DNA from: Phycisphaerales bacterium
GTDB taxonomy: Bacteria; Planctomycetota; Phycisphaerae; Phycisphaerales; UBA1924
Assembly (NCBI GenBank): GCA_013360675.1
Contig: JABWBB010000002.1
Coordinates: 62,001-126,000, forward strand
Length of the DNA stretch: 64,000 nt
Direction: 5' to 3'
The notes beneath the pieces were generated by a model that was not told the DNA's origin, did not search any database, and worked only from the letters and a program-made list of their open reading frames with translations. Below, piece by piece: positions 1-64,000 of this stretch (position 1 is its first letter; every line of letters begins with the position of its first letter). The position numbers and the translations under genes are program-made.

Positions 1-275
1 GTGGTGATGAGGCCGCGGCACAACGATCGCTCGCGGCGGCGGCGGGGAGCACGCCCCACACCATTGCGAGGAACACGCTCTCGCTCGCCACGACTGATGC
101 CGCCGTAGTGCAGCCGGTGATCGATGCGTTGCGTGCCGGTGGCGTGATCATCCGGTCGATCAGGCCGGTGCGCCCGTCGTTGGAAGACCTGTTCATGGAG
201 GCGGTGACGGATCCGACCACGGGCGTCGCACTCCCGCCGGGGGCGCGCAAGGGCGCGGGGAGGGAGGGCTCATGA
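1..275 (+). CDS. ABC transporter ATP-binding protein, C-terminal end (partial)
   Basis: The window opens inside this gene; only the last 90 or so codons are present, in the frame that ends with TGA at 273-275. The visible tail carries RPSLEDLFMEAV, the usual ending of ATPases of ABC-2 type exporters (the family's LED(L/V)F motif), preceded by the short domain that separates two conformations of the tail. No Walker motifs are in view because they lie upstream of the window. The stop overlaps the start of the permease gene (ATGA at 272-275), so the two are translationally coupled and almost certainly form one transporter. The substrate cannot be told. Confidence 0.8.
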   Translation, partial: GDEAAAQRSLAAAAGSTPHTIARNTLSLATTDAAVVQPVIDALRAGGVIIRSIRPVRPSLEDLFMEAVTDPTTGVALPPGARKGAGREGS

Positions 276-1432
276 CGCAGATCCTCGCGCTGCTGACGGA
301 TTCGTACCGCGAACTCAACTCGCGCAAACTCTTCTGGATCACCATGCTTTTATCGGGGCTGGTGGTGGGGGTCTTCGCGGCGTTCGGGCTCAATGACAAG
401 GGGATCAGCTTCCTGTGGTGGCAGTTCGACACGCCACTGCTCTCGGCCAAGACGATCGAGCCGCGGAAGTTCTACATCTTCGCCTTCGCCAACCTGGGGA
501 TCCCCATCTGGCTCACGTGGGCGGCGATGATCCTGGCGTTGATCTCGACCTCGAGCATCTTTCCCGATTTCATCGCGGGTGGGGCCATCGAGCTGACCCT
601 GTCGAAGCCGATATCGCGCATGCGTCTGTTCCTTGTGAAGTACGTGCTGGGGCTGCTCTTTGTGGTGCTGCAAGTGGGTGTTTTCTCGCTGGCCTGTTTT
701 CTGGTGATCGGCGTGCGGGGGGAATCGTGGGAGCCGAGCCTGTTCCTGGCGGTGCCCATCGTGACGCTGGTGTTCAGTTATTTGTTTGGCGTGTGCGTGC
801 TGGTGGGGATGATGACGCGCTCGACGATCGCCGCACTGCTGGCGACGCTGCTCTTCTGGCTCTTTCTGTGGGGGTTGAACACGACCGACGGGATCTTCGT
901 GCTGCAGCGGGAAACGTCGATCGTGAATCACGAACGGGCGCAGAAGCGCGTCGAACGCCAGGAGCTGGCCTCGCGCCGTCGCATCGAGCAACTCGCGGCG
1001 GCGGGAGAGCCCGTGCCCACCGCCGATACGTTGCCGGCCAATGTTCGTGATGAGCTCGAAGCGGTCAACGCGTTCCTCGCCCCGGCACGCAAGGAAGCCG
1101 CAGACGCCGAGGAAAGCGCGGCCTTCTGGAAGCGCTGGACGCGTCTCATCGTGGGGGCCAAGACGGTGCTGCCCAAGACGGTGGACACGACCGCGCTGCT
1201 CGACCGCTGGCTGCTCACCCCGGAAGACAAGGCGCTGTTCAGCCCCGAGCGGGGCGAATCGGGCGACCCCGACGGCAAGGTTCGCTTTGGCCAGCCGGAT
1301 CGGGAAGTTCAGAAACGAGCCGAGGAGGCGGTGCGAGGACGGACGGTCTACTGGGTGATCGGCACCTCGCTGGGGTTTGAGGCGCTGGTGGTGCTGGTGG
1401 CGGGGTGGTTGTTCTGCCGTCGTGATTTCTAG
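272..1432 (+). CDS. ABC-2 type transporter permease
   Basis: This is the membrane partner of the ATPase that ends four bases into it. It has 386 residues with hydrophobic segments near residues 20-40, 80-105, 130-150, 160-180 and 190-210, and a last one near 365-382. Between the fifth and last segments there is a hydrophilic stretch of about 140 residues (roughly 212-350), rich in Arg, Glu and Ala, that should be extracytoplasmic or helical. The layout matches ABC-2 family permeases that export drugs, lipids or polysaccharides, with an enlarged loop like those of planctomycete members. Substrate unknown. Confidence 0.75.
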   Translation: MTQILALLTDSYRELNSRKLFWITMLLSGLVVGVFAAFGLNDKGISFLWWQFDTPLLSAKTIEPRKFYIFAFANLGIPIWLTWAAMILALISTSSIFPDFIAGGAIELTLSKPISRMRLFLVKYVLGLLFVVLQVGVFSLACFLVIGVRGESWEPSLFLAVPIVTLVFSYLFGVCVLVGMMTRSTIAALLATLLFWLFLWGLNTTDGIFVLQRETSIVNHERAQKRVERQELASRRRIEQLAAAGEPVPTADTLPANVRDELEAVNAFLAPARKEAADAEESAAFWKRWTRLIVGAKTVLPKTVDTTALLDRWLLTPEDKALFSPERGESGDPDGKVRFGQPDREVQKRAEEAVRGRTVYWVIGTSLGFEALVVLVAGWLFCRRDF

Positions 1433-1545
1433 AAGTGAGCCCGCGCGTGCTCCCGGGCTTTGTAGAATGACGCCTCAAGGCGGTTTGGGGCGGGCGCTCG
1501 TGTGGGCGTGCGGCCGGATCGCGTGCCGAGGCGAAACACCCCGCG

Positions 1546-3237
1546 ATGAAGTACGTCCCGGCCCAGGTGGTTCATTTTCTGAGGCAGCGTGGCGCGAAGC
1601 GCAATCTCGGGGCGCTGGCCCGCTTCATGTTCGCGCTGCTGGGGCTGATCACGCTCTACAGCATCGTGTTCCACTACGTGATGCAGTATGAGGGGCGCGA
1701 GTTTTCGTGGCTGACGGGCTTCTACTGGACGCTGACGGTGATGTCGACGCTGGGCTTTGGCGACATCACGTTCCACTCGGATCTTGGCCGACTCTTCTCC
1801 ATGCTCGTGCTGCTGACGGGGATTGTCTGCCTGATGATCCTGCTGCCGTTCACGATCATCCAGTTCTTCTACGCGCCGTGGGTTGAGGCGCAGTCGGCGG
1901 CGCGAACCCCCCGCGTGCTGCCCGAGCAGACCCAGGGGCACGTGATCCTCACCAGCCATGAGCCCGTGTCATCGGCGTTGATCCGCAAGCTCGAGCAGTA
2001 CGGGTATGACTATGTCCTGGTCTGCGAGGAGATCGACGAGGCGATGCGCCTGCACGACCAGGGTGTTCGCGTGGTGCTGGGGCACCTGGACGATCCGCAG
2101 ACCTATGCCAATGCGCGCGCCGACAAGGCCGTGCTCGTGGCGACCACGCAGAACGATGTGATCAACACGAACGTGACCTTCACGGTGCGACAGGTCAACG
2201 CCACGCTGCCGGTGGTGGCGACCGCCGCGACCGCAACGTCGATCGACATTCTCGATCGAGCGGGGGCCACGCACGTCCTTCACTTGGGCGAGATGATGGG
2301 CAAGGCGCTGGCCCGTTGCATGGTGGGGGGCGACGCGGTGACGCACGTGGTCGGGGGCGTCGACGATCTGCTGATCGCCGAGGCCAACGCCCAGCGCACG
2401 CCCCTGGTGGGCAAGTCACTCCGCGAGAATGCCCTGTCGGAAATGGGCGTGAGCGTGGTGGGGATCTGGGATCGCGGGCGGCTCAAGTCCGCCACGCCCG
2501 ACACGGTGGTCGGCGAGCACGCCATCCTGCTGCTGGCCGGCTCGGCGGCGCAGCTCGCTACCTATGACGAAAACTTCGTCATCTACAACGTCAGCGTCAA
2601 GCCCGTGGTGATCATCGGCGGGGGACGCGTGGGCCAGGCGGCCTCTCGTGCGCTCAGCACGCGCGGCGTCGATTGGCGCCTCGTTGACAAGGAGTCGCGC
2701 TACGTCCCCGAGGGCGAGCGGGGCATCGTGGGTGACGCGGCCGACCCGGACGTTCTCAAGAGAGCCGGGATTCTTGACGCCCCGGCGGTGATGATCACCT
2801 CGCCCGACGACAGCCTGAATATCTACCTGACGATTTATTGCCGCTCGATTCGTCCGGACATCCAGATCATCAGCCGAGCGACGCTCGAGCGCAACGTCGA
2901 GACGCTTCATCGGGCGGGTGCGGACTTCGTGATGTCCTACGCCTCGATGGGCTCCACCAGCATCTTCAACCTGCTCAAGCGTGGGCGGGTGCTGACGATC
3001 GCCGAGGGGTTGGAGGTCTCGAGGCACGCCGTGCCCGAGTCGCTCGCGGGCAAGACCATCGCGACGTGCGGCGTGCGCGAACAGACCGGGTGTTCGATCC
3101 TTGGCTTGCGTGGCGAAGGGGGTGTGCTTGAGATCAACCCCAAGGCCGATACATCACTGCAAGCCGGTCGCGAGATGATCTTGGTGGGCAGCAGCGATTC
3201 CCAGGCCAAGTTTCTCGATGTGTTTGTCGAGGAATAG
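1546..3237 (+). CDS. Potassium channel with two RCK (TrkA-N/TrkA-C) domains
   Basis: This 563-residue protein has a short N-terminus, TM1 at about 24-46, a pore loop with the selectivity filter TLGFGD (68-73) and TM2 at about 83-105. This is the MthK/Kch-type two-helix channel. Two cytoplasmic RCK units follow, one from about residue 130 and one from about 350 with the nucleotide-binding GGGRVGQAA. Each is followed by a TrkA-C-like region. RCK domains gate the pore in response to ligands such as Ca2+, NAD(H) or nucleotides; having both in one chain is common in bacterial channels. It probably sets K+ flux across the inner membrane. It is preceded by 113 bases without a gene and seems monocistronic. 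Confidence 0.85.
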   Translation: MKYVPAQVVHFLRQRGAKRNLGALARFMFALLGLITLYSIVFHYVMQYEGREFSWLTGFYWTLTVMSTLGFGDITFHSDLGRLFSMLVLLTGIVCLMILLPFTIIQFFYAPWVEAQSAARTPRVLPEQTQGHVILTSHEPVSSALIRKLEQYGYDYVLVCEEIDEAMRLHDQGVRVVLGHLDDPQTYANARADKAVLVATTQNDVINTNVTFTVRQVNATLPVVATAATATSIDILDRAGATHVLHLGEMMGKALARCMVGGDAVTHVVGGVDDLLIAEANAQRTPLVGKSLRENALSEMGVSVVGIWDRGRLKSATPDTVVGEHAILLLAGSAAQLATYDENFVIYNVSVKPVVIIGGGRVGQAASRALSTRGVDWRLVDKESRYVPEGERGIVGDAADPDVLKRAGILDAPAVMITSPDDSLNIYLTIYCRSIRPDIQIISRATLERNVETLHRAGADFVMSYASMGSTSIFNLLKRGRVLTIAEGLEVSRHAVPESLAGKTIATCGVREQTGCSILGLRGEGGVLEINPKADTSLQAGREMILVGSSDSQAKFLDVFVEE

Positions 3238-3379
3238 GGCTCCGCACGCCGCGGGACCAGGTCGTTATTGCAAATCGGGGACCGCTCTGAAAGATGTCCG
3301 GGGTTCGGCCGCGGCATCGACCAGGGCGCAGATGGCCTTTCAACCATCGCTGTCGCATGGCGGCCAGAATGATCACAGC

Positions 3380-3406
3380 AAAAAAAACACACCCCCATTG
3401 CGTGTG
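3380..3406 (-). terminator. Orphaned intrinsic terminator of tRNA-Phe
   Basis: On the minus strand CACAC (3406-3402) pairs with GTGTG (3392-3388) around a 9-base loop and is followed by eight T (3387-3380). It lies about 40 bases beyond the short tRNA-Phe 3' fragment at attL. Before the element integrated it would have ended tRNA-Phe transcripts; now 7.2 kb of element DNA separates it from the intact tRNA gene. The stem is short, so strength is uncertain. Confidence 0.5.
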
Positions 3407-3447
3407 CAAACCGGGGCGATTGGCTTGTGTCGGGCGTAAAAATCCCG

Positions 3448-3473
3448 ACCAATGGGCAGTCCCGGACTTGAAC
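3448..3473. repeat. attL: 26-bp copy of the tRNA-Phe 3' end
   Basis: These 26 bases are identical to 10617-10642 and cover the acceptor 3' strand and most of the T-arm of tRNA-Phe. Identity stops at both edges (G versus A at 3447, A versus C at 3474). It is the left attachment core of the integrated element. Confidence 0.9.
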
Positions 3474-3685
3474 AACCCCCGGAAACGACGGGAAATACGG
3501 GGGTTTCACTTCCAAGCGGCGCAAAATGCGGCGCACTTTCCAGCGATTCCGTGCCAAACCCGACGCTGACGAAGCCCACCGATCCCGAGTTAGCGGCGGT
3601 AGTCGCGGCATGGCCCGACCTGCCCCCGGCGATCCGGGCGGGCGTGCTGGCGCTGGTGAGGGCGGCGGGCGGGAAGCCTGAATGA
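3452..3685 (+). CDS. Stranded integrase C-terminal tail (alternative 3' exon-like segment at attL)
   Basis: This open frame starts inside the att core and runs 77 codons. It is in the same frame, relative to the core, as the integrase that ends in the tRNA at attR. When the element is circular, integrase codons 1-426 would run through the core into this segment, giving a protein of about 503 residues. The tail contains SGAKCGALSS, which parallels SGAKSGALST in the integrase, and ends in a hydrophobic, probably helical stretch (AAVVAAWPDLPPAIRAGVLA). From memory, similar tails are found in planctomycete integrases. In the integrated state it is probably not translated on its own, although it has an ATG. 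Confidence 0.7.
   Translation: MGSPGLEQPPETTGNTGVSLPSGAKCGALSSDSVPNPTLTKPTDPELAAVVAAWPDLPPAIRAGVLALVRAAGGKPE
3514..3540 (+). repeat. Left arm repeat (candidate integrase arm-binding site)
   Basis: This 27-base segment matches 10464-10490 at 26 of 27 positions, in the same orientation and reading frame. It is built of two related units, GCGGCGCAAAAT and GCGGCGCACTTT. It lies 40 bases inside the attL core, where tyrosine recombinases usually bind arm sites. Function is inferred. Confidence 0.6.
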
Positions 3686-3749
3686 CCGACCCGGCCCCAT
3701 CGTGTACCTTGCCCCCTGGGCTGGGGTGCCCCCGGCCAAAGGGGGTTCC

Positions 3750-4127
3750 ATGCGGGCGTTGATCTACGACGTGCTGGTGACTAACCCGAACACCGGGCAG
3801 GATCGGACAGTCCGGGTTGAGGCGGACAACGCAGAGGCGGCCCAACGGATCGCGGCTGAGGAAGCGGGCATCGCCGGCCCGGCGGTCTTGGTTGAGATTC
3901 GATCCCTACCCGATGCCACACTGGCCCACGTCGATGAACGGCTGAGGGCGACGCAGACACAACTAGCACGGCTGCAAGACACCATCGACGCGATCAAGGC
4001 GTGTTCGATCATGCGGTCACCCACCCGGATCATCGGATCGGCGGTGGCCTACGGCGTGATCCTGGCCCTGTTCCTGCTGGTGCTGCTGGTGTCGCTCGGG
4101 GTGATCCCCACCGGGCCGGCGCGGTAG
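3750..4127 (+). CDS. Small single-span membrane protein of unknown function
   Basis: I do not recognise this 125-residue product. The start chosen is the ATG at 3750, preceded by AAAGGGGG at a good ribosome-binding distance, rather than upstream in-frame codons. Residues 1-50 resemble a small alpha/beta fold (MRALIYDVLVTNPNTGQDRT) in the style of domains that read out a modified peptide or nucleotide. Residues about 60-85 form a heptad-like helix (ERLRATQTQLARLQDTIDAI), and one transmembrane helix follows near residues 95-118. It is the first gene inside the left edge of the element, a usual place for cargo, so a role in host or phage interaction is possible but not shown. Confidence 0.6.
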   Translation: MRALIYDVLVTNPNTGQDRTVRVEADNAEAAQRIAAEEAGIAGPAVLVEIRSLPDATLAHVDERLRATQTQLARLQDTIDAIKACSIMRSPTRIIGSAVAYGVILALFLLVLLVSLGVIPTGPAR

Positions 4128-4441
4128 CCCCGACGCGCTGGCGTCGTGCTGGGTTCAAGCCTGCGGGCACGACTTCCCCCTCCCGACGCGATCGGACGTG
4201 GGGTGCCTGCAAATTGCCTGTCTCCAACGTACGCGGAAGCGGGCGTAAGCGTCCCACGGGTCGCGCCAGCAATCGACCCCCGGCTGGTTGACGGGTGCCC
4301 AATTCGGGGTACGGTCCTGGTTGGACACGAACGAACTACGGGCACCGGGATTTGCTCCCCGGTGAACGGATCGGGCTGGGGCTGTGGCGCTCACTCGCCC
4401 TACAGCCCCGCCCGACCGGCCCGAGAAAGGCGAGTGAATCC
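4128..4441. other. Gene-free stretch inside the element
   Basis: No convincing gene is visible here. The one structure I see is a 7-bp inverted repeat, CACCGGG (4343-4349) and CCCGGTG (4358-4364), with an 8-base spacer, about 80 bases before the next gene. It could be an operator or a transcript hairpin. An upstream in-frame extension of the next gene exists but lacks a good ribosome-binding site. Confidence 0.4.
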
Positions 4442-5311
4442 GTGGATCTATCCAACCGTGCTTCTGAAATGGCGAAGCCTGGATTCTGGGCGGCTGTTGC
4501 CCGCGTGCTTGCTCATACCGATGATGGCTTGACAAAGGGAGAGATTGAGGAATGCCTCAATGAGGCTGAACTCACGAAACCCGCTGCTGAGAGCGAGATT
4601 GGCAAGTATCGTGACAGCAAGTATGGTCGCCTTCACGCGAAACTTGATGGCAACAGGCCAACGCTTGCAACCCTTCTCTTTTTCGTAAAGATCGCGAAGT
4701 CTCGCCTAGTAATGCAGAAGCGGCACGAATCGGAGCCGCGATGGAACAAGATTCGACCTGCACTTGAAGCCGTCTTTTCGACGTACGACATTGGATGGAC
4801 GCTGGATGGAGTAATGCCAGTTAACGGCGCTGAAAGCACGCTTCACCACTCGCCTACAAAACCAAGCCCCTCCGTGGTGAACGTGAACATTGCCACCATC
4901 GACGGAATTAGCCCAGCGATTGCTTTCGAGTCGCTGTGGACGATTATTCACAAGCGAAATGACGACGACGCGCCGGCGGTGGAGTTGCCCGAGTTGGGCG
5001 TGCGGGACAAAGAGGCGTGGCAAGCGTCATTGGTGGCAAGGATGACTCAAGAACAGATCGCGAGCCTGTTAAATAAACAGTACCCCGGGGAGAACTGGAC
5101 TCAGCCACGGGTTAGCGAAGCGATTAAGCGGGCGATGGCACACGCTAGAGCGAGCGGGTTGGCCGACAAGGTAACGGGGGCATCCTTCCGAGCGCCGGCC
5201 CGGACGCTTGACCCGGCATCGGCGGAACTAGGGAAACGAACGGACGGCAAGGCCCACCATCTTCGGGAGCGGGAACGGCAAAAGGCCATAGACGGCGACG
5301 ACGAAGAATAA
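4442..5311 (+). CDS. Cargo protein of unknown function with C-terminal helix-turn-helix-like region
   Basis: I do not recognise this protein of about 289 residues. The GTG start at 4442 follows GAGAAAGGCGAG; ATG 4469 is an alternative. The N-terminal third has a pattern of short helices (FWAAVARVLAHTDDGLTKGE) like a winged-helix or effector-associated domain. Near residues 190-225, MTQEQIASLLNKQY followed by QPRVSEAIKRAM looks like a helix-turn-helix. The C-terminus is charged. The gene, especially its first 400 bases, is clearly poorer in G+C than its neighbours, which suggests recent acquisition. It sits at the left end of the element, separate from the replication operon, so it is a candidate cargo or accessory regulator. 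Confidence 0.6.
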   Translation: MDLSNRASEMAKPGFWAAVARVLAHTDDGLTKGEIEECLNEAELTKPAAESEIGKYRDSKYGRLHAKLDGNRPTLATLLFFVKIAKSRLVMQKRHESEPRWNKIRPALEAVFSTYDIGWTLDGVMPVNGAESTLHHSPTKPSPSVVNVNIATIDGISPAIAFESLWTIIHKRNDDDAPAVELPELGVRDKEAWQASLVARMTQEQIASLLNKQYPGENWTQPRVSEAIKRAMAHARASGLADKVTGASFRAPARTLDPASAELGKRTDGKAHHLRERERQKAIDGDDEE

Positions 5312-5326
5312 TTGTGGCCCCGGTAT

Positions 5327-5390
5327 CAGCGTGAAAACACGCTGGAATCAAGGGGTATCGGAGAGTATCGGGGGTTATCGACAGATACGC
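5327..5390. promoter_or_regulatory. Inverted repeat plus three 10-bp-phased direct repeats (operator or iterons)
   Basis: A perfect 7-bp hairpin, CAGCGTG-AAAA-CACGCTG, occupies 5327-5344. It is followed by GTATCG at 5355 and 5365 and TTATCG at 5375, spaced exactly 10 bases, one helical turn apart. The array lies in the 131-base gap upstream of the long element operon. Such phasing suits a regulator binding one DNA face, or an origin with iterons. Which one is not determined. Confidence 0.5.
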
Positions 5391-5442
5391 GCCGGGTGTG
5401 TGGGGATGGGCCGAGTGGCCCGACCCACCCGGAGTATCTTCG

Positions 5443-5637
5443 ATGGATAAAGCAACGGAATATCTGACGGCCCGAGAGTTGGCGAAGCGCCTGCGCGTGT
5501 CGCCCGAAACTGTCCGGGCGTGGGCGCGGCGCGGGTGCATTCCGACGCTGCGGCTTTCACGCAAGGCGGTTCGCTACAACCTGGAAGTGGTGTTGGCGGC
5601 GCTATCCACCAAGCCGGGGAATGGCGGTGCTAAGTGA
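5443..5637 (+). CDS. Helix-turn-helix protein, excisionase/AlpA-like
   Basis: A 64-residue protein that is almost entirely one DNA-binding domain: YLTARELAKRLRVSPETVRAW, then a wing with ARRGCIPTLRLSRKAVRYN. This is the MerR-like HTH_17 fold of excisionases and AlpA regulators. The ATG at 5443 is preceded by GGAG at 8 bases. It is the first gene of the element operon, lies just downstream of the phased repeats, and its stop overlaps the next start. It probably controls excision or operon expression. Confidence 0.75.
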   Translation: MDKATEYLTARELAKRLRVSPETVRAWARRGCIPTLRLSRKAVRYNLEVVLAALSTKPGNGGAK

Positions 5638-5882
5638 ACGGCGCACGCTCCACAACTTCCGGCACGTCTGACGCGACGATAAACACCAATACGACGGCCC
5701 CGCTGTCCCTTCGACCTAAAGACGCGGCGAAGGCCCTGGGCATCGGGCAACGCAAACTGTGGGAACTCACCCACCCGCGCGGCCCGATCCCGTGCGTGCG
5801 CGTCGGCTGTTGTGTGCTGTACCCATATCACCTGCTGCAAGGGTGGTTGGCCGATCAGGCAGCGAAGGGGGGCGCACTTTGA
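5634..5882 (+). CDS. Second small helix-turn-helix protein (HTH_17-like)
   Basis: This 82-residue product starts at GTG in a GTGA overlap with the gene before. After a low-complexity Thr/Ser N-terminus, residues about 22-75 read LSLRPKDAAKALGIGQRKLWEL and then a wing ending in YPYHLLQGWLAD, the pattern of excisionase-type HTH_17 domains. Two such proteins in tandem are frequent in planctomycete and actinobacterial integrative elements, where one acts as recombination directionality factor and the other as regulator. Assigning which is which is not possible here. Confidence 0.7.
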   Translation: MNGARSTTSGTSDATINTNTTAPLSLRPKDAAKALGIGQRKLWELTHPRGPIPCVRVGCCVLYPYHLLQGWLADQAAKGGAL

Positions 5883-6304
5883 ACACGCCCCCAATCAAAG
5901 ACGCGGCCCCGCTGGCGGGCGGGGCTGGCGTCGATCGTCCGAACACTTCACCTGATTCTACCTTGGCCCGGTTACCCCTGACGCCCCCTGCCCATCGCAA
6001 CGCGCCGGCGGGTACGTCGGACGTTGCGGCGGATCGGATCGCAGGCCACGCGGCCAAGCAACGCTCCGACGTGCTGGCGGTGATCGTGAAGGCGGGCGCG
6101 TTCGGCGCGTCCGATGCCGAGATTGAAGCGGCCACGGGCATCCGCGCCCAGTCGGTATCCCCGCGTCGCGGTGAACTCCGCGCCCTGGGGCTGGTGGTCG
6201 ATAGCGGGCGACGACGCATGACCCCACGCGGACGCCCGGCGGCGGTGTGGGTGACCCCCAATCACGCCGGCACGCCCCCCGCACCCGAAGGGGGTGCGGC
6301 ATGA
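5879..6304 (+). CDS. Winged-helix-like small protein
   Basis: A 141-residue product read from TTG at 5879, which overlaps the previous stop; no better start is seen in this frame at that junction. The first 50 residues are Pro/Ala-rich and disordered. Residues about 60-130 (QRSDVLAVIVKAGAFGASDA, then IRAQSVSPRRGELRALGLV) look like a winged helix with recognition helix and wing, as in phage and plasmid accessory regulators that sit before primases. The stop overlaps the ATG of the replication gene. Function beyond DNA binding is unknown. Confidence 0.6.
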   Translation: MNTPPIKDAAPLAGGAGVDRPNTSPDSTLARLPLTPPAHRNAPAGTSDVAADRIAGHAAKQRSDVLAVIVKAGAFGASDAEIEAATGIRAQSVSPRRGELRALGLVVDSGRRRMTPRGRPAAVWVTPNHAGTPPAPEGGAA

Positions 6305-8769
6305 GCAACGCCGTAGAACGAATCCTGGCGGCTCTACGCGACCACGGCCACAATCCCAAGCGAGCCGGCGCGGGCTGGACCTGTCGATGCCCTGCCCACG
6401 ATGACCGCAACCCAAGCCTGAGCATCCGCACCGGCGACGACGGGCGGGCGCTGGTGAAATGCCACGCCGGGTGTAGTGTCGATGCGTTGTGCGGGGCGAT
6501 CGGGCTGCGGGCGGCGGACTTGTTCATGCCCGATACGAGCCGGCGCAATGGACACGCGCCACGGACCCGCCCGGGTGTCACCGTCACCACAACCCCACGG
6601 ACCCCCGCACGAAACGCGGGTTTCGGTGACGGTGACGCCAAGACGTTCCCCACGGCACGCGACGCGGTGGCTGAGTTGGAGCGCCAGCACGGCCCGCGCT
6701 CGGCGACCTGGACGTACCGCAACGCGGCGGGCGAGCCGGTGGGGCTGATTGTCCGCTGGGACACGCCCACCGGAAAAGACGTGCGCCCGGTGTCACGCGT
6801 GGCGAGCGGCTCGGGCTGGCGCATCGGGGCGATCCCTAAGCCGCACCCGCTGTACCGGCTGCCCGAACTGCTGGCGTCGCCGGGTTCGCGGGTGTACGTC
6901 ACCGAAGGCGAGAAAGCGGCGGACGCGGCCCACGCGTTCGGGCTGGTGGTCACTACCAGCGCGGGCGGCTCGCAACGGGCGAAGGGTTCGGATTGGTCCC
7001 CGCTGGCGGGGCGTGACGTGGTGATCCTGCCCGACCATGACGATTCGGGCGAGCGGTACGCCGACGACGTGGCGCGGCTGGCGACGGCGGCGGGCGCGAA
7101 GTCGGTGCGGGTGGTGCGGCTTGTTCAACTCTGGGCAGGGATGCCCGAAGGCGGTGATATGGCGGACCTTGTGGAGCGCACGGGCGGCGACGCCGACGCG
7201 CTCGAGCAACTGCGCGGCGAACTCGTAACCCTGACCAACACAACCGACGCCTATTCGGTGATACCCGACGCGCCGGCTGTCTTGGCGTACACCCCCTTCC
7301 CGGTGGACGTGCTGCCCGAGCCGATCCGGTCATTCGTGGCCGACGCGGCGAAGGCGATCGTGTGCGATGCGTCTTACATCGCTCTGCCCCTGCTGTCGGG
7401 GCTGGCGTCGGCGATCGGCAACACCCACCGGATCGCGCTCAAGCGAGGGTGGTCCGAGCCGGCGATCGTGTGGACGGCGATCGTGGGCGATAGCGGTACG
7501 GCGAAGTCGCCCGCGCTGGAGTTGGGCCTACGCCCGATCCGCAAGCGGCAACACGACGCGATGAAGGAACACGCGGAAGCGATGAAACAACACGCCGACG
7601 CGCTGGCGATGCACGAACGCGACGCGGCACACTGGAAGCGGTCGAAGTCGGACACGCCCCCGCCAGCCAAGCCCGAAGCGCCGATCGCGGATCGGTGTTG
7701 GACCGACGACGCAACGACCGAAGCCCTGGCGGTGCTGCTGCAACAAAACCCGCGCGGGCTGCTGATGGTGCGGGATGAACTCGCCGGGTGGTTCAACTTC
7801 GATCGCTACGCCGGCGGCAAGGGCGGCGGGGACGTGGCGAAGTGGCTGGAAATGTTCGGGGGTCGCCCGATGGTGGTGGATCGTAAGACGGGCGGCACGT
7901 TGTACGTTCCCCGCGCGGCGGTGTCGATCGCCGGCGGCATCCAACCGGAAACCCTGCGGCGGGCGCTGGGGCAGGAACACCGTGACAACGGGCTGGCGTC
8001 GCGGCTGCTGCTGACCTGCCCCCCGCGCAAGCCCAAGAGGTGGACCGAAGCGGACGTGGACGCAACTACAGAGGCGGCGGTGGCGGCGGTGTTCGACCGG
8101 CTGTACGCATTGACGCCGGAAGCCGACGACAACGGCGACGAACAGCCACGGCTGGTGACGATGACCGATGACGGAAAGCGGGTTTGGATCCCGTTCTACA
8201 ACGAACACGCCGGCGAGCAAGTGAACCTGTCGGGCGACGAAGCGGCGGCGTGGTCGAAGTTGGAGGGGTACGCGGCCCGGCTGGCGCTGGTGGTTCACCT
8301 GACCCGCTGGGCGGCGGGGGACGCCTCACTCCGCGATGCGTCGCGGGTCGATGAAGCGAGCATCGCGGCGGGCGTGGTCCTGGCCCGCTGGTTCGGTGAG
8401 GAAGCCCGGCGCGTCTACGCGGTCCTGTCCGAGAGTGACGACGACCGGGAAACGCGCCGGCTGTTTGAGTGGATCAAACACAAGGGCGGCACGGTGACGG
8501 TGCGCGACCTGACGCACGGGTTACGGGCGTATCGCGGCGATCCTGACGCGGCGGAACGCGCCCTGTCGTCACTGGCGGAATCGGGCATCGGGCGCTGGGA
8601 AGCCGACGCCCACGGCCCGAAGGGTGGGCGACCGGCCCGACGATTCCGGCTTGTCTCCACCGTCACCGTCACCGAAACCCCCACGAACGCCGGGAAAGAC
8701 GTGGGTTCTGGTGACGGTGACACCGGGGACGCGCTCACAAACGCCGGCGACGCCTGGGGGGAACTGTGA
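6301..8769 (+). CDS. Replication protein: zinc-finger/TOPRIM primase region fused to DUF3987 helicase-like ATPase
   Basis: An 822-residue protein. A CHC2-like zinc finger lies at about residues 30-58 (CPAHDD...CHAGC). A TOPRIM-type region follows, with VYVTEGEKAADAA near 198 and ILPDHDDSGERYADD near 243. A DUF3987/P-loop ATPase then begins near 360, with Walker A GDSGTAKSP near 397 and the acidic strand LLMVRDELAGW near 487. Such proteins prime and unwind DNA in phages and satellites and would let the element replicate autonomously. Two in-frame 60-base palindromic units interrupt it (residues about 93-112 and 788-807). It lies in the element operon and overlaps both neighbours by 4 bases. 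Confidence 0.85.
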   Translation: MSNAVERILAALRDHGHNPKRAGAGWTCRCPAHDDRNPSLSIRTGDDGRALVKCHAGCSVDALCGAIGLRAADLFMPDTSRRNGHAPRTRPGVTVTTTPRTPARNAGFGDGDAKTFPTARDAVAELERQHGPRSATWTYRNAAGEPVGLIVRWDTPTGKDVRPVSRVASGSGWRIGAIPKPHPLYRLPELLASPGSRVYVTEGEKAADAAHAFGLVVTTSAGGSQRAKGSDWSPLAGRDVVILPDHDDSGERYADDVARLATAAGAKSVRVVRLVQLWAGMPEGGDMADLVERTGGDADALEQLRGELVTLTNTTDAYSVIPDAPAVLAYTPFPVDVLPEPIRSFVADAAKAIVCDASYIALPLLSGLASAIGNTHRIALKRGWSEPAIVWTAIVGDSGTAKSPALELGLRPIRKRQHDAMKEHAEAMKQHADALAMHERDAAHWKRSKSDTPPPAKPEAPIADRCWTDDATTEALAVLLQQNPRGLLMVRDELAGWFNFDRYAGGKGGGDVAKWLEMFGGRPMVVDRKTGGTLYVPRAAVSIAGGIQPETLRRALGQEHRDNGLASRLLLTCPPRKPKRWTEADVDATTEAAVAAVFDRLYALTPEADDNGDEQPRLVTMTDDGKRVWIPFYNEHAGEQVNLSGDEAAAWSKLEGYAARLALVVHLTRWAAGDASLRDASRVDEASIAAGVVLARWFGEEARRVYAVLSESDDDRETRRLFEWIKHKGGTVTVRDLTHGLRAYRGDPDAAERALSSLAESGIGRWEADAHGPKGGRPARRFRLVSTVTVTETPTNAGKDVGSGDGDTGDALTNAGDAWGEL
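6577..6636. repeat. 60-base in-frame palindromic unit, copy 1
   Basis: GTCACCGTCACC (6577-6588) and its exact complement GGTGACGGTGAC (6625-6636) flank a 36-base spacer that itself holds a CCCGC/GCGGG hairpin. The unit is in frame and encodes VTVT, 12 residues, then GDGD. It falls between the zinc finger and the TOPRIM region. See copy 2 at 8662. Confidence 0.75.
8662..8721. repeat. 60-base in-frame palindromic unit, copy 2
   Basis: The arms are identical to copy 1 (8662-8673 and 8710-8721), the spacer is again exactly 36 bases, and the codon phase is the same, again giving VTVT then GDGD. The spacer is diverged from copy 1 but keeps a similar GACG(C/T)GGGTT end. It lies in the C-terminal tail of the replication protein. 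Confidence 0.75.
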
Positions 8770-9215
8770 ACCCGCACCCCCACGAACTCGCCCCGCTGCT
8801 GGTGGCCCTGGGTCGCGCCGGCGTTGAACTTGCCCCGCACCTGACCGACGCGGGCCGGCTGCGGCATCGCCCGGCGGACCTGCCCCCCGACCTGTCGGCG
8901 CGTCTGAGGTTGCATCGAGCGGCGATCCTGGGGCTGTTGGCGGGCGGCTACACCCCCGACCCCCACGGCGACACGGACGCGGGGTACGTCTTGGGCGAAC
9001 GGCTGGGCGTGGCCGATGGGTTGGGGATGCCCACGCACCCCGGATCGGTGGCGTGGCTGGTGGCGGTCGGGGAGTCGATGGGGGATGGTTGCCACGCGGC
9101 AACGCATGGGGTACACTCTGGGCATGGGTCAACTGACGAAGGCGATAGCGGCGGCGGTGAAGGCGAGCGATCAAACGCCCTACGCGATCGCCAAGGGCGC
9201 GGGAGTGGCCCGTAG
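8766..9215 (+). CDS. Small protein with TubC-N-like helical domain
   Basis: A 149-residue frame starting at GTG in a GTGA overlap with the replication gene. Residues about 8-60 (LAPLLVALGRAGVELAPHLT, then LRLHRAAILGLLAGG) have the spacing of TubC_N-like domains often found beside primases in planctomycete elements, where they are small and of unknown role. The last 30 codons overlap the XRE gene in another frame and are Gly/Ser-rich, so the true product may end in or be coupled to that gene. Function is not known. Confidence 0.5.
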   Translation: MNPHPHELAPLLVALGRAGVELAPHLTDAGRLRHRPADLPPDLSARLRLHRAAILGLLAGGYTPDPHGDTDAGYVLGERLGVADGLGMPTHPGSVAWLVAVGESMGDGCHAATHGVHSGHGSTDEGDSGGGEGERSNALRDRQGRGSGP

Positions 9216-9339
9216 TCAACTGTCGCGGCTGCTGAGCGGTGAACGCGGGATGACAACGGACACGATCGAACGGCTGGCGGACTACCTGGGGTTGCGAATC
9301 ACGATCGAACCCAAGGGCAAGACCACGAAGGGACGGTGA
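9124..9339 (+). CDS. XRE-family helix-turn-helix regulator
   Basis: A 71-residue Cro/C1-type domain. The start ATG 9124 is chosen because the homology starts there. IAAAVKASDQTPYAIAKGAG, VARSQLSRLLSGERG and DTIERLADYLGLRITI give the five-helix pattern. It ends 3 bases before the integrase and is probably translated with it. In elements of this type such proteins set the balance between integration and excision or repress the operon. It overlaps the end of the preceding frame by about 90 bases. Confidence 0.75.
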   Translation: MGQLTKAIAAAVKASDQTPYAIAKGAGVARSQLSRLLSGERGMTTDTIERLADYLGLRITIEPKGKTTKGR

Positions 9340-9342
9340 CGT

Positions 9343-10683
9343 ATGGCGAGCGTTTCACGCGATGCGAACGGGACGAAGCGGGTGCTGTTCACGGACGGCG
9401 ACGGCGAGCGGCGTTCCGTGCGGCTGGGCAAGGTTTCGGTGAAGGCGGCGGAATCATTCCGGCTGCGCGTCGAAGCCTTGCTGGCGGCGAAGGAACTTCA
9501 CCAATCCCCCGATGCCGAACTCGCCGCGTGGTTGCACGACCTGCCCGAGCGCATGCACGCCCGGCTGGTGCGCGTCGGGCTGACCGATCCCCGCGCCAGC
9601 GCAATGCGGGTGACGCTCGGGGGGCTGTTGGCGGCTTTCTTCGCAGGCGTGGACGTGAAGCCAGCAACGCGAGTGCGGATGGAACAAGTCAAGACCGCGA
9701 TGGTGGACCACTTCACCGATGCGCGCGACGTTGCCACCATCGACGAAGCCGACGCTGAATCGTGGCGAGCGAAGTTGAAGGAACACGGATACGCGCCGGC
9801 GACGATCAGCCGGACTGTCCTGTACGCCCGGCAAGTGTTCCGGTGGGCGATTCGTCGAGGCATGGCGAGCCGTAACCCCTTCGCGGCGTTGAAGGCGGGA
9901 TCGCAAACAAACACGGCCCGCGCGGTGTTTGTGTCACGCGACACCATCGCCAAGGTAATCGACGCGGCCCCCGATGCCGAATGGCGGCTGTTGATTGTCC
10001 TATCGCGGTTCGGCGGGCTGCGTGTGCCGAGTGAAGCCCTGGCCCTGCGATGGTCGGACGTGGATTGGGAACACAACCGGCTGACGGTGCGATCGCCCAA
10101 GACCGAACACCACGAAGGCAAGGGGGAGCGGATCATCCCGCTGTTTCCTGAGATTCGGGAACACCTGCAAACGGTCTTTGATGCGGCCCCGGTTGGATCG
10201 GTGAACGTGATCGGACGCTACCGGGAGGGTGCGAATCTGAATCCTCACTTTCGGCGGATCATCGAGCGGGCGGGGCTGACGCCTTGGGATCGGACGTGGC
10301 ACAATCTGCGGGCAAGCCGGCAAACCGAACTGGCGGCGACGTACCCCCTGCACACCGTTTGCGCCTGGATCGGCAACACCAAGGCGATCGCGGCGGGGCA
10401 TTACCTGCAAGTCACCGACGCTGATTGGACCCGCGCCACGGACGGGACGACGGGCTGCGGGGAAAGCGGCGCAAAAAGCGGCGCACTTTCGACGCAAAAT
10501 GCGGCGCAGCATCCGACCGCACACGATCGCGGCCCTTCGCGGGAATCTTCGGAAACGCCTTGTTTTGCTGGGGTTTCGCAACCCGACGCCGACGAACGCG
10601 AAACGATGCGAAACAAACCAATGGGCAGTCCCGGACTTGAACCGGGGACACCCGCATTTTCAATGCGGTGCTCTACCAACTGA
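9343..10683 (+). CDS. Tyrosine recombinase (integrase) of the element
   Basis: A 446-residue phage-type integrase. An N-terminal SAM-like core-binding domain occupies about 75-170. The catalytic residues are visible: Arg in GGLRVPSEAL (about 227), the HxxR of WHNLRASRQ (about 320-323) and the Tyr in GHYLQV (about 353). Past residue 365 a non-conserved tail contains the arm-repeat codons (SGAKSGALST). From residue 427 the frame runs through the att core into antisense tRNA-Phe, giving MGSPGLEPGT and a stop in the tRNA. Thus the last 20 residues are host-derived; see the alternative tail at 3452. It lies 3 bases after the XRE gene. Confidence 0.9.
   Translation: MASVSRDANGTKRVLFTDGDGERRSVRLGKVSVKAAESFRLRVEALLAAKELHQSPDAELAAWLHDLPERMHARLVRVGLTDPRASAMRVTLGGLLAAFFAGVDVKPATRVRMEQVKTAMVDHFTDARDVATIDEADAESWRAKLKEHGYAPATISRTVLYARQVFRWAIRRGMASRNPFAALKAGSQTNTARAVFVSRDTIAKVIDAAPDAEWRLLIVLSRFGGLRVPSEALALRWSDVDWEHNRLTVRSPKTEHHEGKGERIIPLFPEIREHLQTVFDAAPVGSVNVIGRYREGANLNPHFRRIIERAGLTPWDRTWHNLRASRQTELAATYPLHTVCAWIGNTKAIAAGHYLQVTDADWTRATDGTTGCGESGAKSGALSTQNAAQHPTAHDRGPSRESSETPCFAGVSQPDADERETMRNKPMGSPGLEPGTPAFSMRCSTN
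10464..10490 (+). repeat. Right arm repeat (candidate integrase arm-binding site)
   Basis: 26 of 27 bases match 3514-3540. A further related half, GACGCAAAAT followed by GCGGCGCAGC, extends to 10510. The array is about 105-125 bases from the attR core, again inside the integrase frame. With the left array it would flank the core in the circular form as P and P' arms do. Binding is inferred. Confidence 0.6.
10617..10642. repeat. attR: core shared with attL, within tRNA-Phe
   Basis: Identical to 3448-3473. It overlaps the 3' end of the intact tRNA-Phe on the minus strand and codons 426-433 of the integrase on the plus strand. The element thus restores the tRNA 3' end when it integrates. Confidence 0.9.
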
Positions 10684-10694
10684 GCTAACTGCCC
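10622..10694 (-). tRNA. tRNA-Phe (anticodon GAA)
   Basis: On the minus strand the 73 bases fold as a tRNA: acceptor GGGCAGT pairs with ACTGCCC, the D-arm reads TAGCTCAGTTGGTAGAGCA, the anticodon stem CCGCA/TGCGG holds the loop TTGAAAA (anticodon GAA), and the T-arm contains GGTTCAAGTCC. The discriminator base is A and CCA is not encoded. It is the integration site of the element to its left, which has replaced its 3' end without altering it. Confidence 0.95.
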
Positions 10695-10730
10695 GGCACG
10701 CGAGCCCTCGGGCGGCCGCGATCAGGCACT

Positions 10731-10758
10731 AGGGTAGCCCGCGGCGCGGGCGGGTCAA
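10731..10758 (-). promoter_or_regulatory. Probable promoter of tRNA-Phe
   Basis: On the minus strand TTGACC (10758-10753) and TACCCT (10736-10731) are 16 bases apart, and the tRNA begins about 36 bases after the -10 box. The match to sigma-70 consensus is moderate, but position and spacing fit. Confidence 0.45.
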
Positions 10759-10984
10759 GGTTGCGGGGGGCACGGGTCGGCGTGGGATCGAAACGGCTTG
10801 AATTCCGCCACGGGCATGGCTCGGATCGGGTAGGCTGGCGGCCCGCATCGGCGTGGTACTCGATTCGGGCGGCACGGGCCCAGACAATCTCGGCGCGAAC
10901 TTTCTGCATCGCTTGCGAGCATTTCGTTTCACCAGATCATTGCCGGGCTTGATCCGATTTCCCGGCTCTTTGAGAGGATTCATC

Positions 10985-13900
10985 ATGCGTGCACTCATGC
11001 TGATGCTGGCGCTGGCCGGTTGTTCTGCCCTCGCCCAGGATGCCCCGGGCACCAAGCCCGTCGAGCCCCCCGAGACCAAGGCCCAAGGGGACCAGCCCAA
11101 GGGCGATGCTGAGCAGGCGGCGGCACAACCCACCGATCCGGACAAGCCGGGAGAAGCCAAGGACGGCGAGGTCAAGGAGCCCGAGAAGCCCTCGCTCAAG
11201 GCGGGCACGTTCGGTGCGTTGTCGGCACGGTGCATCGGCCCTGCGCTCTTCTCGGGGCGCGTGGCGGATATCGCCGTCAACCCCAGGGACCCGAGCGAGT
11301 TCTACATCGCGGTCGCCTCGGGCGGGATGTGGAAAACCACCAACGCGGGCGTCACCTTCTCGCCCATCATGGATTCATCAGGGTCGTACTCGTTCGGCTG
11401 CGTCACGATCGACCCTCATGACCCCAATGTGGTCTGGGTCGGCAGTGGCGAGAACAACAGTCAGCGCAGCGTCGGCTTTGGCGACGGCGTCTACGTCTCG
11501 CGCGACGCGGGCAAGAACTTCACCAACGTGGGTTTGAAAGAGTCGGAGCACATCGGGCGGATCGTCGTCGACCCGCGTGATTCGCGCGTGGTTTACGCCG
11601 CCGCCCATGGCCCGCTGTGGCGCACCGGGGGCGAGCGAGGGCTGTACAAGACAAACGATGGCGGCGCGACGTGGGAACGCATCCTGCATATCGACGACGA
11701 CACCGGTGTCAACGAGGTCCACATCGATCCGGGCAACCCCGATGTGCTTTACGCCAGTTCGTACCAGCGCCGTCGCCATGTCTGGACGCTTATCAACGGC
11801 GGGCCGGGCAGCGGCGTGCATAAATCGACCGACGCGGGCAAGACCTGGCGCAAGATCGAGAAGGGCCTGCCGGGCGTCGACAAGGGCAAGATCGGCCTGT
11901 GCGTCGCCCCCGCGAACCCCGAGGTGCTTTACGCGATCGTCGAGGCGGCCAACGGCGAAGGGGGCGTCTTCCGCTCGACCGATCGAGGAGAGACCTGGGA
12001 AAAGCGATCGTCGTACGTCTCGAACAGCCCGCAGTACTACAACGAGTTGATCCCCGACCCGACCAATGCCGACCGGATCTTCTCGATGGATACCTTCATG
12101 CACGTGAGTGACGACGGGGGCAAGTCATTCTCGCGCGTGCCCATGCCCGACGTGCACGTGGACTCGCACGCGCTCTGGATCGACCCGCGCGACACACGCC
12201 ACATGATCCAGGGCAACGACGGCGGGCTGTATGAGACCTTTGACGGCACGAACTGGCGGCATGTCACCAACCTGCCCGTCATGCAGTTCTACCGCGTCGC
12301 GGTCGACAACGCCGCCCCCTTCTACAACGTCTACGGCGGCACCCAGGACAACAGCACGCTGGGCGGGCCGTCACGCACCTTCGATCGCATGGGCATCGCC
12401 AACGAAGACTGGTTCCTGGTCGTGGGCGGCGACGGCTTCGAGCCGGCGATCGACCCGGAAGACCACAACATCGTCTATGGCCAGTGGCAACACGCCGGCC
12501 TGGTGCGCATGGACCGGCGCACGGGCGAGATCGTCGACATCAAGCCGCGCGAGCGCGAGGGCGACGCACCCTTCGTCTGGAACTGGGATTCGGCGCTGAT
12601 CATCAGCCCGCACAACCCCGCTCGACTTTACTTTGGTTCGCGGGTGCTGCACCGCTCCGACGATCGCGGTGATTCGTGGACGACCGTCAGCCCGGACTTG
12701 ACCCGCGGCGTCGATCGCAACGCACTGCCCGTCATGGGCGTCATCCAGAAGCCCGACGCCGTCGCCAAGCACATGTCGACCTCGATCTATGGCAACATCG
12801 TGTCGCTGACGGAATCACCCCTGGCCGAAGGCCTGATCTACGTGGGCACCGACGACGGCCTGGTGCAGGTGACCGAAGACGCGGGCAAGACCTGGCGCAA
12901 GGTGGAATCGTTCCCGGGCGTGCCCGCGGGGGCGTATGTCAGCGAGCTCGAAGCCTGCCGCCACAACGCCAGCACGGTCTTCGCGTGCTTTGACCATCAC
13001 AAGAGCGGCGATTTCACGCCCTACGTGCTGCGCAGCGACGATCGGGGTGTGACGTGGCACTCGATCGCGGGCGACCTAGGCCCGCGTGAAGTCTGCTACT
13101 CGATCGCGCAGGATCATGTAAACCCTTCGCTGCTGTTCATCGGCACCGAGTTTGGGGCCTATTTCTCGCTCGACGCGGGGGCCAAATGGTTCAAGATGGC
13201 GGGGGTGCCGACCATCGCCGTGCGCGATGTCGAGATCCAGCGCCGCGAGAACGACGTGGTGATGGCGACATTCGGGCGCGGGTTCTACGTGCTCGATGAC
13301 TACACGCCCTTGCGGACGATCGATGCTGGGATGCTTGACCAAGAGGTGACGATGTTCGCGCCGCGCGAGGCATTGCGATACGTACCGCGCAGCCGCGTGG
13401 GCGGGAGCGCGGGCCGCGGCTGGCTCGGGGCGACGCACTACGCGGCGAAGAACCCGCCCATGGGCGCGGTCTTCACGTACTACCTCAAAGAGAAGATCAC
13501 CTCGCGCAAGGAACGCCGCAAAGAGGCCGAAAAGAAGGAAGGCTGGGAATATCCCACCATCGAACAGTTCCGCGCCGAAGACCGCGAGGACGAGCCTAAG
13601 GTCATCCTGACCATCCTCGATGCGCAGGGCAAGAGCATCCGGCGGTTGAATGTGCCGCGCGGCGAAGGAATGCACCGCGTCTCGTGGAACCTGCGCTACC
13701 CCGATGCTGATCCCGTGTCGCTCTCGGCGGGGAGCATCGAGCCGTGGGATGTCGAATTCGGCGGCACGCTCGCCAAGCCCGGCACCTACGGCGCCGTGCT
13801 TTCCAAAGTCGTGGACGGCGTGAGCACGGACATCGCCGGCCCCATCCCCGTTGAGGTGAAGGCGGTTGACCTCTCGCCGCGCACCGCCAAGGGCGATGGG

Positions 13901-14374
13901 CTGAACGCGAAGTTTGCCTTCGAGCGTGATCTGACCGATCTGCAGCGGGCCATCGGCGGGGCCGGGCGTCTGGTGGACGAGGCCCTCAACCGCATCAATC
14001 ACCTGCGCGCGGGCGTGAGTGATACGCCCGGGCTCGATGCGGCTGTGCTCGCCGAGATCGACGCCCTTCGACTGCGGGCGACGGACATCCGAAACGCGTT
14101 GCGTGGCGATCCGACGCTGGGCAAACGCGTGGTGCCCGAGCCGCCCTCGATCGGCGAGCGCGTTTCGAACGCCATCTACAGCCTGTCGGGCTCGACCGAG
14201 CCGCCGACAAAGACGCAGCGCGAGCAGTACGAAATCGCGGGACGCGAGTTTGAGACTGCCCTGGCCTCGCTCAAGGCCCTCGTGCAGACGGACCTGCCCG
14301 CGCTCGAGTCACGCCTCGAAAAGGCCGGCATGCCCTGGACGCCCGGGCGCGTGCCCGAGTGGAAGCGGAAGTAA
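10985..14374 (+). CDS. Secreted VPS10/BNR-repeat beta-propeller protein
   Basis: A 1129-residue exoprotein. The start ATG 10985 has GAGAGG just upstream and opens a signal sequence (MRALMLMLALAGCSALAQ); LAGC could be a lipobox, although the n-region is short. A Pro/Glu/Lys-rich linker follows. From about residue 75 many Asp-box (S-T-D-x-G-x-T-W) blades appear, such as STDRGETW and SDDRGVTW, as in sialidase/sortilin-like propellers. The last 250 residues form a separate region with beta and helical parts. Planctomycetes carry many such WD40/YVTN/BNR-like proteins of unknown ligand; glycan or protein binding is plausible, enzyme activity unproven. It is monocistronic. Confidence 0.8.
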   Translation: MRALMLMLALAGCSALAQDAPGTKPVEPPETKAQGDQPKGDAEQAAAQPTDPDKPGEAKDGEVKEPEKPSLKAGTFGALSARCIGPALFSGRVADIAVNPRDPSEFYIAVASGGMWKTTNAGVTFSPIMDSSGSYSFGCVTIDPHDPNVVWVGSGENNSQRSVGFGDGVYVSRDAGKNFTNVGLKESEHIGRIVVDPRDSRVVYAAAHGPLWRTGGERGLYKTNDGGATWERILHIDDDTGVNEVHIDPGNPDVLYASSYQRRRHVWTLINGGPGSGVHKSTDAGKTWRKIEKGLPGVDKGKIGLCVAPANPEVLYAIVEAANGEGGVFRSTDRGETWEKRSSYVSNSPQYYNELIPDPTNADRIFSMDTFMHVSDDGGKSFSRVPMPDVHVDSHALWIDPRDTRHMIQGNDGGLYETFDGTNWRHVTNLPVMQFYRVAVDNAAPFYNVYGGTQDNSTLGGPSRTFDRMGIANEDWFLVVGGDGFEPAIDPEDHNIVYGQWQHAGLVRMDRRTGEIVDIKPREREGDAPFVWNWDSALIISPHNPARLYFGSRVLHRSDDRGDSWTTVSPDLTRGVDRNALPVMGVIQKPDAVAKHMSTSIYGNIVSLTESPLAEGLIYVGTDDGLVQVTEDAGKTWRKVESFPGVPAGAYVSELEACRHNASTVFACFDHHKSGDFTPYVLRSDDRGVTWHSIAGDLGPREVCYSIAQDHVNPSLLFIGTEFGAYFSLDAGAKWFKMAGVPTIAVRDVEIQRRENDVVMATFGRGFYVLDDYTPLRTIDAGMLDQEVTMFAPREALRYVPRSRVGGSAGRGWLGATHYAAKNPPMGAVFTYYLKEKITSRKERRKEAEKKEGWEYPTIEQFRAEDREDEPKVILTILDAQGKSIRRLNVPRGEGMHRVSWNLRYPDADPVSLSAGSIEPWDVEFGGTLAKPGTYGAVLSKVVDGVSTDIAGPIPVEVKAVDLSPRTAKGDGLNAKFAFERDLTDLQRAIGGAGRLVDEALNRINHLRAGVSDTPGLDAAVLAEIDALRLRATDIRNALRGDPTLGKRVVPEPPSIGERVSNAIYSLSGSTEPPTKTQREQYEIAGREFETALASLKALVQTDLPALESRLEKAGMPWTPGRVPEWKRK

Positions 14375-14407
14375 CCCGTCCTTCTGCGCCGTCCAGCTTC
14401 CGGTTTG

Positions 14408-15013
14408 CTACCGGCGCGGGGGCGGGTCGGGGCTGGGGAACGCGGCCGATGCAGGCTCGACCGTCGTGAGGCGGTCGAGCAGCGGCTCGATCGCGGCGTC
14501 AAAGACCACCGCCGTGCGGTGGTTCAGCCGCAGGAACTTCTCCTGCTCGACGTGATCGAGAAAGGTCATCAGGCTGTCGTAATAGCCCGCGGTGTTGAGC
14601 AGCCCCACGGGCTTGGCGTGGATGCCCAGTTGGGCCCACGCCAGGATCTCGAACATCTCGTCGAGCGTTCCCAGCCCGCCGGGCAGCGCGATGAAGGCGT
14701 CGGCAAGTTCGGCCATCATCATCTTGCGCTCGTGCATGGTCTCGACCACGCGCAGGTCGGTGATTCCCGTGTGACCCAGTTCACGGTCTTCGAGCAGCCG
14801 CGTGATGACGCCCACAACCTTGCCATCGCCCGCGAGGGCCCCGTCGGCGACGGCTCCCATCAGCCCGGCGCGTCCGCCCCCATACACCAGCGTAATCCCG
14901 CGCTGCGCGAGAAGTTGCCCCAGCGAAAAAGCCTGGGCGGCGTAATCAGGCCTGCCCCCGTGGCACGCGCCGCAGAAGACAGCGATGGACTTGATCTGGC
15001 GTGCGTGTCCCAT
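14408..15013 (-). CDS. LOG-family protein (nucleoside monophosphate phosphoribohydrolase-like, TIGR00730)
   Basis: A 201-residue Rossmann-fold protein with the family signature PGGLGTLDE (PGGxGTxxE) and the N-terminal nucleotide-binding segment GGGRAGLMGAVADGAL. Members cleave AMP or cytokinin riboside monophosphates to base plus ribose 5-phosphate. I take the ATG at 15013; a TTG at 15034 would add seven residues. It is convergent with the propeller gene, 33 bases away, and lies 69 bases after the small protein of the cytochrome operon. It may be co-transcribed with that operon but need not share its role. Confidence 0.85.
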   Translation of the reverse strand: MGHARQIKSIAVFCGACHGGRPDYAAQAFSLGQLLAQRGITLVYGGGRAGLMGAVADGALAGDGKVVGVITRLLEDRELGHTGITDLRVVETMHERKMMMAELADAFIALPGGLGTLDEMFEILAWAQLGIHAKPVGLLNTAGYYDSLMTFLDHVEQEKFLRLNHRTAVVFDAAIEPLLDRLTTVEPASAAFPSPDPPPRR

Positions 15014-15082
15014 GCGTGGTTCCAGCCCCGGCAAGAGCGGCCTTGACGCCGCCCCGGGCCGAGTCGCGGAGCATAGGAAGGG

Positions 15083-15520
15083 TCACCCGGGCAGCGAGTC
15101 GGCCGCCGCGCACAGTGTTTCGTAGTAATGCTCGCGTTCGAGCCCCAGCAGCGTGCTCCCGAAGATCTCGGCCTCGATGTGCCCGGCCACGTCGCCGTAG
15201 TTGATGCTGGGGATGTAGTACGCGATCAGCAGCGGCAGCAGATCGGGTTGATCCTGAAAGTGGGGGTGTACGAAGAGGCAAAACCCAGTGCCCGGGTGCT
15301 CGCCCAAAGGCTCGAGACAGGCAAACTCGCCCTTGCGCAGCGGGGTCGCATCGAAGCGCAGCCCGCACGGGTATCGCACGATCGTGCGATCATCAAGGAT
15401 CTTGAGCATCGCCGGATAATCGATCAGCATCCCATGGCGGAGGCGTGCGTCGCTAGCCTTGGCCCGGCAATGCTCGTGCAGGGCCTGCTGGGCCTGCTGC
15501 TCGCGTGACTGATGCTCCAT
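15083..15520 (-). CDS. Small protein of unknown function coupled to the NrfD subunit
   Basis: I do not recognise this 145-residue protein. Its ATG overlaps the stop of the NrfD gene by one base (TGATG), so it is translationally coupled to it. It is soluble, with no signal or membrane span, and rich in His, Tyr and Leu; motifs include GFCLFVHPHFQDQP and a C-terminal helix EREHYYETLCAAADS. The Cys content is low and no CxxC or heme motif is seen. Position at the end of a cytochrome/ferredoxin/NrfD operon suggests an assembly or accessory factor for that complex. This is inference. Confidence 0.6.
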   Translation of the reverse strand: MEHQSREQQAQQALHEHCRAKASDARLRHGMLIDYPAMLKILDDRTIVRYPCGLRFDATPLRKGEFACLEPLGEHPGTGFCLFVHPHFQDQPDLLPLLIAYYIPSINYGDVAGHIEAEIFGSTLLGLEREHYYETLCAAADSLPG

Positions 15521-16779
15521 CAGGCGTGCCCCGGCGCGGCGTCGGACGCAGCGATGGTCGTGGACTCATCGGTGAAGCCGCGGTCATAGGTCAGCCGCCC
15601 GGACAGCACGGGAACGGTGATCCGCACCAGGATGGTGTACACCAGCAGCCCGAAGCACCAGATCCCGATCGATACCAGCGTTTCGTTGAGGGTTGGGAAG
15701 TACTCGACCACTTCGCCCAGCGGCGTGGGGATGAACGCCGGCACGATCAGCCCCATGCCCTTCTCGATCCACACGCCCACGATCAGCAGCACGCACGCCA
15801 GGCCAAGCCATCCCATGGTGCGGCTGATGGGCATGTACAGCACGAAGAGTGCGACGCAGTTGAGCGCGATCGCCGACCAGATCCACGGCACCAGGGCCGT
15901 GTGTCCGTGAAGGCCCACAAAGAGATAGTGCGCTGAAGCAGCATGCGCCGAGTCGGTGTAGAACTCGGTGAACGCCTCGGACCCTAGCAGGAACATGTTG
16001 ATCGTCATCGCCACCGTCACGATGTTGCGCAACGTCATGAATGCCTTTTCGGGCACGTGGTAACGCGTCACGCGCTTGAGCACCGCCAGCGTGAGAATCA
16101 GGAACGCCGGCCCCGCGGCGAAGGCCGAAGCCAGGAAGCGCGGCGCGATCACCGCCGAATTCCAGAACGGCCTGCCGCCCAGCCCGCTGTAGAGAAACGC
16201 CGTCACGGTGTGGATGCTGATCGCCCAGACGATCGCGACGAAGACAAAGGGGATGTAGAAGATCTTGGTGGGGGTGCGACGCCGATACGCCGTGTACACC
16301 AGATAGCCGCAGATGTGCAGGTTGAGCAGCAGATACCCGTTGAGGACCAGCACGTCCCACGTGAGCATCGACGTGGGAAAGTTGAAGCGAAGCAAAAGGT
16401 GGTGGAAGCGGTCGGGGCGTCCCAGGTCGACCGTGACGAAGGCCAGTGCCATGAGGATCGCGGCGACCGCGAAGAGTTCGCCGAAGATGACCAGGTCGTG
16501 GAGTTCCTTGTTGCGGTAGATATAGACGGGGATGACGAGCATCACCGCCGCCGCCGCCATGCCCACGAGGTAGGTGAAGTTGGCGATGTAGAAGCCCCAC
16601 GAGACGTGGTCGGTCATTCCTGTGACGCCCAGCCCGTAGACCAGTTGCTTGCAGTAGGCGTTGAGGCCCAGCAGCGCGCCCACGGTGAGCACGAACATCC
16701 AGGTGTAGTAGCGCCAGTCGCCCACGAAACTCAGGCGAAAGCACCGGGCCAGAAACGTCAGATACTGCCTCACACGCAC
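15520..16779 (-). CDS. nrfD: NrfD/PsrC-family membrane subunit (quinol-interacting)
   Basis: A 419-residue polytopic protein with about ten hydrophobic helices. NrfD, PsrC and related subunits anchor a four-cluster ferredoxin and exchange electrons with the quinone pool. The gene overlaps the ferredoxin by 10 bases. Diagnostic polar residues inside helices are present (for example FVTVDLGRPDRFHH near 115-130). In this locus it probably oxidises menaquinol and passes electrons through the ferredoxin and tetraheme cytochrome to periplasmic nitrate reductase, replacing the absent NapC. The symbol denotes the family only. Confidence 0.8.
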   Translation of the reverse strand: MRVRQYLTFLARCFRLSFVGDWRYYTWMFVLTVGALLGLNAYCKQLVYGLGVTGMTDHVSWGFYIANFTYLVGMAAAAVMLVIPVYIYRNKELHDLVIFGELFAVAAILMALAFVTVDLGRPDRFHHLLLRFNFPTSMLTWDVLVLNGYLLLNLHICGYLVYTAYRRRTPTKIFYIPFVFVAIVWAISIHTVTAFLYSGLGGRPFWNSAVIAPRFLASAFAAGPAFLILTLAVLKRVTRYHVPEKAFMTLRNIVTVAMTINMFLLGSEAFTEFYTDSAHAASAHYLFVGLHGHTALVPWIWSAIALNCVALFVLYMPISRTMGWLGLACVLLIVGVWIEKGMGLIVPAFIPTPLGEVVEYFPTLNETLVSIGIWCFGLLVYTILVRITVPVLSGRLTYDRGFTDESTTIAASDAAPGHA

Positions 16780-17816
16780 CTCCCGGTGTCGGGGATCAGC
16801 GCCAGCGACCGACCGATCTCGACGGCCTCGGGGTCAAGGCTGAAGGGATACCGCTCGTCGAAGTAGTAAAAGAACCGCGGGAGCGTGCCCACCTCTTCCT
16901 TCAGCACGAAGATCCGCTTGGTCCGCAGGATCTGCGAGATCTCCGAGTTGGGGTCGAGCACGTTGCCGAACTTACGCGCGCCCGTGGGGCAGGCCTCGAG
17001 GCACGCGGGCATCTTCCCAGCGCGTGTCCGGTGCAGGCAGAAGTGGCACTTCTCCACCACGCCCTTGGCCCGCGGGCGGTTCGACAGGTACCCCATCTCG
17101 GGGTTCACCTCCGCGCCGGGGAGCGTGGGCGTGGTGAAGTTGAATCGACGCGCCCAGTAGGGACACGCCGCCTCGCAATAGCGGCACCCGATGCACCAGT
17201 CATAGTCGATCACCGTAATGCCGTCGGGCTCCTGCCACGTCGCCTCCACCGGGCACACCTTCACGCACGGCGGGTTCGCGCACTGGTGGCACTGCACCGG
17301 CATGTAGTAGTGATTGGGCGACGGAACCATCGCATGGTCGTAGTGATGGTTCGCCTGCTCCACGTCGGTTGTGCCCCGGGGCATCTCCAGCACCCGGATG
17401 TACTGGATCTCGGGCGAACGCGACTGGTTGTTCTCCGCCACGCACGCGTGCACGCACTTGCGGCAGCCAATGCACCGCGACAGGTTCAGCGCGTACACGA
17501 ACTCCACCCCGTCCATCGGCTTGACATCGCGCAGGTGGGGCCGCACCCCGTAGCGCTTGGCCACCTGTTCCCGGATGCGCTCGAGGGCCTGCTCCATCTC
17601 CTGGGCGTTCATTTCTTTGTAGTGCTTCTGGAGGAACTCATCGACCGTCGGCAGTTCATCGGGCTTGAGGTCCTTGAGCGGGCTCAGGGCCGCCGCCAGA
17701 GCCGCAATCCCGCCCACCGCCGCCGCCCCGGTACGAAGAAAGCTGCGCCGGTTGAGATCATGCCCACTGCCGGGTTCGCCCGCCGATTTGCCATTCCAGA
17801 TGCGTACGTCGCTCAT
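16770..17816 (-). CDS. TAT-exported four-cluster ferredoxin subunit (NrfC/PsrB/DmsB-like)
   Basis: A 348-residue protein with a twin-arginine signal at its N-terminus (LNRRSFLRTGAAAVGG). Four cysteine groups follow: CIGCRKCVHACV near 122, CHQCANPPCVKVCP near 180, CIGCRYCEAACP near 217 and CHFCLHRTRAGKMPACLEACP near 262. These bind four [4Fe-4S] clusters and form an electron wire between NrfD and the catalytic or cytochrome partner outside the membrane. It overlaps the cytochrome gene by 4 bases (ATGA) and NrfD by 10. The fold is the one used in nitrite, polysulfide and DMSO reductases. Confidence 0.85.
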   Translation of the reverse strand: MSDVRIWNGKSAGEPGSGHDLNRRSFLRTGAAAVGGIAALAAALSPLKDLKPDELPTVDEFLQKHYKEMNAQEMEQALERIREQVAKRYGVRPHLRDVKPMDGVEFVYALNLSRCIGCRKCVHACVAENNQSRSPEIQYIRVLEMPRGTTDVEQANHHYDHAMVPSPNHYYMPVQCHQCANPPCVKVCPVEATWQEPDGITVIDYDWCIGCRYCEAACPYWARRFNFTTPTLPGAEVNPEMGYLSNRPRAKGVVEKCHFCLHRTRAGKMPACLEACPTGARKFGNVLDPNSEISQILRTKRIFVLKEEVGTLPRFFYYFDERYPFSLDPEAVEIGRSLALIPDTGRCV

Positions 17817-18556
17817 CGCGTGGTCTCCGGTGAGGGGGCGTCCTGGGCGGGCGGAGCGTTCTTGGTGGGATCACGCGCCGGAACACCCCGCAGCCGCATG
17901 CGAAGCGGGCGGTGCTTCTCGTCGTGCACCGCGCCCGATGCGCCCGGCTCGCCCATCCGCAGCGTGTTGGGGCCGGGCAGGGGGGCATACTTGGGATACG
18001 CCGGCGAGTGCGGATCGTGGCACTCGTTGCAGGTAAGCCGGAGTTGTGCGTCCGATCCGGTCTGCCACGAGCCCATGGTCTTGCCGTGCGTGCCGTGCTG
18101 CCAGTCGCGGTAGACCGTGCCGTGACACCCGGCGCAGGTCTCGGGCGTCATGGCGAAGGGAACCTCGCTCCCGTCGAGGCGTCGCAGGGCCTCGCGGTTT
18201 TCGGGGTGGTGGCAGTTCAGGCAGTCGGTGTTGAGCCCGTGGTTGAGGACGATCTCGGTGTGATACGTGGGGGGCTGGGAGCGGTCCTTGCGCGAGGCGA
18301 ATATCTGGTGACACCCGTTGCAGCGCTGCTCGTCGCCGCCGATCAGCATGTGGGCCGGGTCGGAGAGGGGACGTCGGCGTGGCCCGGGTGCGATCGACGC
18401 CGCATCGATGATCGCAGGTTCATCCAGGGGAATCTCTGACCCGGGAGACAGAAAGACCAACCAACCCGCCACCGCGAGGAACCCCGCCGGGAGCAGCCAC
18501 GAGACGACCCGGTTCGACTGTGCTGGGCGTGCGATGAGAGCGGCACTCCTTTCCAA
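17813..18556 (-). CDS. Membrane-anchored tetraheme c-type cytochrome
   Basis: A 247-residue protein with one N-terminal transmembrane helix (about 19-36, VSWLLPAGFLAVAGWLVFLS) and four CxxCH heme sites, CNGCH, CLNCH, CAGCH and CNECH, between about 80 and 185. It is not a typical NapC/NrfH by sequence but could play the same part. The start is uncertain: TTG at 18556 is the only candidate before the helix in this frame. It leads the left-reading operon (cytochrome, ferredoxin, NrfD, small protein) and faces napD across the inverted repeat at 18587. It probably shuttles electrons in the periplasm. Confidence 0.75.
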   Translation of the reverse strand: MERSAALIARPAQSNRVVSWLLPAGFLAVAGWLVFLSPGSEIPLDEPAIIDAASIAPGPRRRPLSDPAHMLIGGDEQRCNGCHQIFASRKDRSQPPTYHTEIVLNHGLNTDCLNCHHPENREALRRLDGSEVPFAMTPETCAGCHGTVYRDWQHGTHGKTMGSWQTGSDAQLRLTCNECHDPHSPAYPKYAPLPGPNTLRMGEPGASGAVHDEKHRPLRMRLRGVPARDPTKNAPPAQDAPSPETTR

Positions 18557-18586
18557 GAATCTCTCTATCGAGCGAGAAGAGGACTA

Positions 18587-18612
18587 GACGATCAGTATAT
18601 ACTCTGATCGTC
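18587..18612. promoter_or_regulatory. Divergent operator: perfect 9-bp inverted repeat with overlapping -10 boxes
   Basis: GACGATCAG (18587-18595) and CTGATCGTC (18604-18612) are exact complements around TATATACT. The centre reads AGTATATACT, which gives TATACT as a -10 hexamer on both strands (18598-18603 plus, 18599-18594 minus). No good -35 box is seen on either side, so promoters here would need help. It lies in the only gap between the two arms of the nitrate locus. Confidence 0.6.
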
Positions 18613-18665
18613 AGGGGAGTAGTTGGCCGACACCTTTATCGGGCCTCATCAGGGCGTTAAGCACA

Positions 18666-18953
18666 ATGGGCATCAGCGGGCTGGTCATCACACTGACGCA
18701 ACGAGACGAGGCCGCGGGCGCGGCACTCGCCAAGCTCCGCGGAGATCCGCGTCTCACCTTGGGCGAGCGGAACGGCCCGCGGCAGGCCGCCGTGGGCGTG
18801 ACCCCGTCCGTGGAACAAGATGAACACCTCGTGGCGGATCTTCGGGCGACCGAGGGTGTGGTCGACGTGGAGATCGTCTTTGTCGGGCTGGATGAAACGA
18901 CCGAGCACCACACGAGTCCCCGCGCAACGGGGACAGGAGGAGTCGGATGCTGA
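18666..18953 (+). CDS. napD: NapD-like chaperone for the NapA twin-arginine signal
   Basis: A 95-residue protein beginning MGISGLVITL and continuing with DPRLTLGE and TEGVVDVEIVFVGLDE. This matches the ferredoxin-like fold of NapD, which binds the signal peptide of NapA in the cytoplasm and holds it until the molybdenum cofactor is in place. It lies directly upstream of napA, overlapping it by 7 bases, the same order as in known nap operons. The C-terminal 20 residues are unstructured and may only reflect the overlap. Confidence 0.75.
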   Translation: MGISGLVITLTQRDEAAGAALAKLRGDPRLTLGERNGPRQAAVGVTPSVEQDEHLVADLRATEGVVDVEIVFVGLDETTEHHTSPRATGTGGVGC

Positions 18954-21340
18954 CCGTAGATCGGCGTGAGTTCCTGACCGCGGCCGCCATGGCCGCCGCC
19001 ACCGCGGCTGTCGCCGGCAAGGCCAAGGCCGTCTCCCTCCCCGTCATGGGCCAGGGGGGTCTGAAGTGGGAGAAGGCCCCATGCCGTTTCTGCGGCACGG
19101 GCTGCCACGTCATGGTCGGCACCGAGGCGGGCAAGGTCGTCGCCATCCAGGGCGACCAGAAGGCCGAAGTGAACCGCGGGCTTCTCTGCGTCAAGGGATA
19201 CCACGTCGGTCTGGCCATGTACGGTCCCGACCGCCTGACTACGCCCATGCTCCGCAAGAACGGACGCCTTGAACCCATCACCTGGGACGAGGCGATCGAC
19301 GTCATCGCCCGGCGGATCATGGCGAACCCCAGGACGTTCGCGATGTACGGCTCGGGCCAGTGGACCATCCCCGAGGGCGTCGCGGCCAACAAGTTCATGA
19401 AGGGCGGGTTGTCGAACAACTACCTCGACGGGAACCCTCGCCTGTGCATGGCCTCCGCCGTTACGGGCTTCCTCTCAACATTCGGCGTCGACGAGCCGCC
19501 GGGCGTGTACGACGACCTCGACGTCTGCGACGTTGCGATCATGTGGGGCAACAACATGGCCGAGATGCACCCGGTCATCTTCTCCCGCCTGATCGATCGT
19601 CGATCCCGCGGCGAGAAGGTCATGGTCATCGACCTTGGCACCCGGCGCACGCGCACTACCGACCATGCCGACGAGTATCTGCAGTTCAACCCGCAGAGCG
19701 ATCTGGCCATCGCCAACGGCATCGCCCACCTGCTGCTGAAGAACGGGACCTACGACAAGCGCTACGTCGAGAAGTTCTGCAACTTCCGCCAGCTCGACCC
19801 CGAGAAGCCCGACGTGATGCAGGGCAAACCCATGACGTTCGCCGAGTACGAATCGGCCTTGGCCGAGTACACCCCCGAGCGCGTCGAACAGATTTCGGGC
19901 GTGCCCGCGGCGAAGATCCGCATGCTGGGCGACCTCTTCGGACGACGCGACCTCCGTATCAACAGCCTCTGGTGCATGGGCATGAACCAGCACACCCGCG
20001 GCACCGCCATCAACTGCCTCGTGCATGGCATCCATCTCCTCTCGGGTCACCTGGGCAAGCCCGGCGACGCCGCCACCAGTCTCACCGGCCAGCCCTCGGC
20101 CTGTGGCACCGTCCGCGAGGTCGGCACGCTCTGCCACCTGCTGCCGGGCGGACGCCTGATCGCCAATGAAGAACACCGCAAGCAGGCCGAGGGGTTCTGG
20201 AATCTGCCCGAGGGTCGCATCAACCCCAAGCCCGGCTACCACACCGTGCTCCTCTTCGAGAAGTTCTGCACGCCCACCGACAAGGGGAGCGACGTGCAAA
20301 CCCTCTGGGTTCAGGTCACCAACCCGGGGCACTCGCTGCCCAACCTGCCCAAACTCTTCCGGGGCAAGAAGGATCTGCAGGACAAGTTCCTCATCGTCTC
20401 CGACGTCTACCCGACCGCCACCACCGAACTGGCCGATCTCGTGCTCCCCAGCGCGATGTGGGTCGAGAAGAACGGGATGTACGGCAACAGCGAACGCCGG
20501 ACCCAGCAGTGGTTCAAGATGGTCGATCCGCCCGGGCAGGCCCGCGACGACTGCTGGCAGACTATCGCCGTCGCCCGGCGACTCTTCGACCTCGGCTTCG
20601 AGGGCATGAAGGACAAGGACGGGAAGTTCCTCTTCACCTTCACCAACGCCAAGGGCGACGAGGTTCCCGTCTGGGACTGGAATCGCTACTACGACATCAA
20701 CGTCGACGAGGCCCTCTTCGAGAGTTACCGCCCCTTCACCCGCATGAAGCACAAGGACCTCGCTCCCTACAGCGAGTACGTCAAGGCCCGCGGCCTGCGC
20801 TGGCCCGTGGTCGAGCAGCCCGACGGCTCGTGGCGCGAAACCCGCTGGCGCTTCAGCGAGTTCGACGACCCCTACGTCAAGAAGGGCGCGGAGATGCAGT
20901 TCTACCACTCCGTCACCAAGGACGACAAGGCGCTCATCTGGTTCAGGCCTTACGAGGCGCCCCCCGAAGTGCCCGATGCCGAGTACCCCTTCTGGCTCTG
21001 CACCGGGCGCGTGCTCGAGCACTGGCACACCGGCTCGATGACCCGGCGCATCCCCCAACTCAAGCGGGCCATGCCCGAGTCTTATGTCGAACTCAACCGC
21101 GAGGACGCTGTACGCCTTGGCGTGCGCAGCGGCGACCTGGTCACCATCACATCGCGACGGGCGGCGGTCAACCTCCCCGCGTGGATCGGCGGCCGCGGCG
21201 ACCCGCCCAAGGGCAGTGCCTTCGTGCCGTTCTTTGACGAGGCGATGCTGATCAATCTTGTCACCCTCGACGCGCACGACCCGTTCTCGAAGCAGCCCGA
21301 CTACAAGAAGTGCGCCGTGTCCATCACCAAAACGGTTTGA
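18947..21340 (+). CDS. napA: Periplasmic nitrate reductase catalytic subunit
   Basis: A 797-residue molybdopterin oxidoreductase. AGGAGG precedes the ATG at an ideal distance. The N-terminus carries a shortened twin-arginine signal (VDRREFLTAAAMAAA). The [4Fe-4S] ligands are CRFCGTGC (46-53) and Cys in LLCVKG (82). The molybdenum-ligand Cys is in NPRLCMASA (about 166), and the C-terminal MGD-binding domain contains TGRVLEHWHTGSMT. Length and motifs fit NapA. It reduces nitrate to nitrite in the periplasm, here with cofactor genes moeA and mobA in the same operon. Related formate or assimilatory enzymes are less likely given napD and the NapB-like partner. Confidence 0.9.
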   Translation: MLTVDRREFLTAAAMAAATAAVAGKAKAVSLPVMGQGGLKWEKAPCRFCGTGCHVMVGTEAGKVVAIQGDQKAEVNRGLLCVKGYHVGLAMYGPDRLTTPMLRKNGRLEPITWDEAIDVIARRIMANPRTFAMYGSGQWTIPEGVAANKFMKGGLSNNYLDGNPRLCMASAVTGFLSTFGVDEPPGVYDDLDVCDVAIMWGNNMAEMHPVIFSRLIDRRSRGEKVMVIDLGTRRTRTTDHADEYLQFNPQSDLAIANGIAHLLLKNGTYDKRYVEKFCNFRQLDPEKPDVMQGKPMTFAEYESALAEYTPERVEQISGVPAAKIRMLGDLFGRRDLRINSLWCMGMNQHTRGTAINCLVHGIHLLSGHLGKPGDAATSLTGQPSACGTVREVGTLCHLLPGGRLIANEEHRKQAEGFWNLPEGRINPKPGYHTVLLFEKFCTPTDKGSDVQTLWVQVTNPGHSLPNLPKLFRGKKDLQDKFLIVSDVYPTATTELADLVLPSAMWVEKNGMYGNSERRTQQWFKMVDPPGQARDDCWQTIAVARRLFDLGFEGMKDKDGKFLFTFTNAKGDEVPVWDWNRYYDINVDEALFESYRPFTRMKHKDLAPYSEYVKARGLRWPVVEQPDGSWRETRWRFSEFDDPYVKKGAEMQFYHSVTKDDKALIWFRPYEAPPEVPDAEYPFWLCTGRVLEHWHTGSMTRRIPQLKRAMPESYVELNREDAVRLGVRSGDLVTITSRRAAVNLPAWIGGRGDPPKGSAFVPFFDEAMLINLVTLDAHDPFSKQPDYKKCAVSITKTV

Positions 21341-21351
21341 GGAGGGACGCC

Positions 21352-22110
21352 ATGACTCTGCACACCCGAGAATCCGCCCGCGCTCGATGGCTCGGCGCCT
21401 GCTGGGCGATCGGCGTCGCCGGCACCGCCATCGCCGCGCTGGCCATCAGCGGCCAGGAATCCAAGACCCCACCTGTGGTCGAGGGGATGGCGATGCCCGT
21501 GTCAATCCATCACCCTCCCGCACGGGTCAAGGGTCCCACGCAGCGCACGCTCACCGAGCCAGCGCCCAATGTGGTGCCCGAGGCCAAAGCCAACCCCGCC
21601 GCCGTGCCCGACAAGTATCACGCCCGGTTCGAGTCGGCGCAAGCGAGGGCGAAGCTGCGCGCGTATGAAGGGGCCCCGCCGGTAGTTCCCCACGCGACCG
21701 AGGGCTTGAGCGTGCACGCCTGCCGCGAGTGCCACGGCCATGGCCTGCGCGCGGGCGACAAGGTGGCCCGCATGGCCTCGCACACCTATCTCGCCAACTG
21801 CACCCAGTGCCATGTCGAGGACCAGGGCCTGACCCAGATCGGCGTCGCGCCCACTCCGGTCGAGAACCTCTTCAAGGGTCTAGCCACCAGCGGCTATGGA
21901 TCCACCCGGGCTTGGGTTGGCGCGCCTCCCGTCATCCCCCACACCACCTTCATGCGCACCAACTGCGTCAGTTGCCACGGCGAGTACGGCTACGACGGCT
22001 GGCGGCCCGATCACCTCTCCCGCACCAACTGTGTCCAGTGCCACACCCCCGGGGCACACTTCGAGCAGATGTCGCCCGTCTTCGGCGATGAGGCGTCGAC
22101 CGCGCCCTAG
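21352..22110 (+). CDS. napB: Tetraheme cytochrome with duplicated NapB-like module
   Basis: A 252-residue exported protein; ATG 21352 follows GGAGG, and a signal or anchor lies near residues 12-30. It holds four CxxCH sites, CRECH (about 122), CTQCH (148), CVSCH (203) and CVQCH (225). The first pair sits in a NapB-like context, with PPVVPHATEG before the first heme and PTPVENLF after the second. The second half repeats the scheme with PPVIPHTTF. Standard NapB has only two hemes, so this looks like an internal duplication. It should pass electrons to NapA. Confidence 0.8.
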   Translation: MTLHTRESARARWLGACWAIGVAGTAIAALAISGQESKTPPVVEGMAMPVSIHHPPARVKGPTQRTLTEPAPNVVPEAKANPAAVPDKYHARFESAQARAKLRAYEGAPPVVPHATEGLSVHACRECHGHGLRAGDKVARMASHTYLANCTQCHVEDQGLTQIGVAPTPVENLFKGLATSGYGSTRAWVGAPPVIPHTTFMRTNCVSCHGEYGYDGWRPDHLSRTNCVQCHTPGAHFEQMSPVFGDEASTAP

Positions 22111-22152
22111 AGCCGGAGTTCCTAGAGTCCACGCGTGGAAGATCCGCGTCCC

Positions 22153-22827
22153 ATGTCGCGTCGGGATTGGCTGCGTGCGGGCTTTCTCGGCCGAGCGGCG
22201 GACGTCGCCTCACGCAAGATCGAAGACGCCGCCAAGGTGCTCCGCGATGCGGGGTTCAAGGGCGAACCGCCCGCCGAATCCACGCGAGGCGCGATCAACC
22301 CCGCCCGTCCGATCACGCTGGCGCTGCATCGCCCGCCCGGGGCCGTGCCCGAGGCCGCGTTCCTGGCCGGGTGCACACGCTGCGATGCCTGCATCAAGGC
22401 CTGCCCGCAGGGCGTGATCACACGTGCGTCAGGGCGCTTCCGAGGGGCCGAGGGCACCCCCGTGCTCGATCTCTCGATCGCCGCGTGCGTCATGTGCGAG
22501 GACACCCCCTGCATCACCGCCTGCGAGCCGGGCGTGCTCAAGAAAGACCGTCCGCTCAAGATGGGCACGGCGTGGGTCCAACCCATGGCCTGCCTCGCCC
22601 ACACGGGATCGTTCTGCACCGTCTGCTCCGAGCGTTGCCCGGTGCCGGGCGCGATCGAGAATCGCCAAGGCAAACCGGTCATCCACGAAGCAGCGTGCAC
22701 GGGTTGTGGTGTGTGCGCCAATGTCTGCCCGGCCCCGAGCAAGGCGATCCTCGTCATGCCGCTGCAAGATCGCCCACCTGATGCACCGCCCACCGCGGCA
22801 CCCCTCAGGCCCGAAACAACCGCGTGA
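22153..22827 (+). CDS. NapG/NapF-like polyferredoxin
   Basis: A 224-residue protein. ATG 22153 follows GGAAGA at 9 bases and is preferred over a GTG at 22135. The N-terminus MSRRDWLRAG may be a twin-arginine signal without a strong hydrophobic core. Four cysteine groups follow (CTRCDACIKACP, CVMCEDTPCITACEP, CTVCSERCP, CTGCGVCANVCP), as in NapG, MauM and NapF proteins that carry several [4Fe-4S] clusters. In nap systems these help quinol electron transfer or NapA maturation. Its place right after the NapB-like gene supports this. The choice between NapF- and NapG-type roles is open. Confidence 0.75.
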   Translation: MSRRDWLRAGFLGRAADVASRKIEDAAKVLRDAGFKGEPPAESTRGAINPARPITLALHRPPGAVPEAAFLAGCTRCDACIKACPQGVITRASGRFRGAEGTPVLDLSIAACVMCEDTPCITACEPGVLKKDRPLKMGTAWVQPMACLAHTGSFCTVCSERCPVPGAIENRQGKPVIHEAACTGCGVCANVCPAPSKAILVMPLQDRPPDAPPTAAPLRPETTA

Positions 22828-22846
22828 TCCAACCAGGAGTCTTGTC

Positions 22847-23179
22847 ATGGCGAAACTCGGCATCCCGTCGTCATACATGCAGATGAAGCAGTCGCACCCG
22901 GATCTCATGAAGGCCTACGAGGCATTCGGCAGCGCGTGCGCGAGTGCCGGCCCGCTCGATGCCACGTGCGTCGCGCTCGTGAAACTTGCCGTCTCGCTTT
23001 CGACCGGGCAGGAGGGGGCGGCCCACTCGCACGTGCGCAAGGCCCTCGAGGCCGGCTGCACCCCCGACCAACTGCTGCACGTGGCCACGCTCACCGCGCC
23101 CACCATCGGCTTTCCGTCGATGATGCGAGCCCGCGGCTGGGTGCAGGACGTCCTCGACGCACCCCCCAAGGCACGCTGA
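22847..23179 (+). CDS. AhpD/carboxymuconolactone decarboxylase-like protein
   Basis: A 110-residue all-helical protein; ATG 22847 follows AGGAG. The central ALVKLAVSLSTGQEGAAHSH and the later HVATLTAPTIGFPS fit the CMD/AhpD fold, which forms trimers or hexamers. The usual CxxC redox pair is missing (EGAAHSH in its place), so peroxidase-type thiol chemistry is unlikely and the protein belongs to the non-redox branch. It lies between the ferredoxin and moeA in the nap operon; a role there is not known. Confidence 0.75.
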   Translation: MAKLGIPSSYMQMKQSHPDLMKAYEAFGSACASAGPLDATCVALVKLAVSLSTGQEGAAHSHVRKALEAGCTPDQLLHVATLTAPTIGFPSMMRARGWVQDVLDAPPKAR

Positions 23180-23183
23180 TCCC

Positions 23184-24404
23184 ATGGCCTGCGGGAGCGG
23201 CGAGACCTTCGCGTTCGATTCGCCCGCCGCCGCCGCGGCCGCGCTGATCACGCACCTCTCGCCCGTCGGTCTCGAGGCCGTCGCCCTGGCCTGCGCCGCG
23301 GGGCGCGTGCTGGCGCAGGATGTGCACGCCGACCGCCAGAGCCCCGCCGCCGATGTGAGCGCGATGGACGGTTATGCAGTCCGCGCATCCGAGATCGCGG
23401 CAGGTGAGGCCACGATCGCGGGTGAGGTTCGGATCGGGTGCGAGCCGCCCACGCTCGCAAGAGGCCAAGCGCTGCGGATCGTGACGGGGGCGTGCATCCC
23501 GCCCGGGTGCGACGCCGTGCTGCGTGTTGAGGACGCATTGGTTCACAATGACCACCTACGCGCCGCCGTATCCCTCAATCCCGGCGACAATGTCCGACGC
23601 GGGGGCGAGAACATCGGCGCGGGAGAAGTCGTGATCCGCGCCGGGGCACGCATCACACCGGGCGTGATGGGAGCCCTGGCCAGTTTTGGCGTGTCGACGC
23701 CCAACCTGCACCGGCGCGTGAGGCTGGGCATCCTCGTCACAGGCGACGAAGTCCGCCCGGTGGGGGAGGCTTCGCCGCGGCCCTGGCAACTGCGCGACAG
23801 CAACGGGCACACGCTTGCATCGATGTTCGGCGCGACCCCCTGGATCGACGTGCTTCCGCCGCGTCATGTTGTGGATGACACCTCTCAGATCGAGCACGCT
23901 GCGGCGGGATTGCTCGACGCCTGCGACGCCCTGTTCCTTACCGGGGGCGTCTCGATGGGCACGCGCGACTTTGTGCCGGGTGTGCTCAAGGCCCTGGGCG
24001 CGAACGTGATCTTCCACAAACTCCCCCAGCGCCCGGGCAAGCCGGTGCTGGGGGCGATCATGCCCGGGGGCAAACTCGCACTCGCCCTCCCCGGCAACCC
24101 CGTCAGCGTCATGGTGACCGCCCGGCGCATCGGCGCTCCCGTGCTTGCCCACCTTGGCGGCGTGCGTACGCCCGAGCCTGTTACAGCGATCCGACTTGTC
24201 GATGCACCCCCAGACCACGCCCCAATCTGGCGATTCATGCCCGTCACGATCAACGAGCAAGGGCATGGCGTGTTCGTGCGCGGCAAGGGGTCGGGCGATG
24301 TCGTGTACGCCGCTCGTGCCGTTGGCTTTGTCGAAATCCCGCCCAATACCCCGCCCGGTGGCAGCGACTTAAACACGTTCCCCTTCTACCCCTGGATCCA
24401 TTGA
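23184..24404 (+). CDS. moeA: Molybdopterin molybdenumtransferase
   Basis: A 406-residue MoeA. Domain I/II shows DVSAMDGYAVRA near residue 56 and VTGACIPPGCDAVLRVED near 93-112. The MoCF-like domain III has LFLTGGVSMGTRDFV near 250-265 and LALPGNPVSVMV near 297. It inserts molybdenum into adenylylated molybdopterin in the cytoplasm. It lies 4 bases after the AhpD-like gene and 7 before mobA, so the operon carries the last steps of Mo-bis-MGD synthesis alongside napA. Confidence 0.9.
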   Translation: MACGSGETFAFDSPAAAAAALITHLSPVGLEAVALACAAGRVLAQDVHADRQSPAADVSAMDGYAVRASEIAAGEATIAGEVRIGCEPPTLARGQALRIVTGACIPPGCDAVLRVEDALVHNDHLRAAVSLNPGDNVRRGGENIGAGEVVIRAGARITPGVMGALASFGVSTPNLHRRVRLGILVTGDEVRPVGEASPRPWQLRDSNGHTLASMFGATPWIDVLPPRHVVDDTSQIEHAAAGLLDACDALFLTGGVSMGTRDFVPGVLKALGANVIFHKLPQRPGKPVLGAIMPGGKLALALPGNPVSVMVTARRIGAPVLAHLGGVRTPEPVTAIRLVDAPPDHAPIWRFMPVTINEQGHGVFVRGKGSGDVVYAARAVGFVEIPPNTPPGGSDLNTFPFYPWIH

Positions 24405-24411
24405 GTCTCGC

Positions 24412-24993
24412 ATGGCCATCGAACCCGCGTCGATAACCCCGGTCGTGCTTGTCGGTGGGAAGAGCCGCCGCTTTGGGCGCGACAAACTCCGCGAGATCGT
24501 CAATCCAACCGCCCGGGAATGGCTCGTCGATCGCCCGATCGCCGCCCTGCGCGAGGTCTTTGGCCCGCGAGTTCATCTCGTGGGCGCGTGCGACGCCGCG
24601 ATCGTCGCCCGCGCCGATGCATCGCTCCCCGATCCCTATCCGGGCGTGGGGCCGCTGGGCGGGATCCTCGCCGCGCTCGAATCCACACGTGGCGGCGTCT
24701 TCGTCCTCTCGGGCGATTTGGTGTCGATCACGCCATTGGTGATACGCCAGGTGCTCGACACCGCCCTCGCCGCACAGCCGCACGTCCTCGCGGTGCTGGC
24801 CTCGAGTGACCGCATCGAGCCCTGCATCGGGGTGTACACGCCCGGCGCACGCCCCTACCTCGCCAAGGCACTCGCCGCCGGCCAACGAGCGCTGATCGAC
24901 GCGATCCCACGCGAGTGTCTGCTCCTGGTGCCCGTCGATTCCGAGGCGACGCGGAACGTCAACCGCCCGGACGATCTGTCCGGATCAGCGTGA
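24412..24993 (+). CDS. mobA: Molybdenum cofactor guanylyltransferase
   Basis: A 193-residue nucleotidyltransferase. LVGGKSRRFGRDKL near 14-27 is the GTP-binding GGxSxRxGxDK loop, and VLSGDLVSI near 100 is the metal-binding strand (the family usually has D-x-P). MobA attaches GMP to molybdopterin, forming the MGD cofactor NapA needs. It is the last gene of the nap operon and its stop region overlaps the convergent decarboxylase by 9 bases. Confidence 0.85.
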   Translation: MAIEPASITPVVLVGGKSRRFGRDKLREIVNPTAREWLVDRPIAALREVFGPRVHLVGACDAAIVARADASLPDPYPGVGPLGGILAALESTRGGVFVLSGDLVSITPLVIRQVLDTALAAQPHVLAVLASSDRIEPCIGVYTPGARPYLAKALAAGQRALIDAIPRECLLLVPVDSEATRNVNRPDDLSGSA

Positions 24994-26931
24994 CGGCGTG
25001 AAGGCCTCGTCTGCCGCGTTGTACAGGCTCTGGGCCAGTTCGCTCAGGAAGAACCGTCCGCGCTGCTTGGCCTGGTCATACCACGGGTTCATCAGCACCG
25101 AACGTAACAGGAAGATCCCCTCGCGCACATACTCCTCATTGCTCACGCCCAGACGCGATAGAAACCCCTTCACTGTCGCGGGGGCATATTGATGGGCCGA
25201 GAGTGTCGTGCGGCTGACAAAGAACGACTGGTCGTACACCCGCTCCCCGGGGTCCATGCTGAAACGTTCGTAGATCGTCCGATTGGCCTTGTTGATCGCC
25301 GCGAGATCCGTGCCTTGCATCTCGGGGCGGAACGCAAAGCAGACGATGTTCGAGCCCGGCGCGCACAGCGGCACGCAGCGCGTCGACAGCCCGTCCACCA
25401 TTGTCGGCAAACGTTCAAGCAGCGAGTGCAGTTCGCAGGCGTTGCGGATGGTTTCGCGGATGAGGCGCCCGTGCCCGTGCGTGTCGAGGGGGATGAGCGA
25501 GTGGCTGAGCCACACCGCCGCCGCTGCCGCCCCGGGCTTGCTTCCCTCGAGGATGTACACCCCCACGCGATCCGACGCACGCTCGGCGTCCAGGTCCTCG
25601 GGCGCTTCCTCCAGGTACGGCGCAACCTGGCGCACCAGCGGCTTGACCAGGTTCGACCTGAAGCAGATCGCACCCGCCGGGTAGGGCACGTATCCAAGTT
25701 TGTGCGGATCGATCGTCACCGAGTCGCACTCGCCCAGGCGTTCCAGCGCGCTGCACTCGGCGTGCTCGGGCAGGCGCAGCGGGATCTCCAGCTCCACGCC
25801 CCCGACCCGCACGCGCGACACGGGCGATCCCAGCCCGCAGCGAGCGGGGATCGTCACGGTGCGCAGATAGCCGCCATAGGCCCCGTCCGCATGAAGCCAG
25901 AACGACGCCTTGCCGCTCCGCTCTCGCTCCTCGCGCAAGGCCACGATTTTGTCGACGGGATCGACCGCGCCTTCCTCGGTCGAGCCGACGACCGCGACGA
26001 CCGCCAGCACGTGGCGTCCCCGCGCGTCGATCTCGTCAAGCCGTGCCGCCAGATCATCCACGCGCATGCGGAAGGTCTCGTCCACGCCCACGCACACCAG
26101 CGAGCGACGCCCCATCCCCAGCACATCCATCGCCTTCTCGAAGCAGTAGTGGTGTGACTCGGGGACGAGCAGCACGGGGTCCGAACCGATCGCGGCACAC
26201 AGGCTCGCCAGCCCGCGCTCGCCCACGTTGTGCGTGGCCTCGCCGACCGCTCGGGCGAGCTTGGCCCCGGCTTCGTGCGCGTACCGGGCCGTTGCCTCAG
26301 CCGCGAGCGACGCATACGCCTCCAGGGCGTTCCGCGGGCTCAGGCCCAGCAGCACGCGCGGGTCGGCGCTCATCCCGCCGTCGCCAAGGCCCAGCGCCGC
26401 CCGCACCTCGCGCACGAGCAGGGGCAGGTACTTGACGCTGCGTGCCACCCACAGCGCCTCGATGTTGGCCACGGTGCCCCCGCTGGTCAGATGCGACCAG
26501 TGTCCGGGCCCATAGCCCACCATGGCCGCCAGCATCGAGGCCGCCTCGAGTTCAAGACGCACCGTCACCGGGGCGGCCTCGGACGAGACGTTGTTGGGGT
26601 TGTAGAGCATCGCGGCGAAGTACCCCGCGATCGCCGGGAGCGATTGCTCCGACAGCATGTGGGCCGCGTAACGCGGACTCTGGAACGGAAAGTCCCCCTT
26701 GAGGCGGGCGAGCAGTTCGATCAGGCGGTCCTCGAAGGCGTCGCGGAAGGGTTCGTTGGCTCGGCGCAGGGCCGAGTCCACCGTGACTCCGTCCTCGGGA
26801 AAGTAGTTGCGACGCCACGCGTAATAGTCATCGACCACCCGTGCGATCACACGGCTGAACCATTCGGCGTTCTCGCCTTTGGGCCCCGCAAACCAGCCGG
26901 CGATCGAACGTGTGTCGTGCATGTCGCTCAT
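24985..26931 (-). CDS. Group II PLP-dependent decarboxylase
   Basis: A 648-residue fold-type I PLP enzyme of the glutamate/aromatic amino-acid decarboxylase family. The PLP lysine is in TIDPHKLGYVPYPAGAI, and the catalytic/PLP-ring region includes WLHADGAYGGYL. ATG 26931 is preferred to a TTG 12 bases upstream. It is longer than typical GadB (about 465), with extra N- and C-terminal segments, like planctomycete and myxobacterial homologues. Substrate (glutamate, tyrosine, diaminobutyrate or other) cannot be read from sequence. It is monocistronic. Confidence 0.8.
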   Translation of the reverse strand: MSDMHDTRSIAGWFAGPKGENAEWFSRVIARVVDDYYAWRRNYFPEDGVTVDSALRRANEPFRDAFEDRLIELLARLKGDFPFQSPRYAAHMLSEQSLPAIAGYFAAMLYNPNNVSSEAAPVTVRLELEAASMLAAMVGYGPGHWSHLTSGGTVANIEALWVARSVKYLPLLVREVRAALGLGDGGMSADPRVLLGLSPRNALEAYASLAAEATARYAHEAGAKLARAVGEATHNVGERGLASLCAAIGSDPVLLVPESHHYCFEKAMDVLGMGRRSLVCVGVDETFRMRVDDLAARLDEIDARGRHVLAVVAVVGSTEEGAVDPVDKIVALREERERSGKASFWLHADGAYGGYLRTVTIPARCGLGSPVSRVRVGGVELEIPLRLPEHAECSALERLGECDSVTIDPHKLGYVPYPAGAICFRSNLVKPLVRQVAPYLEEAPEDLDAERASDRVGVYILEGSKPGAAAAAVWLSHSLIPLDTHGHGRLIRETIRNACELHSLLERLPTMVDGLSTRCVPLCAPGSNIVCFAFRPEMQGTDLAAINKANRTIYERFSMDPGERVYDQSFFVSRTTLSAHQYAPATVKGFLSRLGVSNEEYVREGIFLLRSVLMNPWYDQAKQRGRFFLSELAQSLYNAADEAFTPSR

Positions 26932-27063
26932 GGGTGTATCCAATCAAAGGCGGAGAGTTGAGGCGACGTGCGGCGTTACCCAATGCACCTGTCGAAATGC
27001 CCTTCAATCGACTCGCTGTTTAGATCGATTCCATGGAATAGCAAGGAGGAGGGCGCTGTTGAT

Positions 27064-27093
27064 AAAAAAACCCCCGGCCATCGTGGCCGGGGG
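27064..27093 (-). terminator. Intrinsic terminator of the PPC exoprotein gene
   Basis: CCCCCGGCCA (27071-27080) and TGGCCGGGGG (27084-27093) form a perfect 10-bp stem with a 3-base loop, followed on the minus strand by seven T (27070-27064). It ends the gene at 27125-29794. Confidence 0.9.
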
Positions 27094-27124
27094 TAGGGGG
27101 ATTGACACGAATCAAGAGGCTGAC

Positions 27125-29794
27125 TTAGCAGCCGCCGTTGTTCCAGAGGGTGAAGAACTCGGTGACGTCGGCGTCGTCGGGCGTGCCGCCCGAGCCGTTG
27201 GAATCGGCACACTCGTCGCCGTTGTTCCACGCCTCGAAGAAGGCCGTCACGTCGGCGTCGTCGGGCGTGCCGCCCGAGTCGTTGAAGTCGGCCACGCACG
27301 GCGGGCAGGACGAGCCGGGGACGCACGAGAGCGTCCACTGACCCGAACCCGTGGCGCCGTTATAGCCGCCCAGGCGGATGGTGTAGTTCTGACCGCTGAC
27401 CACATTGACCGTCACCGTCGTGGTCGTCCCACAGCCGGAGGTGTCATCGACGCACGACAGGAGTCGTGAATCGAGGTTGGTGCAGCCCGCGCCGTCATAG
27501 ACGGCGATCTTGGTGTCAAAGCCGGCGGTGTTGCAGGTGGTCACGGTGAGCACGCCCGTGCACAGCGAGGGGTAGTTGAACCAGATGTCGTTGGTGATCT
27601 GGTTATTGCCGAAGTAGTTGCACGCCGCGTGCGCGGGGCCGTCGGTTGTTGCCGCGACCGTCGTGAAGTTGTGCGTGCCCAGGCCGACGCCGATGCGGTT
27701 GGCGCAATCGTCGTTGGCGGGCGGCGTCGGCGGAATCACACCACCGCCCCCGGTCACCAGGAGCGAGAAGTTGCCCGTCGAACCGCTGTACCCCGAGACC
27801 CGGATCCAGTAGGTGGTGCCCGCGGTCATGCTGTAGGTGATGCGCGACTGCAGCCCGCAGCCCGACGCATCGTCATTGCAGGCCAGCTGCGTGCCGCCGC
27901 ACGCCGAGTGCAGCGAAAGAACCGTGTCGTAGTTGGTGGTGCCGCCGGGAATGCTGGAGTTGCACGTGGTCACCGTCACGCTCGCCGAGGAAGCCGGGCG
28001 ATACCTAAACCAGACGTCAGGCGTGCCCGAGGACGCGCCGCACGTCGCCGTGCCGTCCAGCGTTGCCAGCGAAGTCGAACTGGCGACGGCGGTGCCCGCC
28101 GCAACCCAATCCGCATTCGCGCAGTTGTCATTGCTCGGCGGGACCGGTCCGCAGTTGGGCGAGACAACCGTGAGGGTGCCCGCGCCCATGGCGGGGGGGT
28201 TGGTTCCGCTGGCATACCCGCCCACGCGGATCAGATATGTGCTGCCCTGCGTCGCGCTGAACGTGACCGAGGACTGCAGCGTCCCGGAGCATGCGCTCCC
28301 CGCCGCGGCGTCATCGTTGCAGGCCAGCGCCGTGCCCGCGCTCGTCGGGCAGGTGGAGCCGGCGTAGACGGCGATCTTGGTATCGAAGGACGAGCCGCAC
28401 GTGTGAATCGTGTGGCTGCCGTTGCACACCGCCGTGAAGGTGAACCAGATATCCGCGCCGATCTGGTTGTAACCCGACTGGAGGCACTCGGTGGGGCCAT
28501 CGGTGGTGGCGTTGGTTGTGTTGAATGGGGTCTGGCCTACGCCCACCTGAGTCGCCAGCAGACAGGCGTCATTGAAGGGGTGCAACTGCCCATCGGGGCT
28601 GGGGATCACCGTCGCCGCCGTCATCGAGCCGGGCGTGCCGGCCTTGAACAGCGCGAGAGTGGCGTTCCCGCCCGCGGGGGGGATGTTGCAGTCGAACCAG
28701 AAGGTGTACACCGTGTCCCAGCGAAGGGCATTGGCGTTGGCATTCTGGGCGAAGGTCTGGCCCTGCCACGTCAGCACGTTGCCGGCCAGGGTCGAAGTCC
28801 AGTTGGTGTTCGTGTAGGGCTCGCCGCTGTGGTAATCCACATCGCGGAAGTTGATGTTCGTCACGTTCGCGCCGGCGGGGATCGGCACGCTGAAGGCCTG
28901 GCCCGCCCGCTCCGAGGTCAGGTTCTGCACCGCGTAGGAATAACGCCACTGGCCGGCGCCCAGGTCGCGGGCCTTGGCCGCCACCCAGAACCGCCCGTCA
29001 CCGGGCACGTCGACGCTGGTGAGGATCACGTTGGGATCGGGTTGGCCGACGCCCAGACCGTGATCGCGCCAGGCAAACACCGCCGGCTTGGTGCGCTGGG
29101 TCGAATCCTGCAGCAGCAGGTTGCGCGCCGGGGCCGCGCTGAAGGTGATGCGCCGGTAGCTCTGGTTGTTGTTGTCGTTGCCAAAGGCCGCGTCCTCGGG
29201 CTGAATGTACATGCTCGAGACGAAGTAGATCGCACCGGCGACGTCGATGTCAGTTTCTGCAACAAGCAGCCGCTTGCGCAGCGTCGCGTCACCGCTCCCC
29301 TGGTTGATGAAGGGGTAGGGGAAATAGCCCGTGGAGGGGTTCACCTCGCTCTTGGGCCCCAGGCCCCCCTGCGAGCCGTTCAGGCCCGCCGAGTAGGGGT
29401 CGGAGCACCCCGGGAACAGGGCATCACAGTTTCCGCCGGGCGTGCACGCGCTGCAGACCGTTCCCTGCAGCGCACAGAACCCGTGCTTGAGCCAGGCCTG
29501 ACCGATCTGCTCGAACCGACCGTCGATGATCCGGTACATGTTCTGCGAAATCACCGGGTGATTGCGGCATTGCGGATCGTTCGAGTTTGAACAATCGATC
29601 CATGTCAATGGCGTATCGCCGATGTTGCACGAGGTCGTGCCCACGGCGTAGGCCCGCATCCCGCTCACCGGGCCGCTGGTGGTGTAGTTTGCCACATCGG
29701 GCAGATCGCCCACGATCACGTCCGGACCGCCCGAGGCGATCCCCGTCGCGAGGCCGGCCAAGCCGACCACGACCAAAGCACGCAAGTGACGCAT
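27125..29794 (-). CDS. Secreted protein with three PPC-like domains and GC-type dockerin-like C-terminus
   Basis: An 889-residue exoprotein with a cleavable signal (MRHLRALVVVGLAGLATGIA). The N-terminal 420 residues, Cys- and Asn-rich, are unassigned. Three repeats of about 115 residues follow, each with NDxCAN, DxWFxY or IWFTF, TCNS, YDT and CNDDA motifs, the pattern of pre-peptidase C-terminal-like beta domains. The last 60 residues hold two DxNxSGGTPDDADV units ending in NNGGC, the GC-type dockerin-like anchor of Phycisphaerae. Such tails are thought to attach proteins at the surface. The Asp/Asn pattern suggests Ca2+ loops. Enzyme function is not evident. Confidence 0.8.
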   Translation of the reverse strand: MRHLRALVVVGLAGLATGIASGGPDVIVGDLPDVANYTTSGPVSGMRAYAVGTTSCNIGDTPLTWIDCSNSNDPQCRNHPVISQNMYRIIDGRFEQIGQAWLKHGFCALQGTVCSACTPGGNCDALFPGCSDPYSAGLNGSQGGLGPKSEVNPSTGYFPYPFINQGSGDATLRKRLLVAETDIDVAGAIYFVSSMYIQPEDAAFGNDNNNQSYRRITFSAAPARNLLLQDSTQRTKPAVFAWRDHGLGVGQPDPNVILTSVDVPGDGRFWVAAKARDLGAGQWRYSYAVQNLTSERAGQAFSVPIPAGANVTNINFRDVDYHSGEPYTNTNWTSTLAGNVLTWQGQTFAQNANANALRWDTVYTFWFDCNIPPAGGNATLALFKAGTPGSMTAATVIPSPDGQLHPFNDACLLATQVGVGQTPFNTTNATTDGPTECLQSGYNQIGADIWFTFTAVCNGSHTIHTCGSSFDTKIAVYAGSTCPTSAGTALACNDDAAAGSACSGTLQSSVTFSATQGSTYLIRVGGYASGTNPPAMGAGTLTVVSPNCGPVPPSNDNCANADWVAAGTAVASSTSLATLDGTATCGASSGTPDVWFRYRPASSASVTVTTCNSSIPGGTTNYDTVLSLHSACGGTQLACNDDASGCGLQSRITYSMTAGTTYWIRVSGYSGSTGNFSLLVTGGGGVIPPTPPANDDCANRIGVGLGTHNFTTVAATTDGPAHAACNYFGNNQITNDIWFNYPSLCTGVLTVTTCNTAGFDTKIAVYDGAGCTNLDSRLLSCVDDTSGCGTTTTVTVNVVSGQNYTIRLGGYNGATGSGQWTLSCVPGSSCPPCVADFNDSGGTPDDADVTAFFEAWNNGDECADSNGSGGTPDDADVTEFFTLWNNGGC

Positions 29795-29887
29795 ACAAAA
29801 ACTCCTCTCACTCTGGGACCCGAATGGGTCATATCACGATCGTGAAGGCACCCCTTCGTGCCCTCAACGACTCCCTCGATTGACTCT

Positions 29888-29915
29888 AGACTACTAGTTT
29901 CTCCCGTTTGGACAA
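29888..29915 (-). promoter_or_regulatory. Probable promoter of the PPC exoprotein
   Basis: On the minus strand TTGTCC (29915-29910) and TAGTCT (29893-29888) are 16 bases apart, about 90 bases before the start codon. Each box matches four of six consensus positions. The surrounding sequence is AT-richer than its neighbours. Confidence 0.4.
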
Positions 29916-30030
29916 GCCCAGATCAGGCTTTGGGTAGGGTCCGATTTACAAACAGGCAGAAATGACGCCCGATAGACACAAACGGACTCGTCAGTCCATT
30001 GAAGGTGTCGGCCGGTGGTGCTCGCGAAAG

Positions 30031-30057
30031 AAAAAACCACCCGCGAGAAGCGGGCGG
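30031..30057 (-). terminator. Intrinsic terminator of clpX
   Basis: CCACCCGC (30037-30044) and GCGGGCGG (30050-30057) pair with one mismatch, and the minus strand continues with six T (30036-30031). It lies 41 bases past the clpX stop. Confidence 0.8.
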
Positions 30058-30097
30058 TGTGAGGTTGGTCGAAGGCTACGCCTGAGCCAGATCGGCC

Positions 30098-31420
30098 TTA
30101 CGCGCTTTCCTTGCGCTGAGTCCGCAGGCTCGTCAGATCGGCCTTGCCGTTCAGGGCCGCCTCGTCGATGACGTATTCCGCTCCCTCGTTGTCCATGTTG
30201 GGCAGCTGGTACATCAGGTCGATCATGATCTCTTCCATGACCGCACGCAGGGCTCGGGCTCCCGTGTCCCGCTTGGTCGCCCGCTCGGCGATCGTCTTGA
30301 GCGCACACTCCGTGAACGACAGCTTCGCGCCCTCCAGCGAGAACAGGTGCTGGTACTGACGCACCAGCGCGTTCTTGGGCTGCGTCAGGATGTTGATCAT
30401 CGCGTCGACCGTCAGTGGCATCAGCGGCGCGAGCACGGGCAAGCGGCCCACGAACTCGGGGATCATGCCATAGTCAATCAGATCGTCCGCGGTGACCTGC
30501 TTGAGCACATCCGCCACTTCCTGCTGGTCGCCACCGCGCGGCGAATCATCCACGCGGAAACCGATCTTCGTCTTGCCCAGGCGGCGACGGATGATCTCCT
30601 CGAGGCCGACGAACGTCCCGCCGCAGATGAACAGGATGTTCGTCGTATCAACCTGGATGTACTGCTGCTCGGGGTGCTTGCGCCCGCCCTGCGGGGGCAC
30701 GTTCGAGAGCGTCCCCTCGAGCATTTTCAGCAGCGACTGCTGCACGCCTTCACCCGAAACGTCCCGCGTGATCGACACGTTGTTGCTGGTCTTGCCGACC
30801 TTGTCCACTTCGTCGATGTAGATGATCCCGCGCTGGGCGGCCTCGAGGTCAAAGTCCGCCGCCTGCAGCAGCTTCAGCAGCAGGTTCTCGACGTCCTCGC
30901 CCACGTAGCCCGCCTCGGTCAGCGTCGTCGCATCGCCGATGGCGAAAGGCACCTTGAGCATCCGCGCCAGCGTCTTGGCCAGCAGCGTTTTGCCCGATCC
31001 CGTCGGCCCGATCAGCAGGATGTTCGACTTGTCGATCTCCACCGAGGCCGCGTCGGCGCTCTCGAGGTGCATCAGGCGCTTGTAGTGGTTGTGCACGGCG
31101 ACCGATAGGGCCTTCTTGGCCCGGTCCTGCCCGATCACGTACTGATCCAGGAAGTCCTTCATGTCGCGCGGCGCGGGGATATCCCGCAGCCACGTCGTCG
31201 ACGACGACACCCGTCGCCGCTCCTGCTTGAAGATGTTCTGGCACAGGTCCGTGCACGCCGAGCAGACATAGACCGCGTTGGGCCCCTCGACCATCGGCCC
31301 CACGTCGCGGCTGGTCTTCCCGCAGAACGAGCAGGTCGTGACCTTGCGCCCACGAAATGCGCCCTGATCGCCCTCACGCGGCGGCTGATTTTCGCCGCCA
31401 TCCTGCTTGTTCTTGCCCAT
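30098..31420 (-). CDS. clpX: ATP-dependent Clp protease ATP-binding subunit ClpX
   Basis: A 440-residue AAA+ unfoldase. The N-terminal zinc-binding domain has CSFCGK near 32-37 and CSACTDLC near 53-60. Walker A is [15 protein letters not shown] near 135, Walker [12 protein letters not shown] near 205. The IGF-type ClpP contact loop region lies in the usual place ([10 protein letters not shown]). It unfolds tagged substrates for ClpP. Unlike many bacteria, clpP and tig are not adjacent; the gene stands alone with its own terminator. Confidence 0.95.
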
Positions 31421-31586
31421 CTCGTGCCCTCACTCTGCGGAAACTCCCGCGTTCTAACCCCCGCGGTTGGCAAGTCTATCGGCGAGCAGCCCCCGTGTCT
31501 GTACGAACTTGCGTACGACGTCCAAACGACACCCCGGTTCCACGGGGTTTCGCCCAGTCCGTCCGCGCGTTACACACCATGCACTT

Positions 31587-31892
31587 TTATTCGGACCCGT
31601 CCCGTGTCCCCCCATGCAGGGGCGTTCGGTCGACGCCATCGCGGATCCTCTGGGCCATCCGTTTGCGGATCAGGTCGTATTCCTCTTCGCTGATCTGGCC
31701 GCTGCGTCGCATTCCACGCAGCCCCTCCATCATCCCCGCGCCCGTTGGCGCGTCCGCGTCCTTGGCGAGCAGCCGCCGACGCACCAGCAGGATCATCACC
31801 CCGCCCACGATGACCACGACCACCAGGGCCGCGACCCACAGCAGGATCTGGCTGGTCTCCGTCGTTGTCGCGGCTCGCTGCGCGGGATCCAT
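31587..31892 (-). CDS. SHOCT-domain single-span membrane protein
   Basis: A 101-residue protein. ATG 31892 is chosen since GAGGGG lies 9 bases upstream; an earlier ATG at 31901 is too close to it. One transmembrane helix (about 14-36, ILLWVAALVVVVIVGGVMIL) is followed by a linker and the SHOCT motif LRGMRRSGQISEEEYDLIRKR near 60-80. SHOCT units are short oligomerisation or protein-contact helices at the ends of envelope proteins. It is the last gene of a four-gene minus-strand operon. Function unknown. Confidence 0.7.
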   Translation of the reverse strand: MDPAQRAATTTETSQILLWVAALVVVVIVGGVMILLVRRRLLAKDADAPTGAGMMEGLRGMRRSGQISEEEYDLIRKRMAQRIRDGVDRTPLHGGTRDGSE

Positions 31893-31920
31893 GCGCTGCA
31901 TCCCCTCGATGGCCCGGGCC

Positions 31921-32667
31921 TCAGGAGTTCCCGGATGCGATCGCCTCGCGGATAGGCACCAGCAGCCCGGGCACGACCCGGCGTTCCACCAGTTCCTCGC
32001 CATGCCGAGCCAGCTCGGCCAGCGCCACGGGCAACGCCTTCACATCGGTAAACGGGCCAAACTTCCTGAGCGTCAGGAAGATGCTGATCGGATCCCCCGC
32101 CTCGGGGTCGCGATTGGGGTGCGTCGAAGAACGGGTCTTCACCTCGAAATAGACCTCGACCTCGCCCTTGCCTCCCAGCGACAAACCCACCACCGGCTGG
32201 CAGTCGATCGGGGAGGCCCCGGGTATCTCCAGCAGCGCCGACAGGGGAGAGCCAGGGATCAGCGCATCGAGCACGATCGCGTCGTGGTTGCCCGGGGCCG
32301 ACAGGTCAAACCCGTAAAGAAGTTCGACAAAGTCGACGTCAAGCGGGCTGATCGAGAGATAGGCCGGTGCAGTCTCCAGCACGTGGCGATGCAGCGCGTA
32401 CGCCTCCTCGAGCGTCGGGGCGTTCACGCACCCGGCCCGGACCGTGCTCGTCCGCAGCGAGAGCCAGCGGTGGGGGGCATCGGTCTGGGGCGACTCCAGC
32501 GCCAGCTCATCCCGATACCGCCGGAACTGGTTCATCGCACCGAACTGGCGACGCGTCCGCTCGAAGAAATCCAGCACGGTCTCCCGGGTCTTGGGAAGTT
32601 CCATCTTCACGGTCAACTTCATGTTGACGTAGAAGTCCGTGCACAGCGCTCGATAGCTCTCGGACAT
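31921..32667 (-). CDS. Conserved-looking protein of unknown function
   Basis: I do not recognise this 248-residue protein. It is soluble, begins MSESYRALCTDFYVNMKLTV and has alternating strands and helices, including VDFVELLYGFDLSAPGNHDA and GEVEVYFEVKTRSS. No catalytic motif stands out. Its pattern of a long N-terminal helix followed by a beta-rich body is compatible with a ligand-binding fold. It lies between the HAD phosphatase and the SHOCT gene in one transcriptional direction with short gaps (45 and 28 bases), so they are likely co-transcribed. Confidence 0.65.
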   Translation of the reverse strand: MSESYRALCTDFYVNMKLTVKMELPKTRETVLDFFERTRRQFGAMNQFRRYRDELALESPQTDAPHRWLSLRTSTVRAGCVNAPTLEEAYALHRHVLETAPAYLSISPLDVDFVELLYGFDLSAPGNHDAIVLDALIPGSPLSALLEIPGASPIDCQPVVGLSLGGKGEVEVYFEVKTRSSTHPNRDPEAGDPISIFLTLRKFGPFTDVKALPVALAELARHGEELVERRVVPGLLVPIREAIASGNS

Positions 32668-32712
32668 CAGGGGTCATCCTAGGCTCGCAGCGCAGCGATT
32701 CCGCCGCGGCAT

Positions 32713-33405
32713 TCAACCTTCCAGCCACGAGACCAGCATCTGGGTTCCAGTCAGGTCCCGAACCGCCAGGCTCGCCCCGCACGCCTTCAACTCGTCCAGG
32801 CTTGTCCGTCCCGTCGCCACCCCGATACTGCGACACCCGTGCGCACGCGCACAGGCCACATCGTGGGGTGTGTCGCCGATCACGGTCACCCGAGCGGGGT
32901 CCGCACGCCGCCCGTGCTGCTCGAAGTACCGTTCCATGGCGACGGGCACAAGGTGGTCCCGTCGCGGCGGCGTTATCGGCGAATGGTCTCCCCACGCCGC
33001 CAGCGTGAAGGCGCCGGCATCGATCCCCGCCGCCTGCAGTTTCATCCGCCCCGTTTCCTCGAAGTTGCCCGTGAGTAAACCCAGGGTCTGTGTCTCGCGA
33101 GTGCGCAATACTCGGATCAGATCGAGAACACCCGGCAAGGCCTGCGCTGTTCCCGGTGCGGCCAGGCGACGCGACAGGTACCCCCGGTATGTCGCGCGAA
33201 GGCGGGCGCGGTTGTGGGGAGTGGCTTCCTGTTCATTGACCGCCAGCAGATCATCAATGATCAACGGATCGAGACGCCCCGCAAAGTCCACCCCCTCGGC
33301 GTGGAATGCGGGACCAAACAACTCGCGTCCGGCGTCCACCAACGCCTTCATCCCCGCCCCCGAGGTGTTGGTCAGTGTCAGATCGATATCAAAGAGGATC
33401 AGCAT
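32713..33405 (-). CDS. HAD-superfamily hydrolase (phosphatase-like)
   Basis: A 230-residue HAD protein. Motif I is FDIDLTLTN (nucleophile Asp and the acid Asp two residues on), a helical cap follows, motif II is around LGLLTGN, and the C-terminal motif IV region is VTVIGDTPHDVACARAHG. It resembles phosphoglycolate phosphatase or pyrophosphatase-like members; the substrate is not set by sequence. It lies 7 bases after the acylphosphatase gene in the same direction. Confidence 0.85.
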   Translation of the reverse strand: MLILFDIDLTLTNTSGAGMKALVDAGRELFGPAFHAEGVDFAGRLDPLIIDDLLAVNEQEATPHNRARLRATYRGYLSRRLAAPGTAQALPGVLDLIRVLRTRETQTLGLLTGNFEETGRMKLQAAGIDAGAFTLAAWGDHSPITPPRRDHLVPVAMERYFEQHGRRADPARVTVIGDTPHDVACARAHGCRSIGVATGRTSLDELKACGASLAVRDLTGTQMLVSWLEG

Positions 33406-33412
33406 CAGGTCA

Positions 33413-33706
33413 TTATCGCTCGATCACGAACCCCTGCCCGTCCTCGGCCAGGGCCATCGGCAGCGAATCAATCCCCTGAATGTTCGCCACCATGCGGTTT
33501 CGCAACGCGAGCACAAAGGCGTCGATCGCCCCGCTGAGCCCCTGCACCTCGATCAAGACCGTTCCGTCGGGCTCGTTGCGGACGAACCCCGTCACGGGGA
33601 AACGACGCGCCACACCCATCGCCGTCGCACGGAACCCTACCCCCTGGACGCGACCAGAGACCACCAGCCGACGGCGTTCCACGGGGGCCTTCACATCCGG
33701 ATTCAA
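33413..33706 (-). CDS. acyP: Acylphosphatase
   Basis: A 97-residue alpha/beta sandwich enzyme. The phosphate-binding loop and catalytic Arg are in SGRVQGVGFRA (about 17-27), and the catalytic Asn is in GFVRNEPDGTV (about 41-51). It hydrolyses acyl phosphates such as acetyl or 1,3-bisphosphoglycerate phosphate. The start is uncertain: TTG at 33706 or GTG at 33694, with no clear ribosome-binding site. It leads the minus-strand operon. Confidence 0.85.
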   Translation of the reverse strand: MNPDVKAPVERRRLVVSGRVQGVGFRATAMGVARRFPVTGFVRNEPDGTVLIEVQGLSGAIDAFVLALRNRMVANIQGIDSLPMALAEDGQGFVIER

Positions 33707-34053
33707 GGCCCGATACCGCCCTGAGGAACGCCGTCACCCCTGAAACTTGCCCTTGCATGGCGCGGCTTTCTGGCACCCGTCTATTCCCGTGCTACGGTTT
33801 ATTCCGGGAGACCGTTCCGACAGGTCGCGATCTCGGCTCGCCAAGGGCCATTTTTTCGGGCGTGGCCGGAACCGCGATCGGGCGTTGGTTTCCCGAACTA
33901 CTCGTCCCCGCACGGCGGCGGGGCGCAACGGGCGAAGGGAGTCGCGACTACCTCGCCGCACGACGCGGCCGACGGTGACTGGTTCGGTTCGAGCCCACGG
34001 GCGCCTGGCGCCCGCTCGCTCCGAACGCGCATGGCAAGGTCAGGATCGATCCC
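33707..34053. other. Gap upstream of dnaG, with possible promoter
   Basis: No gene is convincing here. It must carry divergent signals for acyP and dnaG. On the plus strand CTGGCA is followed after 17 bases by an extended -10-like TGCTACGGT near 33790; the match is modest. Open frames over this stretch run into dnaG in other frames and look like shadows. Confidence 0.35.
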
Positions 34054-35898
34054 GTGCCAGACCAGAATCGAAACTTCACCCTTGGCGACGCGGACAAAGA
34101 GAAGGTGCGCGCCGCGACCGACATCGTCCGCCTCGTGGGCGAGCACGTGGCCCTCAAGCCCAAGGGACGCGAGTACGTGGGCCTGTGCCCCTTCCACGAC
34201 GATCACTCGCCCTCGATGAACGTCGTCCCCTCCAAGCAGATTTTCCACTGCTTTGTCTGCGGGAGCGGAGGCGACGCCTTTACGTTCGTCCAGAAGCTCC
34301 ACCGGATGGAGTTCCGCGAAGCGATCGAGTATCTCGCGCAGCGTGCGGGGATCGAGCTGACCCCGCGCCGCGAGGCCGCCGCCGACGAACGCCCGGGAGT
34401 CTCGCGTCGGGCCCTGATGGACGCGGGGGCGCTCGCGGTCGATTTCTTCCGCACCGTCTATCGGCACAACGACCACGGGCGGGCGGCCCGGGCGATCGTC
34501 GACCGGCGCGGCATCACGCCCGAGATGGTCGAGCAGTTCCAGATCGGCGCCGCTCCCTCGCGTGACGACGGGCTGCTGCTGACCCTGCGAGGAAAGAAAC
34601 TCCCAGAAGCCCCGTTCGTCGAGGCCGGGCTGATCAAGCGCTCACAACGCGGCGAGGGGTTCTACGACGGGTTCCGCAACCGCCTCATGTTCCCGATCCA
34701 CGACATGACGGGGCGGGTGATCGCCTTTGGCGCGCGCCGGATCAACGACGAGGACGAGCCCAAGTACCTCAACAGCCCCGAGTCTCCGGTGTTCAAGAAG
34801 TCGGGCACGCTCTACGCCATCCACCACGCCTCGCGTGCCATCCAGGCCGAGGGCCTCGCCATCATCGCCGAGGGGTATACCGACGCCATCGCCTGTCACC
34901 AGGCGGGTTTCCGCAACGTGGTGGCCACGCTGGGGACGGCGTTGACCCGCGACCACGCCCGCGTGCTGCGACGCCTTTGCTCGAGCGTGACGCTCCTGTT
35001 CGACGGCGACAGCGCGGGCCAGAAGGCCGCCGAGCGTGCGATCGAGGTCCTCTTCGCCGAACCCATCGACGTGCGGATCGCCATGCTCGACACGCATACC
35101 GACGCAAAAGATCCCGACGAACTACTCAAGCGCGAGGGTGGGGCGGAGACTTTGCGCACAGTGCTGGCGGGGGCAACGGACGTGCTGGACTATCGCTTTG
35201 CGCGCCTGGCGGCGGGGCTGAAGGGTGCAGGGATCGCCGCCCTGAGCCGCGCCGTCGAGGAGCAGGTGGAGCGACTGGTCGAACTGGGGCTGCGCGATGT
35301 GGAGCCCATCCGCCAGAAGTTGATCGTGCGTCGCCTGGCGCAGGTGGCGGGGGTTGATGAGGCGACCATCGCGCGGGTGATCCCCGGCGGGCGGGCGTCG
35401 CCGCGCCAAGCACCGACCAAGGCCGAATCAACCCTGGCCGACATCGCCTGGCTGACGAGCGGCACGATGGGGGCCCGCGAGCACCTGCTGGGATGCATCC
35501 TGTGTGACGGGTCGCTGGACGCGGGGCTGTCGTCGCGCCGGGACTTCATCGCGCCCACGGAATACCGTTGGCCGGTGCTGGCCAAGGTGGCGGACATGGT
35601 GAACGAGTTGTCGTCGCGCGGGCAACGCCCGGACTTGGCGGCGATTCTGCGCGCATCTGATGATGATGAACTCAAGGCCGCCGCCGTCGCTCTCGCCGCA
35701 CGGATCGACCGTGAAACCGACCGCGATACCGAACGCCTGCATGAGCACTGGCGGGCCTGCCTGCACCGCGTGGAGCTGGACCAGGCGCACCGCGCGTCGG
35801 GCGGCGGATTGATGGACACGATCGAACTCAAACGCCGCGCCCACGCGCTGGGCGCCGACCGTCGCGTTCTGCCGCGACCCGGGGAGGGGGGAGCATGA
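34054..35898 (+). CDS. dnaG: DNA primase
   Basis: A 614-residue DnaG read from GTG 34054. The CHC2 zinc finger lies at about residues 49-73 (CPFHDD and HCFVCG). The catalytic TOPRIM domain shows [16 protein letters not shown] near 270 and [16 protein letters not shown] near 312. The C-terminal part, for helicase binding, is divergent. It makes RNA primers at replication forks. Its stop overlaps the rpoD start (ATGA), a two-gene form of the macromolecular synthesis operon without rpsU. Confidence 0.95.
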
Positions 35899-37901
35899 CC
35901 CGCATGGAGAAGCCCGTGAACAGCAAGCGTCGCCCGGTGCGTGAGGCGTGCGAGCCCGAGTCGCGCAAGGTTGTGGTCCGACCCGAGGAGGCCTACGTCG
36001 TGCTCGAACTCCACCCCGCCGTGAATGACCTGATCGGGATCGGTCGCCGCCGCGGCTGGCTGAGTTTCGAGGAACTGAACAACACCATCCCCGACGAGAT
36101 GGTCGACCCTGAGCACGTCGATTTCCTGCTGGTGGTGCTCGATCGCTTCCGCATCGAGATGGTCGACGAACTCGAGTACCGCGCCCGCCTTCACCGCGAG
36201 GCGCTGGACCGGGGCGACGCGGGAGCGTCGCCCGCCACGAGCTCGCTGGGGCAGGTCTTCCGAGCGATGACCGTCGCCGGCGGCGAACGCTCGGGCGAGG
36301 CCGCCGCCCTGCAGAAGCAGTTGTGCGCCGCGGCCAACGCCCTGCTCAAGGTCGACGACGAGGGCGAACCAATCGATTCGGAAGAGGCCACGCTGCAGCG
36401 TGAACTGGCCGAGGTGGTCGCCGAAGAGACCACGGGCAAGCGGATCGACGATCCGGTGCGGATGTATCTGTCGCAGATGGGGACGATCCCGCTGCTGACG
36501 CGCGAGGAGGAGATCCGCCTGGCCAAGAAGATCGAGACCACGCGCATGGTCTTCCGCCGGCGCTGCCTCGAGAACGATTACGTGGTGACCCAGGCCGTCG
36601 AGACGCTCAAGATGGTGCACCGGGGCGAACTGCCCTTCGACCGGACGATGCGGGTCTCGACCGCCGAGACCAACGCCAAGGAGAAGATCGCCAAGCGCAT
36701 CCCGGCGAATCTCCCGACGATCGAGCGTCTGCTGCAACTCAACCGGGCGGACTGGGAATCGGAGCGCACCGCCAAGGCCGCGGGCGAAACCGAACTCGTC
36801 GCGCAGATCCGCGAGCGGATCCAGACCCGTCGACGACGCATGGCCGCCCTGACCGAGGAACTGTGCCTGCGCACCGGGCGGATCATCCCGCTGATGCGCA
36901 AGCTCCGGTCCATCGCCAAGAAGATGGTCGAACTCGAGAACGAACTGACCCGCGCCACGCGCCCGCCGGGCAGCGGCAAGCGCCGTCCGCAGCGTCAGTA
37001 CGACGCCGAGGACCTGCAGGTGATGCGCGAGGAACTCGAAGGGCTGCGTTCGCTCGTGCTCGAAGAGCCTTCGAACCTCGTGCGCAAGGTGCGCGAGCTC
37101 AACACTGTCTTCTGGGAATACGAGCAGGCCAAGCGCGACCTCTCGGGCGGGAACCTGCGCCTGGTCGTCTCGATCGCCAAGAAGTACCGCAACCGCGGGC
37201 TCTCGTTCCTCGATGTCATCCAGGAGGGAAACACCGGATTGATGCGCGCGGTCGACAAGTATGAATACAAGCGAGGCTACAAGTTCTCGACCTACGCCAC
37301 GTGGTGGATCCGCCAGGCGATCACCCGTGCCGTCGCCGACCACGCCCGCACCATCCGCATCCCCGTTCACATGATCGAGACCATGAGCAAGTTGCGCAAT
37401 CTGCAGAAACTGCTCCTGCAGGAGAACGGCATCGAGCCGACGATCGAGGAACTGGGCGAACGCGCCGCGATGAGCCCCGCCGACGTGCGCAAGGTCATGA
37501 AGATCAGCCGCCACCCTGTCTCGCTCGATCGCCCCGTGGGCGAGAACGACGAGTCGTACTTCGGCGACTTCATCGAGGACGAGGGCCAGTCGGCCCCCAG
37601 CGATACCGCGGCCCAGGAGATGCTCAAGCACCGCATCGAGGCCGTCCTCAAGACTCTCACCTACCGCGAGCGTGAGATCATCAAACTGCGCTACGGCATC
37701 GGCGACGGGTACACCTACACGCTCGAAGAAGTGGGGCGCATCTTCAAGGTCACCCGCGAACGCGTCCGCCAGGTCGAAGCCAAGGCCATCCGCAAACTCC
37801 AGCACCCCGTGCGGGCCCGCAAGCTTCAGGGCTTCGTCGACGGCAAGGTCTACAAAGAAGTCCGCGGCGAGGTCACCACGGAATCGCAGACGCAAAAGTG
37901 A
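35895..37901 (+). CDS. rpoD: RNA polymerase primary sigma factor (sigma-70)
   Basis: A 668-residue housekeeping sigma. Region 1.1 is recognisable ([19 protein letters not shown] near 55). Region 1.2 reads [20 protein letters not shown] near 188. Regions 2.1-2.4 include [16 protein letters not shown] and [13 protein letters not shown], region 3 follows, and region 4 has the helix-turn-helix [20 protein letters not shown] near 610. A spacer of about 180 residues between regions 1.2 and 2 is as in other group 1 factors. It starts inside the end of dnaG. It directs RNA polymerase to most promoters. Confidence 0.95.
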
Positions 37902-37903
37902 AT

Positions 37904-37933
37904 CCGCTCGGCTCGACTGAGCCGTCGAAGCGG
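37904..37933 (+). terminator. Hairpin after rpoD without U-tract
   Basis: CGGCTC (37909-37914) and GAGCCG (37919-37924) form a perfect inner stem, and CCGCT/AGCGG (37904-37908, 37929-37933) extend it past a bulge. No T-run follows, so it may stabilise the mRNA end or assist factor-dependent termination. Confidence 0.4.
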
Positions 37934-37985
37934 TGCCAGCCCGCTTAATGGTCAGGCGTCAAGCCGCGGGGCAGACATTGGGCGC

Positions 37986-39020
37986 TTATTCCCCAAGCGC
38001 CCACGCGGTGAAGAACGCGTCCACGTCGGCATCGTCGGGCGTGCCTCCCGACAGGTTGAAGTCGGCCGATTCATCACCCACGCTCCATGCGCTGAAGAAC
38101 GCGTCCACGTCCGCGTCGTCGGGCGTGCCGCCGCTCCCGTTGAAGTCCGGGCTGGGATAGGCCAGCACGCTCATCTCCAGGCGCGGCGTGAAACCCAGCA
38201 CCGGCGAGAGCGGGTTTTCTTTCGTGTAGAAGGCCGGATAGTTGGGGTCGCCCTGCCCGCCGCCGGGCCCGCCCGCGGCCGGGTGAAGAGTTGACACTAT
38301 GAACGCCACACGCCCCTGATTGAGTGCCTGGCCCAAATAAGCCGCTGCGCCGGGCGATGAAACGTCCAACTCAAAGACGAACTCGGTACCCGCCGGAACC
38401 ATGGTCCCCGGTGGCAGGGCGCACGTGCCCACGCTCAGCGGCGTGGCCTCAAACCGCTGACGCACATGGCGCGACACGTCCGTGGCATTGCCAGAAGCAT
38501 CGAGGTTTGCCGCGTAGGCGTTGCGGATTCCCTCCTGTGGCGGGAAGGACGGCCCATTGGCGAACGGGCCGTTCTCCGCGAAGTTCATCGGGTGCCATCC
38601 ACCACGCCACCCTGCCGCGAAAATCTCGACGGGCTTGCCCACGTCGGCGTCGGGCTCGCGCGTGGGGTCAGCCTCGGCGAAGGAGGTCGCGACCGAATCC
38701 CACGAAGGGTCGTACGCGAAGCGAAGGTCCGCGCTGACCCACAGGCGGACCCGGGCCGACTGAACCACGTAACGACGTGCGCCCCGGTTGGTCGGCACTG
38801 TCGGCGATGTGGCGAAGGCCAGCAGCATCTGCGAGTCGCGGTCGTCGAACCCGGCCTGGAGAAGGGCGGCAAAGGTCGGGGCCTGAACCTCTGTGCCGTT
38901 CCCCGCGAAGGGATAGAACCAGCGATCGATCGAGGGAGCCGCACCCGGAATGTCGTACACCTGAGCCATGACGTTCGAAGCACAAATGAGGCTCATTCCG
39001 ACGATAAGTGGGGTACGCAC
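37986..39020 (-). CDS. Secreted protein with paired GC-type dockerin-like C-terminus
   Basis: A 344-residue exoprotein. GTG 39020 is chosen because AAGGAG lies 9 bases upstream and the signal sequence (VRTPLIVGMSLICASNVMAQ) starts there; a longer frame exists but has none of these. The mature part of about 260 residues is unassigned, with beta-like segments and few Cys. The last 60 residues carry two DFNxSGGTPDDADVDAFF units, close to the pair in the 27125 gene, but the chain ends ALGE rather than GC. It probably shares surface attachment. It lies between rpoD and the pseudopilin genes. Confidence 0.75.
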   Translation of the reverse strand: MRTPLIVGMSLICASNVMAQVYDIPGAAPSIDRWFYPFAGNGTEVQAPTFAALLQAGFDDRDSQMLLAFATSPTVPTNRGARRYVVQSARVRLWVSADLRFAYDPSWDSVATSFAEADPTREPDADVGKPVEIFAAGWRGGWHPMNFAENGPFANGPSFPPQEGIRNAYAANLDASGNATDVSRHVRQRFEATPLSVGTCALPPGTMVPAGTEFVFELDVSSPGAAAYLGQALNQGRVAFIVSTLHPAAGGPGGGQGDPNYPAFYTKENPLSPVLGFTPRLEMSVLAYPSPDFNGSGGTPDDADVDAFFSAWSVGDESADFNLSGGTPDDADVDAFFTAWALGE

Positions 39021-39127
39021 CGGGTGGGTCTCCTTCAGCGGGGTGTGAAAATCAGGCCGTTCGCATTCTTGCATGGCCGGACTTATTGCTGCAGTACAGT
39101 ATGCATGACTATCGTACCGGCAGATCC

Positions 39128-40063
39128 ATGAAGCACCCATTTTCAACCCAGGGGTCAGTGCATTGCCGGCAGTCGACGCGAAGTTCGCGAGTGGTGGCCA
39201 GGGGTTCGTCGGGGTTCACCCTGATCGAGCTCCTCATCGTGATTGCGATCGTGGCTTTGCTGGTGTCGTTGTTGCTGCCGGGGCTGGTCAAGGCGCGGGC
39301 GTTGTGCCGCCAGGCGCGGGAGGCTTCCGCGGCCCGCCAGTTGATGACGGCGACCATGATGTACGCCAATGACTACGCCGGGGCGATCCTGCCCGGCTAC
39401 GCCACGCGGGCCATGGTCAACGGCTCGATGGTCGTCCGGAACCAGAACGGTGAGCGGCTGACCAATGAGTTGGCACAGCGTTACCCATGGCGGCTCGCGC
39501 CATATCTGAACTTTGACTTCCGAGGGCTGTACCAGAACGAACGCCTGCTGGGCGAACTGCGCGAGCAGGAGGATCAATACCGCGGTAGCGGCGTTGATTA
39601 CGACTATGTCGTGAGTTTGTATCCATCGCTGGCGATGAACGTGGTCTTCGTGGGGGGGAGCGACCTGCACCAGGGCTTCGACCCTCTGTTCCAGCGGGTC
39701 TTTGGACGCATTCATCTGAGTCGCATCGACGAAGCGACCAGGCCCGAAGGCGTGCTGGGCTTCGTTTCGGCGCGGACCGGGCCTCAGCCCCTGCCGATGA
39801 CGTTCGGGAATGTTGAGGGGTATTTCAGGGTCGAGCCGCCCCGGTTTTCGGTGACGACGGGATTGCGCTGGGCCGCCGGGTATGACCATACCAGTGATGA
39901 ACCGGGGACGAACAGCGGGTACGTATCGCTGCGGCATTCAGGACGGGCGGTGGCGGCATTCCTCGATGGGCATGCAGATGTCCGTGGATGGGACGGGCTG
40001 CGTGACATGCGAGTATGGTCGGATCGTGCAACATCACCGGATTGGGCACTCTCTGCCCGATAA
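39128..40063 (+). CDS. Type II/IV pseudopilin-like protein with H-X9-DG motif
   Basis: A 311-residue protein. After a basic leader, GFTLIELLIVIAIVALLVSL (about 29-48) is the prepilin peptidase site and hydrophobic helix; Glu+5 is present. The body is of the planctomycete DUF1559-like kind and ends with HSGRAVAAFLDGHADVRG, the H-X9-DG hallmark. Such proteins are abundant in Planctomycetota and of uncertain role, perhaps pseudopilins of a secretion or uptake system. ATG 39128 is chosen; 39101 is an alternative. Confidence 0.8.
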   Translation: MKHPFSTQGSVHCRQSTRSSRVVARGSSGFTLIELLIVIAIVALLVSLLLPGLVKARALCRQAREASAARQLMTATMMYANDYAGAILPGYATRAMVNGSMVVRNQNGERLTNELAQRYPWRLAPYLNFDFRGLYQNERLLGELREQEDQYRGSGVDYDYVVSLYPSLAMNVVFVGGSDLHQGFDPLFQRVFGRIHLSRIDEATRPEGVLGFVSARTGPQPLPMTFGNVEGYFRVEPPRFSVTTGLRWAAGYDHTSDEPGTNSGYVSLRHSGRAVAAFLDGHADVRGWDGLRDMRVWSDRATSPDWALSAR

Positions 40064-40100
40064 TCTGGCCTTTGGCGTAAGGACTCTCCGAAAAGGGGGG

Positions 40101-40129
40101 TTGCGAAACCCGAACAGTACGGGTATCCT
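40101..40129 (+). promoter_or_regulatory. Probable promoter of the second pseudopilin gene
   Basis: TTGCGA (40101-40106) and TATCCT (40124-40129) are separated by 17 bases, and the gene starts 72 bases later behind GGAAGGAG. Each box matches four of six consensus positions. Confidence 0.45.
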
Positions 40130-40200
40130 CATGTTGGGGGTGTTCGCGAGTTCTCGCGGACAGTGACTGCACGCGGGACAATAGACCGGAAGGAGTACTC

Positions 40201-41277
40201 ATGATGAACCAGCACGCGTCAGCGAGGCGTCGGGCATTTACGTTGATCGAACTCCTGGTCGTGATCGCCATCATCGCGCTGCTGATCGGGCTGCTGCTGC
40301 CCGCGCTGGGTCATGCCCGCGCCGTGGCGCGTTCGCTGCGTGAGCAGGCCGTGGCGCACAACCAGGTGGTGGCGTGGGCGGCGTACTACACGGACAGCCG
40401 CGACAAGATTCTTCCCGGTGCGCCGCACTGGGCGTGGAATCACGGCGCGAACACGTACAGCATGTTCCCCGCCGATCCCTATGACCGAACGAAGTTCCTG
40501 TATCACTCCATCACCAAGGTGTGGACGTGGCACTTCCTGGGCAACAACTACTTCCCGCACGATTCGGTGCAGATCGACAAGGCGACCTATCAGGATTTCA
40601 GGTCGCGTCCAATGCAGCCGACGAACATCTCGGGCAACTATCAGGATTACCCATCGAACAGCTACGCCGCCGCGGTCGGCTGGCACCCCTCGCTGGGGTA
40701 CAACGGCGTGTATATCGGCGGTTCGTACACGATGGGCGCGTTCCGCGGGCAGCCCCCGTCGGATGGACGCCCGGGCAGCGAGTACGGCGTGCCCACGCCG
40801 GGCGGCAATCCGCGCGTGTCGGGCGGCAACTTCTACGTGCGTCACGCCACCGACATCGGATGGGCGGATCGCCTGATCATCTACGGCTCGGCGCGCGGCG
40901 GCGATGTGCGCGACGGCAGCTACTGGAGCTGGGGCCAGACCATCCCCAACTCGGGCGTGGTCCGTCCTGGCTACTACCTGATCCTGCCCCCCAACCGTCA
41001 CCCCATCAACCGAGGCGGGTACAACGCCGGGTGGACGCTCGGCGGCGGCTGGACCGCGCCGGTGAATGCCAACAACTTCAAGGAGACCGATCTCCCGGGG
41101 ATGTGGGGCATGCTCCACCCGCGCAATCTCAAAAAGGTCACTACGGCGATGGCCGACGGGCACGTCGAGCTCCAGTCACTCGAACAGTTGCGAGACATGC
41201 GCAAGTGGGCGAACATCGCCACCAGCGAGAACTGGCAGTTTCCCAACCCGGGCCAGTTGAACCTGATTAACTGGTAA
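40201..41277 (+). CDS. Second pseudopilin-like protein
   Basis: A 358-residue protein with an N-terminal prepilin signal (AFTLIELLVVIAIIALLIGL, about 12-31); Glu+5 is present. ATG 40201 follows GGAAGGAG. The body differs from its neighbour but ends in a similar scheme (HPRNLKKVTTAMADGHVELQ), with DG preceded by a His at slightly larger spacing. The first gene lies 137 bases upstream, but a separate promoter is likely. It is followed by a strong terminator. Confidence 0.8.
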   Translation: MMNQHASARRRAFTLIELLVVIAIIALLIGLLLPALGHARAVARSLREQAVAHNQVVAWAAYYTDSRDKILPGAPHWAWNHGANTYSMFPADPYDRTKFLYHSITKVWTWHFLGNNYFPHDSVQIDKATYQDFRSRPMQPTNISGNYQDYPSNSYAAAVGWHPSLGYNGVYIGGSYTMGAFRGQPPSDGRPGSEYGVPTPGGNPRVSGGNFYVRHATDIGWADRLIIYGSARGGDVRDGSYWSWGQTIPNSGVVRPGYYLILPPNRHPINRGGYNAGWTLGGGWTAPVNANNFKETDLPGMWGMLHPRNLKKVTTAMADGHVELQSLEQLRDMRKWANIATSENWQFPNPGQLNLINW

Positions 41278-41324
41278 GACGATCGTCACGCTGACTCAAG
41301 CGGCGAGATCACGGATAGCACGAA

Positions 41325-41355
41325 ACGCCGCCTCCACATGGGGGTGGCGTTTTTT
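41325..41355 (+). terminator. Intrinsic terminator after the second pseudopilin gene
   Basis: ACGCCGCCTCC (41325-41335) pairs with GGGGGTGGCGT (41340-41350), allowing two wobble pairs, around ACAT; six T follow (41350-41355). It lies 47 bases past the stop. Confidence 0.85.
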
Positions 41356-41497
41356 CACACTGTCATTGATGGCATTCAGGGTGTGTCAGGATTACTTATT
41401 GGGCCAGTTTTCTGGTCAATAACACCAGTTGGTCCATACTCAGAGTGTATGAAGCCGTGCGGCTTCGTCGGTGATGCAATGCTCGTGGAGTACGTCG

Positions 41498-42292
41498 ATG
41501 CGTGCCAAGTTGATCGGAATGGCGCTGATTGTTCTTGCCGGGTCTGTGGCTCAGGCCCAGCCCTACACGTTCGGCGGGATTCCCGCCGGGGGCGGTGGGT
41601 GGACTTGGAATCAGAGCGGGATGCTCGGATTCAGATCGGCCCTCACCAACCCCGCCAACTTTGGGCCCGCGGGGGTCGTCGGCACGAGCGTGGCTACGGT
41701 GTCGATCCCATCGATCTCCGCGGCAAACCTGGCGACAATCGACTGCTTCGTAGCGCCCGCGAACCACGATTCGGCGTACATCCCCGCGGACATCGTGGCG
41801 ATCACCGCGTGGTTCATGGCCGGGGGCGACCTTCTGCTTTTGAACGATGGCGCGGATTACGACATGATCGCCTCGAGCCTGGGCGTACCGACGCAAGGGA
41901 CCGGGGGGGCACAGACGATTGGCGTGGGGCCTGTCGGATTCACAGGGCCTTTCGGTAATGTGAACGCCATCAACAACTCCGGTTTGATCGGTACGTTGAA
42001 TCCGATTAACGTGGCCAGCACGGGCGGGCAGGTGATGGGGACCAATGGCGGCGCTCCTTCCGTCGCCTTCTGGGACCGGGGGGCCTTTGGCCCGAACTCG
42101 GGGCGCATGATCATCGTCTGCGATGTAGACGCGATCGCCACCAACGTCGGTTACCCGGGCCAGGCCGATTACGCGGCGATGAACGCCAACGCGATCTTCG
42201 CACTTAACGTGGCGGCCGCGTTCGTCCCGACCCCGGGCAGCCTGTCGCTTCTCGGTGTGGCGAGTCTTGCGGCGCTGCGTCGTCGACGGTGA
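41498..42292 (+). CDS. Secreted protein with PEP-CTERM-like sorting signal
   Basis: A 264-residue exoprotein. ATG 41498 follows GGAG, and MRAKLIGMALIVLAGSVAQA is the signal peptide. The mature domain of about 215 residues is beta-rich and Gly/Asn-rich without Cys pairs. The C-terminus reads PTPGSLSLLGVASLAALRRRR, a PEP-CTERM-like tripartite signal (PxP-like motif, hydrophobic helix, Arg cluster) usually processed by an exosortase. It therefore probably reaches the envelope or matrix. No exosortase is in this window. It is followed by a bidirectional terminator shared with frr. Confidence 0.8.
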   Translation: MRAKLIGMALIVLAGSVAQAQPYTFGGIPAGGGGWTWNQSGMLGFRSALTNPANFGPAGVVGTSVATVSIPSISAANLATIDCFVAPANHDSAYIPADIVAITAWFMAGGDLLLLNDGADYDMIASSLGVPTQGTGGAQTIGVGPVGFTGPFGNVNAINNSGLIGTLNPINVASTGGQVMGTNGGAPSVAFWDRGAFGPNSGRMIIVCDVDAIATNVGYPGQADYAAMNANAIFALNVAAAFVPTPGSLSLLGVASLAALRRRR

Positions 42293-42331
42293 GGCATTTC
42301 TCTTCCGTGCGGCCTCCAACCCATGAGCATG

Positions 42332-42358
42332 AAAAAGGAACCCTCATGGGTTCCTTTT
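42332..42358. terminator. Bidirectional terminator between the PEP-CTERM gene and frr
   Basis: AAAAGGAACCC (42333-42343) and GGGTTCCTTTT (42348-42358) form a perfect 11-bp stem with loop TCAT and A/T tracts on both sides. It serves both converging genes. Confidence 0.9.
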
Positions 42359-42440
42359 CTCACGGCGTGTTTGAAACCAAGAGCCTCGTCGAGATCCGTT
42401 GGCATGCGACGGCATAGCACGTCAGACATGCGACTGAGCG

Positions 42441-43013
42441 TCAGATCGTCATGATCTCTTTGCACTTTTCTTCGACGCGCTGATCGACGTCGGCCTCATA
42501 CTTCTTGAGCAGGTCCTGGACCTCGGTCTTGAGGGTCTCGATCTCGTCCTCGGAGTACTGCTTGGCGGTGCTCTTGGAGAGGGCGTCGGCGTGCTTGTTC
42601 CCGTCGCGCCGGGCATTGCGAATGACGACCTTGGCCTCTTCACCCAGTTTCTTGCAGCGGGCGGCGTCTTTCTGGCGGCGTTCCTGCGTCATCGAGGGGA
42701 TCTGCAGGCGGATCTGCTTGGCCTCGACGATCGGGTTGATCGACAGGCCGGACTTCTCGATGGCGGTCTTGATCGCTCCGATGGTCTGCGGATCGAAGGG
42801 CTTGATGAGCAGTTGGGTCGGCTCGGGGACCATGATGGCGGCGAGCGACTTGAGGTCGGTCTGTGAGCCATAGGCCTCGACCTTGAGGAACTCGACCATG
42901 GCGGGCGTGGCCCGACCGGTGCGCATGCCGCGCAGTTCGTGCTTGAGGTAATCGATGGCCTTGATCATGCCCTCTTCGGTTTCCAACAGGATGGTGTCTG
43001 GATCGGTGCTCAT
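42441..43013 (-). CDS. frr: Ribosome recycling factor
   Basis: A 190-residue RRF of usual size. Family motifs are KAIDYLKHELRGMRTGRATP near the N-terminus (the RTGRA segment), and the hinge domain has PFDPQTIGAIKTAIEKSGL and IPSMTQERRQ. The C-terminal helix ends with VEEKCKEIMTI. With EF-G it splits post-termination ribosomes. It lies 92 bases after pyrH, the usual bacterial order. Confidence 0.95.
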   Translation of the reverse strand: MSTDPDTILLETEEGMIKAIDYLKHELRGMRTGRATPAMVEFLKVEAYGSQTDLKSLAAIMVPEPTQLLIKPFDPQTIGAIKTAIEKSGLSINPIVEAKQIRLQIPSMTQERRQKDAARCKKLGEEAKVVIRNARRDGNKHADALSKSTAKQYSEDEIETLKTEVQDLLKKYEADVDQRVEEKCKEIMTI

Positions 43014-43105
43014 GGCTGCTCCGGGTGGGTTGAGGGTCGATTTGATGGTACGGCGTGGGTTGTGGTGGGGCGAGCCGCAACCCTTGGCACGGGCGGCGGT
43101 AGACG

Positions 43106-43885
43106 TCAGGACGAATGAAGCAGCGTACCGATGCGTTCACCCCTGATCACGCGGGCGATGTTGCCGCGTTTCTTGAAGTCGAAAACCACGACGGGCAGGT
43201 GATGCTCCGAGCACATGGCCAGTGCGGTCATGTCCATGACGCGCAGGCGCTGGTTGATCGCGTCGGTAAAGGAGATGGCGTCGTAGCGGACGGCGTCGGG
43301 GTGCTTCTTGGGGTCGGCCGAATAGACCCCGTCGACCTTCGTCGCCTTGAGGAGGACCTCGCACTCGAGCTCGGTCGCGCGAAGGGCGGCGCAGGTGTCG
43401 GTCGTGAAGAAGGGGTTGCCCGTGCCCGCGGCGAGGATGACCACCCGCCCCTTCTCCATGTGACGCAGGGCCCGCCCGCGGATGAACGGCTCGGCCACGG
43501 CACGGATCTCGATCGCCGACATGACGCGGCAATCCACCCCGATGGCGCGAAGCTCTTCCTTCAAGGCGAGCGCGTTGATAACGGTGCCCAGCATGCCCAT
43601 GTGGTCTGCCGTGGCCTGGGGGATGTGCCCGCTCGAGGCCATCTCGGCGCCGCGGATGATGTTCCCGCCGCCCACCACGATCGCGACCTGGGCCTTGGCG
43701 GCGAGGGCGTCCTTGATTTCCGAAGCGATGATCGCCAGTTCAGCCGGATCAATCCCGAAGTGCCCCGACTGCGCAAAGGATTCGCCGCTGAGCTTGAGCA
43801 GGACCCTCGTATAGGGCTTGTCCGGGCGGGAATCACCTCTGGCGGGCTGGGGGGAAGACTTGGAGGCGGCCGAGGGCGTGGGCAT
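43106..43885 (-). CDS. pyrH: Uridylate kinase
   Basis: A 259-residue UMP kinase of the amino-acid kinase fold. ATG 43885 is chosen; a longer frame begins far upstream without homology. Motifs are LLKLSGESF near 28-36, VVGGGNIIRG near 70-79, ADHMGMLGTVINA near 90-102, and TKVDGVYSADP near 183-193. The first 25 residues are a Ser/Pro-rich extension. It phosphorylates UMP to UDP, regulated by GTP and UTP in the family. It is followed by frr in the same direction; tsf is not next to it. Confidence 0.95.
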   Translation of the reverse strand: MPTPSAASKSSPQPARGDSRPDKPYTRVLLKLSGESFAQSGHFGIDPAELAIIASEIKDALAAKAQVAIVVGGGNIIRGAEMASSGHIPQATADHMGMLGTVINALALKEELRAIGVDCRVMSAIEIRAVAEPFIRGRALRHMEKGRVVILAAGTGNPFFTTDTCAALRATELECEVLLKATKVDGVYSADPKKHPDAVRYDAISFTDAINQRLRVMDMTALAMCSEHHLPVVVFDFKKRGNIARVIRGERIGTLLHSS

Positions 43886-44090
43886 GGGCTGATCCTGTGC
43901 GGGCTGGCGATGCTGGACAAGGGTGTCCGGGCAAGGATACATCGCCCGGAGTGCCCGAGAGAGACTCAACCCCCAATCTCTCTGATGCGTAGAACTGGAT
44001 TGCCTGAGCGACACATCCACCCCTTCACAGGCGTGCAGGCAGGGGCGGAATAACCGATACTGGCGTGGCCCAACGGAGTGAGCAGCGCTG

Positions 44091-45038
44091 ATGGACGCGG
44101 GGACAACACAGACTCATCGCCCAGCCTCGTGGCGCGATCTGTTCATCCGCTCGGCGACATGGGCGGCGGTGATCGCCTTTGCCATTTCAGGGTTACTCCA
44201 TCTGGGCGGGGCGATGGTGTCGCGGTATGTCCTGATCGGTGGCGGTGGCGATTGGGGGCTGGCGGGCGACGATCGCCCGGTCGAGATGGCCATCATGACC
44301 GAGGGCGAGCTCGCCGCGATGCTGGGGGAGGCCACGGTCGATGCGCTCGCCCCCGCAGTGCCCGACGTCGACATGGTCTCGCCCGACCCTACCGACCTGA
44401 TGGGCGACGGGCCAGGCGGTGACCTCAACGATTCATTCGAACTAGGAGCCGTCGGCAGCGGCGGTGGCGGTGGCGATATCGCCGGCGATGGGCTGGGTGG
44501 GCTTGGTGCGGGGGGGGGCGGCGGGGGCGGTGGTGCACGGTTCTTCGGCGTCGAGGCCCAGGGGAATCGTTTCGCCTACATCGTGGACATCTCGGAATCC
44601 ATGGAAGGGCCCCGGATCGCCGCTCTCAAGCAGGAGTTGCAACGGTCGGTCGATCGCCTGCTCGAATCGTCGCAGTTCCTGGTGGTGCTGTATTCGACCG
44701 AGGCTGCGCTGCTGGGACGGCGAGGAACCTGGACCGAGGCCTCGGTGGGGGGCAAGCGCTGGGCGCAGACGCACATCCGCGAGATCGATTCGACCGGCGC
44801 GACCAATCCGCTGCCGGCCTTTCAGATCGTCTTTGGCACTCGACCTCGCCCTGATGCGATCTATTTCATGACGGACGGAGAGTTCGCGGCGAATGTCGTC
44901 GACGAAGTCGCCATCCTCAACAAACAACTCAAGATCCCCGTCCACTGCATCTGCTTTGGGAGCAGCGACGGCGAGGCGCTGATGAAGCAGTTGGCCAAGC
45001 AGAGCCGAGGCACGTACACGTTCATCCCGGGGCCATGA
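44091..45038 (+). CDS. Single-span protein with von Willebrand factor A domain, TonB-like layout
   Basis: A 315-residue protein. One N-terminal transmembrane helix (about 24-45, ATWAAVIAFAISGLLHLGGA) is followed by a long acidic and Gly-rich linker (about 60-160), then a VWA domain from about 160 with the MIDAS motif in YIVDISESM (DxSxS) and YFMTDGEFA near 262. The layout of helix, flexible linker and extracytoplasmic domain resembles TonB. It opens an eight-gene operon with ExbB and two ExbD, so it is likely the moving partner of that motor. The VWA domain would bind a protein through a metal ion. Role unproven. Confidence 0.75.
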   Translation: MDAGTTQTHRPASWRDLFIRSATWAAVIAFAISGLLHLGGAMVSRYVLIGGGGDWGLAGDDRPVEMAIMTEGELAAMLGEATVDALAPAVPDVDMVSPDPTDLMGDGPGGDLNDSFELGAVGSGGGGGDIAGDGLGGLGAGGGGGGGGARFFGVEAQGNRFAYIVDISESMEGPRIAALKQELQRSVDRLLESSQFLVVLYSTEAALLGRRGTWTEASVGGKRWAQTHIREIDSTGATNPLPAFQIVFGTRPRPDAIYFMTDGEFAANVVDEVAILNKQLKIPVHCICFGSSDGEALMKQLAKQSRGTYTFIPGP

Positions 45039-45039
45039 G

Positions 45040-46155
45040 TTGAACCCACTGGCTTGGACATGCTGTTGTCTGCTCGCGATGTGCTCGCCAGTGTGGGCTC
45101 AGAGCACGCTGGTCATGCGTGGCCATGAGCCTGCGCCGACAGGCGAGGTCGTTGGCGTCGAGGCGCAGGGGGTGCGGCTCGAAGGCGAAGGCCTGATCGG
45201 CTGGGACAAAGTCCGCCGCGTCTCGGGGCCGCTCGAAGCGCAGGCGGCCCGGTTCGCCCAGCTCGCGGATCTGGCCTGGCGTGCGAGAGCGAGGCTCGAA
45301 CGGGGTGATCTGGTCAGCGCCGAACCGCTGCTCGAGGATTTGGCCACGCGCGTGGGGTCTGAAGTGGGCCCGACCTCGCGGCTGGTATTCGCGGGGCTGG
45401 TGCGTTGCCGCTTGGGGCGCGGGGCGGTGATCGCGGCGGCTCCGGCCTATCTGTCTTGGCATCAGGCGTCGGGCGGAGATGCGAGGTATGCGGGCGAGGC
45501 GTCGTGGGCGGTGACGAGCCCGACGGAAGTCGGCCTGATCGACGCGGGGACGCTGCTGGCACCGGGCCTGCCGCCGATGTGGGTGGGGTCGCCCGCGCTG
45601 CAGTCGCTGGCGCGTCAGGAGTGGCCCAAGACAGGTGTCGGAATTCTGTACGAACAGGCCGCGCGGTACGAGGCGGGGCTGGCGGCGATTCTGCCGCGAC
45701 GTGTCACGTCGCACCGTTCGGATGCAGAACGGGCCGGGTATGACCTGGTGTACGCCGTGGTGGCATCGCGCATCGGCGATGAGATGGAACGAGCGGCCGC
45801 GCGTGAGGAACTGGTGCGAGAGATCGACCAGCAGCCGGAGTGGGCGCGGGCGTGGCGTTGGGCCGCCCTGGGACGATCGTTGCTGCGCGAAAGCGACGAC
45901 GAGCAGCGCTGGCGCGGCGTGGCGGAACTGCTCCGCGTGCCGGCGGAGGTCGAGCGTGTGGTGCCGTATGTGACGGGGCTGGCGATGGGCGAGGCGGCCA
46001 GCGCGCTGCGTGAACTGGGCGATGGCATGGGCGCAGCGCAGATCGCGGGCGAGATCGTCGAGCGTTTCCCGGGGCATCCGGTGCTCGACTGGCAGGGTGT
46101 GCGAGGGATACAGCGACCGGCGCCGGCAGGCAGCGCCAAGGAGGGTTCGTCGTGA
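45040..46155 (+). CDS. Secreted protein of unknown function in ExbB/ExbD operon
   Basis: A 371-residue protein read from TTG 45040, one base after the previous stop. A signal sequence (PLAWTCCCLLAMCSPVWAQ) is evident. The first 60 mature residues form a small beta domain (GEVVGVEAQGVRLEGEGLIG). The rest is alpha-helical repeat with Arg- and Ala-rich helices, like TPR or Sel1 arrays, without recognisable catalysis. I do not recognise a family. It overlaps exbB by 4 bases, so co-translation with the motor genes is expected. Confidence 0.65.
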   Translation: MNPLAWTCCCLLAMCSPVWAQSTLVMRGHEPAPTGEVVGVEAQGVRLEGEGLIGWDKVRRVSGPLEAQAARFAQLADLAWRARARLERGDLVSAEPLLEDLATRVGSEVGPTSRLVFAGLVRCRLGRGAVIAAAPAYLSWHQASGGDARYAGEASWAVTSPTEVGLIDAGTLLAPGLPPMWVGSPALQSLARQEWPKTGVGILYEQAARYEAGLAAILPRRVTSHRSDAERAGYDLVYAVVASRIGDEMERAAAREELVREIDQQPEWARAWRWAALGRSLLRESDDEQRWRGVAELLRVPAEVERVVPYVTGLAMGEAASALRELGDGMGAAQIAGEIVERFPGHPVLDWQGVRGIQRPAPAGSAKEGSS

Positions 46156-46925
46156 TGGATTCGGCATGGATGGCGATGCTTGCGGATGACACCGGGTCGA
46201 CCAAGACCCTGCTCGAGTACATCCAGGCGGGCGGGAAACTCGGCTATGTGCTGGTAGGGCTGTCGTTCGTCGCGCTGGGGCTGACGATCCTGCACTTCAT
46301 CAAGATCAGGCCGTCGCAGCTGGCGCCTGAAGATGCGGTGACCGAGATCGAGCGGCTGCTGCGCGCGGGGGATATCGACGGGGCCACGCGATACTGCCGC
46401 GCCGACGAGCGGGGGAGTTTCCTCACGCGGGTGATGGGGCAGGCGCTGGCTCGGTGCTCACGTTCGAGTTTCGGGCTGCTCGAGATGCGGTCTGCGCTCG
46501 AGGAAGCAGGCGGGAAGGAACTCGACCGCCTTCATCGCACGACCGACAGCATCGGGCTGATCGCGGCAGTGGGCCCGATGCTGGGGCTGCTGGGCACCGT
46601 CTTTGGCATGATCGGCGCGTTCGGCAGCATCAGCGCGCTTGAAGGGGCGGCCCGCTCGCGCGAACTGGCCGGTTTCATGGCGCTGGCGCTGATCAACACG
46701 GCGCAGGGCCTGGCCGTGGCGATCCCCTGCACCGTGCTCTTCGCCGTCTTCAAGCGGCGGATCGACACCATGGCGGGCGATGTCGCGGTGACGATCGATG
46801 ATCTGGCCGGGCTGCTCGAGGGCAAGGAGGCCAAGCCCGAGGCGGCCCCACGCCCGGTGCGGCCGGTGGCGCGTCCGGCGCCGAGCGTGCCCGCGGCGGA
46901 TGCCACGCGGAGGGCCCAGCCGTGA
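46152..46925 (+). CDS. exbB: ExbB/TolQ/MotA-family proton channel subunit
   Basis: A 257-residue inner-membrane protein. A first helix lies near 31-50 (GYVLVGLSFVALGLTILHFI), a cytoplasmic region follows, and two further helices are near 136-160 and 180-205, including AVGPMLGLLGTVFGMIGAFG, the conserved MotA/TolQ/ExbB signature. AAGGAGG precedes the GTG at 46152 (ATG 46155 is equally possible). ExbB forms a pentameric proton channel with ExbD and drives TonB-like proteins. The C-terminus is a Pro/Ala-rich tail. Here it sits in the VWA operon. Confidence 0.85.
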   Translation: MMDSAWMAMLADDTGSTKTLLEYIQAGGKLGYVLVGLSFVALGLTILHFIKIRPSQLAPEDAVTEIERLLRAGDIDGATRYCRADERGSFLTRVMGQALARCSRSSFGLLEMRSALEEAGGKELDRLHRTTDSIGLIAAVGPMLGLLGTVFGMIGAFGSISALEGAARSRELAGFMALALINTAQGLAVAIPCTVLFAVFKRRIDTMAGDVAVTIDDLAGLLEGKEAKPEAAPRPVRPVARPAPSVPAADATRRAQP

Positions 46926-47344
46926 GGCTCAATCGCCCGCGTGAACTCGCCGAGGCTCCCTTCGACCTCACGCCGATGGTGGACGTGGTGCTGCTGCTGA
47001 TCATTTTCTTCATGTTGTCGGCGCAGTTTGCCGAGACCTTCGGCTCGCCCATGAACCTGCCCGGAGAGAAGGGCGAGAACCGCGCCAAACCCGAGCAATC
47101 CATCGTGGTCGACCTCACACGCGAAGGGATCGTGATGGTCGGTGGGCAGCAGGTTCCGGTGGACCGACTTGCACTGCTGGTCGCGGCGGACATCCAGAGT
47201 TTCACGACGAAGCGTCAGACCTGGGAACTGGTCGTGCGTGCGGATCGAGACTGTCCCGGCTCGCACCTGAACCGACTTGCGGCGACGCTCGCGGCGGTGG
47301 GGGTGCGTTCGTGGAAGCTCGCCGTCGCAGGAGAGGGAACATGA
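46922..47344 (+). CDS. exbD: ExbD/TolR-family protein, first copy
   Basis: A 140-residue protein with GTG start overlapping exbB (GTGA). One transmembrane helix (about 18-38) follows FDLTPMVDVVLLLIIFFMLS, with the proton-carrying Asp in the MVDVV motif. The periplasmic part has the usual strand-helix pattern. The stop overlaps the next start. With ExbB it forms the proton-driven motor. A basic start (RLNRPRELAEA) precedes the helix as in the family. Confidence 0.85.
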   Translation: MRLNRPRELAEAPFDLTPMVDVVLLLIIFFMLSAQFAETFGSPMNLPGEKGENRAKPEQSIVVDLTREGIVMVGGQQVPVDRLALLVAADIQSFTTKRQTWELVVRADRDCPGSHLNRLAATLAAVGVRSWKLAVAGEGT

Positions 47345-47760
47345 GGTTCCGACGCCCGCAGCGCAAGGGGCTGGCGAAACTCCCGCGATTGCCGCTGGTG
47401 GCGTTTATCGATGTCGTGCTGTTCCTGCTGCTCTACTTCCTGATGGGCTCGCAGTTCGCGGCGCCCGAGTCGCGCCTGGAAGCCGCGCTGCGCACCGAGT
47501 CCAAGGGCGGTTCCTCGGGTTCCGACTTGGTGCCGCTAGTGCTGCGGATCACCAATGAGAAGGGGACGGTCACCTACACGCTGGGCGAGCGGGTGATGAC
47601 GGATCGGGCCGCGCTGTCGCTGGTCTGCACGCAGATGCCCAAGGGTGGCGGGATTGTGGTGCGGCTGGCATCCGATGCGCCGGTGTGGGCCGCGGCACTG
47701 GCGCTCCAGGTTGCCCGCGACGCGGGCTTTGAAAAGGTCAGTTATGTGCCGGCTTCGTAG
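47341..47760 (+). CDS. exbD: ExbD/TolR-family protein, second copy
   Basis: A 139-residue protein; ATG 47341 overlaps the previous stop (ATGA). The helix includes PLVAFIDVVLFLLLYFLM, with Asp in the same place as in the first copy. The periplasmic domain is only weakly similar to it. Two different ExbD beside one ExbB suggest a heteromeric motor, as proposed for some planctomycete and bacteroidete systems. The last 17 bases overlap the next gene. Confidence 0.8.
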   Translation: MRFRRPQRKGLAKLPRLPLVAFIDVVLFLLLYFLMGSQFAAPESRLEAALRTESKGGSSGSDLVPLVLRITNEKGTVTYTLGERVMTDRAALSLVCTQMPKGGGIVVRLASDAPVWAAALALQVARDAGFEKVSYVPAS

Positions 47761-50410
47761 GTTGTTCCTGATCATGGTCGCGGCGGTGGCGACGCTCACG
47801 CCGGCGGTCTGCGCCCAGGCCTCGAGGAGCGATGCCCTCGAGACCTATCTGGCGTCACGGTCGCTCGATGGTGCGCTGGCCGCCCACCTGCGATCAAGGC
47901 TGGCGGCTACATCGGGCGATGAGCGCAGCCGGACGGCTGAAACGCTGGGAGCGCTCTACGTGCGGATGCTCGAGCGGGCATCGACCAGCGACGAACGACA
48001 ATCGCTCGAAACGCATTGCCGATCGCTGCTCGAGATCGTGCCCGAGGCCGACTCGTTCGAGCTGCGGATCAACCTGGCGAAGACGACGTATCTGCAGGCC
48101 GAGGAGATGGCCGAGCGTGAGCGGCTGCTGCTGGCCAGCTCCGAAGAAAAGGCCGAGGCGGAGCGCGTGCTTCGACAGGTGGGCGAGACGCTCGAATCGA
48201 TCGCGGCCAAGGTGGGACGGCGCGTCGAGGCGCTCGAAAGGCAGGAGACATCGGCGCGGGATACGGACATCGAGGCGATCCGCCTGCAGCTGGGCGACGC
48301 CCGGCGACTGCGATCGCTGGCCCGCTATTACGCCGGCTGGACCGAGTATTACCTCGCGCTGCTCACCGGCACGCCACAACGCTGCGTCAAGGCGATGGAG
48401 CACTTTGGTGTCATCCTCGGCGCGCCTTCCGGTCGTGCGGCGACGCTGGATCGTGCCTCGCAAGGGATGCTCCGGTACGAGCACGTGGCGCGGGCGGCGA
48501 TTGGTTGTGCACTCGCCTCAAGCCTGCTGGGGAATGATTCCGAGGCCATCCGCTGGATCGAGGCGGTCGAATACGCCGAGGGGCTCTCCCCAGCGGTCGC
48601 CTCGCAGATCTTCGGGCGCAAGATCACGATCTATGGCGCGGCCCGTCGCTGGGCCGACGTTGAGGCGGCGGTTCGTCGCCAGCGGGAACCCGAGCGCGGC
48701 AAGCCAATCGTCCATTTGAACGTGGGCGAGGCGAGGCTGCTGGCCGTGACCACGCTCGGGGCCTCTCGCAAGGACCAGGACCGCCCGATGCTGCGTGAAG
48801 CCGCGGGGCGTCTGGCACAGATCGCCTTCGCGGACCTGGTGGCCAAGGGCGAGATCGGGCACGTGGTGGACCTGGTGCAGAAGTTTGGCACAATGCCGCT
48901 GGGAGATGAAGGCTTTATCACCGCCTTTGTGCGCGGAGTGCAGGCGTTCGAGAAGGCGCGAGAAGCGCACAAGGCATCGGGGAAAGATCCCGAGGCCCCC
49001 GCGGACTCAACCGAACTGATCAACGACTATCGCGAGGCGGCTCGACTTCTGGCGGGGGTGGAGTCGGCGTCGGACGCGGCGGCCTTCGCGGGCGAGTTGG
49101 GCAAGGCACGGATCCGTCGTGGGTTGGCGTTGTATTACGCCGGCGATCTCGAGAAGGCCGCCGAGCAGTTCCAGTCCGCGGCTCAGCCACCGGCGTCGTC
49201 AGATTTGCGCCGTGATGCGCTCTGGTACGGGATCGTGTCGTTGGACCTTGGGGTCGAGCGGGGCAAACCCTCGTTGAGCGTGGCGCGCGACGGGCTGGCG
49301 ATGGTGTATCTGAAGGAGTTTCCGGCGACGCCCAACGCGGCCAAGTTGCTGCTTCGCCAGACCGGGGCCGATCTGGTGCCCGACGAAAAGGCCATCGAGA
49401 TTCTACTGGGGATCGAGAAATCGGCGCCCATCTACGAGGCGGCACGACGCCAGGCGGCACGCCTGCTGTATGGGGCGTATCGACGATCGCCCCCGAGCCG
49501 TAGGGACTTTGCGGCGCTGCGCTTTGCCGAAGTGGCCGAAGAAGCCCTGCAACTGGAAGCGGCCCGAGCGCTCACGCCCGCGGACCCCGGGGCGAAGGAC
49601 GCCGCCGACGCGGTGGTGGTCCGGGTGCGTCAGCTTGCCGACGCGCTGCTGGGGATGAGCGCGCCCGACGTGGCTCGTGTGCAGAACGCGTTCCACGTGC
49701 TCGAAGGCGTGGCACACGCGCATAGCCTGGATCTGGCCTCGCTGGCGGGAGAGTTGGCGTATCGACGCCTGCAGATCGGCCTGGCCACCAGCGATGAAGC
49801 CCTGGTGCGACGGAGCGAGGATGAACTCCTCTCGGCCAGCGGGCCATACGTGATCGCGGCGGATCGGCTGCTCTTCCGGCGTGCAAGCGAGCGTTTCGCG
49901 CTCAACCCGGGGGATGCGGAATGGGCCAAGCGGGTGGTGCGCTATGGCGTGCGCGTGCTCGACGCCGCCAAGAACGCCATGGAATCTCCCGATGCCACCA
50001 GTGCCGCGCTTCGCAATGGCGTTTCCCGAGCCGCCGCGGCACTCTGGAACACCGAGCAGGACACCACCATGCGCGATCTGTGCCTGCGACTGGAAAAGGC
50101 CCAGATCGCGGCGGGCCTTCGCACCGCCGAGGGGCTGCGTCGCTTGGCGGAGATGGCCGACACGGCGGGAGAAGAGTCCGTCGCGCTCGATGCATGGCGT
50201 GAACTGAGCGTGGGGCTTGAACCTACGAGCGAGGCATGGTTCGAGGCAAGGTATCACTCGCTGCGTCTGCTGGCGGCGGTCGACCCTGTCAAGGCCCGCG
50301 AGGGGATGCTTCAGCACAAGGTGCTCTACCCAAGTTTCGGGCCCGAACCTTGGGGTTCGTTGCTTCGTGACTTAGATGCGGCCATGGCTACGCCGGGGGG
50401 GACGAAATGA
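47744..50410 (+). CDS. Large secreted helical-repeat (TPR-like) protein
   Basis: An 888-residue protein. ATG 47744 follows AAAAGG; its first residues (CRLRRLFLIMVAAVATLTPA) are a signal sequence ending near AQA. The rest is nearly all alpha-helix in pairs of about 34 residues, for example EIGHVVDLVQKFGTMPLGDE and GLALYYAGDLEKAAEQFQSA, the look of TPR arrays. There is no catalytic motif. It overlaps the second exbD by 17 bases and the next gene by 4. It probably acts as a periplasmic scaffold around the motor. The overlapping start implies translational coupling. Confidence 0.7.
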   Translation: MCRLRRLFLIMVAAVATLTPAVCAQASRSDALETYLASRSLDGALAAHLRSRLAATSGDERSRTAETLGALYVRMLERASTSDERQSLETHCRSLLEIVPEADSFELRINLAKTTYLQAEEMAERERLLLASSEEKAEAERVLRQVGETLESIAAKVGRRVEALERQETSARDTDIEAIRLQLGDARRLRSLARYYAGWTEYYLALLTGTPQRCVKAMEHFGVILGAPSGRAATLDRASQGMLRYEHVARAAIGCALASSLLGNDSEAIRWIEAVEYAEGLSPAVASQIFGRKITIYGAARRWADVEAAVRRQREPERGKPIVHLNVGEARLLAVTTLGASRKDQDRPMLREAAGRLAQIAFADLVAKGEIGHVVDLVQKFGTMPLGDEGFITAFVRGVQAFEKAREAHKASGKDPEAPADSTELINDYREAARLLAGVESASDAAAFAGELGKARIRRGLALYYAGDLEKAAEQFQSAAQPPASSDLRRDALWYGIVSLDLGVERGKPSLSVARDGLAMVYLKEFPATPNAAKLLLRQTGADLVPDEKAIEILLGIEKSAPIYEAARRQAARLLYGAYRRSPPSRRDFAALRFAEVAEEALQLEAARALTPADPGAKDAADAVVVRVRQLADALLGMSAPDVARVQNAFHVLEGVAHAHSLDLASLAGELAYRRLQIGLATSDEALVRRSEDELLSASGPYVIAADRLLFRRASERFALNPGDAEWAKRVVRYGVRVLDAAKNAMESPDATSAALRNGVSRAAAALWNTEQDTTMRDLCLRLEKAQIAAGLRTAEGLRRLAEMADTAGEESVALDAWRELSVGLEPTSEAWFEARYHSLRLLAAVDPVKAREGMLQHKVLYPSFGPEPWGSLLRDLDAAMATPGGTK

Positions 50411-53301
50411 ATCCCGATCCGGTGCTCGACAAACTCGGCATTCCCCTCGATGCCCCGGCGCATGACGTGCTCGGGATCGAACCGGCAACGAACAGCCCTG
50501 ACGCCGTGCTCGCCGCTCTGCGCGAGCGGCTGCGTCGCGTGAACGAGATCGCCGGAGCGGGGGGCATCAATGCCGATGCGGCCCGCGTGGTGCTGCACGA
50601 CGCTGCGGGAGCAATCCTCTCGGCGATCGAACGAGCCCAAGAAACTCCTGCATCGCACCAACAACCCACTCCGGCGACGGTCACGCCAAGGCAACCTCCC
50701 AAGGCACAAGCCGTCTCCGGCACGCTGGAACAGTTTGAGTCGCAGGTTCGCATGGCCCTGGCGAAGTATGGGGGGTGGAATCGAGAATCATCCACGTGGA
50801 TTGGGATGCTCGCTCGACGCCACGGGGTCAACGAGGAAACACTGGCCGCCACCGTGGCCAGGTTCACGGGGAGTGACCCTTCACACGCCGCGGCGACTCA
50901 GATTCCGACCCGTACGCCGATGCTCGATCCGGAAGTGGACCAACTCGCGCTGAGACGGGCGGCTCGCCATCCGCCTTCTCGACCGGGCGATCAGGCGGTC
51001 TTCGCGGGGATCGATGAGGAGCCCACCCCGCGGCAGCCATCCCTGTGGACGCCGATCCTTGTGCTGATGGCTGTGGTGGGTGTCGGGGTGGCCGTCATCG
51101 TGGCGACGGTGATGCTGATCATCGGGCTGGGATCACAGAATCAGGCAACACCCACCTCGGGCGACGAGGTCGTGGCGCAGGCCCCGCCGACACCAATCAC
51201 AGCACCCGAGCAATTCTTCCCCGCACCACGGGAGGAGAGGACGCCGGCGACGCAATCACAGGCCGGTTCCTCGCGTCCCAGCGAATGGGCCGATGTTTTG
51301 CGCGACATGTCGCGAAGCGGTTCGGCGATGAATGCCGACCCCGATGCCGCGCATGCCGAGTTTCTGAATGTCATGTCTCAGATGGCTCGTCGGTGGCCCG
51401 AAGCGGGGAGCGATGGCGTGCTGGCCGGGGTCAACGGGGTGATCGACTATCTGTATCGGGTCGCGTCGCGGCAGGACCTGGCGATGAGCCTGATCGACGC
51501 ACTCGCGCACGATGGCGGCCTTGTTGCGAAGGGAGATATTCCCACAGCCGACTCGCTTCCGGCCGCGGTCTGGGGGGCGGGGATGCTGGCCCGGCTGTCG
51601 CGCGAGCGCGAACTGGGCAGCGCCGCATCGCGACGCGTCAGCGACAGCGTGGCGCAGGTGCTTGGGGCTTCATTGCCGGCCAATGCCTCGTTCCAGAACG
51701 GTGCGGCGGCCGCGCTGGCCCGCCTGGGTGATCGCCTGATCCCCACCGCGCCAATGGACGAACCGGCCACCACCGCCATGCAGCGAGCGTGGAAGGCCTG
51801 GATCGCCTGCCTCGATGCGGTCGATCCGCCGGGGGGAAGCATCAACGAACGGACGAAGCTGCTCGCGCTGGAGAGGATCATGACGGACGGGCCCGACCCA
51901 ACCTACAGCCTGGCGACAGCGGACGCGATCCGCCAGATCACGCTCTCGCTGACTTGGCGGAGCGATGGGCAGGCCCGCGACACCTTGCTGCGATGGCTCG
52001 ATCTCGAGGCCATCGCCACGCCCGATCTCAATGTGCTGACCACGGCGCTAGGCACGCAATCGGGCGTGGAGGGGATCGATGTTTCGTTCGCGTTGTCATC
52101 CAAGGCCGGCTGGAGCCATCGCGTCGAGCTGCGCGATCGCCTCGCCACGCTGTGGGGCAGTGCGCCCGCGGTCTCGCGGAGCGAGCTGGTCACTCAGTGG
52201 TCGGTGAGCGTTCGCAACGTGCTGGGGGCCTATACCGAAGGCACATCACCCACGCAGCGATTGGCCCGGGCGGCCCGGCTCGCGCGGCTCAGTTCCACCG
52301 CGGCTCGTCTCTGGATTGGCGAAGCGGTTGGATCACGTGATCTGCAGGCCGATCTGGAATCGGATCTGGAGGCCAAGCTGCAGTCGGCCGCGGTCCAGCA
52401 GGCGACCTACACCATCGTGAAGACGGATAAGGCATGGGCCGGACGATACGCCGCGGCGGGACAGAGCATCACCACCAAGCGGGAGTTGTGGGCGCAGTTG
52501 AATGTTCCGCTGCACCCGGTCGAGGCCGAGATGGTCGCTGAGGACGCGGTGCGGGGCTCGCCATCGCAGCTCCGGGGCGAGGCGGTGGGCGTGGTGCAGC
52601 GGTTCGCCGCCGATCGGTCGATGATCAACGCGATGCTCGAACTCGTGCCGGTCATGCCCGCGACCAATGACTCGACACAGATGATTCAGCGTCTGACAGG
52701 ACAGACGCTGCCCGGCCCGCGCGAGCCTTCGTGGCGCCCCGAGTTGCGACGCGTGCTTGTCGAGCGATTGATCCTGGTCATCGCCGGTTCGGGCGAGCAG
52801 GGCGTGGCCGACCCCCTCTCCGAGGTGATCGCGCATGCATATCTGGCCTCGTCGCGTGCGGGTTCGGTAGCCAAGGCCGATCCGATCACCGATCCGCTCG
52901 ATCATGGTGATGCCGCAACGTCGGCGGCGAATCCCATGACACCTCCCGCCGATGAATGCGCGAGACAACTACGCGCACGCTGGGAGCAGGCGTCCGCATC
53001 GGCAGTGCCCGGCGGGAGAGAAGCCATCTCGGCGGCCCAGCTGAGTGTGCGGCGTGCGGCGCGCACCGGGCTCGCCTCGGGGCCGATCCAACGTTTTCAT
53101 GCCGAGCAGATCGGTATCGTCGAACTGATGGCGTATGTGATCGCCTCGGAACAGCCCTCGCGGGCGATGCAGGCGAGTGAGATTGTCACCGCCGCGCACG
53201 ACAAGCGTCGCCGGGCCAACCACATTCTCGAACAAGTGGAGATCGCCGAAGAGGCCATCGCGCGGCTGTGGCTGCTGAGGTTCGGGGAGGCCGTGCCATG
53301 A
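50407..53301 (+). CDS. Large membrane-anchored protein of unknown function
   Basis: A 964-residue protein. The first 80 residues (VLDKLGIPLDAPAHDVLGIE, then AALRERLRRVNEIAG) have the rhythm of a J-like helical domain but lack the HPD motif. A second small domain lies near 100-150, then a disordered segment. One transmembrane helix is near 214-237 (LWTPILVLMAVVGVGVAVIV). The remaining 700 residues are periplasmic by this reading and mostly helical. No family is recognised. A cytoplasmic sensor or chaperone-like head with a periplasmic arm would suit a motor-linked system. It overlaps the genes on both sides by 4 bases. Confidence 0.65.
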   Translation: MNPDPVLDKLGIPLDAPAHDVLGIEPATNSPDAVLAALRERLRRVNEIAGAGGINADAARVVLHDAAGAILSAIERAQETPASHQQPTPATVTPRQPPKAQAVSGTLEQFESQVRMALAKYGGWNRESSTWIGMLARRHGVNEETLAATVARFTGSDPSHAAATQIPTRTPMLDPEVDQLALRRAARHPPSRPGDQAVFAGIDEEPTPRQPSLWTPILVLMAVVGVGVAVIVATVMLIIGLGSQNQATPTSGDEVVAQAPPTPITAPEQFFPAPREERTPATQSQAGSSRPSEWADVLRDMSRSGSAMNADPDAAHAEFLNVMSQMARRWPEAGSDGVLAGVNGVIDYLYRVASRQDLAMSLIDALAHDGGLVAKGDIPTADSLPAAVWGAGMLARLSRERELGSAASRRVSDSVAQVLGASLPANASFQNGAAAALARLGDRLIPTAPMDEPATTAMQRAWKAWIACLDAVDPPGGSINERTKLLALERIMTDGPDPTYSLATADAIRQITLSLTWRSDGQARDTLLRWLDLEAIATPDLNVLTTALGTQSGVEGIDVSFALSSKAGWSHRVELRDRLATLWGSAPAVSRSELVTQWSVSVRNVLGAYTEGTSPTQRLARAARLARLSSTAARLWIGEAVGSRDLQADLESDLEAKLQSAAVQQATYTIVKTDKAWAGRYAAAGQSITTKRELWAQLNVPLHPVEAEMVAEDAVRGSPSQLRGEAVGVVQRFAADRSMINAMLELVPVMPATNDSTQMIQRLTGQTLPGPREPSWRPELRRVLVERLILVIAGSGEQGVADPLSEVIAHAYLASSRAGSVAKADPITDPLDHGDAATSAANPMTPPADECARQLRARWEQASASAVPGGREAISAAQLSVRRAARTGLASGPIQRFHAEQIGIVELMAYVIASEQPSRAMQASEIVTAAHDKRRRANHILEQVEIAEEAIARLWLLRFGEAVP

Positions 53302-54281
53302 TCCGCACCGCCATCGTCATCATCGCTGCCGCGATCAGCCAGCCGCCGGCAACGCCGCCGCGCTGGGAGGCTTTCGCCCCGCGCCTCGAGGCGCTGACGC
53401 CAGGCACGCCCGAGGCATACTTCCTGCTCGCGGAGGAGATCGGCGACGAGAGCAGCGATCCGACTCTGCGTCGCCTCGCCGAGCAACTCTTCGTCCTGGC
53501 CTTTGTGCTTGATCGCCAGCAGCCCGGTCGTGATGCGATCGCGGCCAGTTCATGCGTCGCGCTGGCCCACATGACCAGCGGCGATCAGCGCCGTCGTTGG
53601 CTCTACGCGGTTGCCAGAAAACTCGACGCCCGGCAGGGCGGGGCGGCGTGGCTTCACCAGCCCGCGGCGACGACGCAAGATTCCGCCGCCTATCAGGTCG
53701 CCACCCTTTTGGGCTATATCCGCGCCGGTCAAGGAGCGCAGGCTCGCCAGATGCTCTCGAAGCCGGAGGTCCGGGCCGCGATCAATACCTACGACCGATT
53801 GCTCACCATCGCGGGGATCAGCGGCACGCTCACGGGCCTCGAACGCCAGGCTGTTTCGTGGCCCTGCAACGAGTGCTCGAATCAGCGTGTCGTGCGCAAA
53901 CCCGGCGGTGCCCCCAACGAGTATCGCGTCTGCCCGACCTGCGACGGCAGCCCGGGGCCTCGATTAAGCGACAAGGACCTGCTCAACCAGCTGCGTCTCG
54001 AGTCATGGCTGCTTCAGGGCTCGACGACCTCCTGGTCCGCTCAACTCTGGATGGATTTTGGCGAGCCGCTCTTTGATCCTGAGCCCGACGACGTGCCCGT
54101 GGCCTTTGGGGTTGATCCCCGCCTGGTGTTGTGGCGTGATGGCGCATGGCACATGCCGCCCGAATCGCCCGTGCCTCCAGCCCCACCCAAGGCTGGCCCC
54201 CAACCCCAACCCCAACCTCAACTCAACGATCCGCCCGAGATCGGGCCTGAACCTGTCGTTCCTGAGGTTGGCGGCGGGTGA
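53298..54281 (+). CDS. Exported protein with zinc-ribbon-like cysteine group
   Basis: A 327-residue protein. ATG 53298 overlaps the previous stop. A short signal (MIRTAIVIIAAAISQPPA) is followed by helical repeats of about 160 residues. CNECSNQRVV and YRVCPTCDGS near 192-220 give four Cys like a DnaJ-type zinc ribbon. The C-terminal 50 residues are Pro/Gln-rich (PPAPPKAGPQPQPQPQ) and may span the envelope, as the Pro-rich linker of TonB does. It is the last gene of the ExbB operon. Function unknown. Confidence 0.65.
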   Translation: MIRTAIVIIAAAISQPPATPPRWEAFAPRLEALTPGTPEAYFLLAEEIGDESSDPTLRRLAEQLFVLAFVLDRQQPGRDAIAASSCVALAHMTSGDQRRRWLYAVARKLDARQGGAAWLHQPAATTQDSAAYQVATLLGYIRAGQGAQARQMLSKPEVRAAINTYDRLLTIAGISGTLTGLERQAVSWPCNECSNQRVVRKPGGAPNEYRVCPTCDGSPGPRLSDKDLLNQLRLESWLLQGSTTSWSAQLWMDFGEPLFDPEPDDVPVAFGVDPRLVLWRDGAWHMPPESPVPPAPPKAGPQPQPQPQLNDPPEIGPEPVVPEVGGG

Positions 54282-54327
54282 GATTCCTACAGTGCGGCTT
54301 CGCACCACATTGAGGAGCCACCACGCG

Positions 54328-54756
54328 ATGTCCGACACCCCCACGCCGATCCCCGCCCAGCCGCCGGTCAAAGCCGCCCCTTCGATTCCCGCCACGCCGG
54401 AAGCCAAGCCCCAGATCACCTTTGAGCAGTTCGCCCAGGTTGATCTGCGCACCGCGACGATCCTCAAGTGCGAGCCGCACCCCAGCGCCGATCGCCTGTG
54501 GAAACTCCAGCTCGACGACGGATCGGGTACACCCCGCCAGATCTGCGCGGGCATCCGAGAGCAGTACACCCCCGAGCAACTCGTCGGCAAGACGATCGTG
54601 ATTGTCGCCAACCTGGCACCGCGCGTCATCCGTGGCGAGGAATCCCGTGGCATGCTCCTGGCGGCGAGCAACGCCCCGAAGGATGCGCAAGGCCCACGCA
54701 AGGTTGTCGTGCTGACCACCGCCGACGAGATCGGCCCGGGCGCGATCGTCTCCTGA
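54328..54756 (+). CDS. tRNA-binding domain protein (MetRS C-terminal/Trbp111-like)
   Basis: A 142-residue protein. ATG 54328 follows GAGGAG. After a Pro/Ala-rich start, an OB-fold from about 35 reads FEQFAQVDLRTATILKCEPH, PSADRLWKLQLD and RVIRGEESRGMLLAAS. This is the domain at the end of methionyl-tRNA synthetase and in stand-alone Trbp111/CsaA proteins that bind the tRNA elbow. It may serve a MetRS that lacks this part, or act as a chaperone. It lies 46 bases after the motor operon and may be transcribed with it. Confidence 0.85.
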   Translation: MSDTPTPIPAQPPVKAAPSIPATPEAKPQITFEQFAQVDLRTATILKCEPHPSADRLWKLQLDDGSGTPRQICAGIREQYTPEQLVGKTIVIVANLAPRVIRGEESRGMLLAASNAPKDAQGPRKVVVLTTADEIGPGAIVS

Positions 54757-54772
54757 GCCACCCCGGACAGGA

Positions 54773-55516
54773 GTGAACGCATTGCCCGCCGAGGTTTTTC
54801 AACCCGGGAGTCTCACTCACCTCGTCACGGCGACGGTGTGCGTGTTCGCGATGGTCGCCGCGCTGGTGATGGGCAAGCGCCTGCTCCCCACCCCCGCGCG
54901 CGAACGCCGGTTCCGTGATGCCTGGGCCTGGGGGACGCTGGCCTTCCAACTGGCGGCGGTGGGGTGGTGGCTCAGCCCCGACCGGCGTGACTGGAGCGTC
55001 AGCCTGCCGCTGCAGTTGTGCGATTTGGCGGGGTTTGTCGCCCCGGTGGCACTGCTCACCGGGCGGAGGTGGGCCCGGATCCTTCTCTATTTCTGGGGCC
55101 TTGGTCTGAGCACGCAGGCGTTCATCACCCCAACCCTGACGGCGGGCCCTACGCACACGCATTTCTGGGTTTTCTGGATGGCCCACATCGCGATCGTCGG
55201 CTCGGCGCTGTACGAGGTGGTCGTGCTGGGTTTTCGACCCGGCGCCAAGGACCTTGGGAAGGCCCTCGCCATGACCTGGTCGTACATCATCCTCATCGCC
55301 GTCTTTGATTGGATCTCCGGATACAACTACGCCTTCGTCGGCCCGGGCGAAGCGCCGGCGGGGACGTTGGTTGCCGCACTGGGCCCCTGGCCCTGGCGAG
55401 TTCTGGTGATGATGCTGATGGGGTCCTGCGTCTTTGCGATGCTGTGGGGCGTGTGGCCGCTAGCCCGAGCCGTTGGACAGGCGGCAGGGCGGGCGTCGGG
55501 GCGGCGCGGGACGTAG
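54773..55516 (+). CDS. YwaF/TIGR02206-family membrane protein
   Basis: A 247-residue protein read from GTG 54773, with about seven hydrophobic helices. LPLQLCDLAGFVAPVALLTG near 80 and GYNYAFVGPGEAPAGTLVAA near 182 are typical of this family, which has no established function; a channel or transporter-like role has been suggested from structure only. It follows the tRNA-binding gene by 16 bases and precedes the sugar transferase by 10. The operon position does not reveal its role. Confidence 0.75.
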   Translation: MNALPAEVFQPGSLTHLVTATVCVFAMVAALVMGKRLLPTPARERRFRDAWAWGTLAFQLAAVGWWLSPDRRDWSVSLPLQLCDLAGFVAPVALLTGRRWARILLYFWGLGLSTQAFITPTLTAGPTHTHFWVFWMAHIAIVGSALYEVVVLGFRPGAKDLGKALAMTWSYIILIAVFDWISGYNYAFVGPGEAPAGTLVAALGPWPWRVLVMMLMGSCVFAMLWGVWPLARAVGQAAGRASGRRGT

Positions 55517-55526
55517 ACTCGCGGGC

Positions 55527-56663
55527 ATGGTGGCGGCGTGCCTGGCCTTGCTTGGCCTCTCCTTTCTTCTCTCCATGACCACGACGTGGGTCGTGCGCGC
55601 GCTCAGTCGTCACGCCGGGGCCATCGACAGCTTGGGCGTGCCCGGGCAGGTCAAGGCCCCCAGGCGGGCCATCCCCAACACCGGGGGCATCGGCGTCTTC
55701 CTGGCCATCGCACTGCCTATCGGCGCGGGCGTCATCCTCGCGCTTGTGGGGGGTGAGGGCATCGCTTCCCTGCTTCCCGAGAGCGTGACAAGGCACCTGC
55801 CCGGGATGCGTGACAAGGCTCCCCTGGTGGCCACGCTGCTGGCCTGCCTGGGCGTGCTGCACGTGATGGGGTTGGTCGATGATCGCAGGCCCATGGGCCC
55901 GTGGCTCAAACTGGGCGTGATGACGATGGCAGCGGGGCTCATCGCCACCACCGACGGCACCCGCCTTCTCACCATGCTCGACGCCTATCCCGGGGGATAC
56001 GCGCTCTCCTTCGCCGTGACGGTCCTCTGGTTCATCGTCGTCACCAACGCGATGAACTTCATCGACAATATGGACGGCTTAAGCGCGGGGGTCGCGGCGA
56101 TCGCGGGCAGTTGTTTTCTCGTCGCCGCCCTCGTGAATGGTCAATGGTTCGTGGCGGCGTGCCTCTCGCTGGTGGTGGGGTCGTCGCTGGGATTCCTGCT
56201 CTACAACTTCCCGCCCGCGAGCATCTTCATGGGCGACGGAGGCTCGCTTACGCTCGGGTTTCTGCTCGCCTTTCTGACCACGCGCACGACGTACTACTCG
56301 TCCGACGACGTCGGCGGCGTGGCGTCGGGGCCGTGGTACGCCGTCCTGATGCCCTTGGTCGTGCTCGCCGTCCCGCTGTATGACTTTGCGAGCGTCGTGC
56401 TGATCCGCCTGCGCCAGGGGCGCAGCCCGTTCGTGGGTGACCTTCAGCACCTGTCGCACCGGATTGTCGAGCGTGGTCTCTCGCGCCGGGCGAGCGTGCT
56501 GGTGATCTGGGGGGCGACAGGCGTCACGGGCCTGGCGGGGATCGTGCTTGGCTCGCTCAAGCCGTGGCAGGCCGCGGTGATCGGCGGGCAGGTCGTGCTG
56601 CTACTGGGAGTCCTTGCGCTCTTTGAGTATGCGAGGGCCCGCGAACAGGCAAGGGTGCGATGA
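55527..56663 (+). CDS. Polyprenyl-phosphate sugar-1-phosphate transferase (WecA/TagO/MraY family)
   Basis: A 378-residue membrane enzyme with about ten helices. ATG 55527 lies 10 bases after the previous gene. Motifs include RRAIPNTGGIGVFLAIAL near 45-65, the catalytic NFIDNMDGLSAGVA near 177-190, and FMGDGGSLTLGF near 235. It moves a sugar phosphate (often GlcNAc-1-P) from UDP-sugar to a polyprenyl carrier, the first step of surface polysaccharide synthesis. It overlaps the ligase/polymerase gene by 4 bases, which supports this reading. MraY itself is less likely outside a cell-division cluster. Confidence 0.85.
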   Translation: MVAACLALLGLSFLLSMTTTWVVRALSRHAGAIDSLGVPGQVKAPRRAIPNTGGIGVFLAIALPIGAGVILALVGGEGIASLLPESVTRHLPGMRDKAPLVATLLACLGVLHVMGLVDDRRPMGPWLKLGVMTMAAGLIATTDGTRLLTMLDAYPGGYALSFAVTVLWFIVVTNAMNFIDNMDGLSAGVAAIAGSCFLVAALVNGQWFVAACLSLVVGSSLGFLLYNFPPASIFMGDGGSLTLGFLLAFLTTRTTYYSSDDVGGVASGPWYAVLMPLVVLAVPLYDFASVVLIRLRQGRSPFVGDLQHLSHRIVERGLSRRASVLVIWGATGVTGLAGIVLGSLKPWQAAVIGGQVVLLLGVLALFEYARAREQARVR

Positions 56664-59008
56664 ACACGTCGCCCGCGCATCGCGAGCCGGCGCCGCGGCT
56701 CCTGCTTTGGGCCGCACTCCTCGGCGGCGTCGCGCTGGCCAAAGTCTTCGCCGGCTTTGATCCATTCCCGGGCTGGGGTGGTGATCCGGTCATCAGCGGC
56801 ACGGTGATCGTCACCTACACCCCCGTCTGGATGCTCGCCTTTGATCTGCTTCTCGTCGTCGCAAGCCTGGGTGTGGTATTCACGTCTGGTCATGCGCCAC
56901 GAGGCGCGGGCATCGTCTGGGGGATCGTGCTGACAGCATCGCTCGTGGCGGTGGGGCACGCACGCCTGGGCACGTCGTTCCAACTGGAAGGACTTATCGC
57001 GGGTACCTCGTGGGCGTCGTCGCTGGTGGCGGCGGCCGCGGGGTGGCACGCCTCATGTTTCAACCCCCGTGCCCGTCGCCTTCTCGTGGCGATCCTGATG
57101 GGCGCAATGGCCCCGCTGGCGATGAAGGCGGTGCTCCAACTCCAGGTCGAGCATCCCGACACTGTCGCGGCCTATCTCGCCCACAAAGCCGAGTTCCTCG
57201 ACGCCCAGGGGTGGCTTGCCGATTCGCCCATGGCGTTGGCCTATGAACGCCGCCTCATGCAGGCTGAGCCCTCGGGTTGGTTCGGTCTCGCCAACGTCTT
57301 CGCCACGCACATGCTCACGATGAGCCTCGTCTTTTTCGGCCTGCTCATCACGGCGTGGCGGCACAAGGTTGCACCCGCGGGCGTGTTCGGGTTGTTTCTT
57401 CTGTTCCTCGCCCCCGCTTTATGCGTGGTGCTCACAGGGTCAAAGGGCGGAATTGGAACCCTGCTTGTGGGCCTTGCTCTTTTTATCCTCGTGCCTCGCC
57501 TGCATCGTTTCGCGCTGCCTCTCTCGAACCGACTGGCGATGGGCCTTGGCCTCGCATGCGTCGCGCTCCCGCTCGCGGGCGTGGTCAGCCGCGGGCTTCT
57601 GGGCGAACGCTTCGCCGAGCTCAGCCTCCTCTTCCGCTGGTTCTACATGCAGGGTGCTACAAGGATCTTCGCCGATCACTGGCTCACCGGCGTCGGGCCC
57701 GCGGGTTTCCGCGATGCGTACGTGCGGGTCAAAAATCCCCTCGCTGCCGAAGATCCCGTCAGCCCGCACAGCATCCTCTTTGACTGGGGCGCGGGGCTGG
57801 GGCTTGCGGGCCTCGTGCTGGGGGTGCTGCTGATCTATGCCTGCATGAAGGCGGCTCGGTCCGCGGTTCATCCGGATCCTGATTCACCTCAGGACGCGGA
57901 CGACTATTGGGAATTGCGTCTGGGAATGCTCTCTATCATCGGCGCGGTCATCGCCGGGCTCATCGTCGAGCGGGCCATGGTGACGCCCGAGAGTGCGATC
58001 ACGCGGCTGATCGGCACAGTCGGCAGCCTCATGTTCGTCATCACACTGCTGAGATTCCAAAGGCATTTCCCGCGTCACATGAGCGTGGGGATTGCCATCG
58101 CCCTGCTCGCCTGCGTGATGCACCTCCAGATCGAGATGTCCGCCACCACGATCGGGGCGGCGACCTGGATTCTGCTTTTCATCGGGGTCGGCGTGTCACG
58201 GACACCGACCGTGGTGGTGCGCACCCGGCGGGTCATCGCCGCGGGGATTCTCGTGGTGGGAGGGCTGCTCGCGTGGCAAACGCCCCGGGTCGTTGCATGG
58301 GAGCGGTCGCTCCGCGAGGCCCATGCCGTCGTGGCGCCGATCCCGGACCTGGGCGAGCAATTGACTCGTGTCATTCCTTCTCCCCCCAACGCCATTGCTC
58401 GGCAAGACCTGGCTCAGGTTCTCGGCGGCTTGCTTGGACGCGCGGTAGCTGCGGACAACGCATCTCTCCAGCAGGCTTTGGGTGTGTATGTGGAAGGAGC
58501 CCTCGGTGTCGCCGCGCAGCACCTCGCCCGTGCGCACGATCGTGTCCCTTCTCACCTGCCCACAGCACAAGCCCTCGCCCGCGTCCGCTTCCATCTCGCG
58601 CAGCGACTGGAGGCGCGGGGCGGCACGGGGGCGCTCGCTGCGGCTTTGAATGATGCTGAGCAACTGGGAACTCGGATTCTGTCAATCCCCGGAGCCCAGG
58701 GAGCGCAGGTCCATGCCTGGATGGCCCAGGTCCTTGAGAAGAGGGCCGAGCTGGGTGATGGGGTCCAGCGGGCGGCTGTGGTCGAGCACCTGACGCAGGC
58801 TGTCGACTGTTCCCCCTTCGACCCGATCTTGGCCTCGCGATTGGCACGTGCCCATGCAGCAGCGGGGGATCCATCGGCGGCCGCGAGCTGGGCACGGCGG
58901 GCCCTCGAACTCCACGCCAACCGTCGCTTGGACCCTCTTTCCGGGTTGCCAGACCGGGAGCAGGAGGCGATGTGGAAGTTGGTTGATGGGGCCCAAGGGC
59001 CCGGGTAA
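56660..59008 (+). CDS. O-antigen ligase/polymerase-like protein with helical C-terminal repeat
   Basis: A 782-residue protein. The first 520 residues form about 12 helices of the Wzy/WaaL family, with the periplasmic loop WLTGVGPAGFRDAYV near 353 and the His-containing PVSPHSILFDWGAGLG near 373 that define it. The last 220 residues are soluble, Ala- and Arg-rich helices in TPR-like array, a fusion often seen in Planctomycetes. It probably polymerises or ligates the polysaccharide begun by the preceding gene, which it overlaps by 4 bases. The choice between ligase and polymerase is open. Confidence 0.8.
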   Translation: MNTSPAHREPAPRLLLWAALLGGVALAKVFAGFDPFPGWGGDPVISGTVIVTYTPVWMLAFDLLLVVASLGVVFTSGHAPRGAGIVWGIVLTASLVAVGHARLGTSFQLEGLIAGTSWASSLVAAAAGWHASCFNPRARRLLVAILMGAMAPLAMKAVLQLQVEHPDTVAAYLAHKAEFLDAQGWLADSPMALAYERRLMQAEPSGWFGLANVFATHMLTMSLVFFGLLITAWRHKVAPAGVFGLFLLFLAPALCVVLTGSKGGIGTLLVGLALFILVPRLHRFALPLSNRLAMGLGLACVALPLAGVVSRGLLGERFAELSLLFRWFYMQGATRIFADHWLTGVGPAGFRDAYVRVKNPLAAEDPVSPHSILFDWGAGLGLAGLVLGVLLIYACMKAARSAVHPDPDSPQDADDYWELRLGMLSIIGAVIAGLIVERAMVTPESAITRLIGTVGSLMFVITLLRFQRHFPRHMSVGIAIALLACVMHLQIEMSATTIGAATWILLFIGVGVSRTPTVVVRTRRVIAAGILVVGGLLAWQTPRVVAWERSLREAHAVVAPIPDLGEQLTRVIPSPPNAIARQDLAQVLGGLLGRAVAADNASLQQALGVYVEGALGVAAQHLARAHDRVPSHLPTAQALARVRFHLAQRLEARGGTGALAAALNDAEQLGTRILSIPGAQGAQVHAWMAQVLEKRAELGDGVQRAAVVEHLTQAVDCSPFDPILASRLARAHAAAGDPSAAASWARRALELHANRRLDPLSGLPDREQEAMWKLVDGAQGPG

Positions 59009-59382
59009 ACCCGGGCTGGGGTGGCTTGATTCAGAGGTGGATGGTGTTAGTATTCTGCTCCCCGCTGCGGGGGTTCTGCGCGATGGTTTCCGGGTTGATC
59101 CGGGGCCTTGCGCACAGGTGGAGATTCGGGCGATGGACGAGGACGAGGAAAACGCACCCGATCTGCCGGGCGGTCTCTAGGCCGCTGGTCTTCCACGAGT
59201 TTGCATGAAACAAGGTTTGAGACGAGGGCGACGCCCGGTGTGGGCGCGTCTGCGGGATCAGTAACAGTCGGGCCAGACGCGGGCCCGCGCACAAGGTAGA
59301 CGCCGGAAACTCGAGGGGCATCTCGCGATGGACGCGAGAGGCCAGGAGAGAGGCGGTCAAGGAAGGGCACGAGGTTCGAGCC
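59009..59382. other. Leader region of fusA
   Basis: This stretch holds a probable promoter at 59026-59053 and then a leader of about 320 bases before the fusA start. I see no coding frame that is convincing and no clear riboswitch. A leader this long before a translation factor gene could carry regulation. Confidence 0.5.
59026..59053 (+). promoter_or_regulatory. Probable promoter of fusA
   Basis: TTGATT (59026-59031) and TAGTAT (59048-59053) are 16 bases apart, in a region that is AT-richer than its surroundings. The match is four of six in each box. Confidence 0.45.
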
Positions 59383-61527
59383 ATGGCAACCACGACAGCG
59401 ACCGATCTGGGCTTTGTCCGCAACATCGGCATCTGCGCACACATCGACGCAGGCAAGACGACCGTCTCCGAGCGCATCCTTTACTACACGGGCAAGAACT
59501 ACAAGATGGGCGAGGTGCACGAGGGCACGGCGACGATGGACTTCCTCGCCGAGGAGCAGGAGCGAGGCATCACGATCCAGTCCGCTGCCACGACCTGCCC
59601 TTGGATCTACAAGGGCAAGGACTACAAGATTAATCTGATCGATACGCCCGGGCACGTCGACTTCACCATCGAGGTGGAGCGGTCGCTGCGCGTGCTCGAC
59701 GGGGCGGTGGCGGTGTTCGACGGCAAGGAAGGCGTGGAGGCGCAGTCGGAGACGGTGTGGCGCCAGGCCGACCGCTACAAGGTGCCGCGCATCTGCTTCA
59801 TCAACAAGATGGACAAGATCGGCGCGTCGTTCGACTTCTCGTACGGCACGATCAAGGCCCGCTTGGGGGCCAACGGCATCGCGATCCAGATGCCCATCGG
59901 CCTGGGCCATGACCACAAGGGCATCGTCGACCTGATGACGATGCGGGCCTTCGTCTTCGAAGGGGACAAGGGCGAAGTGGTCAAGGAGTCGGCGATCCCC
60001 GAAGAACTCGCCGAATCAGCGAACAAGTGGCGCCACCTGATGGTCGAGCGGATCGCCGAACTCGATGATGCTCTGATGGAGAAGTACCTCAACGAGCAGC
60101 CCATCAGCGAGGCCGAACTGCGTGCCGCGCTCCGCAAGGGCACGATCGAGCAGCGTTGCAACCCCGTCATGTGCGGGGCGGCGCTGCGGAACATCGGCAT
60201 CCAGATGCTGCTCGACGCGGTCATCGAGTATCTCCCCTCGCCGACCGAGAAACCCGACGTCGAAGGGACCGACCCGCAGGACAAGGAAGTGCGGATGACC
60301 CGCCCGCACGATGCGAGCGCCCCCTTCTCAGGGCTGGTGTTCAAGGTCGTGTCGGACACGCACGGCGATCTCACGTACATCCGCATCTACTCGGGCACGC
60401 TGACCAAGGGCTCGCGCCTGCTCAACCCGGGCAACGGGAAGCGAGAGAACTGCTCGCGCATTTTCGAGATGCACGCGCAGAACCGCATCCCGCTTGAATC
60501 GGTGGGCGCGGGCAACATCGTCGCGGTCGTGGGCATCAAGGACAGCTACACGGGCGACACCCTGTGCGACCAGGACCAGCCCATCATGCTCGAGCGGATG
60601 CACTTCCCCGAGCCCGTGATCAGCATGTCGATCGAGCCCAAGACCGCCGAGGACAAGCGCAAGCTGTCCGAGGCGCTCATGGTGATCCGTCGCGAGGACC
60701 CCTCCTTCCGCTGGACCTACAACGAGGAGACGGGCGAGACGATCATTTCGGGCATGGGCGAGCTCCACCTCGAGATCATCGCCAACAAGCTCCGGCGCGA
60801 CATGAAGATCGGCGTCGAGGTCGGCAAGCCCAAGGTCTCGTACCGCGAGGCCATCACCCGCAAAGTCGAGTGGGTGCAGGGCAAGTTCAAGAAGCAGACG
60901 GGCGGTCGCGGCCAGTTCGGCGACTGTGTCATCCACCTCGAGCCCTACTCCAAGGCCCAGGCCGACGAGAACGAGCTTGATTTCGATGATTCGATCGCCT
61001 TCGAGAACAAGGTCGTGGGCGGATCGATCCCCAAGGAGTTCATCCCCTCGATCGAGTACGGCATCCGCACCACCGCCACGACGGGCGTGAAGTTCGGCTA
61101 CCCCCTCATCAACATCAAGGCCACGCTGGTCGACGGGTCGTACCACGCGGTCGACAGCTCGCAGGTCGCCTTCGAGCAGGCGGGTCGCCTGGCCCTGCTC
61201 GAGGCCGTCGAGAAGGCCGGTCCAGTCCTCCTCGAGCCGATCATGAAGGTCGTCGTCACGGTGCCCAACGAATATCTGGGCAACGTCACGGCCGACATGT
61301 CATCGCGCCGCGGCATGATCATCGACACCGACGATCGCGGGCTGATCAAGCTCGTCACCTGTGAAGTGCCCCTCTCCGAGATGTTCGGCTACACCACCTC
61401 GCTGCGAGGCATGTCTCAGGGGCGTGCGTCGTCCACCATGGAGTTCCTCGAGTACCGCCAGATGCCCTCGGGCATGATGAAGGAACTGCTCGAGGCCCAG
61501 TCGGGCGGCAAGGACAAAAAGAAGTAA
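59383..61527 (+). CDS. fusA: Elongation factor G
   Basis: A 714-residue translational GTPase of standard EF-G length. G1 is [13 protein letters not shown] near 19-31, G2 includes [11 protein letters not shown]3 is [16 protein letters not shown] near 87-102, and G4 is NKMDKIGAS near 144. Domains II to V follow, with domain [17 protein letters not shown]. It drives tRNA and mRNA translocation and, with RRF, ribosome recycling. It is monocistronic, with a long leader upstream and an intrinsic terminator after it. The str operon partners (rpsL, rpsG, tuf) are not nearby. Confidence 0.95.
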
Positions 61528-61566
61528 ATCCTTCCCGAGGAAGGGTTCTTCAGGCCAGTTGACACG

Positions 61567-61597
61567 ACGCCGCGGGGGCAACTCCGCGGCGTTTTTT
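61567..61597 (+). terminator. Intrinsic terminator of fusA
   Basis: ACGCCGCGG (61567-61575) and CCGCGGCGT (61584-61592) form a perfect 9-bp stem with an 8-base loop, followed by six T (61592-61597). It lies 39 bases past the stop. Confidence 0.9.
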
Positions 61598-61678
61598 CAT
61601 GCGTGGCTGTCACCCGGGAAACCCTGACTACCGTCCCTGGTTTGCCGCCGGGGCGAAGGCGTTGTACGCTCGCGGCCC

Positions 61679-62506
61679 GTGCTTCTGACACTGACGGCAA
61701 GTTGTCTTAAACCCATGCTCCTTCCCGAGGCCAAGCATCGCCTCGCGGTGGAGGATCTGCCTCGGTATGCGCACGAGGTGCTGGGGCTAGGCGGGGTTAA
61801 CCTCACAACCGACCTGCTGGCGGGTGCCGATCGCACGCTGCTCGAGGGGATCCGTGAGCGGGCCGACAAGGCCGCGTGCGCGTGCCTGCTGCTCATCGAG
61901 CCCGAGCCCCTTCCCTTTGCCTCCGCAGACCGGGCCGAAGTCAAGGGGGCGATCGATCGCATGACGCGCGTGGTCGAGGCGGCGCACATCCTGGGATGCT
62001 CCTCGGCCGCGGTCAGCATCATTGCCAAAGACGAGGACCTTCTGCTGGCCAAGGCGGCCGATGGGCTGCGCAAGGTCGTGGAGCGGGCCGAGCGATTGGA
62101 GATCAACTTGCTGGTTTCGCCCCACGCCGGCCTCACGGCCAGTGCGGACCGCGTGTCAGACCTGATCAAGCGGGTGGGGGGGTTCCGGATCGGCACCTTC
62201 CCGGACTTCGAGGCCGCCGCCGCGAGCGATGACCCGATCGGCTTTTTGCACCGTCTGACCCCCTATGCCACGGTAGTCTCGGCCACCACGATCAAGTTCG
62301 TGGCCAAGAAAGGCAAGGGGGAGGAAGGCGATTCGCTGACGCACAAGCCCTACGACCTGGAACCCATGATCGAGGCGGTGCGTGCGGTGGGGTATGACGG
62401 CCCGCTGGCCCTCGACTATCGTGGCACCGGGGACGTTACAATGGGGCTGACACGCAGCCGCGACACGATTCGTCGGCTGCTGGGCGAAGGCGATCTGCAG
62501 GCGTGA
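61679..62506 (+). CDS. Sugar phosphate isomerase/epimerase-like TIM-barrel protein
   Basis: A 275-residue protein from GTG 61679 with the AP-endonuclease-2 (xylose isomerase-like) barrel. Features are LEINLLVSPHAG near 141-152, FRIGTFPDFEAAAA near 171-184 and PLALDYRGTGDV near 240-251. Substrate is unknown; such proteins isomerise or epimerise sugars and inositols. The metal ligands are partly recognisable (Glu, Asp, His) but one position seems replaced, so activity is uncertain. It is followed by cmk after 10 bases. Confidence 0.65.
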   Translation: MLLTLTASCLKPMLLPEAKHRLAVEDLPRYAHEVLGLGGVNLTTDLLAGADRTLLEGIRERADKAACACLLLIEPEPLPFASADRAEVKGAIDRMTRVVEAAHILGCSSAAVSIIAKDEDLLLAKAADGLRKVVERAERLEINLLVSPHAGLTASADRVSDLIKRVGGFRIGTFPDFEAAAASDDPIGFLHRLTPYATVVSATTIKFVAKKGKGEEGDSLTHKPYDLEPMIEAVRAVGYDGPLALDYRGTGDVTMGLTRSRDTIRRLLGEGDLQA

Positions 62507-62516
62507 GGGCGGCGGC

Positions 62517-63278
62517 ATGACTCAGGGAGTTGAGCCCAAGGTGAGCAGGGCGGTGATCGTCGAATCGGCGATTGTCGCGAACGACGTGATCAGACTCGAC
62601 GGCCCGATCATCATCACCATCGATGGACCCGCGGGGACGGGCAAGTCATCAGTCGCGCGCGAGCTGGCCCGCAAGCTCGGGCTTGATTTCCTTGACACGG
62701 GGGCGATGTACCGGGCGGCGGCGGCGATCGCGCTGCGCCAGGGGATTGACATCCGCGATGAAGCCACGCTCTGCCGCGCCGTTGAACAGGCCGACCTGCA
62801 CTTTGACTGGTCGCTCGATCCGCCCGCGATCCTCGTGGCGGGCGAGGATTTCACACGCCTGATCCGCACGCCCGAGGTGACGGCGATTGTCTCACCTGCG
62901 GCGGGGATCCCGGCCCTGCGACGGCACATGGTGGCCAAGCAGAGGCTGATCGCACGCCAGCACCCCCGCCTGGTGACGGAAGGACGCGACCAGGGTTCAG
63001 TGGTCTTCCCTGAGGCGCCACTGAAGTTCTACCTCGATGCCGCCGCCGCGGTAAGGGCGAGGCGCCGTTTTGAGCAACTGCGGGCGCTGGGCGTCTACGC
63101 CAACGAAGCCGAGTTGCTGCGCGAGATCATCGCGCGTGACGCCAGCGACGCGGGCCGCAGCGATGGCCCGCTGATCTGTCCCGAAGACGCGATCGTCGTG
63201 GATACCTCTTTATTGTCGCTTGAAGGGGTGGTCGGTGAGCTCGAGCGGCTTGTGCGTCAGAAGGCCGCTCAGGCGTGA
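62517..63278 (+). CDS. cmk: Cytidylate kinase
   Basis: A 253-residue P-loop kinase. An extra 30 residues precede the usual start, then ITIDGPAGTGKSSVARELAR near 36-55 gives Walker A, and LDFLDTGAMYRAAA near 60-73 the CMP-binding part. LVTEGRDQGSVVFPEA near 154 is the LID-side motif. It phosphorylates CMP and dCMP. Its stop overlaps the next gene (GTGA), so it is co-translated with the acyltransferase, an order found in many bacteria. Confidence 0.95.
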   Translation: MTQGVEPKVSRAVIVESAIVANDVIRLDGPIIITIDGPAGTGKSSVARELARKLGLDFLDTGAMYRAAAAIALRQGIDIRDEATLCRAVEQADLHFDWSLDPPAILVAGEDFTRLIRTPEVTAIVSPAAGIPALRRHMVAKQRLIARQHPRLVTEGRDQGSVVFPEAPLKFYLDAAAAVRARRRFEQLRALGVYANEAELLREIIARDASDAGRSDGPLICPEDAIVVDTSLLSLEGVVGELERLVRQKAAQA

Positions 63279-63961
63279 GTGAATCGGACGCAGCCACAGG
63301 CAGCGGGTTGACCTCTGCGGCATTCCAGCCGCAGACGGGCACCTGGCTCTACCGCTTTGTCAGTTGGTTTACGCGGCAGATGATGCGGCTGCTGTTTGGC
63401 GTGACGATCGAGGGGATGGAAAATCTGCCTCGGACCGGGCCGGTGCTGATCGTGTCAAACCACGAGTCGTACATCGATCCCCCGCTGTACGGGTCGATGA
63501 TCAACACGCGACCGCTGACCTTCGTGGCACGCTCGGGGCTGTTCGGATTCAAGCCATTCGGGTGGTTCATCGGTGCGCTCAATGCCATCCCCCTGCGCGA
63601 GAAGGAAAGCGACATCGTGGCGATCAAGGCGCTGGTGAAGCGCCTCGAAGAGGGGGGAGCGGTGCTGATCTTCCCCGAAGGGTCTCGTTCACCCGACGGC
63701 CGCATGACCGAGTTCAAGCGTGGGGCCGCACTGCTGCTTCGCAAGTCCAAGTGCGACGTGCTGCCGGCGGCGGTCGATGGTGCCCACGAGGCCTGGCCCA
63801 GGGGAGGTTTCCCGGTGCCAAGGCGCGGGCCGGGGTTGTACCTGAAGTTTGGGCGGCTGATCCCACAAGCCGAGTTGGCCCGCCTGGGACCCGACGAGGC
63901 CCTGCGGCGTTTGCACGACGAGGTGGCCGCCCTGGCGGCGTCGATCCCGGCGAAAAGGTAG
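63275..63961 (+). CDS. plsC: 1-acyl-sn-glycerol-3-phosphate acyltransferase (PlsC family)
   Basis: A 228-residue membrane-associated enzyme. GTG 63275 overlaps the cmk stop. The HX4D motif is in SNHESYIDPP near 66-75, followed by the FPEGSRSPDG motif near 135-144. A hydrophobic helix precedes the catalytic part. It acylates lysophosphatidate in phospholipid synthesis. The remaining 39 bases of the window after it hold no feature that I can name. Confidence 0.9.
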   Translation: MSESDAATGSGLTSAAFQPQTGTWLYRFVSWFTRQMMRLLFGVTIEGMENLPRTGPVLIVSNHESYIDPPLYGSMINTRPLTFVARSGLFGFKPFGWFIGALNAIPLREKESDIVAIKALVKRLEEGGAVLIFPEGSRSPDGRMTEFKRGAALLLRKSKCDVLPAAVDGAHEAWPRGGFPVPRRGPGLYLKFGRLIPQAELARLGPDEALRRLHDEVAALAASIPAKR

Positions 63962-64000
63962 TGCAAAAATCTTGGGTGTTATTGGTCGCCGGGGGCGGAA

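Follow-up and report, generated by a model that had tools for sequence, protein, structure and literature searches.

It is an open question how diderms in which neither TonB nor TolA/TolB can be recognised energise their outer membrane, and the locus described here poses it in concrete form. It lies in a 64-kb window (the whole stretch of DNA analysed, G000:C19:62001-126000) of a 2.92-Mb Phycisphaerales assembly. One ExbB homologue and two ExbD homologues are encoded there together with five further proteins, the first of which carries a VWA domain. What does a motor operon do in which a VWA protein occupies the position of TonB?

Composition of the operon and its products

The eight genes (g1 to g8) lie back to back on the forward strand at 44091-54281 and form an unbroken run. 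An earlier sequence-only reading had described eight genes with tight junctions, all of which were confirmed: a single base separates g1 from g2, 17 bases are shared by g5 and g6, and four-base overlaps join g2/g3, g3/g4, g4/g5, g6/g7 and g7/g8. The start of g6 was corrected to 47744. For g8, an ATG at 53298, which gives the four-base overlap, is more likely to be the start than a GTG at 53268. Pfam, NCBIfam and PADLOC scans returned nothing significant for g2, g6, g7 and g8 of the window, and the operon encodes no outer-membrane protein or lipoprotein.

Further genes flank the operon. frr and pyrH (42441-44020, reverse strand) are divergent from it, and a secreted protein with a PEP-CTERM-like tail (TPGSLSLLGVASLAALRRRR) is encoded at 41471-42292. 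Directly downstream, at 54328-54756, lies a gene for a stand-alone tRNA-binding domain protein that by eye is MetRS C-terminal/CsaA-like; a gene of this kind is found close to the operon in 14 of 40 relatives.

g1 (44091-45038, forward strand) encodes the VWA protein, a putative force transducer of 315 aa. Its domain is detected by Pfam (VWA PF13768, 1.5e-11) and also by VWA matches in the PDB. The polypeptide begins with an N-in transmembrane helix, continues through a Gly/Asp-rich linker of about 110 aa (median of 40 sequences) and ends in the periplasmic VWA domain. Across the 30 columns of the helix region in these 40 sequences, Ser33 and His37 are the sole columns of zero entropy, and the rest varies. 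This Ser33-x3-His37 arrangement (44187-44201, forward strand; 40 of 40 sequences) is the motor-docking pair of TonB and TolA. According to the accessible text of a recent study (PMC12204202), a Ser-His-Leu-Ser (SHLS) motif is how TolA and TonB dock to their motors, and many members of a class of vWA force transducers carry it. The Leu of this motif is present in 19 of the 40 g1 sequences (the window has Ser), and its last Ser is not conserved. The alignment also contains a conserved VEFAV-like segment just after the helix; the same text gives a motor-box beta strand after the helix as a feature of the published class (PMC12204202).

The MIDAS of the VWA domain is intact. Its D-I-S-E-S motif (D166 to S170; 44586-44600, forward strand) follows the DxSxS pattern found in 40 of 40 sequences, and T238 and D262 are invariant in the alignment. 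The earlier placement of a VWA protein with an intact MIDAS in the TonB position is borne out, and the helix adds to it the invariant Ser-x3-His.

Three consecutive genes on the forward strand encode the motor subunits. g3 (46152-46925) is an ExbB/TolQ-like protein (MotA_ExbB PF01618, 5.2e-25) in which the canonical threonines, T149 and T183, are invariant across loci, and it forms its own clade in an ExbB tree. g4 (46922-47344; PF02472, 1.4e-18) and the more divergent g5 (47341-47760; PF02472, 7.3e-8) are the first and second ExbD/TolR-like subunits; they share 29% identity, and both keep the transmembrane Asp of ExbD. The components of a proton motor with one ExbB and two different ExbDs, as read from the window alone, are thus all present, and their functional positions are conserved.

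g2 (45040-46155, forward strand, 371 aa) has a TTG start and encodes an exported protein with a signal peptide. Its AF2 model (mean pLDDT 92) consists of a small N-terminal beta domain of five short strands, followed by TPR-like helices. TPR proteins are among the top matches of a fold search, none of them significant, and homologues of g2 give weak TPR matches. g6 (47744-50410, forward strand) encodes a large exported helical TPR-like protein of 888 aa with a signal peptide and TPR matches. Homology of g6 to the TPR genes that lie by verrucomicrobial ExbB-ExbD-ExbD genes was considered and rejected, the match (~1e-6) covering only about 100 TPR residues.

g7 (50407-53301, forward strand, 964 aa) is predicted to be a bitopic protein. 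Its AF2 model, built from 19 sequences, contains in order a cytoplasmic three-helix head (50458-50643, forward strand), a second helical bundle, a disordered stretch and the membrane helix (residues 214-241; 51046-51129, forward strand), on which TM prediction agrees. Beyond the membrane helix, a disordered linker leads into a long periplasmic alpha-solenoid (pLDDT 77). A single TM is found in 37 of 41 g7 homologues. The sequence-only reading had seen a J-like head lacking HPD: the motif is indeed missing from the window protein, but the J resemblance in alignment and model is weak, and HPD is present in 6 of the 41 homologues. Identification of the head as DnaJ was not accepted, the best DnaJ match having an E-value of 0.18 in one of 19 members. 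When the models of g2 and g7 were submitted to fold searches, the likeness to TPR and HEAT/ARM solenoids was merely generic, with no E <1e-3; sequence searches of the PDB yielded no match for g7 or g8 and nothing convincing for g2.

The last gene, g8 (53298-54281, forward strand), terminates the operon in every intact locus. From the alignment and its operon position, it encodes a small exported helical protein of 327 aa with a Pro/Gln-rich tail. In three loci (L111, L127 and L128) the C-terminus of g7 is fused to g8, and since g8 by itself is exported, this agrees with a periplasmic location of the g7 solenoid. The earlier description of a Cys4 exoprotein with a Pro/Gln tail fits the window, where a CxxC-x18-CxxC insert lies at 53865-53942 (forward strand). 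However, the Cys4 insert occurs in 16 of 36 homologues, and most of the aligned sequences from family f2 have lost it; it is lineage-restricted and so not part of the core.

Conservation of the unit and mobility of its motor

Conservation of gene order across relatives had been set beforehand as a test, and the operon passed it. When 40 g6-bearing loci of the order, 12-19 kb each, were screened with an iterated profile for each of the eight proteins, the order 1-2-3-4-5-6-7-8 held in 36, including the three with g7-g8 fusions. The remaining four comprise three loci without g3-g5 (L097, L107 and L134) and one (L116) that ends at a contig edge upstream of the first ExbD. Across loci, a four-base overlap is the commonest junction for most neighbouring pairs, and identity to the window protein is only 17-33% for g7. 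That the same order and mostly four-base overlaps persist despite protein identities of 17-50% argues against chance.

Of 201 genomes of the order, 121 were found to have g6, among them every one of the 68 that are listed for the family (f1) to which the window belongs. In a phylum-wide sample of 392 genomes the g7 profile matched 26, a count to be read with the caveat that MAG assemblies may hide genes. Weak g7 matches in families f30 and f71 were set aside, as no other operon gene was found there.

The complete unit also occurs outside the order. Another class has it in three genomes of family f73 (loci L189, L190 and L197), with all eight genes present, their order unchanged and their flanks different, so that the co-conserved operon unit, as originally read, extends from 36 of 40 order loci to another class. 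L189 and L190 fall inside the operon clade of the ExbB tree, beside f4 loci (support 0.84). This position suggests, with moderate support, that the entire cassette was transferred between classes. The VWA transducers of this other class lie at L189 3587-4834, L190 3731-4768 and L197 3309-4346; as read in L189, they have an N-terminal CxxC-CxxC zinc-ribbon-like cytoplasmic segment, which g1 of the window lacks.

These data bear on the possibility that the genes are merely co-inherited neighbours, with a motor that serves other transducers and unrelated TPR genes kept beside pyrH-frr by slow rearrangement. A pyrH neighbour was detected in 39 of the 40 loci and regional synteny is generally high, as such a history would predict. 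Yet neighbours on the downstream side are not conserved (found in 0 to 14 of 40 loci), and the cassette recurs in the other class with different flanks. The g7-g8 fusions, the translationally coupled junctions and the fact that only the motor block is seen leaving point the same way. We consider co-inheritance improbable, and chance neighbourhood was rejected on the recurrence with other flanks, the fusions and the coupled junctions.

A role in anti-phage defence was also weighed. Zorya uses a MotA/ExbB-like motor, and a Zorya-like system would share this component with the operon. PADLOC models, however, match none of the eight proteins, and the operon sits at a stable locus in all 68 listed own-family genomes, unlike defence islands. 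On these grounds defence was rejected as highly improbable.

Relatives of the transducer extend further than the full unit. Of 120 class genomes, 119 contain a match to a VWA profile derived from g1. Among 18 further VWA loci inspected in the class, 17 have the Ser-x3-His helix, which is likewise present in the other class. At most of these 18 loci ExbB lies directly after the VWA gene or about 1 kb off, although the flanks were short and ExbB was not always within reach. Families f5 and f6 of the order are without g6-g8, and one or two VWA genes precede exbB-exbD-exbD (L175-L178), indicating that some members can dispense with the accessory genes. In other class families, two VWA transducer genes stand in tandem at one motor, at L175 9654-11815, L178 9662-12090 and L227 1480-3807.

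The three loci without g3-g5, which belong to three genera (L097 in G083, L107 in G022 and L134 in G095), have the order 1-2-6-7-8. Exactly the motor genes are missing, g2 directly abuts g6, and g1 retains both its Ser/His pair and its MIDAS in all three. In G083, an operon-clade ExbB and two ExbDs are encoded on a separate contig (L165). The sole ExbB-type motors of G022 and G095 belong to a second, paralogous clade. G008 appears to represent a second relocation, with an operon lacking g3-g5 (L195) and the motor at L173. In L195, g2 and g6 are apparently fused in one open frame (10271-14524).

Retention of Ser/His in motor-less operons suggests that the motor is exchangeable or able to work in trans. 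The docking residues of the transducer would then stay under selection while the motor relocates, as a docking role predicts. G022 and G095 have no dedicated motor but retain the remaining five genes, and part of the system may work motor-free or borrow another motor.

The paralogous clade is that of L168 (G000:C64:16000-33000) in the window's own genome, where a second ExbB-ExbD-ExbD locus at 8237-9885 has no obvious transducer adjoining. L168 also encodes a subtilase-like protein (4954-8040, reverse strand) and a lectin-like protein (3912-4862). These two have in common a C-terminal repeat, ADFN-TPDDADV-FF-WN ending GC, that by appearance is dockerin-like or a sorting tail.

Relation to known motor-driven systems

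The motor and VWA core of the operon is already known. In 2025, VWA proteins of unknown function were described in the TonB/TolA position (Mol Biol Evol, msaf138, PMC12204202), and the accessible text of that paper names as their neighbours one TolQ-like gene, two TolR-like genes and one TPR gene. It reports the class also from Proteobacteria, Verrucomicrobia, Bacteroidetes and Rhodothermaota, with hosts that include PVC bacteria and some that are without TolA/TonB. As far as that text describes the class, the operon shares with it the Ser/His docking helix, a disordered linker of about 100 aa, the C-terminal VWA domain, a tolQ-like gene, two heterologous tolR-like genes and an adjoining TPR gene.

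The two differ in three respects, within the same text. The VWA gene comes first here and downstream of the motor there; four more families (g2, g7, g8 and the large g6) make up a fixed eight-gene unit here; and the motor block is detachable here. The accessible text contains no mention of g2, g7, g8, an eight-gene unit, a detachable motor, Phycisphaera or DnaJ. It also describes TPH-vWA pairs beside tolQ, which resemble the operon in having a membrane-tethered VWA adjoining a TolQ-like gene; in those pairs a VWA with a pore-inserting Asp helix replaces ExbD, whereas here there are two ExbDs and a Ser/His helix.

Two claims of the sequence-only reading are narrowed by this comparison. Of a force-transducing system, the motor-plus-VWA unit is supported, but its core is not new. 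As for a system peculiar to Planctomycetes, this phylum is to date the only one in which the complete eight-gene form has been seen, but the core class, by the accessible account, occurs elsewhere as well.

Components of the standard Ton and Tol systems were surveyed in 31 members of the family to which the window belongs. With models that may miss strongly diverged TonB, TolA or TolB homologues, TonB_C (PF03544) exceeded the cut-off in one of the 31 and not in the window's own genome, and for TolB neither TolB_N nor TIGR02800 (above cut-off) was found in any of the 31. A receptor plug domain was present in 5 of the 31 and OmpA/Pal-type domains in all 31; the operon itself contains none of the latter. 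The single plug domain of the window's own genome lies in L201 (G000:C17:90427-90750), though no TonB C-terminal domain was found in that genome. No TonB-dependent receptor is encoded in the operon, in keeping with the earlier view that none is near, and the rarity of plugs in the family suggests that none is needed. No standard Ton or Tol system is recognisable in the family, and the VWA protein is the one transducer found there with a docking signature.

Set beside Ton (TonB-ExbB-ExbD), the operon has the ExbB and ExbD homologues and the Ser-x3-His of the transducer helix, but it has two ExbDs, no TonB C-terminal domain and no receptor, in a family where plugs are rare. It resembles TolQ-TolR-TolA/TolB-Pal in its TolQ/TolR-like motor, its transducer topology and the TPR proteins nearby (cf. 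CpoB), and all sampled genomes have OmpA/Pal-type domains, away from the operon. Unlike Tol-Pal, the tip is a VWA domain, the TolA C-terminal domain was not found and the family is without TolB. Taken together, the near-absence of Ton and Tol, the peptidoglycan-binding proteins and the VWA transducer favour a housekeeping envelope role over nutrient import.

Import could nonetheless take another form, in which motor and VWA arm power the entry of large polymers as a TonB analogue without receptors. This would account for the way in which Planctomycetes take up dextran and GFP, a process sensitive to uncouplers: dextran reaches the periplasm only without CCCP, which abolishes its entry, and the energy-coupling protein was left unnamed (PMC5394234). 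The near-absence of TonB from the sampled family fits as well. Nevertheless, the operon is without an outer-membrane pore, a receptor or a carbohydrate enzyme, no more than 26 of the 392 phylum genomes yielded the system with g7, and uptake was shown for other planctomycetes, outside this order. We regard an uptake machine as unlikely. The main text of the Planctopirus essentiality study names no ExbB/TolQ gene. A link to the mucin-uptake locus of Akkermansia was weighed and not adopted.

In make-up, the closest analogue is the Agl-Glt core of Myxococcus (AglRQS-Glt/Nfs). Widely conserved, and with its genes grouped in a single region even in distantly related bacteria, this core combines one TolQ and two TolR with exported TPR proteins and a bitopic, TonB-like protein that has a cytosolic domain (PMC3169522). 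By this likeness the operon might encode a machine that travels along the envelope and serves in gliding, in adhesion to surfaces or in surface-layer export; a gliding role is also proposed by analogy in the accessible text of the authors of the VWA class (PMC12204202). However, the TonB C-terminal and FHA domains of the Agl-Glt transducer are missing from all eight products. A VWA domain replaces the TonB domain, the cytosolic head is J-like rather than FHA and sits on a separate protein (g7), and the operon encodes no outer-membrane barrel. A travelling machine of this type is possible, if doubtful.

A proposed force machine and its significance

The reading we prefer is that the operon probably encodes one trans-envelope, PMF-driven force machine with the VWA domain as its tip. 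In this machine, g3 would form a 5:2-type inner-membrane motor with the two ExbDs, g4 and g5. The g1 helix would dock at the ExbB side through Ser33/His37, like TonB and TolA, and the motor cycle would extend or pull the g1 linker of about 110 residues. The VWA-MIDAS could then grip a partner through a divalent metal, either in the periplasm or where the outer membrane faces inward. With their TPR-like folds, g2 and g6, together with g7 and g8, may act as a scaffold or clutch that passes on the force, and the g7 head may be a point of cytoplasmic regulation or anchoring. We infer assembly into a single complex, the direction of the force and the identity of the partner.

For the role of this machine, maintenance of envelope and outer membrane in the manner of Tol is the most likely candidate, tentatively held; it ranks ahead of Agl-Glt/Nfs-like surface machinery, which in turn ranks ahead of macromolecule uptake. 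A more far-reaching and rather doubtful proposal is that the VWA machine replaces both Ton and Tol in Phycisphaerae; its metal-dependent grip would convey proton-motive force to the outer membrane by way of a TPR/solenoid scaffold, and its motor block could be exchanged between the operon and other sites.

Beyond the published core, the new elements are the conserved eight-gene order, Ser33 and His37 as the sole invariants of the helix, the clean losses of the motor, a VWA relative in all but one of the 120 class genomes, and a family without TolB and nearly without TonB. Three uncharacterised families (g2, g7 and g8) can now be named as likely parts of a PMF machine. The natural variants, in which the motor is relocated, the motor is lost or g7 and g8 are fused, serve as genetic controls. 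For diderms of this kind, the operon is a tangible candidate that is present almost throughout the class and whose parts and invariant residues can be named. If the proposed replacement of Ton and Tol is true, a whole class would run its outer-membrane energetics on a transducer whose tip is unrelated to TonB or TolA.
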